From: Hirudo medicinalis
Taxonomy: Eukaryota > Annelida > Clitellata > Hirudinida > Hirudinidae
Reading direction: 5' to 3'
DNA length: 64,000 nt
Assembly (NCBI GenBank): GCA_011800805.1
Contig: MPNW01000047.1
Coordinates: 120,735 to 184,734 of the forward strand
A model generated the notes under the pieces. The model was not told the DNA's origin and searched no databases. It saw only the letters and a list, made by a program, of their open reading frames with translations. Within the stretch, counting starts at the first letter, position 1. Each line of letters opens with the position of its first letter. Position numbers and translations under genes: made by a program. Shown here one piece after another: positions 1 to 64,000 of the stretch.

Positions 1-56
1 GGGAAGTTAGAATTCAGACATTTTCAACTTTGACACGTCATTTTGTTTCGACAGTG

Positions 57-95
<39 letters not shown>

Positions 96-397
96 GTTAT
101 TATTATTATTATATTTATTATCATCGACTTTCGACTCATTGGACGTTGTAAGAAAGCAGTTATTAAGTTATGTACTGAAATTAGGAGTATTAGTGTCTAT
201 ATGTAAGAGGAATGAAAACCACGGTCGAAGTCCAATCATAACGAAATGCAATTCTGTGATACCTGGACGTCTGCATTTCCATTCCTTAGTTCCTTAGGAG
301 AATTCGTCAAGATTTTGGAAGGATTGATTTGTAAAAATCAGAATCAGTGCATCATCTGAGTTTCAAAACGTTACGACGAATCACAGTCAGTTGTTCA

Positions 398-428
<31 letters not shown>

Positions 429-1357
429 GCGGGGAGGACGACGGCGATGTATGATATTTGTACTATTTACATTTAATTTGATAGAATCTGATTAAATTTC
501 ACATCTCATGTCATTTCGTCCTTGGGGCCGAAAGCCCTCAAGGAAATATTTTATGATTTCTTATTGAGTTATTTGTTAAGATTTAGAAGCGAATGTTTTA
601 CACAAATTTAACTTTTAAACGATGCAATTGTGTGGATGCCGTCCGTTATTTCAAAATTCGCGTTAATGTAATTCCTGTCAAGATCCATAGAAACATTGAG
701 GACGAATTACTACATAACATCGAAATGGTTTTTTTTTTGTTGGAAGTGCAATGTTTTTCTAATCATTGGAGTTATTTGAGTAAACAGAGTTAGTCTATTG
801 ATTAATTCAAAAGGCTAAATATTCAGGGTTTGGGGGAGGACGTTTCCTCCCTTACTCCTGGGAAATGTTGAAATGACGTCTTTGGAGGTGGGAGTTCGAG
901 TCCTGGTGACACTTAGCGGGGTGTGGGTGGCTGGATGGGCTGCTTTTCTCCGGAGTCTCGATCCAATGTTTCAGGGGTTTTTTTTTTAGACACTGGAACC
1001 CTTGCATATAAATTTATATTACCCTTAAAAGTGCTTGTAAATATTTGCGATTTGATCGTTACCAAGACTCAGTTACCTGTGCTTTACCTCTGAAATAGCA
1101 AATCGAGTCCATCAATAATTTCTGCCAGTAAATATTTTGCAAAAATATTCTCATCATTTTCAAAAGGTAAAGTTCGATATTTTACTAACTAATGGTTATG
1201 AGACGCAAATCGAAAATAATTACATTAATTTCGCTCTTAAACAGATTGTCTTTACGTGTCACTTCCGTCTATATGTCGGTTGTTTAAATAGGAACGTGTC
1301 TGTAGAATAACAGCGCATATGGTTTCTTTAGATTTCGGCGGCTATTACAGCACAAAA
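1..1357. other. Gene-free upstream stretch with simple repeats
   Basis: No convincing exon is seen here. It contains a (TTA)n array at about 59-120, a (GAT)n run at about 398-427, and AT-rich single-copy sequence. Short open frames, such as the one at 593-793, have no recognisable composition or domain. The last 100 bases or so should hold the TMED2 promoter and 5' UTR. Confidence 0.6.
820..1020 (+). repeat. Possible tRNA-derived SINE fragment
   Basis: A GC-richer island in AT-rich DNA contains AGTTCGAGTCC at about 894, close to an RNA polymerase III B box. An AT-rich end resembling the 3' tail of other SINE copies here lies at about 1005-1020. No clear A box was found, so this is tentative. 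Confidence 0.3.
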
Positions 1358-3016
1358 ATGATAAAATTTGTTTTTCTAATTTGTTTAATGTACTGCAAAT
1401 CAGCATTCGGATTCTACATCACCATTGATGCACACGCAGAAGATTGTTTTTTTGATAGAGTCTCATCTGGTACCAAACTAAGTCTGATGTTTGAAGTGGT
1501 CGAAGGAGGATTTCTCGACATTGATGTTCACGTGAGAATAATTTGAAATTTTTTGGCGCTTCACTTTTTTTTGTTGCAAAATCACGAATTCCTGGACATG
1601 ATACAAGGAGTATGTCTAAAGCAATGTGCAAATCTGTTATCGAAAGTAGTTATTGAAACAAATCTTTTAGTTGCAAAAGGTCATGACAACATTTTGTCAC
1701 AATTACATACAATATGTGATGCACCATTATCCACAATTTAAAAATAACAGATCTTTCACTTCAATCATGGATTATTTTAACGACTCTAGTCACATCCTTT
1801 CTTTAATTGCTCATTATTTACTCTAATTGTGATTTGATATCTTGATTGGCCCTTTAAGACCTATGATATATGGACTATGTACCAATTACTCTGACATTGA
1901 TTCATTCATTCCAGCATTTTGTTTTGGTTGACATTTACTTGTCATCCTTTCATTGAATGTCGCATCAATGTATCCTTGCAGATCAGCGGCCCAGATGGGA
2001 AGGTCATTTACTCTGGTGAGAGGGAGTCGAATGGCAAGTACACTTTCGCTGCCCACATGGATGGAGTCTACAAGTATTGCTTCAGCAACAAGATGTCGAC
2101 TATGACTCCAAAGGTCGTCAAGTTTTCTATGGACCTTGGAGAAAAGAGCAAGCCTGAAACAGAGAAGGACACTGATGGTGAGTTGGAAACTTGATGAGTT
2201 GTTCAGATGTTTATGTTCACTAGATGGAGTGATTTGTACCCTGATCAAGCATAAGATCAGAATAAGATGATCGTGATCGTTTTAATGAATTCATTTTATT
2301 TTCTTTCTGTCAGTTTCTTTCTTGTTTGTTTTGTCGCATTGTTTGATCTCAGATGTATCGTGACAAAGATTAGGCAAAGTTCACATTTTATGAGCACTAA
2401 CTGCAACTACAGAATTGTAATCTAGGTCTACAAACTGGACTCTGATATGTGCATAGTTCGGGAACGTCTCGATCGATGACAAACATTTTTCAAAATGTCA
2501 TTGTTATTGTCAAAATCGTTATTACCATCTTGTCTCATATTCTTCCAGCCACTCAGAACAAGCTAGAAGAGATGATTGATCAGCTTTCGGGGGCACTGAA
2601 GGCTGTCAAACACGAGCAAGAATACATGGAAGTCAGAGAGAGAATCCACAGATCGAGTTAGTTTTCACCTCTTTTAAACTTTTTTCTAGCACCTTCCATT
2701 CCTTTTCTGTACACGCTCGACTGACCTGTGACCTGTGGAATCTGTGACCGCCGAGTTTCCAAACCTATTTGAAGTTTGATCAACTTTGACACTGAGTTAT
2801 CGTTCCTCATTACAAGTAGATTTAAACAAAATAAATCAAATTAATCATTCCCTGATTACTGTCATGATAACATTAACGACAACGTTTTCAGTCAACGACA
2901 GCACCAACTCTCGCGTCGTCATGTGGTCGGCGTTCGAGGCCCTCGTCCTCCTTGCCATGACCTTGGGTCAAGTCTACTACCTCAAAAGGTTCTTCGAGGT
3001 CAGAAGAGTCATATGA
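1358..3016 (+). CDS. TMED2: TMED2, p24-beta cargo receptor of COPI/COPII vesicles
   Basis: Four exons: 1358-1531, 1982-2177, 2549-2656 and 2892-3016, with GT..AG borders and continuous frame, giving about 200 residues, the usual length. The start at 1358 gives a hydrophobic signal peptide ([18 protein letters not shown]). An ATG-led in-frame extension from 1319 would push this inward, so 1358 is preferred. The GOLD domain follows, with [21 protein letters not shown] and [19 protein letters not shown]. Then come a coiled coil ([13 protein letters not shown]), a transmembrane segment and a cytosolic tail ending [13 protein letters not shown]. The tail carries the FF and dibasic-type signals that bind COPI and COPII coats. 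p24 proteins form heteromers that cycle between ER and Golgi and sort GPI-anchored and other cargo. The match to human TMED2 is near full length. The gene converges on TLCD5. Confidence 0.95.
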
Positions 3017-3948
3017 GCGAGACAAGAGTTTGCGTCGATATATTTTTGTGCGATTTTACCTTGGGTTCTGTTTGTGTTTATTCGAGCGACTACTTCTCCT
3101 TCTCCCTATTGGCTGATCTTCTTTTTTTTTACGACTGTGTTAATTTAATTGGCTGGCGTGGCTGATTAATTTGAAATTGTCGTTAGTGGCTTTGTTGTTG
3201 ACTGGCTGGCTGTGTGTGCGTGTGTGTGTGTGATTCAGGACTTCGGTCCAATTGGCGAGTGATGCATGGTGTATCTCTTTTACTGATGGCTTGTCAGCTG
3301 ATGTTGGTGCTGGTGACTCTGAACTTTGAATGACCCCACTGCGACCGGCTAAGGGGCTATGCCGAACACCCGACGCGGCGTTGATTGATCCGTGCCGTTT
3401 CGCAGCGTTGCAGCAACAACGATAAATTATTGTTTTGGATTAAAATAAATGTCAATAAAGTTGGTTTTTATGGCTAAATCTACGCTTGCAACGTAATTGG
3501 CTCGTGATAGCCATCTTAATTTATGTCGAAGTTGTCTGCTCTCGAGTTTGTTCACAAACGGGCTCGAAATCCATGGCCATCCTAATTCTAATCAAATTGA
3601 AGCTCAAGCATTGCTCTGAATTTTTGCTGATGATTGCTTTATCGTTCTCTCTTGACTAAGCCGATCTGATCGCGAGTTGCAAGTGGTTAGTTCAGCATTT
3701 TGAGAATGTGAGTCAGACACCGAGGTGGTTAGATTTATTTAAAAAAAAAAACAGCTACTTTACTATTTTTATCAGAATTTCTCCATCCCAAGTAGAAGAG
3801 GCTCGATTCACAATAAAGGGCCGAAAGCACGCAGCGAAAAATAAAACACGTAGAAATCTTGGACACCTCACTAGTAAGCATGACAACAAAACAAAAGCGG
3901 TGCAGGAGTAGAGGCAACGACGGTGACACAATTCCGAGCACGGGCAGC
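3017..3948. other. TMED2 3' UTR and convergent intergenic region
   Basis: Two AATAAA polyadenylation signals lie at 3444-3449 and 3454-3459, in the right place for TMED2. The rest, to the TLCD5 stop at 3949, shows no further exon. A short (GT)n run lies at about 3215-3231. Confidence 0.6.
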
Positions 3949-5178
3949 TCACTTCTCGACCTTTTGAGCGGGAGTGCCGAAGTAGTTGTTGGACAAGTAG
4001 CCGACCATGTGGTACCAGAAAATGAGACCGATCATGTAGATGAGGGTGGTGCCCAACCTGGCGAGGAAATCTGGGCTCGAACTGCTCTGGTAGATGCCAA
4101 AGTAAATGGTGCCCAGGATCACCCTCATGACGGTGAAGAGGGAGAAGAAGAGTATGTCGACCACGACGATGTCGAGCCGCTTCTCCTTTGGGAGGGGCTG
4201 CATTGGAGATCTGACTGCGTGAGATGTTTTGAGATCGTCATGTGCTTCCTTTGAGTTGTTTTCCATTGTTTGGAGGACATTCTCTTCGTCGATTTTGCTG
4301 TCGAGAATACGAGAATCGTTCCTGACTTCACCAATATGCTCCTCTCCCTCCTGGTCGACGTCGTCCTTTTCGACGAATTCAAAATCACACTCGGAGAGTT
4401 TCCTCTTTACGGCTGGAGAGGCCTTCGTCTCTCTTGGCTTGTTCAAGGAGACATTCAACAGGAACCACCTGAACTGAAGGAGTGGATTTGTGAGTTCTGT
4501 GGCGAACAAGATGGCTGTAACCTCGTCCCCATAGATTCCCCTGTACAGTGCCGTGGCAAAGCATACTATGGAGATTAGGTGGTGGAACAGCATAAATCCA
4601 CCTGGAAGAAAATGCAGTTGGGCAAACATATTCTAGGCACAAGCAATTTGAAAGCTCTTATTCATATTTCAATGAACATGAACAATTTTAGTGGTCATAA
4701 CTCTGTCTGTCTCATTAGTATTCACAAATTTATTCATTTTCTCACCTTCAGTTTTGTGGTACAAGCACCAACTCAAATCGAACAGGAAATACCCAACTGA
4801 CAGAATGCAAATTCCATCTTGCACAGCCAAATTTGGTCCAGCTAAATTCAAAAATACAATTTTGTGGTCAATAGTTTTTAACAAATACGCCTCTCGCCAT
4901 GAAACGTGAAGACTTGTCAAAATGTCTGTCTTAAAACTAGAGCATGACTCACCGGGTTCACGGAATGGCCAGGTTTGGTTAATAAAAACCGACGAAATGG
5001 ACAGAACCACAACAAGTACCGCATGTATCAACGTCACAATTCTACAGAAGAACTCTTCCACGCTGCTTTTCCGGTTTACCCGGAAACTTGCTCTTGGTAT
5101 AAATCTGAATACCGAAAGGTAAAGCAGCCACCAGGCGGCAAACGAGCAAAATGTGGCCTTAATGTATCCAACAGACAT
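3949..5178 (-). CDS. TLCD5: TLC domain membrane protein, TLCD5 (TMEM136) type
   Basis: Three exons on the minus strand: 5178-4953, 4841-4746 and 4601-3949, frame-consistent, about 324 residues. Landmarks shared with vertebrate TLCD5 include CRIVTLIHAVLVVVLS, TWPFREPG, SVGYFLFDLSWCLY followed by a KTEG-like turn, the FHHL histidine pair of the TLC core, and ATELTNPLLQFRWFL. Several hydrophobic helices are evident. TLC proteins are multi-pass membrane proteins implicated in membrane lipid composition; the biochemical role of TLCD5 is not firmly known. It is longer than the human protein (about 245) because an acidic loop of about 75 residues lies between the conserved FRWFL segment and the last helices. 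The ATG at 5178 is the first good start. The gene begins only 263 bp after the ARMC7 stop on the same strand. Confidence 0.85.
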
Positions 5179-5354
5179 GTGGCGAAAGACCAGTACAACC
5201 AAAAATTGAAGGAAAAATCTTATTCTCTTGTCAGAGTAGGGGTAGCCCGAACACTTATGTTACTACCGGCTCGAAAATTTGTATTGGTTCTCGCTTCGCA
5301 TTTTCAGAAACAAATAATTTCTACGGAAGTTTCAAGATTTTTTTTTTAAATAAT

Positions 5355-5362
5355 TTATTTTC
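5355..5362 (-). terminator. Polyadenylation signal for ARMC7
   Basis: An AATAAA on the minus strand lies within the 263 bp between the ARMC7 stop (5441) and the TLCD5 start (5178). It implies separate 3' end formation for ARMC7 despite the tight spacing. Confidence 0.45.
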
Positions 5363-5440
5363 AAATCAGAGCAGACGCGGCGGTTACGACAAATTAGCTT
5401 TTTTTCTTGGAATGTTGTTTTGTCGTCGAAGTGAGGAATT

Positions 5441-6801
5441 TCACATTTGCGCCATCTGAAAATGAAAATTAAAACGTAAACATACTGAAACAGACAAAAA
5501 CTATTTTTTTTTATTAAGTTTGTGTTTTTTTTTATTTAATTATTATTTTAGTCTTACTATTAGATGGGCAAGATTAGAAATCCTGACGTTATTTGACGCC
5601 GAGAGGCCGCTGACTTTGGAAATTATTTGGTTTCTGGTGTTGGGATCTGTGGAAGCATGGGAACTCACCATTACCATAATTTAGAGATTAGATGTCTAGA
5701 TTTTATAATGGGGTAAAATATATAAATTATTATAAGTAATTACATCGTGACTTAAGATATTACAAACAATAAATGTCTCAAAATTATGTTACATGACGTT
5801 TATTGAAACTTGATTATATGAAACTTCAAAATATTAGACATGTTTATCAAAAACTGAAAGAGGTGAACAATGCAAAATTTACCGACCTGTAGTGTTCGGC
5901 AGTGGAAGGAGATAATACACAGTGGTCAAGGTCGACAACAATGTTTCTTCATCTGATCTGGAAAGCAAAATAGAACAGTTTCATTAAACCACCATAATTG
6001 TTTGGAAACCATTTTTCTTGGAAAAAAACTATAAGGCCGTTATGGAATTCTAAGAAATATGTTCAGACTGCTTTGTCAGATAAAATGTTTAGATTCTATA
6101 ACTCAATGAACAAGGTTCATTACCTGTTTAAGCAGTCTGTTATCAACATAAAACCTTCACTCCTCAGTATGTCGCCCTTGACATTGTTATCTTAAAAGCA
6201 CGCAAAACATCATTACAATTTTGAGAAAATGTCTCAAAAGCAGAAGCTTGATCTCGACAGTGTCATTCACGTGCTGTAAAACTAATTACCTAGGATTATA
6301 TTGCATAAACCAGCCATTGCAAATCTAACGAGTTGTTCATTGTTTTCTGTGAGGCAATCTGGAATTAAAATTGGAGGTGCTGTTGACAGAGATTTGTAAT
6401 GAAGCATGAAGAAGGCAAAAACAAATATGCACAAACCTAAAAATAAGTCCACAACATTCAATATTTTGAGATATTCATAGTTGATGGGATCGTAGCTAAA
6501 ATTGGCCAAATTGGCCGCAATTTCAAGCTTGGCCTCTTTAGAAATAAGCAATGATGTGATAATTGAAGCAGAATATGTAATAATACATAGATTGATTTTA
6601 ATGAGCTAGTAACTCCATCTTGTGTAACACAAGTCATTGCATGTCGTAGCTACGTTGGTGAATTTAAATATAAAAAGTTTGTTCTTGCTAACCCTCATTA
6701 ACGGTTTCTTGAAATTCAGACACTAATGATTGTAAGTGCGGCAGTCTACCAATCCCATGGGTACCAGTGCGTTTGTCCAACCATTCTTTAGTGCTAAACA
6801 T
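5441..6801 (-). CDS. ARMC7: ARMC7, small armadillo-repeat protein
   Basis: Seven small exons on the minus strand: 6801-6693, 6535-6437, 6358-6290, 6190-6124, 5957-5887, 5646-5558 and 5455-5441. All phases agree, giving 172 residues (human about 198). Matches to ARMC7 run the whole length: a [17 protein letters not shown]-terminus, [54 protein letters not shown], and [12 protein letters not shown] near the end. The fold is a short stack of ARM helices acting as a protein-interaction platform. Vertebrate ARMC7 is reported as spliceosome-associated, so a nuclear role is likely by homology. The last exon is weakest: splicing from 5558 to 5455 gives only five codons, and read-through would give a similarly short tail. 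It is head-to-head with the R7BP-like gene. Confidence 0.9.
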
Positions 6802-7288
6802 TTAATTATGTCAAAGTTATATTATCTAGAAAAGCAATTGCAGACACATACGATCGATTTCGCACTTTGTAAACAAACTTTATTAGAAAAGAATCTAAAA
6901 GGTAAAAAATGTTTAAAATGAGTAAAGTTAAACTTTTTAAAATGAATTTAGCGATTTTACAATAATAATGCTTTTATATTAAAAATATAATTTTCCTAAC
7001 AAAAATTATTTCAATATTTTCACCTTTGTCGTCAAGCCAATTAAGCGAGTTGAGGACATTTTTCAAGACGACGCCTGCTCTGTTCTCATGGCGATGCTGC
7101 GGAGACATCACGCAAAGAAGTGATTAAGCCTGCTTTATTGAGAATTAATAATAGACGCCAATTCTGTCGGCGAGACAAGCAGTAATTTGCAATCAGTAGA
7201 GATTCCATTTTGGCTCATACGCGAGTCTGAACAAAAGTTTAAATCTTCTCATTTAAAATATAATTACTTCATATTATTCAAAATTACA
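6802..7288. promoter_or_regulatory. Shared upstream region of ARMC7 and the R7BP-like gene
   Basis: Only 487 bp separate the ARMC7 start (minus) from the first R7BP-like ATG (plus). It is AT-rich with a more GC-rich patch at about 7025-7130, and no open frame of note. The geometry suggests a bidirectional promoter; this is inference from layout. Confidence 0.45.
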
Positions 7289-9008
7289 ATGTCGACTGGA
7301 GGAATCGCTTCAATAAAAGAACGTGACAGTTTTGACGAAGATGGAGCCACCATGAAGCTCTCGGAGGAAAAGGAATTCAAGAAATTTCTCAAAGGTGAAA
7401 AAATCAAAGTAGGCAAGCTTAACTTCTTTTTAGTTTGATTTGTAGTGACAGCACATCCCTACTATCTACAACTACAGATTCATATCTCGTTTCCTTTTGC
7501 TTTGAAACACTTTTTCTATCATCACATTTGCTTCGTAAGCAGAATCGAAATTAAAAAAAAAAAGTTTAATTGAAGGAAAAACAATCCTGAAAATTAATGA
7601 ATTCATTAAATCCAGATTTAATGATAGGGCGCAGACATCATTTCCAGGACACGTCATAAATCAATTTTTCAACTTTTCGAAGTATGGAAAATGACAAATG
7701 CGCTTACCTTACCTCGACGTCAATATTATAATAAGTCGAAATGCACGGAATACAATAGCCTGGACTTGTTGATTTGGTAGAGACATTATTAGAACTAATT
7801 TAAATTAAATTAAACTATTGGCATTGTTTACGAAATTTATCAACGTTGGTTGTAACTTTAATGCTGCTTCGTTGTGGCCATTACAGCAATCAATATGGAA
7901 GTTAAAATATTAGATCTTAATAATTATCAAGATATTTTTATGGATATTTATGACAAATGTGGTTTATTTTTTGTCAAACTGAGCACTCAAAGTTCTACAC
8001 CTGCTCTCAGACTTAATGATTATAGTCCATTATTGAAATGGCACAGGTATTCCGACCAGTCAAGCAACTTTATAGACTTTCTAGCAACAAATAAATATAG
8101 TCTAAGCGAGTTATTTTAAGTTGGCTTAACTTAGCAAAAGACAAGCAGTTAACCATGCTAGACAATATATTAGCATTTGAATAAATTAAGTCGTTGCATA
8201 ATCGTACATAAACGTGCAGGTTGGCCGAATGGGTAACTCCAAATCATCTTAGTTATGCAACGGACTTTAATCAAATAAATAAAATAAATAACCGAATGGG
8301 TTACGTTCCTACATACGTCGGTAATGGCAACACTCGTAATGTGTGGTGTTCGAAACTCAGGCTGCACTGCCGCAAGCGCTCTTGGGAAGGAGCGCTATAT
8401 AAATGGTTAACAAAAAGCGCCTCTGACGCTATGCATATGGCGATATATAAATGAACTACATTTACATTTACATTTAACCTAAATTCTTCCCTTACCTCAT
8501 CAAAAAGATGTCTTAATCACTAAGATTAATTATTTTATTAATTATCAATTAATTAAATTGAATTATTATCAAGTTTCACATTTACTTCCTTAGCTTTCTG
8601 TTTTAAGCAAAGACAAAACATTTACAAACTGTCCTTCCATGAAACCATATTTCAGCTGGTAAAGCAGTTCTACCGTAGTTCGGCAGCTTATAGGATGCTG
8701 GTCATCAACTTGGGTTGTACCAGTCAGGGCGTCGATGCCAAGTACTTGATGTCAAGAAAGAGGAAAAACCTGATGCAGATAGCTAGGAATTCAATAGCGT
8801 TACTCAGTGACTTTTCAACCAGGTAATTTGTTTTCAATTAAATTTAAAATAAATTAAAGTTATCCCTACAGTCTTACTCACGGCGCTTTATAAATATATC
8901 AATGATTAAGAACGTGCATTATTGGTTTCTGATAATGATTTCACAAAATGACTTGGAAACACCTGGATAAATGGCTGAGCGCCTTCAATAGGCGCATTAT
9001 AAATTAAC

Positions 9009-9042
<34 letters not shown>

Positions 9043-10520
9043 AGTATTTAACGGAATAAATGAACAATCGCAAAAAAATAATATTACAAATGAATGTCAA
9101 AACAAGGAGCACTTCGAAAGGAAAGAGCGGAGGAATGGAAAGAGCTGTCAACGATTTGGTCTGCTGTTTTGAATATTTGCTGAACATCCTTAGGCTGGAA
9201 TACCGGATCCAGAATTACATGCACTCGCAGAAATTCCGTGAGATGTTTCTCTATAATTATGCAGAAATTTGAATTTAAAAAAATCTCTTTGCTGTTTAAT
9301 CACATTTGTTATTAATTATGAATATTACATGTCGTTTGCAATAAAATCCATTAATAAAAATGTAATAGCATTAAAATAATTTTTAGTCGTAAATGGAAAT
9401 TAAGCATAAAATCTTTTTTTTTTTTTAAATTATTGCAAACAAGTATGTTAATAAATTATTTTTTAAAATATTATCATCAATAAATTCCAGCCTCCAACCA
9501 GATTCTGCTGATCAAAACTGGATTGCCAGTTCATGCGCCCAGCGATAAGAAGTTCGGTATCAAATACCTGGTCGTCAAGAACTTTGAACTTTCGACTTGG
9601 ATTCAAAAGTTACTCGTCTGATTTAAAAGTTCTTCCTGAAATTATATAAAAAAAAATCAACAAAAATAAATTGATTTAGAATTTAAAAATATATCTTGAT
9701 AATTGATTTAGTAATAGCAATAATATATTTGGACGATGATTGCTTGTGAAATTGTCAGAGGAATAATATCAGAGAACTCAAGAAAAAGGAAAGCGCTTGA
9801 GAGTTTTTTTTTCTCTCCAGGGATATAAAAGAATTGGAAGACATGATAGAATCGAGCCGAAACACCTCGCTCGTCAAACCGTGGGACATAGAACCAGGAT
9901 TAAATTCTAGGATCCACTCTGCCTGTTAGAACTCTAAAACTATGTTTTAAAAGTATTTTCTATTGTTAGAATTATTATTAGCTATTAATGCCAATTAATT
10001 TGTTTATTTATTATCACTAAGGCTATTAATAAAGGCCAATTAATATCTTCCAATACCTCGGGTAAAGTGGGCAGTCGTTAAAGCTAATTGTGAACATTTG
10101 AGCTGTGATGCAATTATCCAACTTAAGCTTCAGCATATTTGTCAAAAATAATTTTTAGTTCTTAGAGAGGCGCTGCACAACCCGGCAAGACGTCGGTCGA
10201 TGTTTGGAATAAAAAAAATCCTTTAAGGCTTCAGTAATTCAAACAAAAATCCAAAAGACATTCATGTTTTTAGTCGGCGCGGGGAGTCTAGCCAGGCAGG
10301 CATTACAACTCATTTCGGTGAGCTGAGAAATGATTCAAACATTCTCATTTCAAATATTTTTTAATAAACGATTTTGATCAAAATATTTTTTTTTTAAATT
10401 TTGCCTCTGAAACAGGTCGGACATCCTGGAAGGAGTACTAAGCGGAAGTTGATCATCATCGGCAGTCTGTTGTTAATACTTGCCGTCATATTGGCAACTT
10501 CTTTGTCTCTTACGCGTTAA
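7289..10520 (+). CDS. R7BP-like regulator of G-protein signalling 7 binding protein with a C-terminal membrane segment
   Basis: Exons seen: 7289-7408, 8656-8822, about 9107-9237, about 9491-9556, 9821-9924, 10159-10191, 10274-10317 and 10416-10520. The link between the fourth and fifth is not phase-consistent, so an exon border there is wrong or missing. LVKQFYRSSAAYRMLVINLG followed by a basic helix aligns with the conserved [20 protein letters not shown] of vertebrate R7BP. The CCFEYLLNILRL segment and RDIKELEDMIESS also have counterparts. R7BP proteins anchor RGS7-family/Gbeta5 complexes at membranes and so tune Gi/o signalling in neurons. Mammalian R7BP ends in a basic, palmitoylated tail. 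Here the last exon instead encodes KRKLIIIGSLLLILAVILAT plus a few residues, a syntaxin-like tail anchor. The first introns contain a SINE. Confidence 0.65.
8213..8475 (+). repeat. SINE family A, copy 1
   Basis: A tRNA-derived SINE. The A-box-like TTGGCCGAATGGG at about 8221 is repeated in part at about 8290. The B-box region GTGTTCGAAACTC lies at about 8346. The body is GCGCTATATAAATGG and the tail is TGAACTACATTTACATTTAC. The head is interrupted by an AT-rich insertion of about 60 bp (8239-8290). It lies in intron 1 of the R7BP-like gene. Confidence 0.75.
8965..9045 (+). repeat. SINE family A 3' fragment with (ATT)n tail
   Basis: GAGCGCCTTCAATAGGCGC followed by ATTATAAATTAACTATT and an (ATT)n run at about 9005-9042 resembles the 3' part of family A. 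The same end recurs at 54,342-54,390. Confidence 0.5.
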
Positions 10521-11259
10521 CGAATTATAATTTTCATAAAATCACGGTGAAATATTTAAGCAGAAATTGAAAAGAAAACTATTTATTCTCTTGGGTTGAC
10601 AACTGGATTCGTCCTCCAGTCAGGAACGTCAAAGGAAATCCGGACCCCTACGCTATGTTAATTTGTTAATGGAAAAGCAAAAAATCGTGATTGTAACATT
10701 TTAAGACTCGGGCGGGGACTCCCAAAAATTGCCGGGCCCTGGGCGGCCTTTCCTCCGCCAACTCAGTCTTTATGTTTCCGAGGCTGGACTGAAACTCGTC
10801 TGGATTTAAGATGTGATAAATTCGGTTCTTTTTAACGGAAGGTGCAATTCCAGTTTCGTTTTCGAATGTTCAATTTTGCAATGACGTAATGGAATGATTA
10901 ATGTTTGTTGATTTCATACCTGTCCGTGTTTACAAACACACTCCAGTCGAGCGGTAAAGACAGAAAGATTGAGTTGAAAATCTATATATATATATTTTAT
11001 ATTTCAAATGGATTCCATTGGTTTTGTGAGAATAAAGAATGGAATTATTTGGTCTTTACTGCTCTTCTCCAAAATGCTGGCATATGACTTCGAATTCGGT
11101 TGGTTGATTTGTGTCGAGATTCGTCAAGACAACTATTAGAGATGATTCTTTCAGAATTAAACACAATTGTTAGTAAATTAAAATGTCATAAACAAACAGC
11201 CTGACAGAATTCAGACAAATTTATCATTATCGAAAATTTTCCCTTTATCCGACAAAGAT
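10521..11259. other. Intergenic region before the TSR-membrane gene
   Basis: No assured exon. A short open segment from an ATG at about 10,901 to a possible donor near 10,951 could be an upstream exon of the next gene, but its phase does not join to 11,260. That gene needs a signal peptide, so one may be hidden here. Confidence 0.35.
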
Positions 11260-11384
11260 ATGGACGGCACAGAGACAGTAGAATTCCCTGAAGCTACGAT
11301 GGCCGGATTCCTTTCCAAGAATTACAACGATTTACCAAATCATGTTAATATTTCATTTGCGCTTCTCTGAAAACGTTCGTTTAG

Positions 11385-11423
<39 letters not shown>

Positions 11424-14271
11424 TATATATTTATATATATAAATAGCTAACAAATATTTGCTAACTTTAGATGCAAGATTTCAAGAACGCAGAGTCGGGA
11501 AAGGGTGCCGCGATACATCATGTCCAATTTTCTGATTTTCGCAACGCAAAAAAGGAAGAAATATTAAAAATAGAAAAACTCTACATGAATCAATTAAAGA
11601 ATGCATTTTACGGAAAGGGCACCATTCCACCCGTGGACCCGTTATCCACCACCGCCGATTTGGGATATTCCGGAAGCCCACCTAAGGGTGAGGGAAATTT
11701 TCCCCTTTGCGACTTGATTATTTCACTGCCTGTAAATGAAATTTGTAATCGACTGGGTTGAGTAATTGACTCATCGTTTAATATATACAAATGTTTTTAG
11801 TTTTAGTTTACTTAAGTTTTTCTTTAGTGCTATATAACAACTATTCATAATAAAATAGTTTATTTTTAAATATTTTATAGATAAAATAGTTATCCTTAAT
11901 GACGACAAGTAATGCTTTTAGTTAAAAAATCCTACTCAACCCCTAACCAATTACCTAGTCATGAGACAACACTGGACACGCTGGACCAACTGCAGTGCCA
12001 GCTGCACCAAGGCTGGTACCAGAGTGAGATCTCTCGTGTGTCGGACGGTGGCGTCAGAGGCCGATCCAAATCCAAAATGCTTCGTGGAGGGCGAAGTCAT
12101 TGGCATGGAAACTCTTAAGTGTAGATCCAATGGGGAATGCCCGCTACCGTGTATGTTATTATTAAAAAGAAATTACTCTGATTAACACATATTGTTAATA
12201 TCTAGTAAATTAATCGACTAGTTAATATCGGGGGGGGGGATTTATTTAGATATGGAATTCTTATGACTTATACTGACGATCGATAATAAGATAAGATTAA
12301 GATTATTAAGATTATAAGATTGGTTAAGATAAGATTCGGCTGAAGCGGGTTTTGAACTCGATATTTCGATCCAAAAGTCAAATTATTTCTTTGTCCAAAG
12401 TAATAGCCAGACAAGTCAAGAATATCAGTATTATCATTAGTCATTGCAAGTTTAAACAGCTCTAATTAATTACATAACTACTTGTTATCGCGAACTTTTT
12501 GAAGGGAGAGAACGTTTCCTGTATCTTGGTTCCATGTCCTGGGCCATTGTCTTGCTTATTGTCTTCATCGCTATTTTATGGTAATTCTATTAGTGTTCTT
12601 TATTTCGGCATCAATTTGTATCTATCCATCCATTTAATTTTACCTCACGGTTCCAACCTCAACCGCCATTATTTGACAGCTTCAGGGAAACATTAGCAGC
12701 CTCAATGGATGTCGACTCTCCATATCAAGCGGACGAAATGGCAGGAAGACACGTCAAATTCGAGAATATGGTCAACCTCATAGATAACGAATCCTTACCG
12801 AATCTCCGACCGAATATGAACGCCAGTCATTCAAAACGGTCAACTCTAAAGATCATTATAAACTGTTTATTTATTTTTTGCGTGATTGAAAGGGTGATTC
12901 GATTGCCTACTAAATTACTATAAATGTAATGCAAATGCATTCTTGTCCACGTTAATCGAGTAAAAGTTTCATTATAGGGAGGACAGAATTCTCGAAAACA
13001 GTCTAGCTGCCATCTACCCAAGCATTTTGTAGAAAAATTGTTTAGCCGAGTTTGCTTTTTATAGCAGGAACATGGCTGAGGGATTTTCGAACAACAACGT
13101 AGCCTCAGCGGAAGAGGTCGAATGTCAAGAATGCATGGATGACGAAGAAACAAGCGTTATGAGCGATCCTTCAAACAAGAATGAATCCAGTCCAAATTCC
13201 GAGTCATCGGCCGATACTCCAGTGGCAGCTGAACTTTTACAAACATTTCCGGACACCGACGAAGACAGCGAGTCTTATTATACGCCCGAAAAACTTGCCG
13301 CTCTAAAAAGAATCTTAGCCTCGACAACCGATAGAGGCCAAGGAACAGCTCGAGTGGAAATGGTGGAAGATTCTGAAGCTGAATCCTGTGTTGAGAGCAT
13401 CAATTCCTCAATTTGCAGCTGTAGGTGTCCTCACCATCCAACCAGAGTCAATAAGGAAAGTTTGCCTTCAAACTTTATAAAAATGCACGAAAAATATCAC
13501 AGGCCCGACCACGGGATGAAGACAAAGCTCAAAACTCCGGCCGGCACTCACTCGGTAACCCGACCCTCGACAAGGCACGGAGTAAGATTCTCGAGCATTG
13601 GCTTTAGAGAAGGATCTTCTGACAAGAATAACAACTCGGTCACGAGACACCATCCAAACCAAACAGTCAGAAGAAGTAACAACAAAAACAACAATGCCTG
13701 CTTCGGCTTAGTCAGCTTGAACCAAGTGATATTCACCACGGGCAAAGTGCTCGACGACAAAATGACATTCGGACTTGTCCCACCAAAGCAGAGCATCAGA
13801 AGCCAACCAGAATGCAACAGAGAGCCACTCTCAGACATGGTGTCACAATCAAAAGACTTGGGAAGTAATGCCTGCAGCCCAACTTCCAACATTACAAAGA
13901 AATGCAAGGAAAAAATTGATCCAGGCAGACGGAGAAAATCTCAAGCTGCCGAAGACTGCTTCATCACCATAATCCCAGACGATGCCGAGCCCGAACCTCA
14001 TTATGCCGAGCCCGAACCTCATTATAGGAACCACGACTTCAATGAAATGGCAAACAATTTCTCAAGCATGAGAAAGATAACTCTTGAAAGCAACCGAGAA
14101 AATGTGGAAGCTCCCCGAGCATCAATCAAGTCGAGTTCATCCGACCCTCGAAGGTGCAAGAGTAAGCAAAACCTCCGGAAGAACTCGGCCACGAAAAAGC
14201 CGCTCAGGATCCCGATGCGGAAATGCACGCGACAAAACATCGACAAAATCTTGAAGTATTTCAGACCTTAG
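11260..14271 (+). CDS. Unrecognised single-pass membrane protein with one thrombospondin type 1 repeat and a long cytoplasmic tail
   Basis: Six phase-consistent exons: 11260-11343, 11471-11687, 11959-12150, 12505-12580, 12680-12838 and 13068-14271, about 643 residues. Order: about 100 residues with no domain; a TSR (HWTRWTNCSASCTKAG, with further cysteines to NGECPLP); a transmembrane helix (SMSWAIVLLIVFIAIL) on its own small exon; then a tail of about 465 residues. The tail is hydrophilic and Ser/Asn/Lys-rich, with acidic patches, a Cys-rich SICSCRCPHHP stretch and a tandem AEPEPHY duplication. The TSR WxxW motif suggests C-mannosylation and an extracellular face. No signal peptide is visible at the chosen ATG, so a 5' exon may be missing. 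I do not recognise the family. The large last exon converges on COX6A. It could be an adhesion or guidance-type receptor, but that is speculation. Confidence 0.65.
11385..11450. repeat. (TA)n microsatellite in intron 1
   Basis: A nearly pure TA dinucleotide run lies between exons 1 and 2 of the TSR-membrane gene. Confidence 0.85.
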
Positions 14272-14566
14272 GACAAAATTTTTCATTGCACTATTACATG
14301 TTGGTTCGCACCACTATATGTGTAATTTTACTGCCTCATCCAAAACACAAAATGCAACTGAGATCTTTTACAACTCTAACAACTGGGGCAAACGTTATTA
14401 AGGACATGAATGTAAGCATGTATCACTTCTTTTCCACGATTAAACAATTGGCATTTGTTTAGACTTTAAATCCAAAGAGGCAAGCCTTGTTTAAGCTAAG
14501 AATATTAAACTTTATTGATCTTCAATTGAAAGTTAAGATTTCTTTCACGGTGCATTGAACAGCCCG

Positions 14567-15271
14567 TCAATCTTCCCAGCCTTCTGGGAGGGGGTTGTAC
14601 AGCTTGTTGTGGAAGAGGGTATGGTTTCCATCACCCCATGGGAATCTCTGATGGTGAGATGGTTATGTTTGAGACATCATTGACATAAAATATAACATTT
14701 CTATTTACCAAATGTAAGAAATCCCAAACTGTTGAAATAAAAAATATCTACTTTGGCTGTAAATGTAATCACTGAGTGATGCTGACAAAAGAAATGCCAG
14801 CATCTTCAAACCTATCTACTCTAAAATAATTGCACACTTCTTTGAATTCTAAAGTGACAAATAAAAATAACCTTCTTTCTGATCCTGAGGTGCTCATAGG
14901 GAACAAATTCTGGCCTGTTGTGCTCGAATTGCTCTTCCACTTCCTTCTCTAACTTGTGTGCATTTATGAAGCAGGCTCCAATTGGAACCAAGACAAAGAA
15001 TGAAAGATACTTCCACATCTTGATTTCTGACATAATGCAAGTGGGTCAGCTTCTAACAAACTCCTTAATAAACCGGACTAAGGCATTTTGAGTTCATAGA
15101 TGAAATTTAAAAAAAAAATAATGAAGTTGTAAAATTCAAACGTGATTTACATTGGTGGCATTTTAAAGGTCATTCATGACTGTTACCCTTAGCGATGGCA
15201 TCGTCTGACATTCCAACGTTGGTGGAGCTGCTGTAGCGCCTGGCAAAAGTTCTTGCCGCGTTCCTAAACAT
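14567..15271 (-). CDS. COX6A: Cytochrome c oxidase subunit 6A
   Basis: Three exons on the minus strand: 15271-15187, 15026-14872 and 14647-14567, frame-consistent, 106 residues. The N-terminus [16 protein letters not shown] is Arg/Ser-rich, amphipathic and lacks acids, as expected of a mitochondrial presequence. The core [19 protein letters not shown] is the single inner-membrane helix. [17 protein letters not shown] and [13 protein letters not shown] are family hallmarks, and the protein ends [11 protein letters not shown]6A is a nuclear-encoded subunit at the intermembrane-space side of complex IV, stabilising the dimer and taking part in adenine-nucleotide regulation. The middle exon ends at a GTTATT donor. 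It is head-to-head with CADPS and convergent with the TSR-membrane gene. Confidence 0.95.
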
Positions 15272-15922
15272 TTTCGACTCACTATTCAAGCCACAACAAA
15301 CGAAACTGAAAAATCGCAGACGTCGCGGACCGAAGGAAGCTAATGCAACAAAAGGTCAACATAGAATATGTACGTGTATATGTATTGACTTTTTTAAAAA
15401 TTTGTTTTACAAAATTAAATAATATAAATCAATTTTGTTATGTGTTACAACTAAATTTATTTTAAAAATTTGCAAACAAAATTATTTCCAATGTCCATAA
15501 GCTTACCAGTGGCTTTAACAAATTGTCTGCTATCAAATAAAAGCGTTTGTTTTAGTTTTAATGTAAATTTTGGGCAGTCGTTAGACTAATTTTGGGGCTT
15601 ATTTTGACACAACTGGGCATGCAGCAGCTGCAACTGCATCAATGGGATATTTAATTTCAAATGTTTTGTCGTGCACTGTTTGTTTCGAAGTTGACATCGA
15701 ATCGAAAATGTGGCCGTCATCGATATGAAGATTTCTGTTGCAGATTTGCGTAATTAACTTGTCAGATCTAAGTGATGTATCCATTTAATAGCAACTCCAT
15801 ATGAATTTTAAAAAGAAAGAAAGGCGATTAAGTATTTAACAGCGTTTCTACCAGACCGTTAATTGAAAGTAAATCTAAGTAGACGGGAGTAGTTAGCTAT
15901 AAATACAAACTAGTTTGACACA
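15272..15922. promoter_or_regulatory. Shared upstream region of COX6A and CADPS
   Basis: About 650 bp of mostly AT-rich sequence between divergent starts, with no exon seen. The half next to COX6A is GC-richer (about 15,290-15,350). It probably contains both promoters, inferred from layout. Confidence 0.4.
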
Positions 15923-17757
15923 ATGTTGGATCCATCCTCAAGTGAAGAATCTGATCAGGAAAGAGGACCGGCAGGAGCAGAGGAAGAAACCTCTTGCTCG
16001 GAAGGGAAGCACAGCTTTCCAGGAAGTGTTGACCAGCGCAGCCTTTCTGCCATTAGCTTTGGAAGTGCCGAAACGAATGCTACTGCTGCGATGAGCAGCT
16101 ACAGCACTGGGTCAGGAAATTTTTCAGCATACCAAGAGAGGGGTGTTGCTCCTATTTCCAGTGGACCTTCAGGAGCTGTTGTGAGTGGCTCATCCATGGC
16201 CCATCTGATACACAGGGCTGGTGGAAGCATAAGAGGGGACCCCAGAGATGCCAGACCTGCTAGTCCCAGTCCGTCGCAGGCATCAGAGCGAGAAACAGAA
16301 CAAGAGAGGGCTGAACGCGAGGAGGAAATCAGGAGGAAACGTCTCCAGTTGTACGTTTTTGTCTTGCGATGCATCGCCTATCCGTTCAATGCCAAACAGC
16401 CGACAGACATGGTCAAGAGGCAGTTGAAGATGAATAAGCAACAGCTGCAGTCGACAAAAGAACGTTTTCAGTCCTTCTTAAGGGGCGAGCTTGGAATAGC
16501 GTCTGACGAGGCATTCACCAATGCTGTTCAGAGCTATTACGAGTCCTTCCTCAAAAGCGATCGAGTGTCCGCCATGGTTAAGGGAGGGTTCTGCTCGGCC
16601 AATGATTTCAGAGACATTTTCAAGGTGAGCAAGGTGAATGTCCCACTGTTGAAAGACTTTTTTTTTTACAAGTATTTTAAACTATTACTCAAATCTTTTT
16701 CTGTCTGATTAGATTTTCAAAGGCATAATGACGAACAATTTGTTATTTTTTAAAATAATTATGGTTATTAATTAATATTTTTTCAATATTCTTTCAATTA
16801 CACAACAAAACGACGTGACTGAGCTCGGCAGACGAGGGTAGCGTTTAAACCGAACAGCACGGTAAAGGTTACACGAGATCATTTTTCCAGAATAATGTGG
16901 ATAAAAGAATCAGACGTCTGCCCGAAATCGAGGGACTGCCCAAAGAGACGGTGCTCAACTCCTGGATGGGAAAGTTTGACCAAATTCTCAGGGGCGATGA
17001 AGACCCCAGGAAGTGGTCCCAGAGGATGGGGGGTAACATCCCTGGGAGTTCTGAAGCCATCCTGACCAAGGAGCAGTTGTTCGATGTCTTTCAGAACATA
17101 CTCGGGGTCAAGAAGTATGAGCACCAGATCCTGTACAATGCCCTCCAGGTTTGTGGTGGCTTTCTTTGATAGTTATGATGGTGATAATGAAGACAATGGT
17201 TACAGTGATGATGGATATAATAATGGTGATGATGATGATGATGGATGTGATGATGGTGTTGATGCTGGATGTGATGATCGTCATGGCTACGATGATGGTG
17301 ATTAATGAAGGTGTTGATAATGGCCATGAGGATTAGTGACAGTCATGGTTACGGAGTTGATGATTACAGTCAGTGGTGACTGATAGGAATTGATTATTGG
17401 AGGTTGTGAAGGTGGTTTTCATGAAGAACTTAGAAGAAGAAGAAGAAGAAGAAGAATAATAATAAGAAATAGGAGAAGAAGAAGAAGAAGAAGAATAAGA
17501 AGAAGAAGAATAATAAGAAGAAAAAGAAGAAGAAGAATAAGAAGAAGAATGATAAGAATAAGAATAAGAAGAAGAAGAATGAGAAGAATAAGAATAAGAA
17601 GAGGAAGATGAAGAAGAAAAAGAAGAAAAAGACATTGATGAAGATGAGGAAATTGATCATTTGATTACACCACGGTGTCCGACGAAGCATGAGGACTTAA
17701 TTTATTTAGGAGACTGACAAAATATCGTTGCTACCGTTTTTGAAGCAATGAGATCAA

Positions 17758-17789
<32 letters not shown>

Positions 17790-17817
17790 CGACGACGATG
17801 ACGATGATGATGATCAC

Positions 17818-17852
<35 letters not shown>

Positions 17853-20800
17853 CAATGATGAAGATGGCACTGATTTCGATTATCATGTTTTTGTTATTTT
17901 TTATTGTTATTGGTCTTTTGAGGTAGATTTAGACACAGTTGATGTCAGGTGGCTTAATTAATGTTGTCACCATCTCACACCATCCACCCATTTTCACCAT
18001 CATCATCATCATCAAAACGTGAGGATGTTGTCCAGGAGCCAATTTTTAATCGCGACCTTAAACACGGTGAATATTATTCACCGACATTTTCCGAGCGATG
18101 CGTTTTGCATCGGCAGACGCGTTCGAAAACAACGACAAGCTCATTTTCTCCTCCGCAATGCGGCGTACGAAACGTAAATAAGATCGGGTCGCAGACGACT
18201 TTTTGCCGCGACTTGCGACCCTCCTCGGCCGGACGAAAATGATTTCTAAGATGAAAAAATCACCGACTCCGCACTGCCGTCGATTAAATTTGATGCTCTG
18301 AAACTTCAAATTCAACCTCGAATGAATGAATGAATGTTCGGGGAGTCTTGGAACTTCGCAAACAGTTTAATATTGGTCGTGTGATTTTTTGCGATTTAGG
18401 CATCGGTGAGACTAAATATAGATGTAATTATAAATAATAAGTCATCTAAGATGTGCATGAAAATTAAGGTACAATTATTTGAATAAGGTTAATTATAATA
18501 TAATTTATTATTAGTAGTATTTATAATATAAATTATATTAATATTATAATATAATTATATTTAAATTTAAAAAAAAAATAAATTATATTAATTTAATAAT
18601 ATTAATATTAATTATATATAATTATATATAATTATATATTATATTAATTATATAATTATATAATTATATATAATTATATATAATTATATATTATATTAAT
18701 TATATATAAATATATATTAATATTAATATTATTAAATTAATATAATTTAATAAATTATAATATATAATATATTAATATATAATAATATATAATATATAAA
18801 ATATATAATATTATAATATAATTTTGAAAATATCATCCCATCACCTCCCTTCTAAGACTGTCAACAGTATATTATATTTGACTTTAACAAACCTAAAATC
18901 TTATCCTTTTTTCTGATTGACTTCGGAGTGAATTGTGAATTTACGGCATTCGCATGCACGTCGAGCGAGATTTCGGAAAATGCAGAAATTTTGAATCGGC
19001 ACTAACGAACGACCGTCGTCGTCACGAGGTCCGATGGTGTCGTCGAGAACGACGGAAGGATGGACGGTTGTTGAAGATTATAAAATTAGATGAAATGAAT
19101 CATGCAGGGCACCAATGAAGCCAAGAGGAGGACTGAAACAGTTTCGACAGGAGATGAGTCACAGTTTCATGGGCATGTGATGTCTAAAGATGAAAATCTA
19201 ATAATTAATTATCTGAATATCGATGAATGAATGCATTTAATCAGCCCGTTCATATTAACTCGAATTGAATTGATTAGATTTTAACAGTTAATTAATCCAT
19301 CGATTGGTAGTTTAGACTCAGTTTTTGAAGGTGGTCGATCGGCCGAACGAGGTTTTTTCAAACGGATTGTAATTTTCTAGATTGTGATCGTGAATACCGT
19401 CGTCTAGGTCGCGCAATGAATCAATTTGATAAAGGGTTTTCCGTGCATCTAAAACAGTCGGTTTAATATTCGGGCGACGTCAATAGATTTTTTGAACGAT
19501 CCACGGAGCTTTCGTCATGCCGGCGATCGCGAAGACGGCCGCGTTCGCTCGGCAGACGTGATCGGACCGGAAAGCGTTGCATTGCCTTGTCCACTGGAGC
19601 GTCATTCTTCTCCAAACCGAATGACATTCGACTTGCTACCGAATTGAATTGGGTGCAGTTCGCGAACTCCGAGCGAAGTCAAAGATGCCGCTTTTCATTT
19701 TTCTTCTACGACGAGTTGAGTCCCGGTGCATGACGAGGGGTAAAAAAAATGTCGGACATGTTTTCTCTGGATCCTCGTCGGTTTCGATGGAAAGAACGAG
19801 TCGGCGATGAGTGCACTGCACAGGTTTGCACACTCCGATGCCAGTAATGCGTCCATGGCTTTGTCTTATTCAACAGATCGATGTAGCATTCCGGACTCTC
19901 CACTTTCCTCGTGTTCTCTCCTCCTCCTCTTTCCCCTTTCTCCTCCTCTTCCTTTCGGGACGGAGCATCGAGTTCTGTCTTCATCTTTGATCGGTTTATC
20001 CTCCCCCCCTCCATCTCCTTCCTTCCTTTCTTCCTTCCTTCCTTCCACATGAAGGGACAGGAGTTTGGAAATAAATTGCAGAGAGCCTTTCCAAGCGTGC
20101 TGTCCTTTATGGTCCCCCTTTGAAACCCTGATGGAGGAGGCTGCCAGCAGCTTGGAAAGGCCGGCAAGGATGCGATTGATCGTGCAGAGGATGGTGAGAA
20201 GAATTTCCCGAAAGTTCGGGCTTGACGGAAAAATCAATCAGCTGACCGGGGCAAGCACTGCTGAGCCGTCCGGTTGATTCTTTGTTTCAATCGATCATTT
20301 TGGCTTCCATGTGTTTAACTCCTCGTGTCAACTGAGCGATCATATCAATCAAATGACCTTGTTGCTATTTTTGGGACGCCTAGCCTGGTAGTCAAGGTGG
20401 AGGTCCACTGAAGGATTGTTATGACTTGAGCTTGATTGATGGACAGTGTTGTTGTTGTTGTTCTTGTTGTTCTTGTTGTTGGTGCATACAGTTGAAAGTC
20501 CTCTGCTGAAGTTAGCCATTTGTAACTTCTCCTTGGCTGTGGCTATCCATTCAGTTTTGGAGCAAAATTGTGCATCCTCCGATTTCCTTCCTTCTCTTAT
20601 GGGATTACATCCATCATGCCTGATCTAATTAAGATGACTTGCTTTCCAGCGATTGGACATAGCAGCAGCAGAAGCAGACGGCTTCAGTTCCAAAAGATCC
20701 ACTTTCCTTTTCCTTGGTTTTCCAACAAAACTTTGGCTGTAGGTTGATGCCTCATACATGAAGTAACTCATGATTCACTCCAATGACAAGTTATTGCAAT

Positions 20801-23800
20801 TTCTCTTCCTGAGTAATTACAATGCAAATATGTTAATTAAATGTTAATTAATATGTAAATATTAACTCTTCTAAGGTTCGAGATGTATCTGTTTATTGTT
20901 TGAATTGTTTCTCACAATAATTGCTTCCTTTCCTCATTTTGAAATTTGCTTTCCATTTCCAGCTGGACAACGCTGACGAGCAGGCGGCTCAGGTCAGGAG
21001 GGAGTTGGATTGCAGACTCCATGCGGCAGAGGAATTGGCCAAGGTACCCTGCACGTTTGTCTTTGCTTTTTCCATGTTTTTGTTTCTTTTTTATTCTTTC
21101 ATTTCATTCCGTTGGGATTGGCGAACGAAACACAATGTGGGGTAAATTAGTATATACGACTAAGAAGCAGTGATGAATGCGATGCTCTGAAAAGTGTGGC
21201 CTACAGACGACCAGAAAAACAAACAATGGGAATTGAATAGACAACATTTGTATGATTTTTGGATCGATCAATTGAATGAGTCATTGTTTACAACTCGACA
21301 TGACATCATCGACATCATCATCAACATCATCACATTGATCACGAACCTGTCGAGGTTAAAGGAATGCATTCCTTTTGAATGCAGTCACGATGATGCCAAA
21401 GAAATGTCTATTGTTAGAAAACCATGACATCATAATGACATGGTAACATTACTGGCAATAACAACGTAATGTTCACGAGGAGTATCTGCAGAGAGATTGG
21501 CCGGCGCATTGTACATTGTGCGCACGAGTCCCATGGTTGCAATTAATTTTTCCAGCTATCTCCAAACCATGGCGTGAATTAACGGCACAGCATTTCCACT
21601 AAGGAAACGTATGGCGGGGGGCCATGAATAAAGAACATTGGAAGATCGTGGAAAACCCTCTTTAAAAACTCCTTTAACTGATTTGAAGAGACATCGCTAG
21701 CCATAGTAGAGGGCGCTTGCTGCCCACAGCAATGTATTTATTCGTCTGAGTTCCGCACATCCGTGGACCATACGTCCAAAACCTTCGAAAACCCTTTTCC
21801 ATTTGCCATCCAAGCCACAAAAAAAAAGGGGAAGACCTTTTCGAGACGTGCAGGAAAATAAATCAGGCCCGATATGATTGACTTCATTGTCCCTTGATTG
21901 CTCTTTTCCTGCTCAATTTAATGATGGAGTGCTTAAGCCAGATTTTTTTCTTTTTTATCTTTTCCGCCTCGCAGGTCGGATGCGTCTGCTCGAAACATGT
22001 CGTGTTTTTCGTGATGGGACTCCCCTTTTTTCGTTTTTATTTTTATTTTTATTTTTTTGGTTCTCGGCCAAGTAAGTTTTATCGCTTCTCCCTCCAGATG
22101 CATTTTATAGCCGGTGGATCGATGGCCCTAATTTTGGACAGCATATTGGGGGTCTCGGTCGATGCAATAACCGGCCGTCTCATTGTGACTTTGCGCCGTC
22201 CGTCCGAATAAATCCAGCCTCGAGTTTGTTTAGCGTAGAAGTTTTTTTTTTTTTACAGAGAATTGATCCATTCCTGGCCTCATTTTATTGTTATTTCAAA
22301 ATTTGTTGTTTTTGGTCTGGCATTAGCTTGTCTCGATTGTTTATTTAACTTGTCCTCCATCAACAATCCAACCATCCTCCATCAACAATACAACAATTGA
22401 CGTGCTCTTTTTTTGTCGTCATTCGATTCAGAGGAGAAGGGCACTCCCAAGGTTCGTTGTCAAGGAGATGGACACCATGTACGTGGAGGAGTTGCGTGCT
22501 TCTGTGGCCCTGCTGATGGCCAACTTGGAGAGCGTTCCGGTCACCAAGGGAACGACGGACTCCAAATACTCCCTGAACAAATTCAAAAGATATAACAAGT
22601 GAGTCAAGAGTCTCTTACGACTGAAAAGTTATAAATAAACAAAATAATCATGAATTCGTTCCATAAGTTCTGGAGATGATGCATGTCTGTGACAGTTTGG
22701 CAAAATGGTAAATGTCGCTTATCCACAGTTGTTCTCCGATACTAGCATTGGTCGCCTTCCGAGCATCGGCTGCCGGGCAAAACAAAAACAAAGCATCCTC
22801 TCTCTTTTTTTTTTATCTCTAACTTTCTTCTTATCAACTTCAACTTATCTTCATTCCAATTACTGCTGGTGGAATGAATGAAGGAACGAACGAGTGAGTG
22901 AGTGAGTGAGTGAGTGAGTGAGTGAGTGAGTGAGTGAATGAATGAATGAATGAATGAGTGAATGAATGAATGAGTGAATTTCGATGGTTTGAAAACAACA
23001 GAAAAAAGAAAGTAGGTTGTAAATAAAGAATCCTTTTCTAACATGTTTTGCATTTTGNNNNNNNNNNNNNNNNNNNNNNNNNNNNNNNNNNNNNNNNNNN
23101 NNNNNNNNNNNNNNNNNNNNNNNNNNNNNNNNNNNNNNNNNNNNNNNNNNNNNNNNNNNNNNNNNNNNNNNNNNNNNNNNNNNNNNNNNNNNNNNNNNNN
23201 NNNNNNNNNNNNNNNNNNNNNNNNNNNNNNNNNNNNNNNNNNNNNNNNNNNNNNNNNNNNNNNNNNNNNNNNNNNNNNNNNNNNNNNNNNNNNNNNNNNN
23301 NNNNNNNNNNNNNNNNNNNNNNNNNNNNGCGTAAAAGCATTCGCGGGACTTTCGAAAATTATGGGCTTCTCGAATGATCCTCTCCCATCAGAATTTTGTT
23401 TTCCAAACTAGCCGAACGACGCTTCCAAACAGATATTTACGAGAGGAACTCAAAATCGCATATTATGTTTTCATTTTTATACATATATTTATTAAACCAA
23501 AAAATCCAGAATTAGATGGTGAGTCTGAATTTATCAACTGATTTCGCTCGTTCTCCCATCCAGGACCAGCACTCCGGGCGTCACAAAGGTCGACGTGTCC
23601 GAGGACAACGAACCGGCCCTGTCGAAGATGGATCTCGTTCTGACTTTTGCCATGGAGGTGAGCAATCATATTTTTTTGTGCAATCGTCTTCAAACGGCTG
23701 ACGGTTTTGTCGTAGTCTGAATAATTAATGGGAGTTGTCCTGAAACGAGCGACGACGGTTTTTGTAAGTTGGCTGCCAGTTGATTTTGGTCATCAAAAAT

Positions 23801-24890
23801 TTATGGCGTCGATGGCTATGTAAATCCTAAAACTCGAGGATCATCATCATGGAATTTTATTTTCTCGATCGGTGAATTTGCAACGTGACTAACGCTCCGC
23901 AATCTGACCCAGGTCGTCGTCATGGAAGTGAAGGGCCTCAAGTCCCTGCCCCCGAACAAGATCGTCTACTGCACCATGGAGGTGGACGGAGCAGACAAGT
24001 TGCAGACGGATCAGGCCGAAGCTTCCAGACCCTGGTGGGCAGTTTCAGATCTTTATTAGCTCCTAATAATCAGCAATTTGACACCTTTCAGGTGGTGATT
24101 TAATGCTCCAATTTTCTGTCGACCGGCACTTTCTAATGCGCTTAAATTATGCATCCTCCCATTTTGTAAACAGGGAGGCTGCGGGGGATGATTTTCTTGT
24201 GTTTTTTTTTTAAAGCATTATTTTTGTCGACGATTTTTAATTCCTTTTCGTTCCATCCCTTGCGGACGAGAGTCTCGTCCGGGCAATCGTAAGATGGCAA
24301 TCTTGTCGATGTTCTCTCTTCGCTCGATCAATCGCTCGACGACCGTCTAGGAGCAATCACGACGCATCAGACAACCTCGGACTGTGATTTCACCTTTAAT
24401 TGAACTCTGGCTTTTCCAGCCAAAAAACCATCTCCGTCCGAGGCCATTTTCGGCCCACGGTAAATCCTCCATCTCCCATTAGCTGGGATCAAAAGGCGCA
24501 ATATTTTAGGCTCGCTTCATGTGTCTCTGCCCGACAAATTTTTTACGTGCAGAAATAGCTTCTCCATCCATCCATCAACCATTCATGCCTTACTCGATCG
24601 CCATCTTTTGATAATTTTTTTTGAGCATCTTTGAAAAAAGGAAAATTTAAACAAACAGTCTTCCTACAAGTTCGTCAAGTCAAATGAGAACTCCGAACGA
24701 AATTCACCCTCGAGTGCAGTTTGCTCCACGGACGATGGACTTGCCGTACTTTTCCAGTTGCTTTTGCCTTTTTTTTTTCGAAATCACATGCTATTATGTG
24801 TCATATAATATTTATTATTATTAGAGATTATGCATTAAATGATTTTAATAAACTCAATAAATAAATCAATCGATCGATCGATCGAGTAAA

Positions 24891-24927
<37 letters not shown>

Positions 24928-25843
24928 GTCATCGTCACCATCTCTCAGTCACATCCAAGTCTTCGTTCGAAGCAGACGACAACTTTACAGAATCGTCTTA
25001 GTTCTCGATGCACTCAGGCCACTCCACCTGCCTCTGGAGACATGTGTTGAAAAAAAAAAATAAATCCATTCACTAAAAAAAGAAAAAAAAAATTTAATTT
25101 TTCCAGCTGGGACACCCAGGGAGATTTTACAACCAACTACCCCCTCCCCATGGTGAAAGTGAAACTCTTCACAGAAAGCTCCGGACTTCTGAGTCTTGAG
25201 GACAAGGAGCTCGGAAGGGTGAGCAGTCTGTGTGAAGATAATTATTTAGTCAATTAAACGGTATTAATTAATATTATAATATAATAATAATAGTATTTTA
25301 TTTATTATTGATTATTTAGTTAATTAAACGGTATTAATTAAGATTATTAATTACTATTGTTATTATTATATTATAAAATTAATTATTATTGATTATTTAG
25401 TTAATTAAACGGTATTAATTTATATTATTAATTATTATTATATTATAATATTAATTATTACTAATTATTTAGTCAATTAAACGGTATTAATTTATATTAT
25501 TAATTATTATTATATTATAATATTAATTATTACTAATTATTTAGTTAATTAAACGGTATTAATTCTCCTGCAATCGTGAAAACATTGTTCTTTTAAACCA
25601 ACTCCACCAGTAAAACTCATTCTTTATCAATTATTTTATCAAATCATTACAATTCATTTTATCGTTTGCGTCCTTCGTACGCAGCCAGTCACGTGCCCTC
25701 GAAGAACTGGGCTATTTAGGACGTTCTCCCGCGACAGGACTCGAACCCGAGCTGCCGTCGCGAGAGGCGAAGTCTCAAACATTAGACCTTATTATTATTA
25801 TTGTCGTCGTCGTTGTTGTTGTTGTTGTTGTTGTTATTATTGC

Positions 25844-25875
<32 letters not shown>

Positions 25876-28800
25876 GATTTAATTAATTGAAAACTGAAAT
25901 AAATCGACAGGAGTAGGAAATTCGACGGCAGGATATTAAACTCCGGCCATGGAACTCCACATGGCGTTAATTCGTCCGGTCGTTGTGCTTCACTTTTAGC
26001 CTTTATCGGTCTCATTTGAAGGCCATTTTTTGGTCGTTTCCCACTCATTTGCAGCATCCGTTGCTTTCCGGCCGAGGGTCGCTCCATTTATACCTCACCG
26101 AGATGAAAGCCCATGGGTGGAGATGCAAAAGGCCCCTGCACTCCTTTGTCGTCTGCTCCTTCGCTCCCTCGTTCTGCTCGTTCTGCTATTTTGAATTCAG
26201 TTTTTTTCGGAGAGGACCATTAGCTAACTTTTCTTCTCAAATGTCTAATTATAAACCAAACTGAATTCGCCTCGTGGTTTTTTGGAGTAGTTGTTTTTGG
26301 CCGCTTTTTTGTAAACTATTTTGAATCGGAGAGGTTTTATCTTTGTTTTTCGTTTTTTTTGGTTTTTGGCCGTACCCATCCGACTCAGTAGCCCGTGCTG
26401 TCCCGGTTAGGGCGAAAATTATGAAACTTTGACAGGCTGCCTTAAATCTGGGGTTTGGCGACCCACGTCTCGAGCAGACGAGGAGCGTGCGCTTTTCTCC
26501 GATGTCCGCCATTTTCCTGGGAATTTTATATCCAATAATTCGTGAGGTTCCATAACTTTAGATCTTGCGAGTCTTGATCTTTCCCTTTCTCTCTGATGCT
26601 CGTTATCTCTCTTTTAACTCTTTCCTTTGTTTCATGCCCTTTTTCTGCGTTGCCCCCTTCATGCTGACCCTCCCTCATGCTGACCCTCCTCGTGCTGACC
26701 CCCCTCGTGCTGACCCCCCAGGCCAGCTCGTAAATTCGTTGGTCGCGTGGAAATAATAAGAGTTTGTTTGGACAGAGGCCACCTTTTTAACACTTTTTTT
26801 TTTGGCCCTTTGTTGCCGAAATTAGTTTTGCTCGGGATGCGATAGCAAACGTGCGGCCATCGTTGTTCTATAATTATTCTAGAAAGGAAAAAAGAGCGTG
26901 CTCCCCAAAAAGCATGCCCCCTGTGTTCGAAAATCATCCATCCATCGAATGCAACAATCAAATATGGATGGCTAGAAATACAATTAATTTAGAAAAGACT
27001 GGGGATGCATTTATTTTGAGCATCAACTGATTGTTTTTCTGCATCGCTGTTTTTCTGTGCCTTCTTCTCTCTTGCCAGCCTTGCAGAGGTTGCAACATTG
27101 AAGCCGGTGTCGTGACTGTCACCTCGTCTTTATCATCTTCGTCCTCGGCAAGAACCCACAGCGACGACATCGTCGTCGGCGATCGAACACGAGAATGCTG
27201 GCGTCCTTGTTGCATTCTTGTACTTTGCAATTACCTGTAATATTGTTGTTAAAATCGGTATCCGAATAATAAGGCACGACGTAGTAAAATGTCATGATAA
27301 TAATAATAATAATATGGGTTACAAGGCACATAAATTATGCCGGACGAAAGGAATAATATTTGGCAAGAAAGGAGATCATCTCCATCTTTATCTTTCTTTT
27401 TTTCTTCTTCTTCTTCCACCTTTTCTTCCATCACGGATACCTCCTGGAGAAACCTCCCTCAGAATCGTATCGTGCAACGAGCCAGTAAAGGAGAAGTGCT
27501 CTGAAGAGGACGACGACGACGACGATGATGAAGATGATGGAGTTGTTCAGCTGAAGAAAGACAATGATACCACCGGACTGTGATGATGATGATGATGTCG
27601 ATGATGATGATGATGATGACGAGGACGACGACGATGATGAAGATGATGGAGTTGTTCAGCTGAAGAAAGACAATGATACCACCGAACTGTGATGATGATG
27701 ATGATGATGTCGATGATGACGATGACGATGATGACGATGACGATGACGATGACGACGACGACGATGACGATGATGAATATGATGTTAAAACAAAGCTGGA
27801 CTGAGATGAGGGGGCCTGCTTGAGGATGATTATGATTATGATTACGATGGTCGTGGAGATTGATGAGGATGAAGATGAAGGAAATGAAGACGCTAATGAT
27901 TGTGACGACGACGACGACGATGATGACGATGACGGCCGTAACGAGATGATAAAGCATGAAAGTGACTCACATCAAACATAAGTCTTTCTCTCGAGAGAGT
28001 CGAGCATCGAGCAGTCCAGACGGTCCAGATGATGATTATGATTCTCAAGACGGCGATGATGATTGTGATTTTCAAGACGACGATGTCGCAAGCGGGATAT
28101 TTTCTGAATTATTCAAGCGAAGCGGGACGAAGCTTAATGCCCTCAAGAGCGTCAAATGCACGTGTCTCAACCTGGAGAGTGTAAAAACAGGTCAAAGTCA
28201 AAAAAAAAAAAATACATGACGACAAGGCATTGGTCAAGCGAATCTAGGTCGAAATTTAAGGGACCACTGTAATAGGTGGACGGCGAAAATAGATCCGCCC
28301 ATCCCAGCTGGAGGGGAAATCTGAGGGCAAAAAAGACCCTCTTCCATCCATTCCATCTGCTCTGCTGGTGTGAGCACATCTCTGAGCTTGTGTGAATGTG
28401 ACCGAATATGACCTTAGGTGTGTCATATTTGGATGAACATCCTATGCCCTTACCAGGTACAGGAGGCTCTGCAGAGCTTGGAAAGTGAAAGTGAGAGAAG
28501 CTTGTTTGACTCGAGATGGAAAACTTCTACAGTGAGCTCGGGATTGAGATGTACTTTTGCCAGTTGACAAATCTTCATTCTCAGGAAAAGGTGGCATTTT
28601 CTTGTCACAATAATGTCATTGTTGTCACAGGATTGATCACCATTATCATATTAGGCATCCTGAAATATCCCTGGCACCACCATCTCTGTCTCCAACCCAG
28701 CAGCATATGCACCAGTACTCCCCTGTCTTCACACATGCGGCCATTCTGATTTTTTGGACCAGCCTGGAGGGCAAGAGTCGATGTAATTTCCTTGTTTTCG

Positions 28801-31800
28801 CTTTTTCGAGACGACCCCTTCGCATCTCTCCGCTCATTCTTTGCTTCTCCCTCATCGGTTCTCTTGGCCTTCTTGGGTTTCCTGCTTCATTTGTTTTGTG
28901 CTTGGGATTGTTTTTTTTTTCACTTGCTTGGGTCAAGAGGAGAGGGGAGATCAGAAGATGAGTGGTGTTGTTGGTGATAATGATGACGACGATGGTGCTG
29001 ATAATGATGACATTCATGGTGATTATGATGGAGACAAAGAGGCCCTCAATAATAAATAATGCCTTAATGGTGATGACCATGCAAACAGTCCAAAAATAGT
29101 CAGTTATATATATATTATGTATATTATGTACTATATTATACACTATATATATTATAGTATATATATATGCTTCCTCTTTTCAGGTCATAATCACTCCGAC
29201 AGCCACCAGCCCCAAAACGCCCGAGTGGTATCAGCTGACGACCACCAAGAACTGCCCGGATAAAAACTTAAAGATCAAGATCGCCATCAGAATCGACAAG
29301 CCACAGAATCTCAAACACTGCGGGTTGGCTGTGGACGAACGAATGAATGAATGAATGGATGAATGGGGAGTGAATTAATGAATTGCTGGATAGACAGAAG
29401 AGTGAATGGATGGATGGACGATAGGTGAATGAAAGCCTGCATGTATGAGTTAACAAATGAATGAATGAATGAGCGAACGAACAAATGAACGAATGATTTA
29501 TTTGTTCATCAAGTATTTCAGAATACGGATTCTCCCAGGGGAGTTGATGTTGTCGATTGGTCTGCACGCAAACAAACGCGCTGAAGAAGAGAAGAGAGAA
29601 AAAAAAAAGAAAAATGTTAGAATCGAACGAAGACAAAAAAATCAGAGGGAAATCAAACTTAAGCCGGGAAAAAAAAGTCAAAACAAGGGAGGAAGTCAAA
29701 AGGACTAAAAATAAACAAACGTCTGCCGAAGGTCAAGATTGGGTCGAAAGGAAGGGATAAAGTGGAATGTTTGGATGGCGTGCAGGTTGCCCGAACGGGT
29801 TGCGTTCCTGCATGCGGCGGTACTGGCAACAGTCGCAACGTGTCGTGTTCGAAACCTAGCCGCACTGCTGCAAGTGCCCTCGGGAAGGAGCGCTATATAA
29901 ATGGTCGACAAGAAGTGCCTCTGATGACATAAGTACGGTGCTATATAAATGAACTACAATTACATTTACATTTAAGGGGACTAAATGTTTACCCTTTTAG
30001 ATAGGTGGGTGGATGGATCTGTTGATGGATGAGTGGATGGATCTGTTGATGGATGAGTGGACGGATCTGTTGATGGATGAGTGGACGGATCTGTTGATGG
30101 ATGAGTGGACGGATCTGTTGATGGATGAGTGGATGGATCTGTTGATGGATGAGTGGATGGATCTATTGATGGATGAGTGGATGGATCTATTGATGGATGA
30201 GTGGATGGATCTATTGATGGATGAGTGGACGGATCTATTGATGGATGGATGGATGATGAACGAGCAATCATTGTGCTTTCCTTGCCTCAGCTACCTGTAC
30301 GCACAAGGGAAGAATATCTGGAAGAGGTGGAAGAAGAGGTACTACGTGCTCGTACAGGTGGGTGGAATTGTCATCGATGTCATTTGAAATGCATGCAATA
30401 TTATTATTATTACAATTACGTTGTTAATTATGCTATTTAGTTATTTATTTTTACAATAAATTTTAACCTTTTTCATAATTTTTGTTACCACAAACTACTA
30501 TTGTTATAGTTACGATTAGTGATATTTATCTTTTTCCTTTTCTTTGATTATAAACACTTATAACCTCGACAAATGTACTCTCCCTCGTACAGGTGTCCCA
30601 GTACACCTTTGCGATGTGCAGCTACCACGAGAGGAAACCGGATCCAGTGGAAATCCAACAACTGGATGGATTCACTGTGGACTACTGCGAACAATTGGAA
30701 GGTCAGGATTGGTTAAGTAATAACTGACTAATTAGTAGTTATGGTTAAGTAATAAACTTGTAGTGCTCTTGAAGTTCAGCTGGAACTTACTCAATGCTAA
30801 TGAAACTCGCTCTCAATCAATCAATCAATCAATCATTTAATTAACCAATCACTCAAGCAATTGGTGCTGGTCAACTAATAATAAATCTATAATATAAAAG
30901 CAGAAAATACATCTGTATGTCTGTCTGTCTGTTCCAAGAACTCTTCCCAAACGGTGAACGGTAGCGACTTGAAATTTGCACACGTCATTATTCTCTGTGC
31001 CACTCTTAGGTCAACTGAGCTATTTTCAACCTTCAAGTTTTTCCAACCTTCACCTTTTCCTAAATCGCACACCAGCTTTGGACGGACTCGAGAGCTGCTG
31101 GAAGCAAGAAGCATTGTGCTCCGGCACGGACTAATATTTGAGACTTCGCCTCTCATGATGGCAGCTCGGGTTCGAGTCCTGTTGCGGGAGAACGGTCTTG
31201 ATCGTCCAGTTCTTTGAAGACGAGCATGTTTATAAGTAGTGTGTGACTGACAAAGCCGGTTTAAAAAAGCTAATACATTATAAATGGCTGGCTTTCTCCT
31301 ACTTTTGTTTCACTTTGACCCTCTCGTCGCCTTTTCCAGGCGTGGAGGGTGGTAGGTTCTTCTTCAACATCGTGCGCGAGGGAGACCATACGACCTTCGC
31401 CACCGACGATGAAGCCGAGAGGTCGCTCTGGGTTCAGGCCATCTACAGGGCTACGGGGCAGTCGCACAAGCCGGTCGCTCCCTCCAATCAGCCATCAAAG
31501 AGTACCAACGTTCAGCTGTCTAAAGTTCAAGGAGGTGATGGCCGATGATGATGATGGCGATGACTGTCTTTGTTGCTGTTGCATCATTCACAACTGTTAT
31601 CGCATTGTCGCATTGTCATTCATTCATCCGCTCGATCATACCCATCACACCTATCTCCATCCATCCATCCGTGATTAGGTTCGCACGATCGTCCGTGCAT
31701 CCGTGCTGCCATTTATCAACTCGAACATCATAATTACAATTATTATTATTATTATTCTCGACATCGTCGTTATCATCACCATCATCGTCATCATCATCAT

Positions 31801-31858
31801 CACCACCGCCAACATCACCATCATCATCATTGTCATCATCATCACCACCGCCAACATC

Positions 31859-31889
<31 letters not shown>

Positions 31890-32798
31890 TCACCACAGTC
31901 ACCACCGCCATCATCATCATCATCATCATCGTCGTCGTCGTCGTCGTCGTCGTCATCGTCATCGTCGTCATTGCACTGAAGACGCGGACAAGGCTCGAAA
32001 GCACGGACTGGACGAATTCGTGACCTCGGTCCCCGGGAACTTCGACCACCACGACCTCTTCCAGGTGCTCCAGAGACTCACACTCGAACATCGCCTCAAC
32101 GATCAGTTCACCTCTCTGGTAGGATGATGATGATGGTGATGGTGGTGGTGATGGTAGTAGTGACGACGACGATGATGGTGATGATGATGACGAGACGACG
32201 ACGACGACGATGATGATGATGATGATGATGTTGGCGGTGATGACGATGATGACGACGATGACGACGACGACGATGATGATGTTGATGATGATGATGATGT
32301 TGGCGGTGATGATGATGATGATGATGACGATGACGATGACGATGATGGTGGTGGTCATGGCAATGTAATGGTTTTTATAATGATGGCTCAACATTGGGAA
32401 CTAACGTATGCCAGACATGTCTCGGACTTGGGAGATGACGTGTGATTGATGGATGGACAGATGAATGGGCAAATGGAGAGATGGATGGATGGACAAATGG
32501 ATAAAAGGACAGGTGGGTGCATGGATTAATGTGTAGATAAATGCGTGGCCTAATCTATTCAGTCCAAAAAAGCAAAATGACACGGATGAACGTTCCATTT
32601 GAATTTCCAGGGATGGTTCAGCCCGGGTCAGATATTTGTCCTCGACGAGTATTGCGCCCGCTACGGAGTGAGGGGCTGCAAGAGGCACCTGTCCTACTTG
32701 ACGGAGCTGTTGGACCACTCCCAACAGGGGATCATGATTGACTCCACCCTCATGCACTACAGTTTTGCTTTCTGTGCATCCCATGTCCATGGCAACAG
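15923..32798 (+). CDS. CADPS: Calcium-dependent secretion activator (CAPS/UNC-31), 5' two thirds only
   Basis: Thirteen phase-consistent exons: 15923-16624, 16891-17148, 20963-21043, 22432-22598, 23564-23657, 23913-24034, 25107-25218, 29184-29323, 30291-30357, 30593-30701, 31340-31534, 31982-32118 and 32611-32798. Exon 1 has a Ser/Glu-rich variable N-terminus, then [20 protein letters not shown] and [20 protein letters not shown]. The C2-like domain includes [20 protein letters not shown] and [11 protein letters not shown]. The PH domain begins at [20 protein letters not shown] and ends at [16 protein letters not shown]. The last exon has [17 protein letters not shown] and ends [12 protein letters not shown](R). 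CAPS primes dense-core vesicles, binding PI(4,5)P2 through the PH domain and SNAREs through the MUN/MHD region. That C-terminal half should follow at once but is absent from the window. Introns 2-12 are unusually rich in microsatellites. The frame is continuous across the 271-N gap, so no exon is lost in it. Confidence 0.92.
17425..17640 (+). repeat. (GAA)n purine tract
   Basis: About 210 bp of GAA repeats broken by AAT and AGG units: one strand all purine apart from scattered T. Such tracts can adopt triplex structures, which is general knowledge and untested here. Confidence 0.9.
18470..18830. repeat. AT-only block
   Basis: About 350 bp composed almost wholly of A and T, with many near-palindromic TATATAAT/ATTAATAT units able to form cruciform-like hairpins. 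Confidence 0.85.
22872..22980 (+). repeat. (GAGT)n/(GAAT)n tetranucleotide array
   Basis: A tandem tetranucleotide array in CADPS intron 4 shifts from GAGT units to GAAT units. It lies just before the assembly gap and may explain why assembly failed there. Confidence 0.9.
23058..23328. other. Assembly gap (271 N)
   Basis: Unknown sequence inside CADPS intron 4. Flanking exons join in phase, so no CADPS coding sequence needs to be in the gap. Confidence 0.99.
24890..24935 (+). repeat. (ATC)n microsatellite
   Basis: A run of CATCATCATC in CADPS intron 6, preceded by a short ATCG tetranucleotide run at about 24,868-24,884. Confidence 0.85.
25238..25565 (+). repeat. Tandem repeat of about 70-82 bp units, about 4.5 copies
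   Basis: Each unit starts with ATTATTTAGTTAATTAAACG followed by GTATTAATT, then an AT-rich spacer of ATTATTA/TATTATA units. The third and fourth units are nearly identical. The core is far more conserved than the spacer. It lies in CADPS intron 7. Confidence 0.85.
25683..25790 (-). repeat. SINE family B, copy on the minus strand
   Basis: On the minus strand it carries GCTCGGGTTCGAGTCC, a perfect polymerase III B box, followed by TGTCGCGGGAGAACG. It aligns with 31,130-31,243 over about 100 bp with only scattered differences. A (ATT/GTT/ATC) array lies next to it at about 25,790-25,875. Confidence 0.65.
27495..27790 (+). repeat. Two-copy tandem duplication inside a GAC/GAT array
   Basis: A unit of about 107 bp containing GGAGTTGTTCAGCTGAAGAA and AAGACAATGATACCACCG occurs at about 27,508-27,614 and again at about 27,615-27,721, flanked by GAC/GAT triplets. 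It lies in CADPS intron 7. Open frames across it are triplet artefacts. Confidence 0.85.
29098..29170 (+). repeat. (TA)n-rich run next to CADPS exon 8
   Basis: A TATATA/ATTATG run ends about 14 bases before the exon 8 acceptor at 29,183, so it replaces most of the usual polypyrimidine region; only TTCCTCTTTTCAG remains. Confidence 0.75.
29778..29974 (+). repeat. SINE family A, copy 2 (near full length)
   Basis: The A-box region is GGTTGCCCGAACGGGTTGCG and the B-box region is GTGTTCGAAACCTAG. The body is GGAAGGAGCGCTATATAAAT, then GTGCCTCTGATGACATAAG, ending ACTACAATTACATTTACATT. It matches copy 1 and lies in CADPS intron 8. Confidence 0.8.
30006..30256 (+). repeat. 24-bp minisatellite, about 10 copies
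   Basis: The unit is approximately GGATCTGTTGATGGATGAGT plus GGAC/GGAT, in near-perfect tandem, ending about 30 bp before the exon 9 acceptor (30,290). Because the unit is a multiple of three, long repeat-coded frames run through it on both strands. These are artefacts. Confidence 0.9.
30893..31010 (+). mobile_element. Possible Helitron- or MITE-like terminus
   Basis: TCTATAATATAAAAGC followed by TATGTCTGTCTGTCTG resembles a terminus seen in many invertebrate Helitron-type or other dispersed elements. No 3' end or hairpin was identified, so this is a weak call. Confidence 0.25.
31130..31243 (+). repeat. SINE family B, plus-strand copy
   Basis: Contains GAGACTTCGCCTCTC, then GCTCGGGTTCGAGTCC (consensus B box), then TTGCGGGAGAACGG and CCAGTTCTTTGAAG. 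It corresponds to the minus-strand copy at 25,683-25,790. It lies in CADPS intron 10. Confidence 0.65.
31735..31980 (+). repeat. (ATC)n-type array upstream of CADPS exon 12
   Basis: About 240 bp of ATT, ATC, ACC and GTC triplets, including CACCACCGCCAACATCACC twice. It runs to within about ten bases of the exon 12 acceptor and is the reverse complement in kind of the array at 32,119-32,360. Confidence 0.9.
32119..32360 (+). repeat. (GAT)n-type array downstream of CADPS exon 12
   Basis: About 240 bp of GAT, GAC and GGT triplets beginning at the exon 12 donor, with GATGTTGGCGGTGATGA twice. It pairs in inverted orientation with the array at 31,735-31,980, leaving exon 12 in the loop. Confidence 0.9.
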
Positions 32799-32874
32799 GT
32801 GATGATGATGACGATGATGATGATGATGATTGGGGTGGTGGTGATGATGATGATGATGTTTCATGACACATTAG
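32799..32874 (+). repeat. (GATGAT)n array joining the CADPS break to the tyrosinase break
   Basis: Starts at the donor after CADPS exon 13 and runs to about 32,860. It is followed by a short acceptor-like TTCATGACACATTAG before the tyrosinase-like exon at 32,875. CADPS is missing its 3' half on one side and the tyrosinase its 5' half on the other. Confidence 0.85.
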
Positions 32875-33984
32875 GATGTCGGAATTTCCATGGTTTGAAC
32901 GATGGCTTCTTTTTAAATTTGAAGAATTTTTGAGAACAAAATTAATTTGGTTATGTTTCAAACTAATGTTAAACTATCCGGCGATGTTGTCGTCATGGTT
33001 TGTGTTGAACTTTTAGACTCGTTGTTATTATATTATATTATATTATATTATATTATATTATATTATATCACATCACATCACATCACATCACATCACATCA
33101 CATCACATCACATCACATCACATCACATTACATTATATTATATTATATTCCATCTTTAAAGGTTTGAATTAGCTATGGGTAGATACTTCCGTAGCTGCAC
33201 TTTGCCTTACTGGGATAACAGATTGTTGGCAAGGTCGGGACCAAACCCAAGACATTCAGTCCTTTTTACTCCCGAGTTGTTCGGAGAAGCCTACGGTGAA
33301 GTTAGGAGCGGATTCGCAGCAGGTTTTAAGACCATCAATTCTACCTCTTGCCAGGAAATTTCTAAGATTCTCACTCGAGCAGTGCCAAGTCGTGTTGAAG
33401 GACTGTTTGAAGATATCTTTGCTTCCTATGTTTCATCAGCCAAGCATTACAAAGAGTTATGCTCGCCATGGAATGAGACATTCGAGATGATTCATGGAGA
33501 TGTCCATATGTTCATAGGACAACTGATGGCTTATCTGTCATGCGCACCCAGTGACCCTCTCTTTTTTCTCCACCATTGCTTCGTTGACTACATGTATGAG
33601 AAACATTTTAGATCCTCTTTCAAGGAAAAATTTCCAGAGATTAACTTGACTTATCCAGAAATTTTTGAGAGAGATGATTTGGAAGACATTTATGCTGGCG
33701 ATGCTATCATGATGCCTTTTGGTATCTTGCATGAAGACATGCTTGCTGACGACAATTTCGTTCCTTCGTATTCCAAATCTCCTGGTGATGTGGAGTGTTT
33801 GAAGGATGAAGATTGCTGTGCCAATAAAAACACCGAATACATCTGGTGTCACACGACAACCAGACGTTGCATCGCCAAAATCCAAGAGAAAGGAAAGGTT
33901 TTACCCGGCTTTCCAAACAAGGCCTGCTACTGCAAGTCACCAAAGAATCCTGTTATTGAATGGGGTTTCTGCAAGTGCTTATGA
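32875..33984 (+). CDS. Tyrosinase-family (type 3 copper) protein, 5' end missing
   Basis: Two exons are supported: 32875-32949 and 33162-33984, joining in phase, about 299 residues. The first encodes EFPWFERWLLFKFEEFLR, which aligns without gaps to the CuA block of tyrosinases (FPAWHRLYLLRFEDALR type). The copper-ligand His is Glu here and the preceding Trp is Phe. The second has LPYWDNR, then an intact CuB site: FEMIHGDVHMFIGQLM, and SDPLFFLHHCFVDYMYEKH. A Cys-rich tail follows, rich in CxxxxCC and CYC motifs, ending WGFCKCL. Active members oxidise phenols or catechols in pigment, shell or cuticle hardening. Loss of a CuA ligand suggests loss of that activity. The signal peptide and the first CuA histidines are not in the 76 bp before exon A, so the gene is truncated here or the join is artificial. 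Confidence 0.8.
33028..33150 (+). repeat. Pentanucleotide array (TATAT/CACAT types)
   Basis: A run of TTATA pentamers changes abruptly to CACAT pentamers and back to TTATA. It fills most of the intron between the two tyrosinase exons. Confidence 0.9.
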
Positions 33985-36042
33985 AAGACTTAACTCAAAT
34001 AATTAATAACTATTAAATAACTACAATAACTCCGAATCAACAGAAACATTTTGGCATCGATGTTTAAAGCGATAGTTATTTGTCAATTATAATATTATTT
34101 ATATTATTAAATCTGATCACTTTTAACAGAATTAATTACCACAAAACGGCAATGCCGATTGATGCGAAAATCTCAAGCTATCAATAGAACACGAAAACTC
34201 TGAATGCTTTGTTATCCAGAATTTATGTTGACTTTTTGTTCGATGTTAATATTATTTTAACATAATTATTTTCTTACTAATTATTTCTCTAAAACTAAAA
34301 TTAAAACTAAAATTTTTAAAACGGAGACTTATGAATCGCACGGTATATTTAAATATCAAGTGTCTCTGAATTTAAAAATAGATTAACTATTAATAAATTA
34401 ATAGTTATAAATTATTCATTTTGGAAAACCATCAACTCACTATAGCAGGAAATTCCTGTTCAGGATTGGCTATTCGACTTTGTAGTGTAAAGACGTGCAG
34501 TCGTTTCAAAAAATTTCAATCGATTAAGGCCATTTCATTTCATCTACAATCATTTCTTGACAAAGGTCAAAGGTAGATGTTCAAAAGTTCAAGTAATACG
34601 TTACGATTATGTGAAGTTGAGCTCAGAGGGTTGCGTTCCTCATGCGTCGTGTTCGCAACCTAGCCTGAATCGCAAGGGAGCCTCCTTGGGAAAATATAGG
34701 CGATTATAGTGCTTTCACATCCGATTTGGATACATAAGGCACTCAGAAGATCGGCTAAATACAAATGCAAAATATGATGCTTAAAGAATGATTTATAATG
34801 CTTAAAGAGCATCATAGATACTTAAAGTAAAGTGCTGCCAATGATGACCAAGCAACAATGCTGGTAATGGAACGTATGTTGAGGCTTCCAAATGTAATAA
34901 ATTCGTTAGTTGCCTCGTTAGTATTGCTGTCAGATGAAGCTCTGGAATCCATAGCCTCATCATTACGACATCTTGGGTGACGCCCAGGAAATACAATGGG
35001 CATTGACAGATGAAAAGCAGAAGTCAGCAGCCAGAGATGAAGCCGGATCAACACTTTTCTCAACTCTCTTTTGATGAACATCCGACCCAGATTGTAAGAG
35101 TACAGTTCAGTGGACGTGTAAACCGGCATAATTGGATGCTTGTGATGTTGGACCGAGAGGACAAAAGAGAGTGAAAATTTAAGAAATAAGCGATGACACT
35201 TTTCTGATATGATGATGAAACAACGACGGTTATCAGCCAGATTAAGATTATGAATGGATATGAGTGTGCGTCCTTGTGATGATGAAAGAACTCAGTTGCC
35301 GCATTTGATGGTCAATGTGAGTCACAATTGTCCACCAAGACTCAGAATGTAAAGAGAGATATGTTATCGAAACTTTGCATCAGAGGTGACTGTTTACCTG
35401 AGCTATACCTCGGTCCACAACCACGTCGAAAAAAGTTATGAAAAAGGAACGTAATAGCGTTACATAAAGGTAGCAAATTTCGACTAAAAAATTATAGTTC
35501 GACAGCCCAATGTAAAACAAATCTAACGATACTAAAAGTAATTAGATAAATCCAGTCAGCACCCAGAAAAATCACAAACGAAAGCCAAACGTCCAACACG
35601 CCTAACGACGCACATCTTAGTCACTCATCTAGTCATGCAAAAGATTTTACGTAAATGGAGATAATTTTTCAACGTTAAAGTGAGGGAAGTAGAATAAGAA
35701 GAAAGAAGTGCTTTGGGAAGCCAGTGAACTTAATGACATTGGAGTGTCTCAATGTTTTTTTCTGAGCTGTTTCAGTCTCTAATGCCAAAATGGTTTATGG
35801 GGCTTTACCACATGAAATGGAATTCCTTATTTATACATGCAATGTCATCTGAGCAAATCATAAAATAAGCGCAGGTAGTAATTACATCAAATTACAGCAA
35901 ATTAACTGCTAATCAAGCACTCTCGTTCTGTTAGAACAACAACTGTGCAACAGAACTATTCTTTGGAATATTTGCTCATCCTTTACTGATTTGTAGTCCA
36001 CTTAGATTCCATTTTAAGGAGCATCAAACTGAAGAATCATTT
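33985..36042. other. AT-rich gene-poor stretch
   Basis: No firm gene is seen. A minus-strand open frame at 34,812-35,129 is about 105 codons, with basic and hydrophobic patches but no recognised motif. A SINE fragment lies at 34,621-34,768. The rest is AT-rich single-copy DNA. Confidence 0.5.
34621..34768 (+). repeat. SINE family A, copy 3 with the alternative tail
   Basis: GGGTTGCGTTCCTCATGCG, then GTCGTGTTCGCAACCTAGCC and a GGGAAAATATAGGCG body. The 3' segment is TTCACATCCGATTTGGATAC, AAGGCACTCAGA and CGGCTAAATAC. This tail is shared with the copy at 51.6 kb but not with copies 1 and 2. Confidence 0.65.
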
Positions 36043-36222
36043 TTATTGCAGTTGGTGAGATGTGACGGCCAATTGAAAGTGATGTTCCAGCTTTCCGCTG
36101 CTCCACTGCGCATTGATTTCCTCCGCTGTCAGGTTTAGTTTGGTCAGAAAATGCGAAATCTGCGACGGTCGAGCAAGCTGTGAAGAATATGTATATCGTT
36201 TTCCCTCCAAATTATATTGCGG
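36043..36222 (-). CDS. Candidate 3'-terminal exon of an unidentified gene
   Basis: On the minus strand an acceptor-like TTGTATTTAG is followed by 59 open codons and a stop. The stop lies inside a CAATAAAA motif that could also be the polyadenylation signal. The peptide looks like real coding sequence, for example LARPSQISHFLTKLNLTAEE and INAQWSSGKLEHHFQLAV. An upstream open segment starting at an acceptor at about 36,358 (KWNEALQDSRINVQKIKSHH) may be the preceding exon, though the phase between them is unresolved. The family is not recognised. Confidence 0.35.
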   Translation of the reverse strand, partial: PQYNLEGKRYTYSSQLARPSQISHFLTKLNLTAEEINAQWSSGKLEHHFQLAVTSHQLQ

Positions 36223-37200
36223 CTAAATACAAATAATCAGAAAATAATTTTAATTAAGTTTCTAATTTCTTAGCTGAGCGATACTGAATCATATTTTCAT
36301 GGTGAGACTTTATCTTTTGAACATTAATTCTGGAATCCTGCAATGCTTCATTCCATTTCTGTGAAATATCATAGACATGATTTATGAGTTTCTGATCAAT
36401 TTATATGCATCTTCAACATTTTCAACGAAAGTAAATATGACTTAAAATGTAAATAACTAAACGTTATTCTAGTCGAAACTTTGATATCAGTAACATAACA
36501 ATTATTTACAGTGGTTAAGAAGACCGATATCTGCGTAATAACCACTCATGAAACTGTTACCCGGGAAGGTTCGTCAGGCATCAAACTTACAACTATAATT
36601 TATTCGTAACTTGTTAAGCATGCGACACCAATTCCCGATGTGTGTTAGATATTTTAAGCTTTTGATGCAATACATTTTAAGGGAGTAAATTTAATGGCTA
36701 GATTCGAATAAGTTTAGCATCTACTACTCCATATGGAAGAGGGCTCAATTAACCTCAAATAACAACTTTAGGACAAATATTCTGTTCATTGAACCGAATC
36801 TTCTCATGGTTTTATACGCTTTTCCAAGGTTTCAAGGTTCCTAATTTTTCTTCTGAATATTCTCCGTTCCTTAATGTTTGAAAAAATGTATACATCAGTT
36901 TTGCTTTCGTTGACCAAATTGCTTGATTTATTTATTGAACTTAGATATAATATTTGGTATTAACAACCCGGTAAGTTGGGTGGCTAAGTACTCTGATAAT
37001 CCAAGTTTATTCTTTCCAAAAATATTACAAATTAAGTTTTGCAAATTACAAATAAGAATAAAATGTTCCATTAAGTCTTAAAATCCATTCATCGTAAAAG
37101 GTAATTGTTCCAATATGGAATGATCATTTAAAAAATGCTCTGCGAGATAAAAATATAATTTAAACACTGTTATGGTGCAAATGATTTCTCATTAATTTTT

Positions 37201-37600
37201 TTGACAATTTGTAAGTGGCAATTTCCTGATCCGAGACATTTTGTGTTTCGTCGCAGCAAAACTTTCAGATTAAAAAATACCAAATACATTTGGAGGATGG
37301 GTGTAGGTAATTTTTCTTCGCTTTATGCAAGGACGTCTTTTGGGGAGAGCAAGGCTACAAATTTTTTGCACTTTGTATATAGCCTCAAGAAGTCAACTAC
37401 AAACTCAAAGCATCAGGAGAGCCTCTCGATCATCGAATACATTTCCGCTAACAATTATGACTTGCAATTCGCTTCCCAGTGAAGTTGTTCATTGTCAAAC
37501 TCTCAATCGATTCAAAATACTGACTGATGAAATTGAACTCTCCGAATCTCTCGTTTGCAAATCTCATCGCGTACGGTTGTGCCATTTGTCCTCTTAGCTT
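37201..37600 (+). pseudogene. LINE reverse-transcriptase C-terminal remnant
   Basis: Frames in this stretch carry CNSLPSEVVHCQTLNRFK, which resembles the WNSLPxxVVxAxSLNxFK signature at the end of many non-LTR reverse-transcriptase ORFs. The upstream part has split frames (LGRARLQIFCTLYIASRSQL). Only the end of the element is left. Confidence 0.5.
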
Positions 37601-37790
37601 TCGATGGACTACGTTCCGCTTCTCGCTAGTCTTATTTTTGCCTGTTTTTTATTTTATTTTTCAAATTTGTTTTTATTAATTCTCTGCCCGAGTCAATTAC
37701 ATAAATAATCTAGTTAAATCTAGTTCATAATTATTTTTGAAATTACGCTCAATATCTTCCTAAAGTCATAGTTATGTAATTCCTAGAAAG

Positions 37791-40444
37791 ATGACAACCA
37801 CTCATCTCTCGAACAATTTCGGTTCTCAAAATGCAACCCCGGAGAGCTACAACGAAGCAATATTTCTTCTCTGCATCTCGTCTGTCGGCTTAATCTCGAA
37901 CATAGCTGTGGTCATTTGTATCCTTTCAAATCGTCATCTACGTAGAACTGCCAGTGCATTCATCATCCATGGCTGTGTGCTGGACAGTGTTCGTTGCTTC
38001 TACTGTGTCCCTTTTGCTGTGAGCCTTCTATGGGATGTTGCACCAGGTTTGTGCGCGGTTTTAGGAGGATCGTATGTGGTCGTTGTGACTGCATCTGGCT
38101 TCAACATCGTGGCCATGGTTTGCTGTGAAGCATACGTCTTTGGAGAAAAAAGTCTTCACAATCTGGAAGAGGTTCAACAACACGACAATGGTAGTATCTG
38201 CTGCGTGGCTTTCGGCATCCTCATGGTCTATGCCACCAGTCTCATCATACATCTCGGACCGACGATAATTGGTGGAGACTTCAACTACAATGACCTTATC
38301 GGCAACTGTGTGTTCGTCTATGGAACTATAAAGAGTTATGTGGCTCAAGCAATGTGGATAATCATCACGACTCTCTCCATGTTTGGCACACTTTACTACC
38401 TCTTCTACTTCCATCGACACGTGCAGAACTACGCCAAAAACCAATCCGCCTCTTCCGCTCGAGCTTCCACAGTCGACTTAAGGAACCCGAAGGATGAAAG
38501 AATATCAAAGAGGATTCTCCAACAAGCCCTTTCGAGGTGCAGGGTTCTCATAACAATCTCATTAGTCTTCGTTTTCAGCTGGTTTCCACTCTTTGTCCTC
38601 ACCCTAATAGACCCAAAATTCCAACAACCGAGCAAAATCTACAAGCTCCTCACTTTCATAGCCTGGTCCAACGCTGCAATCAACCCTATGATATTCATAC
38701 TCTACGATCAAAGTATAGATGCAATCTGGAGGTAAAAGTCTTACATTACATTGGTTCATGTGCATTTCTTATAAATGTATATAGATTTCAGGAGTATTGT
38801 TAACATTGTTAAGCAGATACAATGTGGAATTGTGGTAGATGTTTTCTAATGAAGATAGGACCGTAAAGCTTTATGAATGCTTAGTCAAGTTATAGGGCTG
38901 AAGTTATATTAGATGTCACACTGAATTCCAGAAGCTAAAAGACAAAGTTTATCAGATAATTATACAGAAATAAGTGGGACTTTTTTTGGGGTCAAGATAT
39001 TTGCTGCAATTTGTGCTCCCGCATGATCTAAGACGCTGTCCATTTTTTTTTAAGTTGAGGGCCGTGCCAGAAATCGATGTTTGACAAACGTTGTTTTTAT
39101 ATTTATTAGCTTAATAATACATTAATAATCATTTTACAACCAAAACTGTGGTTCAAAATAAAAAGAGAGAAATAAAATGTCCAAACATATTACATTAGCA
39201 CATATGGTTTTAAATAAAAAGTTTTTCCTTTGGGCAATCATAACCACAACGAGTGTCCACATTAAATTTCTAAAAAGTTCATATGATAATGAAAGTAAAA
39301 GAGTTTCCTTCTTGATATATTTCTTATTACCATCTTTTTAATGCTTCATCAAACAAGTCGTTTCATTAGAAATGCAGGCATTCATTTTAACTCATTTATA
39401 TGGCTTCTGCGTTTCAGCTAAAATCCAGCTCTAAAAGTGTTTCGATAACAACAGTCCACTAAACTAATTTAACACAACCGAGTAAGATTCCAGATTCTTT
39501 ACAGAGAGGCAACTTTGCTTTGTCCTCATTGTGCAGCTTTGCTCTTCCTTTCGTGACAATGGATGGAGCTAAAATCATTACAAATTTATGGTGCCTCAAT
39601 AACTTACAAAATACTTGGATTGAAAATTAGTTAGAAATTTGGTTAAAATTAGTTACTTAGAAAGTTGCTTCCTGCGAGCGACGGTAAAAGCAACAGTCGT
39701 TACGAGTCGTGTTCGCAACCCAACTTGCAGCGCCACAAACCGCATTTGGGAGACGGTGCTACATAAATGGTCTAAGCGTCCTACGCTTATGGTGCTATAT
39801 AAATATACCTATTATTATTTTTTTCAAAATCTAGAACTAGAAATCCTAACAAGTACAATAAAAATATTGGCTTATTACTTGATTAATTATTACTTCATAA
39901 GCGAAGTCTTTACTTAATAATTTTTTCAGTAAATTGTAAAATTTAGCATAAAATCAGTCTGAGGGCCGTATATCTCCCGCGGTTTGGTAAGCACTTGTTT
40001 AGGATGTAACATTTGGGTAGTCAGATTCCCTTGCGAAATCAACAATTCAACAACTCCTTACGGAAGCTCAGCAGAATATACAATCCTTATTATCCAATAA
40101 ACAGTCATTTTTTTAAATATCAATTGCAGGGTTTGCCCGGTCATGGTGCCTAATAAAGTGCGCGGTTGCAGAATTTCGCGCTCACATCAAGACATTGGAG
40201 AAATAAGGACAAATCCAGATAACAGGTGGGAATCCTCTCCTACATTTGTGCGATTATTATCATTTCATCGATGCCTTTAATATCTCTAAATTATTATATT
40301 ATTATATATATATACATATATATATATGTTTTAGATCAGTCCTTTCATTCTAGACACAGGCAAGAGTATGACAATGAAAATGTCGGTGACTTGCTACGGA
40401 TGGAAACCATGAAAGCCAACTCTAATGGAATCAACCTGATTTGA
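37791..40444 (+). CDS. Class A (rhodopsin-like) orphan GPCR
   Basis: Exons 37791-38731, 40130-40247 and 40340-40444, phase-consistent, about 387 residues. Exon 1 holds all seven helices. TM1 includes GLISNIAVVICILSN, TM2 ASAFIIHGCVLDSVRC, TM3 GGSYVVVVTASGFNIVAMVC, TM6 CRVLITISLVFVFSWFPLFV and TM7 IAWSNAAINPMIFILYD. N-glycosylation sites lie in the short N-terminus. The DRY position at the end of TM3 reads EAY, so Arg3.50 is absent, while NPxxF at TM7 and FxxxWFP at TM6 are kept. The third loop is short and basic, and the tail encoded by the two small exons is basic and Ser/Arg-rich. The ligand is not predictable. The last splice (to 40,340) was chosen for frame and is less sure than the first. 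A family A SINE lies in intron 1. Confidence 0.75.
39657..39808 (+). repeat. SINE family A, copy 4
   Basis: GTTGCTTCCTGCGAGCGACG, GTCGTGTTCGCAACCCAAC, a GGGAGACGGTGCTACATAAA body and TTATGGTGCTATATAAATA end. The A box is lost. It lies in GPCR intron 1. Confidence 0.65.
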
Positions 40445-41940
40445 AAACTGGTTTTGTTTTAAATTTTACGTTTTTTCTTTCAAATGTTTATGATTTTATC
40501 ATCCGTACGTAGTTTTTGTGATATCAGGGCAAGAATGTTTACCCAGACCAGGCCTTAAAATTCTCTGTTACAGACTTCATGTAAGCAACCTGCGAAATTA
40601 TTTCTTTTAAATTCCGAAATCACAAGATGAGCTTTATGTTCTGTTTGCATGCACTGGTGAGATTGCGAACATTTAAACGTTGTTCCAAATCACTGGAAAC
40701 AGTGCAATTACAATTAGAAATAGTTCTTAAAGCTTAATTGAGCAGATGGGTATTCAGAGTGATGTTGTTACCTACAGACACAGAATTTATAAAAATGTTC
40801 AAGGAGTTTAACGACGGGTACGAAAATATGCTTTAATCTGTTTTAATTGACCAAATCGAAAAATTACAAAAACTAAATTATATTAAAAAATCATCCGTTA
40901 AATATGTCTCATACTTCAAAGCGTGTTCACAGATAGAGTTATTTAATGATTATATTTTACTGTTCTGATAGATTGAAATTAAATTTTATTGCGATTTTAA
41001 ACATAAAGTTTGAAAATAAGCAAAAGAGTTTTACAGTGTCATTCATATAATTTTGTAACTAATCAACTCAAAGTTACTGAATAATTTCTAAGATGATTAG
41101 CGAATTCGCAATTTTTAAGCAACATTAAAAAATTTACTACATAAAAACTATAGGAGTGCCCATTCTGAATTTTTGAATATGTGGTATTTATAATGTTCTA
41201 AATATATGGAAAAAAAACCAATAAATAATTTTCTTAAATATTGAAAATAAAATAGCCTAAGTAGGTTGCCCAAATAGAGCCTTCAAATACCTTTAATTTG
41301 ATATGTAATATCCTTCTAGGTGCTCTAGAACCAAACTTGCAGCTATTAACCATAGCGAGGTGTTGGCATTTGGTCAAAGTTCATATTTCTGACAACGATC
41401 GACCAAAAAAATCTATAATTTTAATTTTTTAACTTACTCATCTAGGTTAACAACTGTGCCCAATTTCAGTAAAATCCAAGGTGGTAGTGTCAGATGCTGT
41501 GTTGATTTGACGTGGAATGTCCCTGGCGTGAACACAGTATTAAATATTAATAAACTCCTATCACGGAGCGCACCGACAGGGAATCATCATTGGAATGCCC
41601 CGTCATCGAACGTTACTATTGTAGGCCCAAACTCCTTATGTTCTCGGGGGGTGTTGCTTTACATATTGTAGATTCTCTTCTGCAAAGGATCAATGCAAAT
41701 GTATGTGATGTACCAAAGTATTTTGTGTGCTCGAAGCAAATATAAATGATGCATTAATGCAAGTTGCATAAGGAAAAATGAACTACTTTAAAATGTAGCG
41801 AAGCACATGCAGCACACTAAGGTCACGGTCGTATTTATGGGGGGTTACGAGTTCAAGCCCTCCCCGAAATAATTCAAAATAAAAAATTTTACAATTTGTT
41901 TTTATTCAAAATTTAAAATACAAAATTTTAAAATTTGTTT
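40445..41940. other. AT-rich intergenic DNA
   Basis: No gene is supported. A 71-codon open frame at 41,456-41,671 has no recognisable feature and lies next to the hAT relic, so it may be part of an old element. Confidence 0.45.
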
Positions 41941-42580
41941 TTTTTTCAAAAGAAGTGATCAAGTCTATTAATGGTGAAGACATTGTTTTATCCAGATTAA
42001 CATCAATGCAAACCATCCGTGACAATACCTCTGCCAAAACTGCTGAAGAAAATTATAAACGGGTAATGTTTTTGACATTTTGGATCATTTGTGCTCACAA
42101 TTGGAAGGAAGGTTCATTAACCATGCAAATTTGATATCTTCATTACATATGATCTTGCTTCAAAAAAAATTATTTTTAAGAGACAATGTTGAAACCATTT
42201 TTATAAAAGAAAATCAAATTAAGAAATATATCTAACAACGTGGAGTATTTTATGATTCACTGTCTGATCTAAGAATTTTAGATTCTGAGTTTTCTGTGTT
42301 ATAAAAAAAAGTGGGAAAACGAGTAATGAAGAAAACCATCTTCAGCAATTGAATTGTTTTTAGTTTGCAATGCATTTTATCAAAATATTAATACTCTTCT
42401 CCCTATCTTAACAACATTAACTTTAGAAAGAATAAAGTCATATATTAGAAACTCTATAAGTGAAATGAGACTGAACGGACTTGCTCTTCTCAGCATTCAT
42501 AAAGATATCTCGGTAGATCCTCAAGAAATTTTTGATAAATTTGCCTATGTTGGTCGGCGTTGTAGTCTTATATTATAGTG
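41940..42580 (+). pseudogene. hAT-type transposase relic (C-terminal dimerisation part)
   Basis: Broken frames encode a segment starting at about 41,950 and ending with NSISEMRLNGLALLSIHKDI and FDKFAYVGRRCSLIL. The xRLNGLALLSIHKD signature is typical of the hAT dimerisation region of ZMYM/THAP-type domesticated or mobile transposases. There are frame breaks at about 42,060-42,350. No terminal inverted repeats were identified. Confidence 0.6.
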
Positions 42581-43149
42581 TGACTGTTACATTTATTATT
42601 TTGTAGCACAATTTAGACTTTTTTTAAAGTACCTTGTTTGGTATTAAGTATTATTTTCAAATTAGATTCTTGACTGTTTGTAAAGTAAAAACAGTCCTGA
42701 CTAGGCTGCCGCTACAAGCTTGTAACTCTAACTAACAATGGCACTGAAGCACTCAACAGAGTACTTACAATACTGAAGTAGGCTGTCCTTCAAAAGCTTA
42801 TCAACAGCCATTATTGAGAAATTTTATCTTTTGTGGAGATCTAGGACATTCTCATCTGCCAGCATGTTAGCCATTTCTTAGACATTTGATCCCCTATTTA
42901 TTCTCTGAGGTATACAGAAAGCGCCCATTTTTCACCATTGATACGTGCTTGCAAGGAGTGGCCTTTGCTCCACTTATCAGACACTCGTTGAATCGCACAT
43001 GGTGTCTGGGTGGCATTCAATTCTGTTGCACTACGCTTATTGCTTTTCATTTATTCCATATTACTTTTTGTTTTTAGAACCTCCGCGAAAGAGGCCAAGA
43101 CTCTGCAAATAATTGACTAATATTTTTAAAGACTATAATGAATAAAAGT

Positions 43150-43879
43150 ACATCCAAAAACTCTTCTAACTTACCTGGCATAGGTGGTAGCCGCGATCAA
43201 GGAAACGGCTCGCCCAGGATGGTCCATTACACTTGGGATTAGCTGAAATGATGGAGGTACATATTTGCGATTACCCCAAATGTGGGTAACTCGGGCTTAT
43301 AATTTGTAAGTGTACTAAGTTAATCAGATTAAGGGACCATTCTCAGAGCACAATGGCTTGAGTTGAAAGACATCATGTTGTGATTGAGTCTGTTTTGAAG
43401 TCTGCAATTGGAGAGGTCATTAATTCCTATAATTGGGTGGTGGATATAGATAGGTTACTTTACTTAATGTGAAGCATCCGGATATCAGGAAAAGTCAGTA
43501 TCTACGCTAAACTCTCCATTATTACAGAGACTTTGTTGGTGAAATCTTTAGTAATAAGCTTTAAGCAGAGGGGGGTAAGAGCTTAAACCTGGTCTTGTCC
43601 ACCATCTAAGCTTTGAAAAAATCAGCCTCATATTTTTAAGGACCGCTGACGTCAGAAGAGCAACTCGGCTTTTGTTGAAATTACCAAAGGACGTTCAAAA
43701 TGCATTCCTACATGCCCCAGTCGACTAGGGGGGCTCGGAATCTTTCAATTCCGCAAATGGATTCCGAATATAAGAACTCGTCGCATGTCACAAGTCTTGA
43801 AACAGGCTAAAGAGAATTGGGACCAGTTTATGCTGGACGTTTTTTTGAGAGGGAACTACGGCGATGAAAAGTTCCAAAG
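43150..43879 (+). pseudogene. Non-LTR retrotransposon (LINE) remnant, left part
   Basis: Broken frames include RRATRLLLKLPKDVQNAF followed by a HAPVDxGGLGI-like motif and FRKWIPNIRTRRMSQVLKQ. These match the segment just after the catalytic core in R2-like LINE reverse transcriptases. It is cut at 43,879 by the LTR element, and its right part resumes at 47,884. Confidence 0.55.
43875..43879 (+). repeat. Target-site duplication CAAAG (left)
   Basis: The five bases immediately before the 5' LTR (CAAAG) recur immediately after the 3' LTR at 47,879-47,883. Confidence 0.85.
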
Positions 43880-44068
43880 TGTTGTGGTGAGAGCCAATCA
43901 GAGTGGAGCGCGCCAGAAGACAATAGAATGTTGACTATAAAGAGCCTCTGGCTACCGCTTGCACTTTCTCTCTCTCTCGCTTAGTGACCTTGTATATTAA
44001 CTTGTTGTCAGTTAATAAAGTCGTACGTTTTCTAGTTAGTTCTTCTTCTCGATTTGAGCGATATAACA
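43880..44068 (+). repeat. 5' LTR
   Basis: 189 bp, TG...CA termini. It contains GACTATAAAGAGCC (TATA-like) and GTTAATAAAGTCG (polyadenylation-like). It aligns with 47,698-47,878, differing by a few substitutions and short pyrimidine-repeat indels. Confidence 0.92.
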
Positions 44069-44407
44069 TATATCGAAGAAAATCGCCGACGTGAGGAAGA
44101 AAACAAGAAACGCGACGACGTTTTGTTGCAACTGCTTGAAAAGGTGAGTCTTCAATCATCTACACTTCGTCAAGGCGAAGAACTGATCACAGAAATGATC
44201 AGCAAGACTCAAACGTTCAGTCACGATCCCGAATGTGGAGGCACTTTTACCAAGTGGATTGAGCGATTTGAAGACGCAGTAGCAACACATGGTTCACGGC
44301 TGTCGGAGGAAGAGAGAGCGAGTGTGCTTGTCATGAAGCTCGACACAGAGGTCTACAACCTGTTCAGAGATCACATTCGGCCGCGGACAACGAAAGAGCT
44401 GAAGTAA
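44069..44407 (+). pseudogene. gag-like frame, truncated
   Basis: An open frame runs in from the LTR without an in-frame ATG at its head and ends at a TAA at 44,405. It has a charged coiled-coil N-terminus and a capsid-like segment (FTKWIERFEDAVATHG, then EEERASVLVMKLDTEVYNLF) of the kind seen in Gypsy gag. The stop separates it from the nucleocapsid part downstream. Confidence 0.65.
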
Positions 44408-44435
44408 GAAGTCAAGACCATTCTGGAGACATTGT

Positions 44436-44900
44436 TTGGAGATAAAAGATAGTATCTTCAGACGAAGATATGATGCATTCATAGTAGTACTTGAAGACAT
44501 GAACTTCAGATTGTATGCCACAATGGTGAACAGGATGTGCGAGCTAGCCCAGGTGGATCTCTTGACAAAAGAGCAGATCAAATGCCTGCTTTTTGTCTCG
44601 GAAATGAAGAAGCAAGCACACAGTGATTTTCGAACACGTTTGCTGCAAAAGTTGAAGCTGCAAACAAGCTGCACACTGGAGTTCTTGTGCAACGAATGTG
44701 AACACATTCTGAGCCTGCGGAAAGATGCAAATGCCATTGGAGAAGTCCCAAGTGTTGTGCAGGTGATCCGAAGGAACAGCAGAAGAAAGAAGCCTCGACC
44801 AGAGTTCCCTAGCAAAGAATTTGGCCGACCTCCAGCTGCAAAGAGATGTTTCATCTGTGACGAGACGACTCACCTGGCAATGAGTTGTCCGAAGAATGCC
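44436..44900 (+). pseudogene. gag C-terminal part with CCHC zinc knuckle
   Basis: The knuckle is CFICDETTHLAMSC (CX2CX4HX4C). Upstream is a Lys/Arg-rich linker. The frame continues straight into RT-type sequence after about 40 residues, so the protease-coding region that should lie between appears deleted. Confidence 0.7.
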
Positions 44901-44959
44901 ACCATTTGCGACGCCTTCAACGCCATCTGCTGCCAAGTGGAACAGAAATCAGTTGAAGT

Positions 44960-46210
44960 AGGGAGTCTGTCAAAAGAGTTGTCAGACAAATACCCTGAGG
45001 TCTTCAAGGAGGAACTGGGACGATGCTCCTTGAAGAAGGCAGAATTCAGGATTAAAGAAGAAAGTTTCCCGATCTTCTGTAGGCAGAGGAAGATTCCTTT
45101 CACTGTAGAGAAAGCTGTGGACACCGAGCTAGATCGTCTCGTGCAAGCAGGAGTTCTGAAGAAGATAGATTACAGTCATTGGGTTGCACCGATAGTCATC
45201 GTGCACAAGAAGAATGGACTAATTATGTTAGAATCTGCGCTGACTTCAAGACTGGCCTGAATGAATTACTGGAGACACACCGACATCCACTGCCGACTCC
45301 TGAAGAAATCTTTTCTCACCTGAACCAAGGCGCCCTTTGGAGTCAAGTGCGCACCCGAAATTTTTCAAGAGGCTATGGATAGCATGCTCGCAGGCTGACA
45401 AGGTTGTGCAGCGTACCTGGACGACATCATCGTGACTGGTACAACACTGGAGGAGCACAATCGGAATGTCCATGCCCTTTTCAAGAGGATCGCAGAGTGT
45501 GGATTTCGTGTCCGAATGGAGAAGTATTCGTTCGCGAAGAAGGAGATCAAGTTTCTGGGGAATCTGATTAGCAAGGATGGACGTCGACCAGACCCAGAGA
45601 AAATCCACGCGATCGTTGAAATGCCGCCGCCCAAGGATAAGAAGCAGTTAAAATCCTTCTTGGGCATGATTAGTTTTTATTCTTTTGTTCCAGAGATGCG
45701 ATCCATGAGGACTTTTGGACGACCTGGAGAAGAAAGACAAATTTCCATGGACTGCTGAGCATCAGGTTGCCTTCAACAAGCTGAAGACGGATCTGCTGGT
45801 CACACATTTCAGACCTGAAATGGACATCGTGGTTGCTGCTGATGCATGTGAGTATGGATTAGGTACTGTGATCTCACACCGATTTCCGAAAGGCACGGAA
45901 AAGGCCATAGCACATGCAGGGAGAACTCTGACAAAAGCAGAACAGAACTACGGGCAGATTGAAAAAGAAGCGCTTGCATTGGTTTTCGCTGTTAGGAAAT
46001 TTCATCGATACCTGTATGGACGACGCTACACGCTGTTGACGGATCATAAGCCTCTTCTGTCTATTTTTTGATCAAAGACGGGAGTATCTGCTCATTCAGC
46101 AAATCGACTGCAAAGGTGGGAACTTTCACTACTCAGTTATGATTTCAAGATTGATTACAGGAAGTCGAACCACTTTGGACAAGCCGATGCATTAACCCGA
46201 CTCATCCCTT
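44960..46210 (+). pseudogene. Reverse transcriptase and RNase H, broken
   Basis: RT begins with the ELSDKYPEVFKEELG-type lead and a SHWVAPIVIVHKKNG block. A frameshift follows at about 45,225. RT motifs between the NQGA block and the PFGVKCAPEIFQ block (about 45,345) are deleted. A TGA stands at 45,396, then YLDDII (catalytic Asp pair) and KIKFLG-like residues. Another frame change falls at about 45,705. RNase H follows (VVAADACEYGLGTVIS; RKFHRYLYGRRYTLLTDHKP), with a stop at about 46,069. It is non-functional as it stands. Confidence 0.8.
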
Positions 46211-46215
46211 TCAAG

Positions 46216-47190
46216 TTGCCTGAACCTGTCATCATCGCAAAGATTGAGAAGGACATCCAAGCACTTCGTAGTGATGCTATTCGCCAATTGCCAGTAACTC
46301 AAACGGACATTCGGAAGATGACCGAAAGTGACGAGCTACAGATCATTGTGCAAGCCGTGCAGTCAGGACGTTGGCCAGATTTACGGACTGGATCGTTGAT
46401 GCATGCCTTCCACAGTCGTGCTTGAGACCTGTCAGTGCATGAAGGCGTACTGTTTCTTGGAATGCGAGCAGTTGTTCCCTTAGCACTACGACATCGCGTT
46501 CTGAAAATGCTGCATGAAGGTCACCCAGGATGCACACGGATGAAACTCGTAGCTCGAAGGTACGTTTATTGGCAGGGAATTGACAGGGATATTGAAGAGC
46601 AGGTGAAGAATTGCAGTGCTTGTCAGGATGCTGCAAAAATGCCTGCCAGGAATGAACCGTCACCATGGCAAACACCCAATTGTGCATGGGAGAGAATCCA
46701 CGTCGATTTTGCCGGACCCCTGGAAGGATTGATGTTCCTCATTGCAGTGGATGCTTTCTCCAAGTGGCCTGAAGTAGTTCAGATGTCATCAACGACAGCC
46801 ACTGGCACAATTAAAGAGTTAACTAGGATTGTTGCTCAGCAAGGATTTCCTAAAGTACTGGTGTCGGACAACGGGACGCAGTTCACATCTCAGGAGTTCC
46901 AAAGTTACTGTCAGCAGCATGGTATCCAGCACATCCGTTCACCGCCATATCACCCTCAGAGCAATGGCCAGGCAGAACGTTTTGTGGACTTCTTCAAGAG
47001 GACCTTTCAGAAGTTAAGAGGGGAGGGAGCCACATCAGAAGTTTCTGTGGACTTACAGGTCAACACCATGCTTGTCTTCACCAGGTCAAAAGACACCGGC
47101 AGAGAACTGCATTGGACGACAGTTGAGGACTCCGATAAGTGGTCTTCAGTTGCAGAGTCATCTACAACAGGAAGCGATGAAAGGTAAAGC
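46216..47190 (+). pseudogene. Integrase, broken
   Basis: A stop at about 46,423 precedes the integrase zinc domain (HEGHPGCTRMKLV, CSACQ). The DDE core is recognisable in order: HVDFAG, VSDNGTQFTS, and SPPYHPQSNGQAER with its Glu. The frame is lost after about 47,040, and a C-terminal segment in another frame runs to a stop at 47,521. Confidence 0.8.
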
Positions 47191-47607
47191 GCAACAGACG
47201 CATAAGGTTCATCGCAGGGAGTTCGCTGAAGGGGACACAGTGTACTTGAGGCTGTACAAAGATCCAAGAGGTCAATGGGTCCCAGGAGTGGTCATCAGGA
47301 GACTGGGAACAGTGTCCTACGATGTCCGATCGAGCAACAAGAATCAGCTGAGACCTCGATCGGTGGATGATGCCCTCAATGTCATGCTGGAGCCCTTCAA
47401 CTTGCCTCTGTTGCCCCTCAGCAAACCACACACGGAACAGGGAAGCAGCAACCCAGTTGTTACGGATTCTGTCACAAGAGACGAGGAAGATGTTCTTGCT
47501 GGACCAGAACAAACTCCATGACAGAAGAGGAAACGCCGACCGCCAAGAAGATTGGAGTTGGACACTTCAAGGAAGAAGTACAACTTTTGTTAGGAGGGGA
47601 GGTGTTG

Positions 47608-47697
47608 TGGTGAGAGCCAATCAGAGTGGAGCGCGCCAGAAGACAANTGGAGTTGGACACTTCAAGGAAGAAGTACAACTTTTGTTAGGAGGGGAGG
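47608..47697 (+). repeat. Duplicated LTR start with one N
   Basis: The first 39 bp or so of the LTR plus the preceding 50-60 bp occur twice in tandem (about 47,548-47,646 and 47,648-47,740), with a single N at 47,647 at the junction. This looks like two contig ends with unmerged overlap. Confidence 0.75.
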
Positions 47698-47878
47698 TGT
47701 TGTGGTGAGAGCCAATCAGAGTGGAGCGCGCCAGAAGACAATAGAATGTTGACTATAAAGAGCCTCTGGCTACCACTCGCACTTTCTCTCTCTCGCTTAG
47801 TGACCGTGTATATTAACTTGTCAGTTAATAAACTCGTACGTTTTCTAGTTAGTTCTTCTCGATTCGAGCGATATAACA
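47698..47878 (+). repeat. 3' LTR
   Basis: 181 bp. It matches the 5' LTR and has lost a few pyrimidine and TTG repeat units. It is followed directly by CAAAG (47,879-47,883), the right target-site duplication. Confidence 0.92.
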
Positions 47879-47883
47879 CAAAG

Positions 47884-48480
47884 GTTAGGCATCCAAGACG
47901 CTCGTAACGATGCCAAAACATTAGGCAAAGCAACGGCAACAGCACTATGCAGAACAGTAGACGTATATGGACTCAGGTATTTTTCCAATGGATGAAAGTA
48001 AACAATTCCGTCGCGGAACCCTAACCCTCAAAAGCAGAAAGAAAAAGTCAAGGCCCTGTAGCGACAGCGACAATGACGACGAAGACGAGTTTGCTACAAA
48101 GTTTATTTACAACAACGGCAACAATGTTTCGACTGACAACAAAACTGCTGGAGTAGCAGCGTAGCGACGTAGCCGGAAGAGTAGGAGAGAGAAGGGAAGA
48201 ATGCCCTGGCGTAGCTTCTTAAACAGCCAGTCAGGACAAAGGAGGATGTCCACAAACAAAGGATTCGCGCCTGGCAAGTCATCGCTGATAGGGTTAGGAT
48301 CAGCACGTGATTATGATGGATGTGCGATCCTACAGCCCTCATTATAAACTGGAGGGGAGTATTCTCTGAGGAATCATGGAAATGTTGGAGTCTTGAGGAG
48401 GCTATTCATGTGTATCTCTATCAAAACCATGCAGGAGACGTGCAAGATTCAAGATTATTCACATTCATTATCGAACATTC
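47884..48480 (+). pseudogene. LINE remnant, right part
   Basis: Continues the element interrupted at 43,879. Broken frames contain VDVRSYSPHYKLE-like and WKCWSLEEAIHVYLY segments, typical of the C-terminal part of R2-like LINE proteins, among acidic low-complexity sequence (SDSDNDDEDEF). Many stops. Confidence 0.45.
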
Positions 48481-48986
48481 AAGATTAACGTCTTGAAAGG
48501 CAGAAGATAATAACACACTTTGTTGATGGACATAAATTGTAGGAATGATTTGCTGAAGTCCTTTCTCTACGGTCTGACGGGATCTTCCAGACCCGTGTGT
48601 GGACCAAAAAAATTTTACGAATTGGATTTCTTAAACATGTCTGTTATGTTTTATTTGGCTGTACTAATAAAAGGTTGTAAATAATAATAGTAATAATAAT
48701 AATATATCAAGAATTATTGAAAATATCATCACTAAAAATAAAATGCTTAGAATGTTATTTTAAATAATATTTGAATATTTTGTGTTTCTGCAAACATGTT
48801 CTCATCTGTTGCAATGGTTCCTAGGCGCTCGTACAAATTTCGTCGGCGGTACGCAAAGTTTAAATCAAGTTGGGAAGCCTTTGATTTGCCAAAGAATAAC
48901 GAGCTGTTGGCTTAGACTTTTGTATTGGTAGTGTCGTACATATTCATTGTTCATGAACATAGGAAGGTTTCTTTCGCTTGGAATAA

Positions 48987-51900
48987 ATGGCCCGTCAGAA
49001 ATGGAGCAGAGAAACTGAATATGTTTTAGCTTGTGTTGGGAATGCCGTTGGGCTTGGAAATTTATGGAGATTCCCCTATCTTTGCTATAGCAGTGGAGGA
49101 GGTAATAAATTGATTTCATAATAAGATAAATTGAAAAATTCTTTGTTTTCTATTGTCAAAGGTGCATTTCTTATCCCATACTTTGTAATGCTTTTTATAT
49201 GTGGAATACCATTATTGTACATGGAACTAGCAGTTGGCCAATTGACAAAAAGGGGTCCTGTTGGAGCCATGATGTCTTTGTGTCCATTGTTTCAAGGTTT
49301 TTTTTTAAAGTGGTTTCCCCAATGTCTACTTATAGTTGTGAATCATGTTTGCGCTTACATTTGTAATCTTATTCATCATTTTGGTTCTAGGTGTTGGCCT
49401 TTCAACTGTTTTTCTGAGTTTCTTTTTAGCCACATATTACAATGTGATTTTGTCATGGGCATTATATTTCTTGTTTAGTTCTTTTGTGAGCCCTCTTTCA
49501 TGGTCTTCATGCAATAATTCTTGGAATAAGGTAGAAACTTGTTGGAGCAAAGAAAACATTTCTGAAAAGACAAACAATTCAGAATCATCAGTTGTTCAGT
49601 TTTTCAGGTGTGAAACTTGTACTCCATTAATTCACAAATATAAATATAAAAATTTAGAATATAAATTTCTTATGTTATTGTATAATTTCAACATCTTAGA
49701 TTTAAGGTTCTTCATCAGTCTTCTGGCATTGAAGATCCAGTTAATATTCAGTGGGAGCTTGCTTTACTGTTATTGGTCACCTGGATCATTGTTTACTTAT
49801 GTATTTTTAAAGGTATCAAGTGGACAGGAAAGGTTGAATTATAAATATTTGAGTTTAATGATAAAGAAAAGATCTATTTTAAAAATCATTTTAGATTGTA
49901 TACGTCACAGCAACTTTCCCATATTTTATCATCCTTTTCATGCTATTTTATGGATTAAATCTGCCAGGCTCTTTTAGGGGTATTAAATATTTCTTACAGC
50001 CAGATTGGGAATTGCTGAAATCTCCTAAGGTTGACATTATGCATTTTTGACATCTTTTGACTAGTTACAAAAAATGAAATTTCTTTTGTGATCACAGGTC
50101 TGGATATATGCTGCTGCTCAAAATTTTAATTCCATAGGAATAGCTTTTGGCTCAATGATTACATTTGCAAGTTATAGCGACAGGAACAACAACATTTTCA
50201 GGTGTGAGTTATCAGTGCTCAGGGAGCATCAACTTAATTTGATAAAATCATGTATAATTACTGTATATGATGTGGCAGAGATTCTCTCTTTGTGTGTATT
50301 CTGAACTCCAGCACAAGCATTTTGGCAGGCTTTGCCGTCTTTTCCATTCTAGGCTTTGCCGCCCACAATTTGCAAGCAGATGTGAAAGATGTTGTAGAAC
50401 AAGGTGAAGAAAATCATATTGTTTTACTATGTCATATATATTATTTTGCTACATTATAAAGTTCATATTATTATTGATTATAATTCTTATTGTATCAATT
50501 TATTATATTCCCACTCAAGCTTTGCCCTTGGAAATTGCATGCTTTCACTTTTGTTACATTTTTATTCTGAAGAATGACTCAGATTTTTGTTGTTGTTAGG
50601 ACCAGGATTGGTGTTTCAAATTTATCCTGAGGCCTTCAGCTCAATGACTCATCCATGGGGAAATATCCTTGCCTTTTTCTTCTTCTTAAACGTTCTTTGC
50701 CTCGGCATTGATAGTCAAGTATCTGCCTAAAATTTAATGCAGAGCTTATGAATTCTCTTAATATCTTGAACTAATTCATTTAATTCAACATTCTTAGTTT
50801 GCCTCTGTGGAAGTGGTTGTCACAACTGTTGATGACCATTTAAAGAATTTTCTAAACAAATTTTTCAGTAAAAAGGAGTTCATCACTTTGGTAGTCTGTG
50901 TTGTAGCCTTTGTGTTTGGCCTTCCAAATATAACATTTGTTGGTATCAACCCTTTTTTTTAAATTGTTCATCCATGAAGATGTTCTTTAAATAAAGCTAT
51001 CTATATCTGCAGGGTGGCATCTATTTTTTTAAACTGATTGATTATTACTCATCTGGAGTCTCCCTCATGCTCATTGCATTCTTTGAAGTGATAGCAATTA
51101 CATGGTTTTATGGTATTCTAGACCTAATCCCTTGCTAGATCTTGCATCTAGTAATTTAGTGCAATTAATACAAAATTTCAGGTGCTGGAAAGTTGTCCAA
51201 AGATATAGCTATTATGAATGGAAAAGAACCCTTCCTATACTTTAGAATGTGTTGGTATGTCTTTACTCCACTTCTCATCTTGGTGAGAATTTTTTCATGG
51301 TTTATTTGTCTTAATGTGTCTGTAGTTGTATGATTGCCATGTCATCCAACTCTTCACCCCTTCACATAATCATTTTACTTTTAAGATGATTTTGCATATC
51401 TGAAATTAAAAACAGATTGCAAAAAATTATAAACTTAATAACTTACACATACAAAATTTCTGTTTACAACTCTACTGTAGTTTTTTAATAAAGGAAAAAG
51501 TTTAAAAAATTGAAAATTATTCAAATTTTGACTAAATGACATGCCACTGAATTAATTTGAAAATGTTGTGGCTTTATTTACCAAGACAGCACTTCACCTT
51601 TCATATCTGCAAAAATGTAACTCCTACGGCATGCAGGCTGGCCGAATGGGTTGCGTTCCTGCATGCAGTCTTAACAGCAATATTCGTAACGTGTCATGTT
51701 TGCAACCCAGCCTGCACTGCCAGGGAGCGCCCCCGGGTAGGGCGCTATATAAATGGAATAGATTGATTAAAAAGTGCCTTCACATCCCATTTGGATACAA
51801 AAGGCACTCAAAATATCGGCTAAATACATACATACGGTCATGAAATTCTCAGTTATAATTGCTTCCTGACATCATTTAAACAAATTGATTGTTCTTATTT

Positions 51901-52625
51901 GGATCACTACATAATCAAAACATTCCCTCAGGGAATGGCATATGAGCTTAAGGGGTACTGGAATAGAATTAAGGACATTAATTTTGACTCTGAATGTTAT
52001 CTAACTTCCAAAGTAACATTTTTCCCAAAGCCATCATGAGCAAATTCAAGCACTTTGTCTTGATAAATGTATCTTGTATCACTTCACAATGACATTAATT
52101 ACTCCATTTCCAGACAATCATGATTTTCAATTGGATTGATTACTCTCCATTATCTTATGGTGCATATGCATTCCCAAAGTGGGCTGACATGATCGGATGG
52201 TTTATTGCATCCGCGTCTCTGGCTTGCATTCCGGCAGGGATGATTAAAAGCATATATGAAGCTAGAGGGAACACATTGCTGCAGGTAAAATATCCACTCA
52301 AAGTTTCATTCAGTTCCCAACTTAGTTGTATTCCCAATGTGGAGATTATTGAAAAAGAACTCTTAATGCAGATTGTATAAATCAAACTCAATAAAAATAA
52401 AATGAAAAGATATCAGGAATTTCCATCCCAAATTAAGTTCCACACAAATACTACAATTACAAACGACCATGAACTGATTGCATTGACTGTTCCCGATTGC
52501 AGAAATTCAGAAATTCCATGGTTCAAGCTGAATCTAATCATGATCCTAAAGAAACCATTTCAGGCGAGAAATTATTTCCACTTGGCCCCCCCATGATGGA
52601 CTCCACTCAGTCCACACAACTGTAG
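48987..52625 (+). CDS. SLC6-family Na+/Cl- dependent neurotransmitter or amino-acid transporter
   Basis: Thirteen phase-consistent exons: 48987-49101, 49162-49296, 49391-49607, 49700-49832, 49895-50029, 50098-50201, 50279-50403, 50600-50718, 50798-50938, 51013-51112, 51182-51282, 52114-52284 and 52503-52625, 572 residues with about 12 helices. TM1 has the sodium-site signature [29 protein letters not shown] follows. The second extracellular loop has the paired cysteines (SSCNNSW, ETCW) and N-glycosylation sites. [27 protein letters not shown] and the unwound TM6 ([18 protein letters not shown]) follow. These carriers couple Na+ and Cl- gradients to uptake of GABA, glycine, amines or related solutes. 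Substrate cannot be fixed; [14 protein letters not shown] in TM6 is unlike the classical monoamine set. Introns are mostly 60-200 bp except intron 11, which hosts a SINE. It converges on COPS6. Confidence 0.92.
51628..51832 (+). repeat. SINE family A, copy 5 with the alternative tail
   Basis: A-box region GGCTGGCCGAATGGGTTGCG, B-box region GTCATGTTTGCAACCCAGCC, body GGGTAGGGCGCTATATAAAT. The tail is TTCACATCCCATTTGGATAC, AAAAGGCACTCAAA and CGGCTAAATACATA, as in copy 3. It lies in SLC6 intron 11. Confidence 0.8.
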
Positions 52626-53081
52626 AAAAAAAACTCTATAGAGAATAGCTTTAGATATTAGTAAATCACTTCCAACAGTTTTCATTGCTTAATTTTACTT
52701 TTATCACTTTTTTGCCATATCATCCATGTTAGGGATATTCAACTGCATTTCAAAAAGGGCCAAGTTCATTATTCTTGGTGACGGAGGGCTAGATCTTTTT
52801 GAAATCAGCAGTTGTCATTGATTAGCGTGCACGCCATATTGCCAGTCCCTTTTATATGATCTGCTTTTTGTTTAACTACTTAATTTAACTGATATTATTC
52901 GCTTAGAACTGAGTGTAACAAACTAACCAAACTTACCATATCAGTTAATAAATAATTACAAACCACCAAATTACCAAGATTCTCTTTGAGTGCTGCAGCC
53001 ACTTTTGAAACCCATTGAGTTGTTTTGAAACATTTATTGACTTGTACTAAACATTTTTAGGGTAGTGTTTTTATTGAACAT

Positions 53082-54769
53082 TCAGTAGAGGATGCTCCTG
53101 GTCCTTCTTGTTATGTGGCGCTCGTTAAGCACATTGAATTTGTTAACATACTGAAAAAGAAATAATTTATAATAGGGTTTTTCAAATGTAATGCTTCATG
53201 TCTATAAGCAGCCTTTTTATTACAATCAAATTTCCTACTTTACCTGGTTAATGGTATTACAAGCCTTGGTAAGGACTCCCAAATAAGACATGAGACTCAC
53301 ATCATTGTGTTGCTGTACAAAGTTGAAATCATATCTTAGAATGCTGTCACTAGTAAGTGTTTTTTATCTACTAACCGTATGCAATTCAACCTCGAACTGC
53401 TTTGAATTGAGAACTGGCAGACGGTGACAAAGGCTTCGAGCTTCTCTTAAAATTTCGTGGTTTTTGGTCACCAATCCTTACGCAAAAAAAAAGAATATTA
53501 AGTTTTGATAATTTAAAGAATATTATTTGAGAACTACCATTCTCCATGGCTTTCACATATTCCAGGATGAGAGTGACTCTGCTGTGAAGCATTTTCACGG
53601 CATTGTACTGGGCCATAAGGTGCTGGGCAGCTAAGCATTTTAAAGATAGTCATCAAGGATTATTTTTAAAAATGCTTTAGAAGATTTAGTTAATATTTTA
53701 AAATAATCAAATTTTAAAAACTGAGCGGTACCTGTGCTCGCTTCGCCTGAATCATTAGAGGAGAGTCTGGCTACATGATCCACACCTATTCTCTCGGCTT
53801 CTTCGGTGGCCAAAACGTAAGGTAACTCAACAAACCTCATTTTCGCCTTTAATTAATTCAAAAAATGTGAGGAATGTTTAACAAAAAATAAAAGTTATGA
53901 GACCTCATTGTCAACCACATCAATTACTGATTCATAAATGTTCACAGGCAGCTGAAACAAAGATTAATTTAATTAATAAATCTGCATAAATCTTGACTAA
54001 CACTTGTGAGTTACCTCAGAATGCTGTGCTAAAGGATTAATTTTTAGAAATACTGGACTTTCATTGATCTGACAAACCTAAATAATGACATGACAACTTG
54101 ATTGCTGGAATAGATCAATTTAGAACATGATAAGTATGCAGAAGAGTTTACTCACTTGCTTGTGTATTTTGATATCTAGATCAGCAATAAATTCACCTGT
54201 GCTGTACCAGCCAAGAAAGTCCAACTCACTAAAAACTTGCTTAACTGAAAAAGTATTGAAATAAACTCATAGCATCTGTGTAAAGTATGGCCTTCACTTT
54301 TTATAACATTATTACAATCTTGGGAGTATGAGTCAAACATATTTAGGCGCCTCTGATGATATGCAAATGGCGCATTATAAATTAACTATTATTATATCAA
54401 CATATAAAAAATACTAACATTGGTCCTCTTTCATGTTGTAGTAATCCCTATCAAGAAGTATTTCATCGTCAATTTTGTGAAATAGCAGCTCAAAGGAATT
54501 CATAATCTCAATATTTCTTCCTTTTTGTTTGCCAATTAAGGCACCAAGAACTAAAAGCAAATGAAGAACATGTTTTAGTTAATGCCATATGCTATCTAAA
54601 CAAAAAATCAACCTTGTTCCGCCTTTCCACTTTGGGCTGAGGCTCTGGTCCAATGTTCCGACACATTCATAATAACTAAAGGATGGAGAGAAACACTTAC
54701 ACTGCCACCAGGCAGAGACGACACCGCAGTATTTGTCTTATCTGCGTCAACCTCCATCATACTCGTCAT
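53082..54769 (-). CDS. COPS6: COP9 signalosome subunit 6
   Basis: Ten phase-consistent exons on the minus strand: 54769-54613, 54550-54419, 54244-54156, 54077-54015, 53951-53904, 53846-53732, 53630-53538, 53476-53376, 53312-53244 and 53150-53082, 311 residues (human 327). Landmarks: [106 protein letters not shown]6 is the MPN-minus partner of CSN5. Its MPN domain lacks the JAMM metal ligands and serves structurally. The complex removes NEDD8 from cullins and so tunes SCF-type ubiquitin ligases, in nucleus and cytosol. Intron 2 carries a SINE 3' fragment. COPS6 is convergent with SLC6 and divergent from the two-pore channel. Confidence 0.95.
54342..54390 (+). repeat. SINE family A 3' fragment
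   Basis: GGCGCCTCTGATGATATGCA followed by AATGGCGCATTATAAATT, matching the end at 8,965-9,005. It lies in COPS6 intron 2, antisense to the gene. Confidence 0.5.
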
Positions 54770-56019
54770 ATTCATTAAGTTCTACTAGTAAATTAAAGTA
54801 AAGTGTTATTTTAATCACTACAAAATTGCTATGGTCCTCGGCGACGAAAATATAAACAGATACCAGTTGAACAAATTACTAAATCAGGGATAACCTGACT
54901 GAAATTTCGATCATAAAATTGTAGAATTTTAAATATTAATTAAAGCAATAATAATGTTTTATATTTTTAATTTATATTAAAATTTTTCAACAAAAACGCA
55001 ATATCATATTAATCTTGATATATGATATACAATATTTCGAAAATGTAATTGAAGAAGTAATTGAGTTATTATTAATTTGTGTAATTGAGAAATTGTAATA
55101 TAAGTATAAATACAAAATTGAATAAAGCTATTCTTTTTTTAAAGTTATGGGGTAGCTTATCAGCTTTTATTGCTTCCAAAGTACTTCAGACAAACGTTTT
55201 AAATTTCAGAAATACTTTCCACAAACTTATAAATCCCGGAGGTATTAATGTTTCTAAAGGAGTATATATTGAGTCTTTAATAATAGGTTTCTGAAGATTT
55301 CACAAGTTGATTAACTATGGGTCATTATTGTAACAAAAATTAATTGGGGCGCTGATGATCTATATGTCGTAAATGTTTAACAAAACGTTATGTTAAACAA
55401 AGAGTCACACACCCTACATATGGTGTAAGATCGCTTGTCTTGCCACACATGATTTCTGAGATCAGATTTTGTGGGCGTCGGTTCTAATGTCACCTAGCCA
55501 GGTTGCTTGCGGCAATGGTTATGATACATGCGCTGATACATGTGATATCAGGTAGTTATAAGTCGTTGACCCGGATTTTCTGTGCGGTTTCGATTTTATT
55601 TCCTAGATGTGGGGAGATTACATTAAATTTGCTTTAGGCATCTCAGAAATATAATATATTGTTCGATGCCTTGGTTGAGATTGTAGGGTGGGAATTCATG
55701 AATTACGAGATTTTTAAAGGACTGATGTTAAAAGATGTTTATATTTCAGTAAAAGTAGGATCATACTTTATGTAATTGTTTGAGCTGTTTAACATTAGTG
55801 AACTATTTAAGTTAGTGAAGTTAGATTGATTTCAAGATTTGCAATTATTTATAGTCCTCACAAGACTTTCAACATTTTTCTGACATGCTTATTTGCCAGA
55901 AAGAAATTAGCAAAAAAAAGATTTATGATCTCATTTGACCACTTTTTTTTTTATGATGTCTCAGAGTTCATTTGTGGAAGGAAATCGGCAAAAAGTAACG
56001 ACAGCTTGAGGAATTGGAT
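54770..56019. other. Divergent region between COPS6 and the two-pore channel
   Basis: About 1.25 kb, AT-rich, no exon supported. It must contain both promoters and the 5' UTR of the channel gene. An upstream channel exon is possible, because vertebrate TPC1 has a longer N-terminus than is seen from 56,020. Confidence 0.4.
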
Positions 56020-59000
56020 ATGGACAATTCCTGGCCTGAAACTGAATGGGATGTGCACTACTACGAAGCAAGCGTTTACCTCCATGAAGGGAAAAACAAT
56101 GACAGATTCACCATCAATCCTAGGGATCCTGCCAGGCATTTTGCTTATAAAATCGTCCACAGCACATGGTTCCATCTGCTTAATCTGTTTGCACCTATTT
56201 GTCTCCTTCTTTTGACAATCTTTGAGCCTCCATCCTTAAATTTCATTCACATTTCTTTCTGGGTATTATTTTTTTATCTTGGTTATTCATTTTTATTAAA
56301 TATCATGTCTATTAGTATTTTTGAATATTTGTTGCCTGTTCTTTAAGTGTTTTAGTTAATTGTTTAATTAGATTATGACTGTTAACTTATAAATGCTTAT
56401 TAATAAAATTAGTTAAAGTAATTAAAATTTGAATTTAAATAATTTGATAGATCATTTGATGTTATTTTAGGTTCACGGAATCATAGAAATTTCCATGCTT
56501 TTGATAATTGCTGTTGAGTTGGTAATGAGGCTCAAGTGGCTCGGCATTAAACACTTCATAAGTCACACCAGGACATTACTCAAGGTTGTTCACTGATTTA
56601 ACCTTATTTGTGTTAAATTTATATTATATTATATTATATTATTAATGATACGTTTAAAATGATTACCAAGGTTATTCTCTTTTGGGTCATGTTTGCCGAG
56701 GCCATTGTGTTGATGGTCCGCCAGACCAGTCATTTCCGAGCGACCAGGGCCCTTCGTCCCCTGTTTCTGTTGGACTCATTTTACTGCAGAAACATCAGAC
56801 GGTGGATGTTTTTGGCACTTTTTTTTTATAATTTTACTAAAAGAACACATTAAATGAGTTTTTCAGGTTCATCAGGCAATTGCTGCAATCATTGGCCGCG
56901 ATATTCAACATCTTTTTGCTCTTTATATCCTTCATGTTAATTTTTGCAATTTTGGGTGAGAATGCAATGTGGTCCTTTATGTTATGATTGTTATGTGGTT
57001 TCTTTCTAATTAACATGAAATTCATGTTTATAAGAATTAATAATAGTGCAAATTGAGATGGAAATTGAAAATTGCTACATAAATCATTCATTTAATTTTT
57101 ATTTGATTGTATATAAAGTCATTTAGCATTTGACATGATATTTTTCACAGGTTTTTATCTTTTCTCAAACAATCCTGCTGATACAGTTAAGTTTGACCCT
57201 TAGTAAACATATTAGCCAAAGAAAGATAGATTTTGACTCTTTTTATTTTCAGTATTTCCAAAGTATATCAGATAGCTTTATTAGTCTTTTTATTTTGATG
57301 ACCACTGCAAAGTAAAGTATTCCTAGTTTAACTATTTCTGATTGAAACTTTAACATGCTTGAACACATTTCAGCTTTCCTGATGTCATGCTGCCTTCCTT
57401 CAAAAAATCAAAATGGTCTGCCATTTTCTTTATAATCTACATCAGTATAGAACTTTTCATTTTTATGAACATGGTTGGTTCAACTTTCATTGATTACGTA
57501 ATGAAATTTAATATCGTTGTAATTTTTAATTATGTTAAAATTGGCTCAATTAAATTTCGCTCAAAAGAATGAGCTCGTACGGTTTTTTTAAATATTTGTT
57601 TTCAGTTCATTGCCGTGGTCTACAGTGCCTTCCTGAAAGCTGAGAAAGACAAATTTAAGAAATTATATTTGCATAAAAGGAATGGGTGCATGCTTGCTTA
57701 CAGACTTCTCTCAAATGAGGTATGCCTTCTTGATTTGTTATAAATAGATTTAATTGCTGTAGGAAATAATGCTGAATTCATGCATCCTATTGATTCAGTT
57801 TTTTTTTAGTACGTTGCACTTAATGATGGTGATGATTATAGTTGTTTACTGTAAACTTGATGTTATAAATTAATTGTATTATAAGTTGTAATTGTAGATA
57901 ATCTTAGCAAGTGTAAGTGTTGTGGTGATTACCATCTTACATGATATGAGGTTAATATTATTACAAATCATGAGGATTAAGATCAATGTTGCATATCTGC
58001 TATATGTTGTAATGTATCTTCTGACTTACTCACCTATAACTTGCTATTACTTGATTATTAAATACAAATTGCTTATTTTTATATTTCCAATGATTGTGAC
58101 CAGTAAGTTCTTCAGTCCTTTGACTGTATGTACTTAATGAATGAATGTACTTATTTGTATGTACATAAATGCCATCAATCCTACAAGATATGAGGAAAAC
58201 CATTTATATAGTGCAGCTTCGTAATTGTTCTTGTGGCAGTACAAGTTGTGAATGCAGTACGAGCATTCCTTAACTGCGGCATTGTTCGTGCGGCCTAACT
58301 GTGAACTAAATATGCCTAAATACGAGCTAACTTGAATGTCACCTAAATATTTAATTTTAAATTGTTTTTTTTATGTTGAGTGTTCTGATGGCATTTCCTT
58401 CAAGCATTTCAAGGGTTGCATGAATTATTACAAACCACATATGAGTTGGTGACTTCATTTGGTTTGTGTAATTATTTAATTCTTACAAAAATATTTTTTC
58501 ATGCCAGACTCGAAGGAAGTTTACTTGGTTTTCAAATCACTGGATATCAATGATTCTGGAAAGTTGAGCCAGAATGAATTTATGGGAATATTTGATAACA
58601 TCAAGTTGAGCTGGGAGGTCATAATTTAATTTGAATTGTAAATTGTGCATGCTTAGAAGTATTTGATTTTTCTTAATGTCTTGTTGTGTATTGTTTTTGT
58701 GTTCAGAAAGAAAAGGTGTATGATGTGGAAAACATGACTTATTCAATGAGAGCAAAGACATGTGAGTCCTTTGACACTAATAATAATAATACTAAACTAA
58801 TAATGAGAAGTTTATAAAAATTAATATTTCACTTTCAGGTTTGTTCGGAGTTGTTTCAAACAAATGGTTTAATAATTTCATAAGTAAGAAATTATCATTG
58901 ATGACCATTAGAAACCATTAAACATTGAGGTTCCTTGCAGGTGTCATTATACTGCTGAACTTCCTATGGATCCTTTTTGATTCCATTCGCTTATCAAGTT

Positions 59001-61658
59001 AGAATTATTTTCTTGAATTAGCAATGGAAACCTCAAAGCATATTGTCCAAATGCTGCTGCTAGTTTTTATCAACATTTTGGTTTGTCAGAATTGCGAGAT
59101 ATATTTAGGCACCTCTGACGCCATGCTTACAGTGCCATACATAAATGAACTACTACATAACGAAATATATATTTAACATGTTTACACAGTTTTGAAGTAC
59201 CAATTCACACAATCCAGTTTTGATTGGACATTGGAAGAAATCAAGTTTTATTGGATAACTGTTTTATTTGTTTTAAGTGGGCATTATTCATACTTCATTT
59301 ATGCAAATTAAAATTGGATCATTATTTAGTGATCACTGTGACAGTTGCTTTAGTAATAGTCATGACACTTGCTACATGTTTCCTTAGTTTATGTTCTGGA
59401 GGCATTGTTGAAAATATCTGGATTTGGATTTTCAAAATATTTTTCAAATGGATGGAATATGTTAGTATTTTTATTTTTAAATTTCCTTTTCAGTTTTATA
59501 ATATTTTAGCTTGAATATCTTGTAGCTTTGATTTTTTGGTCACTGTTGCATCCTTGGCTGGAATTGTGGTACAGCTCGCGAGCGGTAATATGTTTTGTAT
59601 TATGGTTGCCAGGCCTCTCAGGGTACTGAGGTAAGTTTTGTTTTGTCTCCAATAATAATTGTTGTAATTCTCTAGTGAATTCCATGTAATTAGTGAATAA
59701 CTTTTGAAATTTGATATACATTTCAACAATTCTTTATTAACTGAATCCAATTGTTTGAATGACATAGTTACAATTTATTTATCAATTTCCAAGCTTTTTA
59801 ACTTTAGATAAATTTAATGTTATTTGAGATAAATTAGTATTTTTTTCTTTAATTTCTCTTTCCTTTAGAAGTACATTACAACATAAGTTAGTTCTCCAAG
59901 AATGCCATTTACTGTATTATTTGTCAAAATTTGCAGATTATTTAAAATTAAAAGCAGCTTGAGGCATGTTTTTGATTCCCTCTTCATGTTGATTTCAAGA
60001 ATTTGTAGGTTAATTGTTTTGTCAATTTGAGTTTTATGGTTTTGTTATTGTTCTCATCTAGTTTCTATTTTATTCAGCCTGGCAGTGGTCATGATATTGC
60101 TGTTGTATTTTTTTGCCATCATTGGCATGGAAATATTTGCTCCTTATTCAGAAAATCTTAAGAACTGCTGCTTGTTAGTTCTTACTTCCCTTTATTTTAA
60201 TTAACTTTATTTTTTATCTTAATATTTGACTGAATTTGGTGGAAGTTGGTGATTTCCTGGCAGAGAGCATTTTTTGTTCTAAATGCTGCAACCAATACAT
60301 TCAAAGTTTATTTTTCAATATAATTTTGACATGAAATAATTATTGACTGTGATTTATTTTTCATGTGTTTTATTTGCATGTCAATGTATGTTAGATTATT
60401 ATGTACAAAATATGAATATTTAACATTATTTTAATGTTAAAAGAAAAATATTTCAGTGGTCGAACTTGCTTCAATCAGAGAAATAAGAATTATATTGGAA
60501 TAAGACATGAAATAACCTTGAGGCCTAAATTTGTGCTTTCAGAAACACAAGTGTCCAACAATATTATGTTTATAACAATGGATCTGGTCTTGATGGTTAC
60601 TATTACCTGTGCACCTTCGAGAACATTCTTGACAGTGGTGGTAAGCTGAGAAAATGACTTGTTTTATCCTTTTTAAATTTCCCTTTTCCTTTCAACAGTG
60701 ACTTTGTTTGAGCTAACTGTAGTTAACAACTGGTGGATAATCATGGTGAATATTTAACTTGTTATTTTGGTTTTTCAACTTAAGCATTAATTAAAGTTAA
60801 TTTTTGCATCTGTTTGTCCTCTAAGGAAGGGTATGCTTATGTAGTGTCTCCCTGGACAAGAATTTATTTCATGCTCTTCTATCTTGTCACAATGGTTAGA
60901 TTTTTTATGCTAATAAGTTAAATTATTGCACAACAAGTTCCCTTAGGTTTGTGACACAACATAACATCTGAATACAATAAATGGATAAATAAGGATGTGT
61001 ATTACTTAGTTATATGTGTAACTATTGACAAAGTTTGACAAATATTAGGTGGTGATGGCAGTTGTAGTTGCATTTGTTCTGGAAGCATATTTGTTCAGGG
61101 AACAGTGTCGAGAAGATTACGACGGTCGGTGGCACGAAGAGTCTGCATATTTTTTGTTCTCACTACAAGATAAGCCCATTGTAAAGAGGATATTCAATTT
61201 TTTTTTACCATTTCTTCAATTGACAGGGCACAAATACCACAGAGTATTGGTGAGCATATCACCACAAGAACTCACAGAACTTGAATCTGGTGGGGATCCA
61301 TCATCTGCTGCATTGAATGAGGTAAAATCAGTCTAATAGTGTTTTGTTTGAATAAGTTTACATTTTATTTACATTCCCTGCAGGTGGAGCCTACTCCCAG
61401 TGTAACATTTTATGAAGGCACTCGAAGATTGGAAAAGGATGATTTTAGTTTGAGAATGTACAGCTCAGAAGTGCAAGTAAGTGCAAACTTTCTGAGTAAT
61501 TCACTTTCTTTTACAAACATCTCCATTACTAGTGTTTGGAAGTCATTTAAGTGATTTGTTTCAATCAGGGGATTGAGAACTATATAGGAATAACACATGA
61601 AATAACCTTGAGGCTCGTAATAAACTACATGGAATGTTTAATGACAGTATTTTTCTAA
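56020..61658 (+). CDS. TPCN1: Two-pore cation channel, TPC1 type
   Basis: At least 23 small exons. Domain I: 56020-56262, 56471-56584, 56671-56801, 56867-56955, 57151-57185, 57253-57311, 57374-57473, 57606-57719. Linker and domain II: 58508-58617, 58707-58761, 58839-58883, 58941-58997, 59190-59276, 59388-59460, 59526-59630, 59937-60008, 60078-60173, 60543-60640, 60699-60745, 60826-60894, 61049-61321, 61384-61476, 61569-61658. One linker exon between 57,720 and 58,507 is unresolved (phase needs it). Diagnostic parts: [40 protein letters not shown] (S4-like), filter [17 protein letters not shown]-hand-like [18 protein letters not shown], domain II S4 [19 protein letters not shown], and filter [15 protein letters not shown]. 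TPCs sit in endosomes and lysosomes and conduct Na+ or Ca2+ under PI(3,5)P2, NAADP and voltage control. The C-terminus keeps [14 protein letters not shown]. Confidence 0.93.
59104..59155 (+). repeat. SINE family A 3' fragment
   Basis: GGCACCTCTGACGCCATGCT, then TACAGTGCCATACATAAATG and AACTACTA, the end of family A copies 1 and 2. It lies in a TPC intron. Confidence 0.5.
60470..60524 (+). repeat. Intronic copy of the channel's last-exon sequence
   Basis: TTCAATCAG followed by about 46 bp matches 61,560-61,614 with about 7 differences in 55 bases. Both copies have an AG acceptor-like start and keep an open NYIGI-x-HEITLR peptide. It lies between channel exons 60078-60173 and 60543-60640. Confidence 0.75.
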
Positions 61659-62352
61659 GTGATTTGATGAGAATTACAGCTTGTGCAGAGTGATTATTAC
61701 AGAGTCGCTTTTTATCGGCCAGTTATCAGCTAGTCAATAATTGATATGGTTTGGATGCACGACATGCTCGACGGTCGCAGTCGCTTGAGTGATGATTCAG
61801 TATCATTGTTTCAGAGTTGGATCACTGAATCACCCTTATGATCTGGATAGAGACCATCTGCCTTCGACATTCTCATCGTTTAAACAGATATTATTGTTTG
61901 TATTTGCAAAGTTTCTAATTACAAATAAAATTCAAATGTTTGCAATTTTTTATAGCATTTGTGAGATGGAGCATGCAACCATCTTAAAAAAGCTTCTTTA
62001 TGAATTCTGGCCGGTCAGGGAGAATATCCAAAATGCGCACTTTCCGCCCAACACATTGGTCGACCTTAAGTAAATGTAAAATCAACTGTCATTGTTCACA
62101 AGCTTTCTATCTCAGAGTTGCAAGCTCAGATTCAATTAATTTCATCTTAATCTGATCATTTCGTTTGAATAACTCCAAACGTGAAAAGTTAGATGACGAC
62201 TGAATTGAACAATATAATATAATTATCATACTAAATGTTTAAGACAAAGTTTGGAAAATGAGAATTTTTGTTATTGGTCTGTTAGTTGATTATTAGTCCG
62301 CCTTAAGTGACTCCAGTAGCTCGAAGATGTCAGATGTCGAAGTAGAGATTAT
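61659..62352. other. Convergent intergenic region
   Basis: 3' UTRs of the two-pore channel and GTF2E2 are expected here. A plus-strand open frame at 61,789-62,073 has no recognisable domain and is not called as a gene. Confidence 0.45.
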
Positions 62353-63419
62353 TTATTCCTTATCGTAATCGATAATGTCTCCAGCCACGTGTGCATTGTG
62401 CTTCAGCTCTTTGGGCTTCTTGGAATTCCTCTTGCTCTTGGTCTTTGTTTTTGGAGCCTAAAATTGATTTCAATTTATTTAGTTCTAGGATAGCAGATGA
62501 GTATAAAAACAATACCAAAATCAAGATCGCATTGGTTTTGTAGCAGTATATATGGTAATTAATTAATAAGCAACAAACCCTAAAATGGTTGCTCTCTGAA
62601 GTCCCAAAGGAGTGGATGTTGTGCTGTTGCAAAAACTCTGATATTTTTGCTTCACTCAGTCCCTCAACAGATGAACTCCTCCAGAACTTTTTGAAGCTCT
62701 CTGTAGATTATGAACAGCAACTGAGAATCTCTTAAAAGTCATTGTTATTGATTACCTTCATCCACCTGTGTTGCCATGCCAACAACCTTGCTGAAAATGA
62801 ATTCCTTTTTATCCGGCCTTGTTATGATGACTATCGAGTCACGAAGACCCTGTATTGGGATGTTCACATTGAAATGACTCGAATCTTCTCACACATTACA
62901 TTACATCACGTGTCGACAAACCTGCAAGACTCTCCTGCAGTTTGGAAGTGATTCCTCAATCGACTCCAGGGAAATAGCCCCAATCTCATCTGAGAATTGC
63001 CTTTGGAGTAGACTGTTTAAGCCATGCATTCCTCTGATTTTATATTCTGGCTTGTAGATGTAATGCTTCCCCTCAATTACTTCTACTTTAACATTGTTCT
63101 GTAGAGCCTGTTCACATGCATTAATGAATATTACCATTGAAACAACTTGATATGGATGTGTCCAATAAGAATTCACCTCAGTATCGAGCCAGTGTTTAAT
63201 TCTTGCAGAAACATCATATTGCTTTGTTTCTTCCAAAACCTCTTCAAGGTTCAAGGGGTGTGTGTAACCTTTTTGATGACGGTGCTTCAAATATATTTGT
63301 CGGTTACATAGGAATGTGTGGTAGAATGCCACAAATTAATCTCACCTTCAGATGGTTGACAATTTTTGCTAGCACAGCAAAGGCATTACTGGAACTTCCA
63401 CTAACGGATGCATAATTAT
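62353..63419 (-). CDS. GTF2E2: TFIIE subunit beta, 5' end not seen
   Basis: Six exons on the minus strand: 63419-63346, 63284-63177, 63107-62922, 62849-62756, 62700-62579 and 62457-62353, in phase with each other. The first begins mid-codon, so an upstream exon exists. Landmarks: SSNAFAVLAKIVNHLK, HRHQKGYTHPLNLEEVLEET (winged helix 1), VEVIEGKHYIYKPEYKIRG, ISLESIEESLPNC (winged helix 2), TRPDKKEFIF, FKKFWRSSSVEGLSEAKISE, and a basic tail ending HVAGDIIDYDKE. TFIIE-beta pairs with TFIIE-alpha in the RNA polymerase II pre-initiation complex, recruits TFIIH and helps open the promoter. Two winged-helix domains and a basic C-terminus are as expected. The N-terminal Ser/Lys-rich exon is probably beyond 63,420 or outside the window. 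Confidence 0.93.
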
Positions 63420-64000
63420 CTGAGTACATTAGGAGTTAATTAGTGGGATAATTATTAATAATTACATAATTATGCATTAGGAGTTTGTTATTCAATTTCA
63501 ACACATGCCATTTTCAATATTTAGTTATTGTGAAATGACAAGAACGGTCAGAATTTAAAATTCTTAGCCATTTAAAAATTAATATTAATTAAATATCTTT
63601 CTCTCTCATGAATTTAGAAAGGGTACTTTCAGTAAGTAAATTTAGTAATAGCCAAATGTAATGCAAACATAAAGCAAACTTTATGATTGCCACAATGTTG
63701 AGTTTTCAGTAATGGTAAAAATTCTATGCACTCAAAAACTGGTAACAACATCGATAATGGTGGAAAAATTAAATGTTAAAAGTCTAGTCCATGTAAAATA
63801 TCTTCCTATTCCCTTAAGCCTTTTTATTCGTCCAATGTCCTATATTAATCTTCATAAAATTTGTAGTAGATAAAAGGTTCATCATACAAAACATAAATTA
63901 ACTAATGCTCATCACATAAGATTAAACATTTGTTCAATTGGGTTTTTTTTTATTGAATATGATGTCATGTAGTTTTTAACATTTTTGTTCCACTACGATT
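63420..64000. other. Upstream part of GTF2E2 (intron or promoter)
   Basis: AT-rich, with no convincing coding exon on either strand. The missing first exon of GTF2E2 could lie here or beyond the edge. Confidence 0.4.

What the first reader, a model, noticed from the sequence alone, without database searches (positions are those of the whole stretch)
32611..33300. CADPS loses its 3' half and a tyrosinase loses its 5' half at the same GAT microsatellite
Seen: the last CADPS exon (32,611-32,798) ends in phase at HVHGN, where the family continues into the MUN/MHD region. Nothing like that region follows. After a (GATGAT)n array of about 60 bp, the next exon (32,875) is the middle of a tyrosinase, with no room for its signal peptide or first copper histidines. 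Inference: one breakpoint in the array explains both truncations. It is either a genomic rearrangement that fused two loci or an assembly misjoin through a repeat that is very common in this stretch. Introns also turn from microsatellite-laden to AT-rich across the point. If genomic, the junction phases would even allow a CADPS-tyrosinase chimeric transcript (AG + G).
Basis: partly seen in the sequence, partly recalled or inferred. Interest (0 to 1): 0.8.

Follow-up and report, generated by a model that had tools for sequence, protein, structure and literature searches.

The report
Assembly misjoin between two ordinary genes
A draft leech-like genome assembly wrongly glues the front half of a nerve-secretion gene to the back half of a pigment-type enzyme gene at a short repeat; each missing half, apart from a short middle stretch of the first gene, lies at the end of another piece of the same assembly, so both genes look ordinary.

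Summary
Both truncations are real in the assembled sequence, but they are most likely an assembly error, not biology. CADPS stops in phase at 32,798; the tyrosinase exon starts at 33,162 (not 32,875). The missing tyrosinase 5' exon lies at the left end of contig C528 of the same assembly. That contig reads CuA exon, a 222-bp intron with good splice sites, then the first 49 bases of the window's exon. Its last 119 bases equal window 33,092-33,210, and a genome-wide DNA search with its terminal 600 bases matched only C528 and C47. The CADPS 3' half lies near the left end of contig C677 (1,565-4,925). P0001, a close CADPS relative in one uninterrupted frame, runs from the window exons into the C677 exons. 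The joined tyrosinase is collinear with the Helobdella robusta protein (61% identity, 99% coverage).

The join is most likely not in the GAT array but in the (ATTAT)n part of a compound ATTAT/ATCAC array (33,027 to about 33,068). The ATTAT-to-ATCAC switch occurs only in C47 and C528; the pure (ATTAT)n 30-mer matches at 524 (overlapping) positions. The chimeric-transcript idea has no support and was not testable here. About 141 CADPS residues remain unplaced: the whole-genome search for them did not complete.

The parts
16349..32798 (+).
32611..32798 (+). last CADPS exon in the window, ends HVHGN + AG (phase 2), donor GT at 32799
   Evidence: 100% identity to P0001
32800..32858 (+).
32859..33026 (.). 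non-repeat stretch with no match of its own elsewhere in the assembly (one GAT-array match, on C456 at 78%, spills into it to 32,898); composition leans to the CADPS side; no exon recognised here
33027..33153 (.). compound (ATTAT)n then (ATCAC)n array; the wrong join is most likely in its pure (ATTAT)n part, 33,027 to about 33,068
33092..33210 (+). 119 bases identical to the left end of contig C528 (reverse strand)
   Evidence: C528 and C47 are the only two contigs matched
33162..33984 (+). last exon of a tyrosinase (CuB histidines, Cys-rich tail, stop); its CuA exon is at C528:272-about 465 (-)

Best explanation
Contig C47, which contains the window, is chimeric. Its left part (CADPS 5' half) and right part (tyrosinase 3' exon onward) come from two different loci and were joined by the assembler inside a low-complexity array, most likely the (ATTAT)n run at window 33,027 to about 33,068. 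In the real genome the right part continues leftward into contig C528, giving a tyrosinase gene with both copper sites. The left part continues, through CADPS exons not yet placed, into contig C677, giving a CADPS gene of normal domain order. Shown: both continuations exist in the same assembly; for the tyrosinase with matching sequence, splice phase and order, for CADPS by collinearity with P0001. Inferred: that the error arose in assembly rather than in the animal, and the exact base of the join.
For: C528, reverse strand, reads CuA exon ...SAHNGPSFILWHRFYIY-AT, donor GTATAA at 271, 222-bp intron, acceptor, then 49 bases identical to the start of the window's exon, in frame. Its terminal 119 bases equal window 33,092-33,210. 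A genome-wide DNA search with C528:1-600 finds only C528 itself and C47:153,756-153,944 (the tool skips simple repeats). The ATTAT-to-ATCAC switch 30-mer occurs twice in 133 Mb, once in C47 and once in C528, while the pure (ATTAT)n 30-mer matches at 524 overlapping positions. The joined tyrosinase scores 93.7 bits over PF00264 positions 2-210, against 58.6 bits, best stretch 145-210, for the window part alone. It is collinear with H. robusta P0122 (61% identity, 99% coverage) and with P0123 (60%, 99%). CADPS: P0001 residues 1-649 map to the window and 791-1171 to C677:1,565-4,922. P0001 is one 1171-aa frame on a 4,590-base contig; it is 98% identical over the best local alignment, which covers 48% of the composite query. 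C677 starts in a microsatellite 1.5 kb before its first recognised CADPS exon.
Against: No reads, optical map or second assembly of this animal were available, so a rearrangement in the sequenced individual is not formally excluded. P0001 residues 650-790 were not located: the whole-genome search did not complete (15 tries), and neither the window nor the first 10 kb of C677 or C528 holds them (no match above 20 bits at E <= 10). The array copy numbers differ between C47 and C528 (ATCAC 12 and 7, ATTAT 8 and 4, longest pure runs). The 168-bp stretch 32,859-33,026 could in principle come from a third locus.
Confidence: 0.95

Rival explanations
1. A real, perhaps heterozygous, rearrangement fused the CADPS and tyrosinase loci; C47 and C528 are two haplotypes of the right-hand locus and a chimeric CADPS-tyrosinase transcript is possible.
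For: C47 and C528 both lead into the same right-hand sequence with different array copy numbers. The junction phases (AG + G) would keep the frame. The join contains no Ns; the window's only N runs are at 23,058-23,328 and 47,647.
Against: It would break two genes that are uninterrupted in relatives, exactly at an array whose unit recurs at hundreds of positions, in an assembly where 8 of the 13 readable contig ends that I looked at (not a random sample) lie in or beside tandem repeats (judged by eye). C528 does not run into CADPS sequence, as a reciprocal product would; it runs into the tyrosinase exon.
Confidence: 0.03
2. CADPS continues downstream of the window and the tyrosinase is nested in a long CADPS intron.
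For: C47 extends more than 100 kb beyond the window, and nested genes are common (general knowledge).
Against: The CADPS 3' half is on another contig, C677, and the tyrosinase has its 5' exon on C528. The MUN profile search lists no match on C47.
Confidence: 0.01
3. A variant of the misjoin reading: the break is in the GAT array (32,800-32,858) and the stretch 32,859-33,026 comes from a third locus, so the contig has two bad joins.
For: GAT arrays are shared by many contigs. The middle stretch is AT-rich, GC 0.327.
Against: The middle stretch has no match of its own elsewhere, and an order-3 Markov comparison favours the CADPS-intron side (log-likelihood ratio 6.8; the 95th percentile of right-side windows is 0.4). 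At order 1 it is not decisive (1.4 against 3.4).
Confidence: 0.12

Closest known systems
Chimeric contig (repeat-mediated assembly misjoin)
   Same: Two half genes meet at a low-complexity array; each other half is at the end of another contig; the competing contig ends in a short exact overlap with the chimeric one.
   Different: No difference seen; that reads fail to span the join could not be tested.
CADPS/CAPS (calcium-dependent secretion activator)
   Same: C2_CAPS, PH and MUN regions in the usual order when the window and C677 are read together through P0001; best local alignments 98% to P0001 (48% of the query) and 80% to a Helobdella robusta protein (45% of the query).
   Different: In the assembly it is split over two contigs with about 141 residues unplaced.
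Helobdella robusta tyrosinase-domain protein HELRODRAFT_168144 (P0122)
   Same: 61% identity over 99% of the joined C528 + window protein, same CuA/CuB layout and Cys-rich tail.
   Different: In this assembly the gene is split between C528 and C47.

Membership tests
Tyrosinase (PF00264), joined C528 + window gene | CuA site: three histidines (H..H..WHR) | tested here: met
   LFHDGE, SAHNG and WHRF on C528; profile covered from position 2. Which histidines bind copper is recalled knowledge.
Tyrosinase (PF00264), joined C528 + window gene | CuB site: HxxxH and the HH of FFLHHC | tested here: met
   IHGDVHMF and FFLHHCFVD in the window exon.
Tyrosinase (PF00264), window part alone | CuA site | tested here: not met
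   best stretch profile positions 145-210; the exon from 33,162 starts after the WHR motif.
CADPS/CAPS, window part | N-terminal region, C2_CAPS and PH region | tested here: met
   P0001 residues 1-649 map to the window; P0001 has C2_CAPS 310-409 and PH 414-513. Single window exons gave no Pfam match over the cut-off.
CADPS/CAPS, window part | MUN domain | tested here: not met
   no MUN match on C47; present on C677.
Genomic gene fusion | the fused join is the only or the main continuation of both genes | tested here: not met
   normal continuation of the tyrosinase on C528, CADPS 3' half on C677.
Assembly misjoin | reads or maps fail to span the join | not testable with these tools
   no reads available.
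Chimeric transcript | transcript joining 32,798 to 33,162 | not tested
   no RNA reads; the closest CADPS found (P0001) goes to its own linker and MUN.

The most novel reading that the evidence does not exclude
The animal carries a real, possibly heterozygous, rearrangement at an (ATTAT)n array that links CADPS exons in frame to a tyrosinase exon, and C528 is the other haplotype.
Probability: 0.03. Interest if true: 0.4.

Novelty: not a real feature. Interest (0 to 1): 0.07.

Why it matters
It matters only for curation. C47 should be broken near window 33,030-33,070 (C47 about 153,760-153,805). Its right part belongs with C528 and its left part with C677; gene models there would otherwise show two false truncations and a possible false fusion. 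Several contig ends in this assembly lie in tandem repeats, so other fusions seen at arrays in it deserve the same check.

Tried and rejected
Nested-gene reading: rejected, since the CADPS 3' half is on C677 and the tyrosinase 5' exon on C528. Exon at 32,875 as a CuA remnant: the frame has three stops by 33,018 and a CuA exon in register is on C528. Other tyrosinase loci as the source of the missing half: C14, C416 and C59 each carry CuA-like and CuB-like exons in the right order (by eye). C1171 does not settle the point in the same way: on its minus strand a CuA-like exon lies downstream of the CuB-like exon and ends at an N gap, so it is an orphan too; it is set aside only because C528, not C1171, shares sequence with the window. 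A second CADPS locus (C16, minus strand) matches P0001 in order at about 28-78% identity, so it is not the missing 3' half; the ten C677 blocks match at 84-100%, except two at 60% and 75% that run across an intron. Trying to name the species: two library searches (listings and starts of abstracts seen) and passages of two leech genome papers (PMC8787918; PMC6977106) showed, in what I saw, no assembly of 133 Mb in 1,557 pieces; the animal is left as 'leech-like annelid'. That the 119-base overlap is an assembler's k-mer length is a guess and was not tested: I fetched 16 contig ends and only looked at them.

Failed or unanswered. The own-genome search with P0001, meant to place residues 650-790, was unanswered, so the linker exons are not placed. 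A search of the DNA upstream of the first C677 exon gave only a dispersed-repeat-like family and no partner contig.

Full report
The window is C47:120,735-184,734 of a 133.0-Mb assembly in 1,557 contigs. The best named protein match is Helobdella robusta for CADPS (80% identity over 45% of the query) and for the tyrosinase (61%), so the animal is a leech-like annelid; the species was not identified.

What the window shows. A CADPS gene runs on the + strand: P0001 residues 1-649 match 13 blocks from 16,349 to 32,799, at 100% in the last exon, and no part of residues 650-1171 matches the window at E <= 0.01. The last exon ends HVHGN + AG with donor GT at 32,799. A GAT array follows (32,800-32,858), then 168 bp of non-repeat sequence, then a compound pentanucleotide array (33,027-33,153) that changes from ATTAT to ATCAC units. 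The tyrosinase exon starts at 33,162 behind the acceptor CATCTTTAAAG and is open to a stop at 33,984. It begins inside the copper-A region (FELAMGRYF...LPYWDNRL), after the copper-A histidines, and has the copper-B ones. Its best PF00264 stretch is 145-210 of 214; the six-frame genome search aligned 23-210 by reading through a stop before the exon.

The missing tyrosinase half. A PF00264 search of the own genome gave 7 matches, one of them at C528:205-372 on the minus strand, profile positions 2-60, right at the left end of that contig. Read on the minus strand, C528 gives RIEYLCLEKTQRNCVHNSILAMKSVKVGKYNEYDIFVLFHDGEKSPSAHNGPSFILWHRFYIY-AT, a GTATAA donor at 271, a 222-bp intron holding the same kind of ATTAT/ATCAC array, the same acceptor, and the first 49 bases of the window's exon, where the contig ends. 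The last 119 bases are identical to window 33,092-33,210. Searching the whole assembly with C528:1-600 returns only C528 and C47:153,756-153,944. The spliced protein (AT|G phase, in frame) scores 93.7 bits across PF00264 positions 2-210 and aligns over 99% of its length with the H. robusta protein P0122 (61%) and with P0123 (60%), both reading WHRFY(L/I)LM(F/L)EL(A/S)M across the splice. P0121, from a close relative (90% over 82% of the query), carries in front of the same exon a short stretch, NVLDDFIVIS, resembling the translated C528 intron flank (NVINDIEHDFIVIS); 17 of 1,000 shuffles reach that score, against 391 of 1,000 for the best match in the window's own flank. This last point is modest support only.

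The missing CADPS half. A MUN (PF06292) search gave 15 matches. Four lie on C677:1,529-4,235, within 5 kb of its left end. C677 starts in a TTATT/TTG microsatellite. P0001 residues 791-1171 map to C677:1,565-4,922, and the stop follows GPKN at 4,925. P0001 is a single 1,171-aa frame on a 4,590-base contig; since the gene here has many introns, I infer that it is a spliced transcript. It runs from the window's exons through about 141 residues (RPDGIGS...TEAFKL) into the C677 exons. Searched apart at E <= 10, those 141 residues match only the C16 paralogue above 22 bits, and nothing above 20 bits in the window or in the first 10 kb of C677 and C528; the whole-genome search for them did not complete. 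The second CADPS locus on C16 (minus strand) matches P0001 in order at about 28-78% identity, so it is a paralogue and not the source of the missing half.

Where the wrong join is. The 30-mer over the ATTAT-to-ATCAC switch occurs exactly twice in the assembly, in C47 (window 33,052-33,081) and in C528. C47 and C528 therefore share the switch, and the C47 left arm must enter upstream of it. The pure (ATTAT)n 30-mer has 178 + 346 = 524 exact, overlapping match positions (its built-in reversed control gives nearly the same count because the unit is nearly symmetric, so it is no null model; only the first places were listed, and these already fall on nine contigs). The simplest placement is inside the (ATTAT)n run, 33,027 to about 33,068. 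The 168 bp before it has no match of its own elsewhere; one GAT-array match, on C456 at 78%, spills into it as far as 32,898. In composition it leans to the CADPS side at Markov orders 2 and 3 but not at order 1 (the side windows were also the training data). A break in the GAT array is thus less likely, though GAT arrays are shared by many contigs too (40 of 336 candidates scored, 130 matches). The arrays differ in length between C47 and C528: ATCAC 12 and 7 copies, ATTAT 8 and 4 in the longest pure runs.

Why an assembly error and not biology. Both orphan halves lie at contig ends; the competing path (C528) gives a gene collinear with its relatives; the C47 path breaks two conserved genes; and the join is in low-complexity sequence. 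Of 18 contig ends I looked at (chosen because their contigs came up here, not at random), 5 read N; of the 13 readable ones, 8 lie in or beside tandem repeats by eye (C677 both, C16 both, C528 left, C59 right, C14 right, C1171 right). Without reads I cannot exclude a rearrangement in the sequenced animal; I give it about 3%.

Verdict. A repeat-mediated chimeric contig between an ordinary CADPS gene and an ordinary tyrosinase gene.

Noticed in passing
L026 = C16:208,001-218,000, minus strand, about 2.6-8.5 kb in the locus: A second CADPS-like gene (about 28-78% identity to P0001 per block, in order from residue 1 to 1096), so this genome seems to have two CADPS genes.
   Followed up: partly
window 32,859-33,026: 168-bp non-repeat stretch between the two arrays, AT-rich, no match of its own elsewhere in the assembly; its true neighbour on the right is unknown.
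   Followed up: partly
window 33,027-33,153 and C528:50-140: The compound array is longer in C47 than in C528 (ATCAC 12 and 7 copies, ATTAT 8 and 4); allelic variation or an assembly effect.
   Followed up: partly
L031 = C1171:48,001-58,000: On the minus strand a CuA-like tyrosinase exon (about 2316-1663) lies downstream of a CuB-like exon with a long Cys-rich tail (5038-3329), and the CuA-like exon ends at an N gap: two genes each cut by gaps, or a wrongly ordered scaffold.
   Followed up: partly
C14, C416, C59: Three further tyrosinase genes with CuA and CuB exons in order and Cys-rich tails.
   Followed up: no
window 43.6-47.7 kb: Gypsy-type retroelement fragments (by eye from ORFs) with a 95-bp near-perfect tandem duplication at 47,553-47,742 and a single N at 47,647.
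   Followed up: no
window 37,764-38,735: A 323-aa open frame of a rhodopsin-type GPCR (PF00001, 65.3 bits).
   Followed up: no
C47, C14, C59, C168, C1171 first 200 bases: The first 200 bases read as N on 5 of the 9 contig left ends that I looked at.
   Followed up: no
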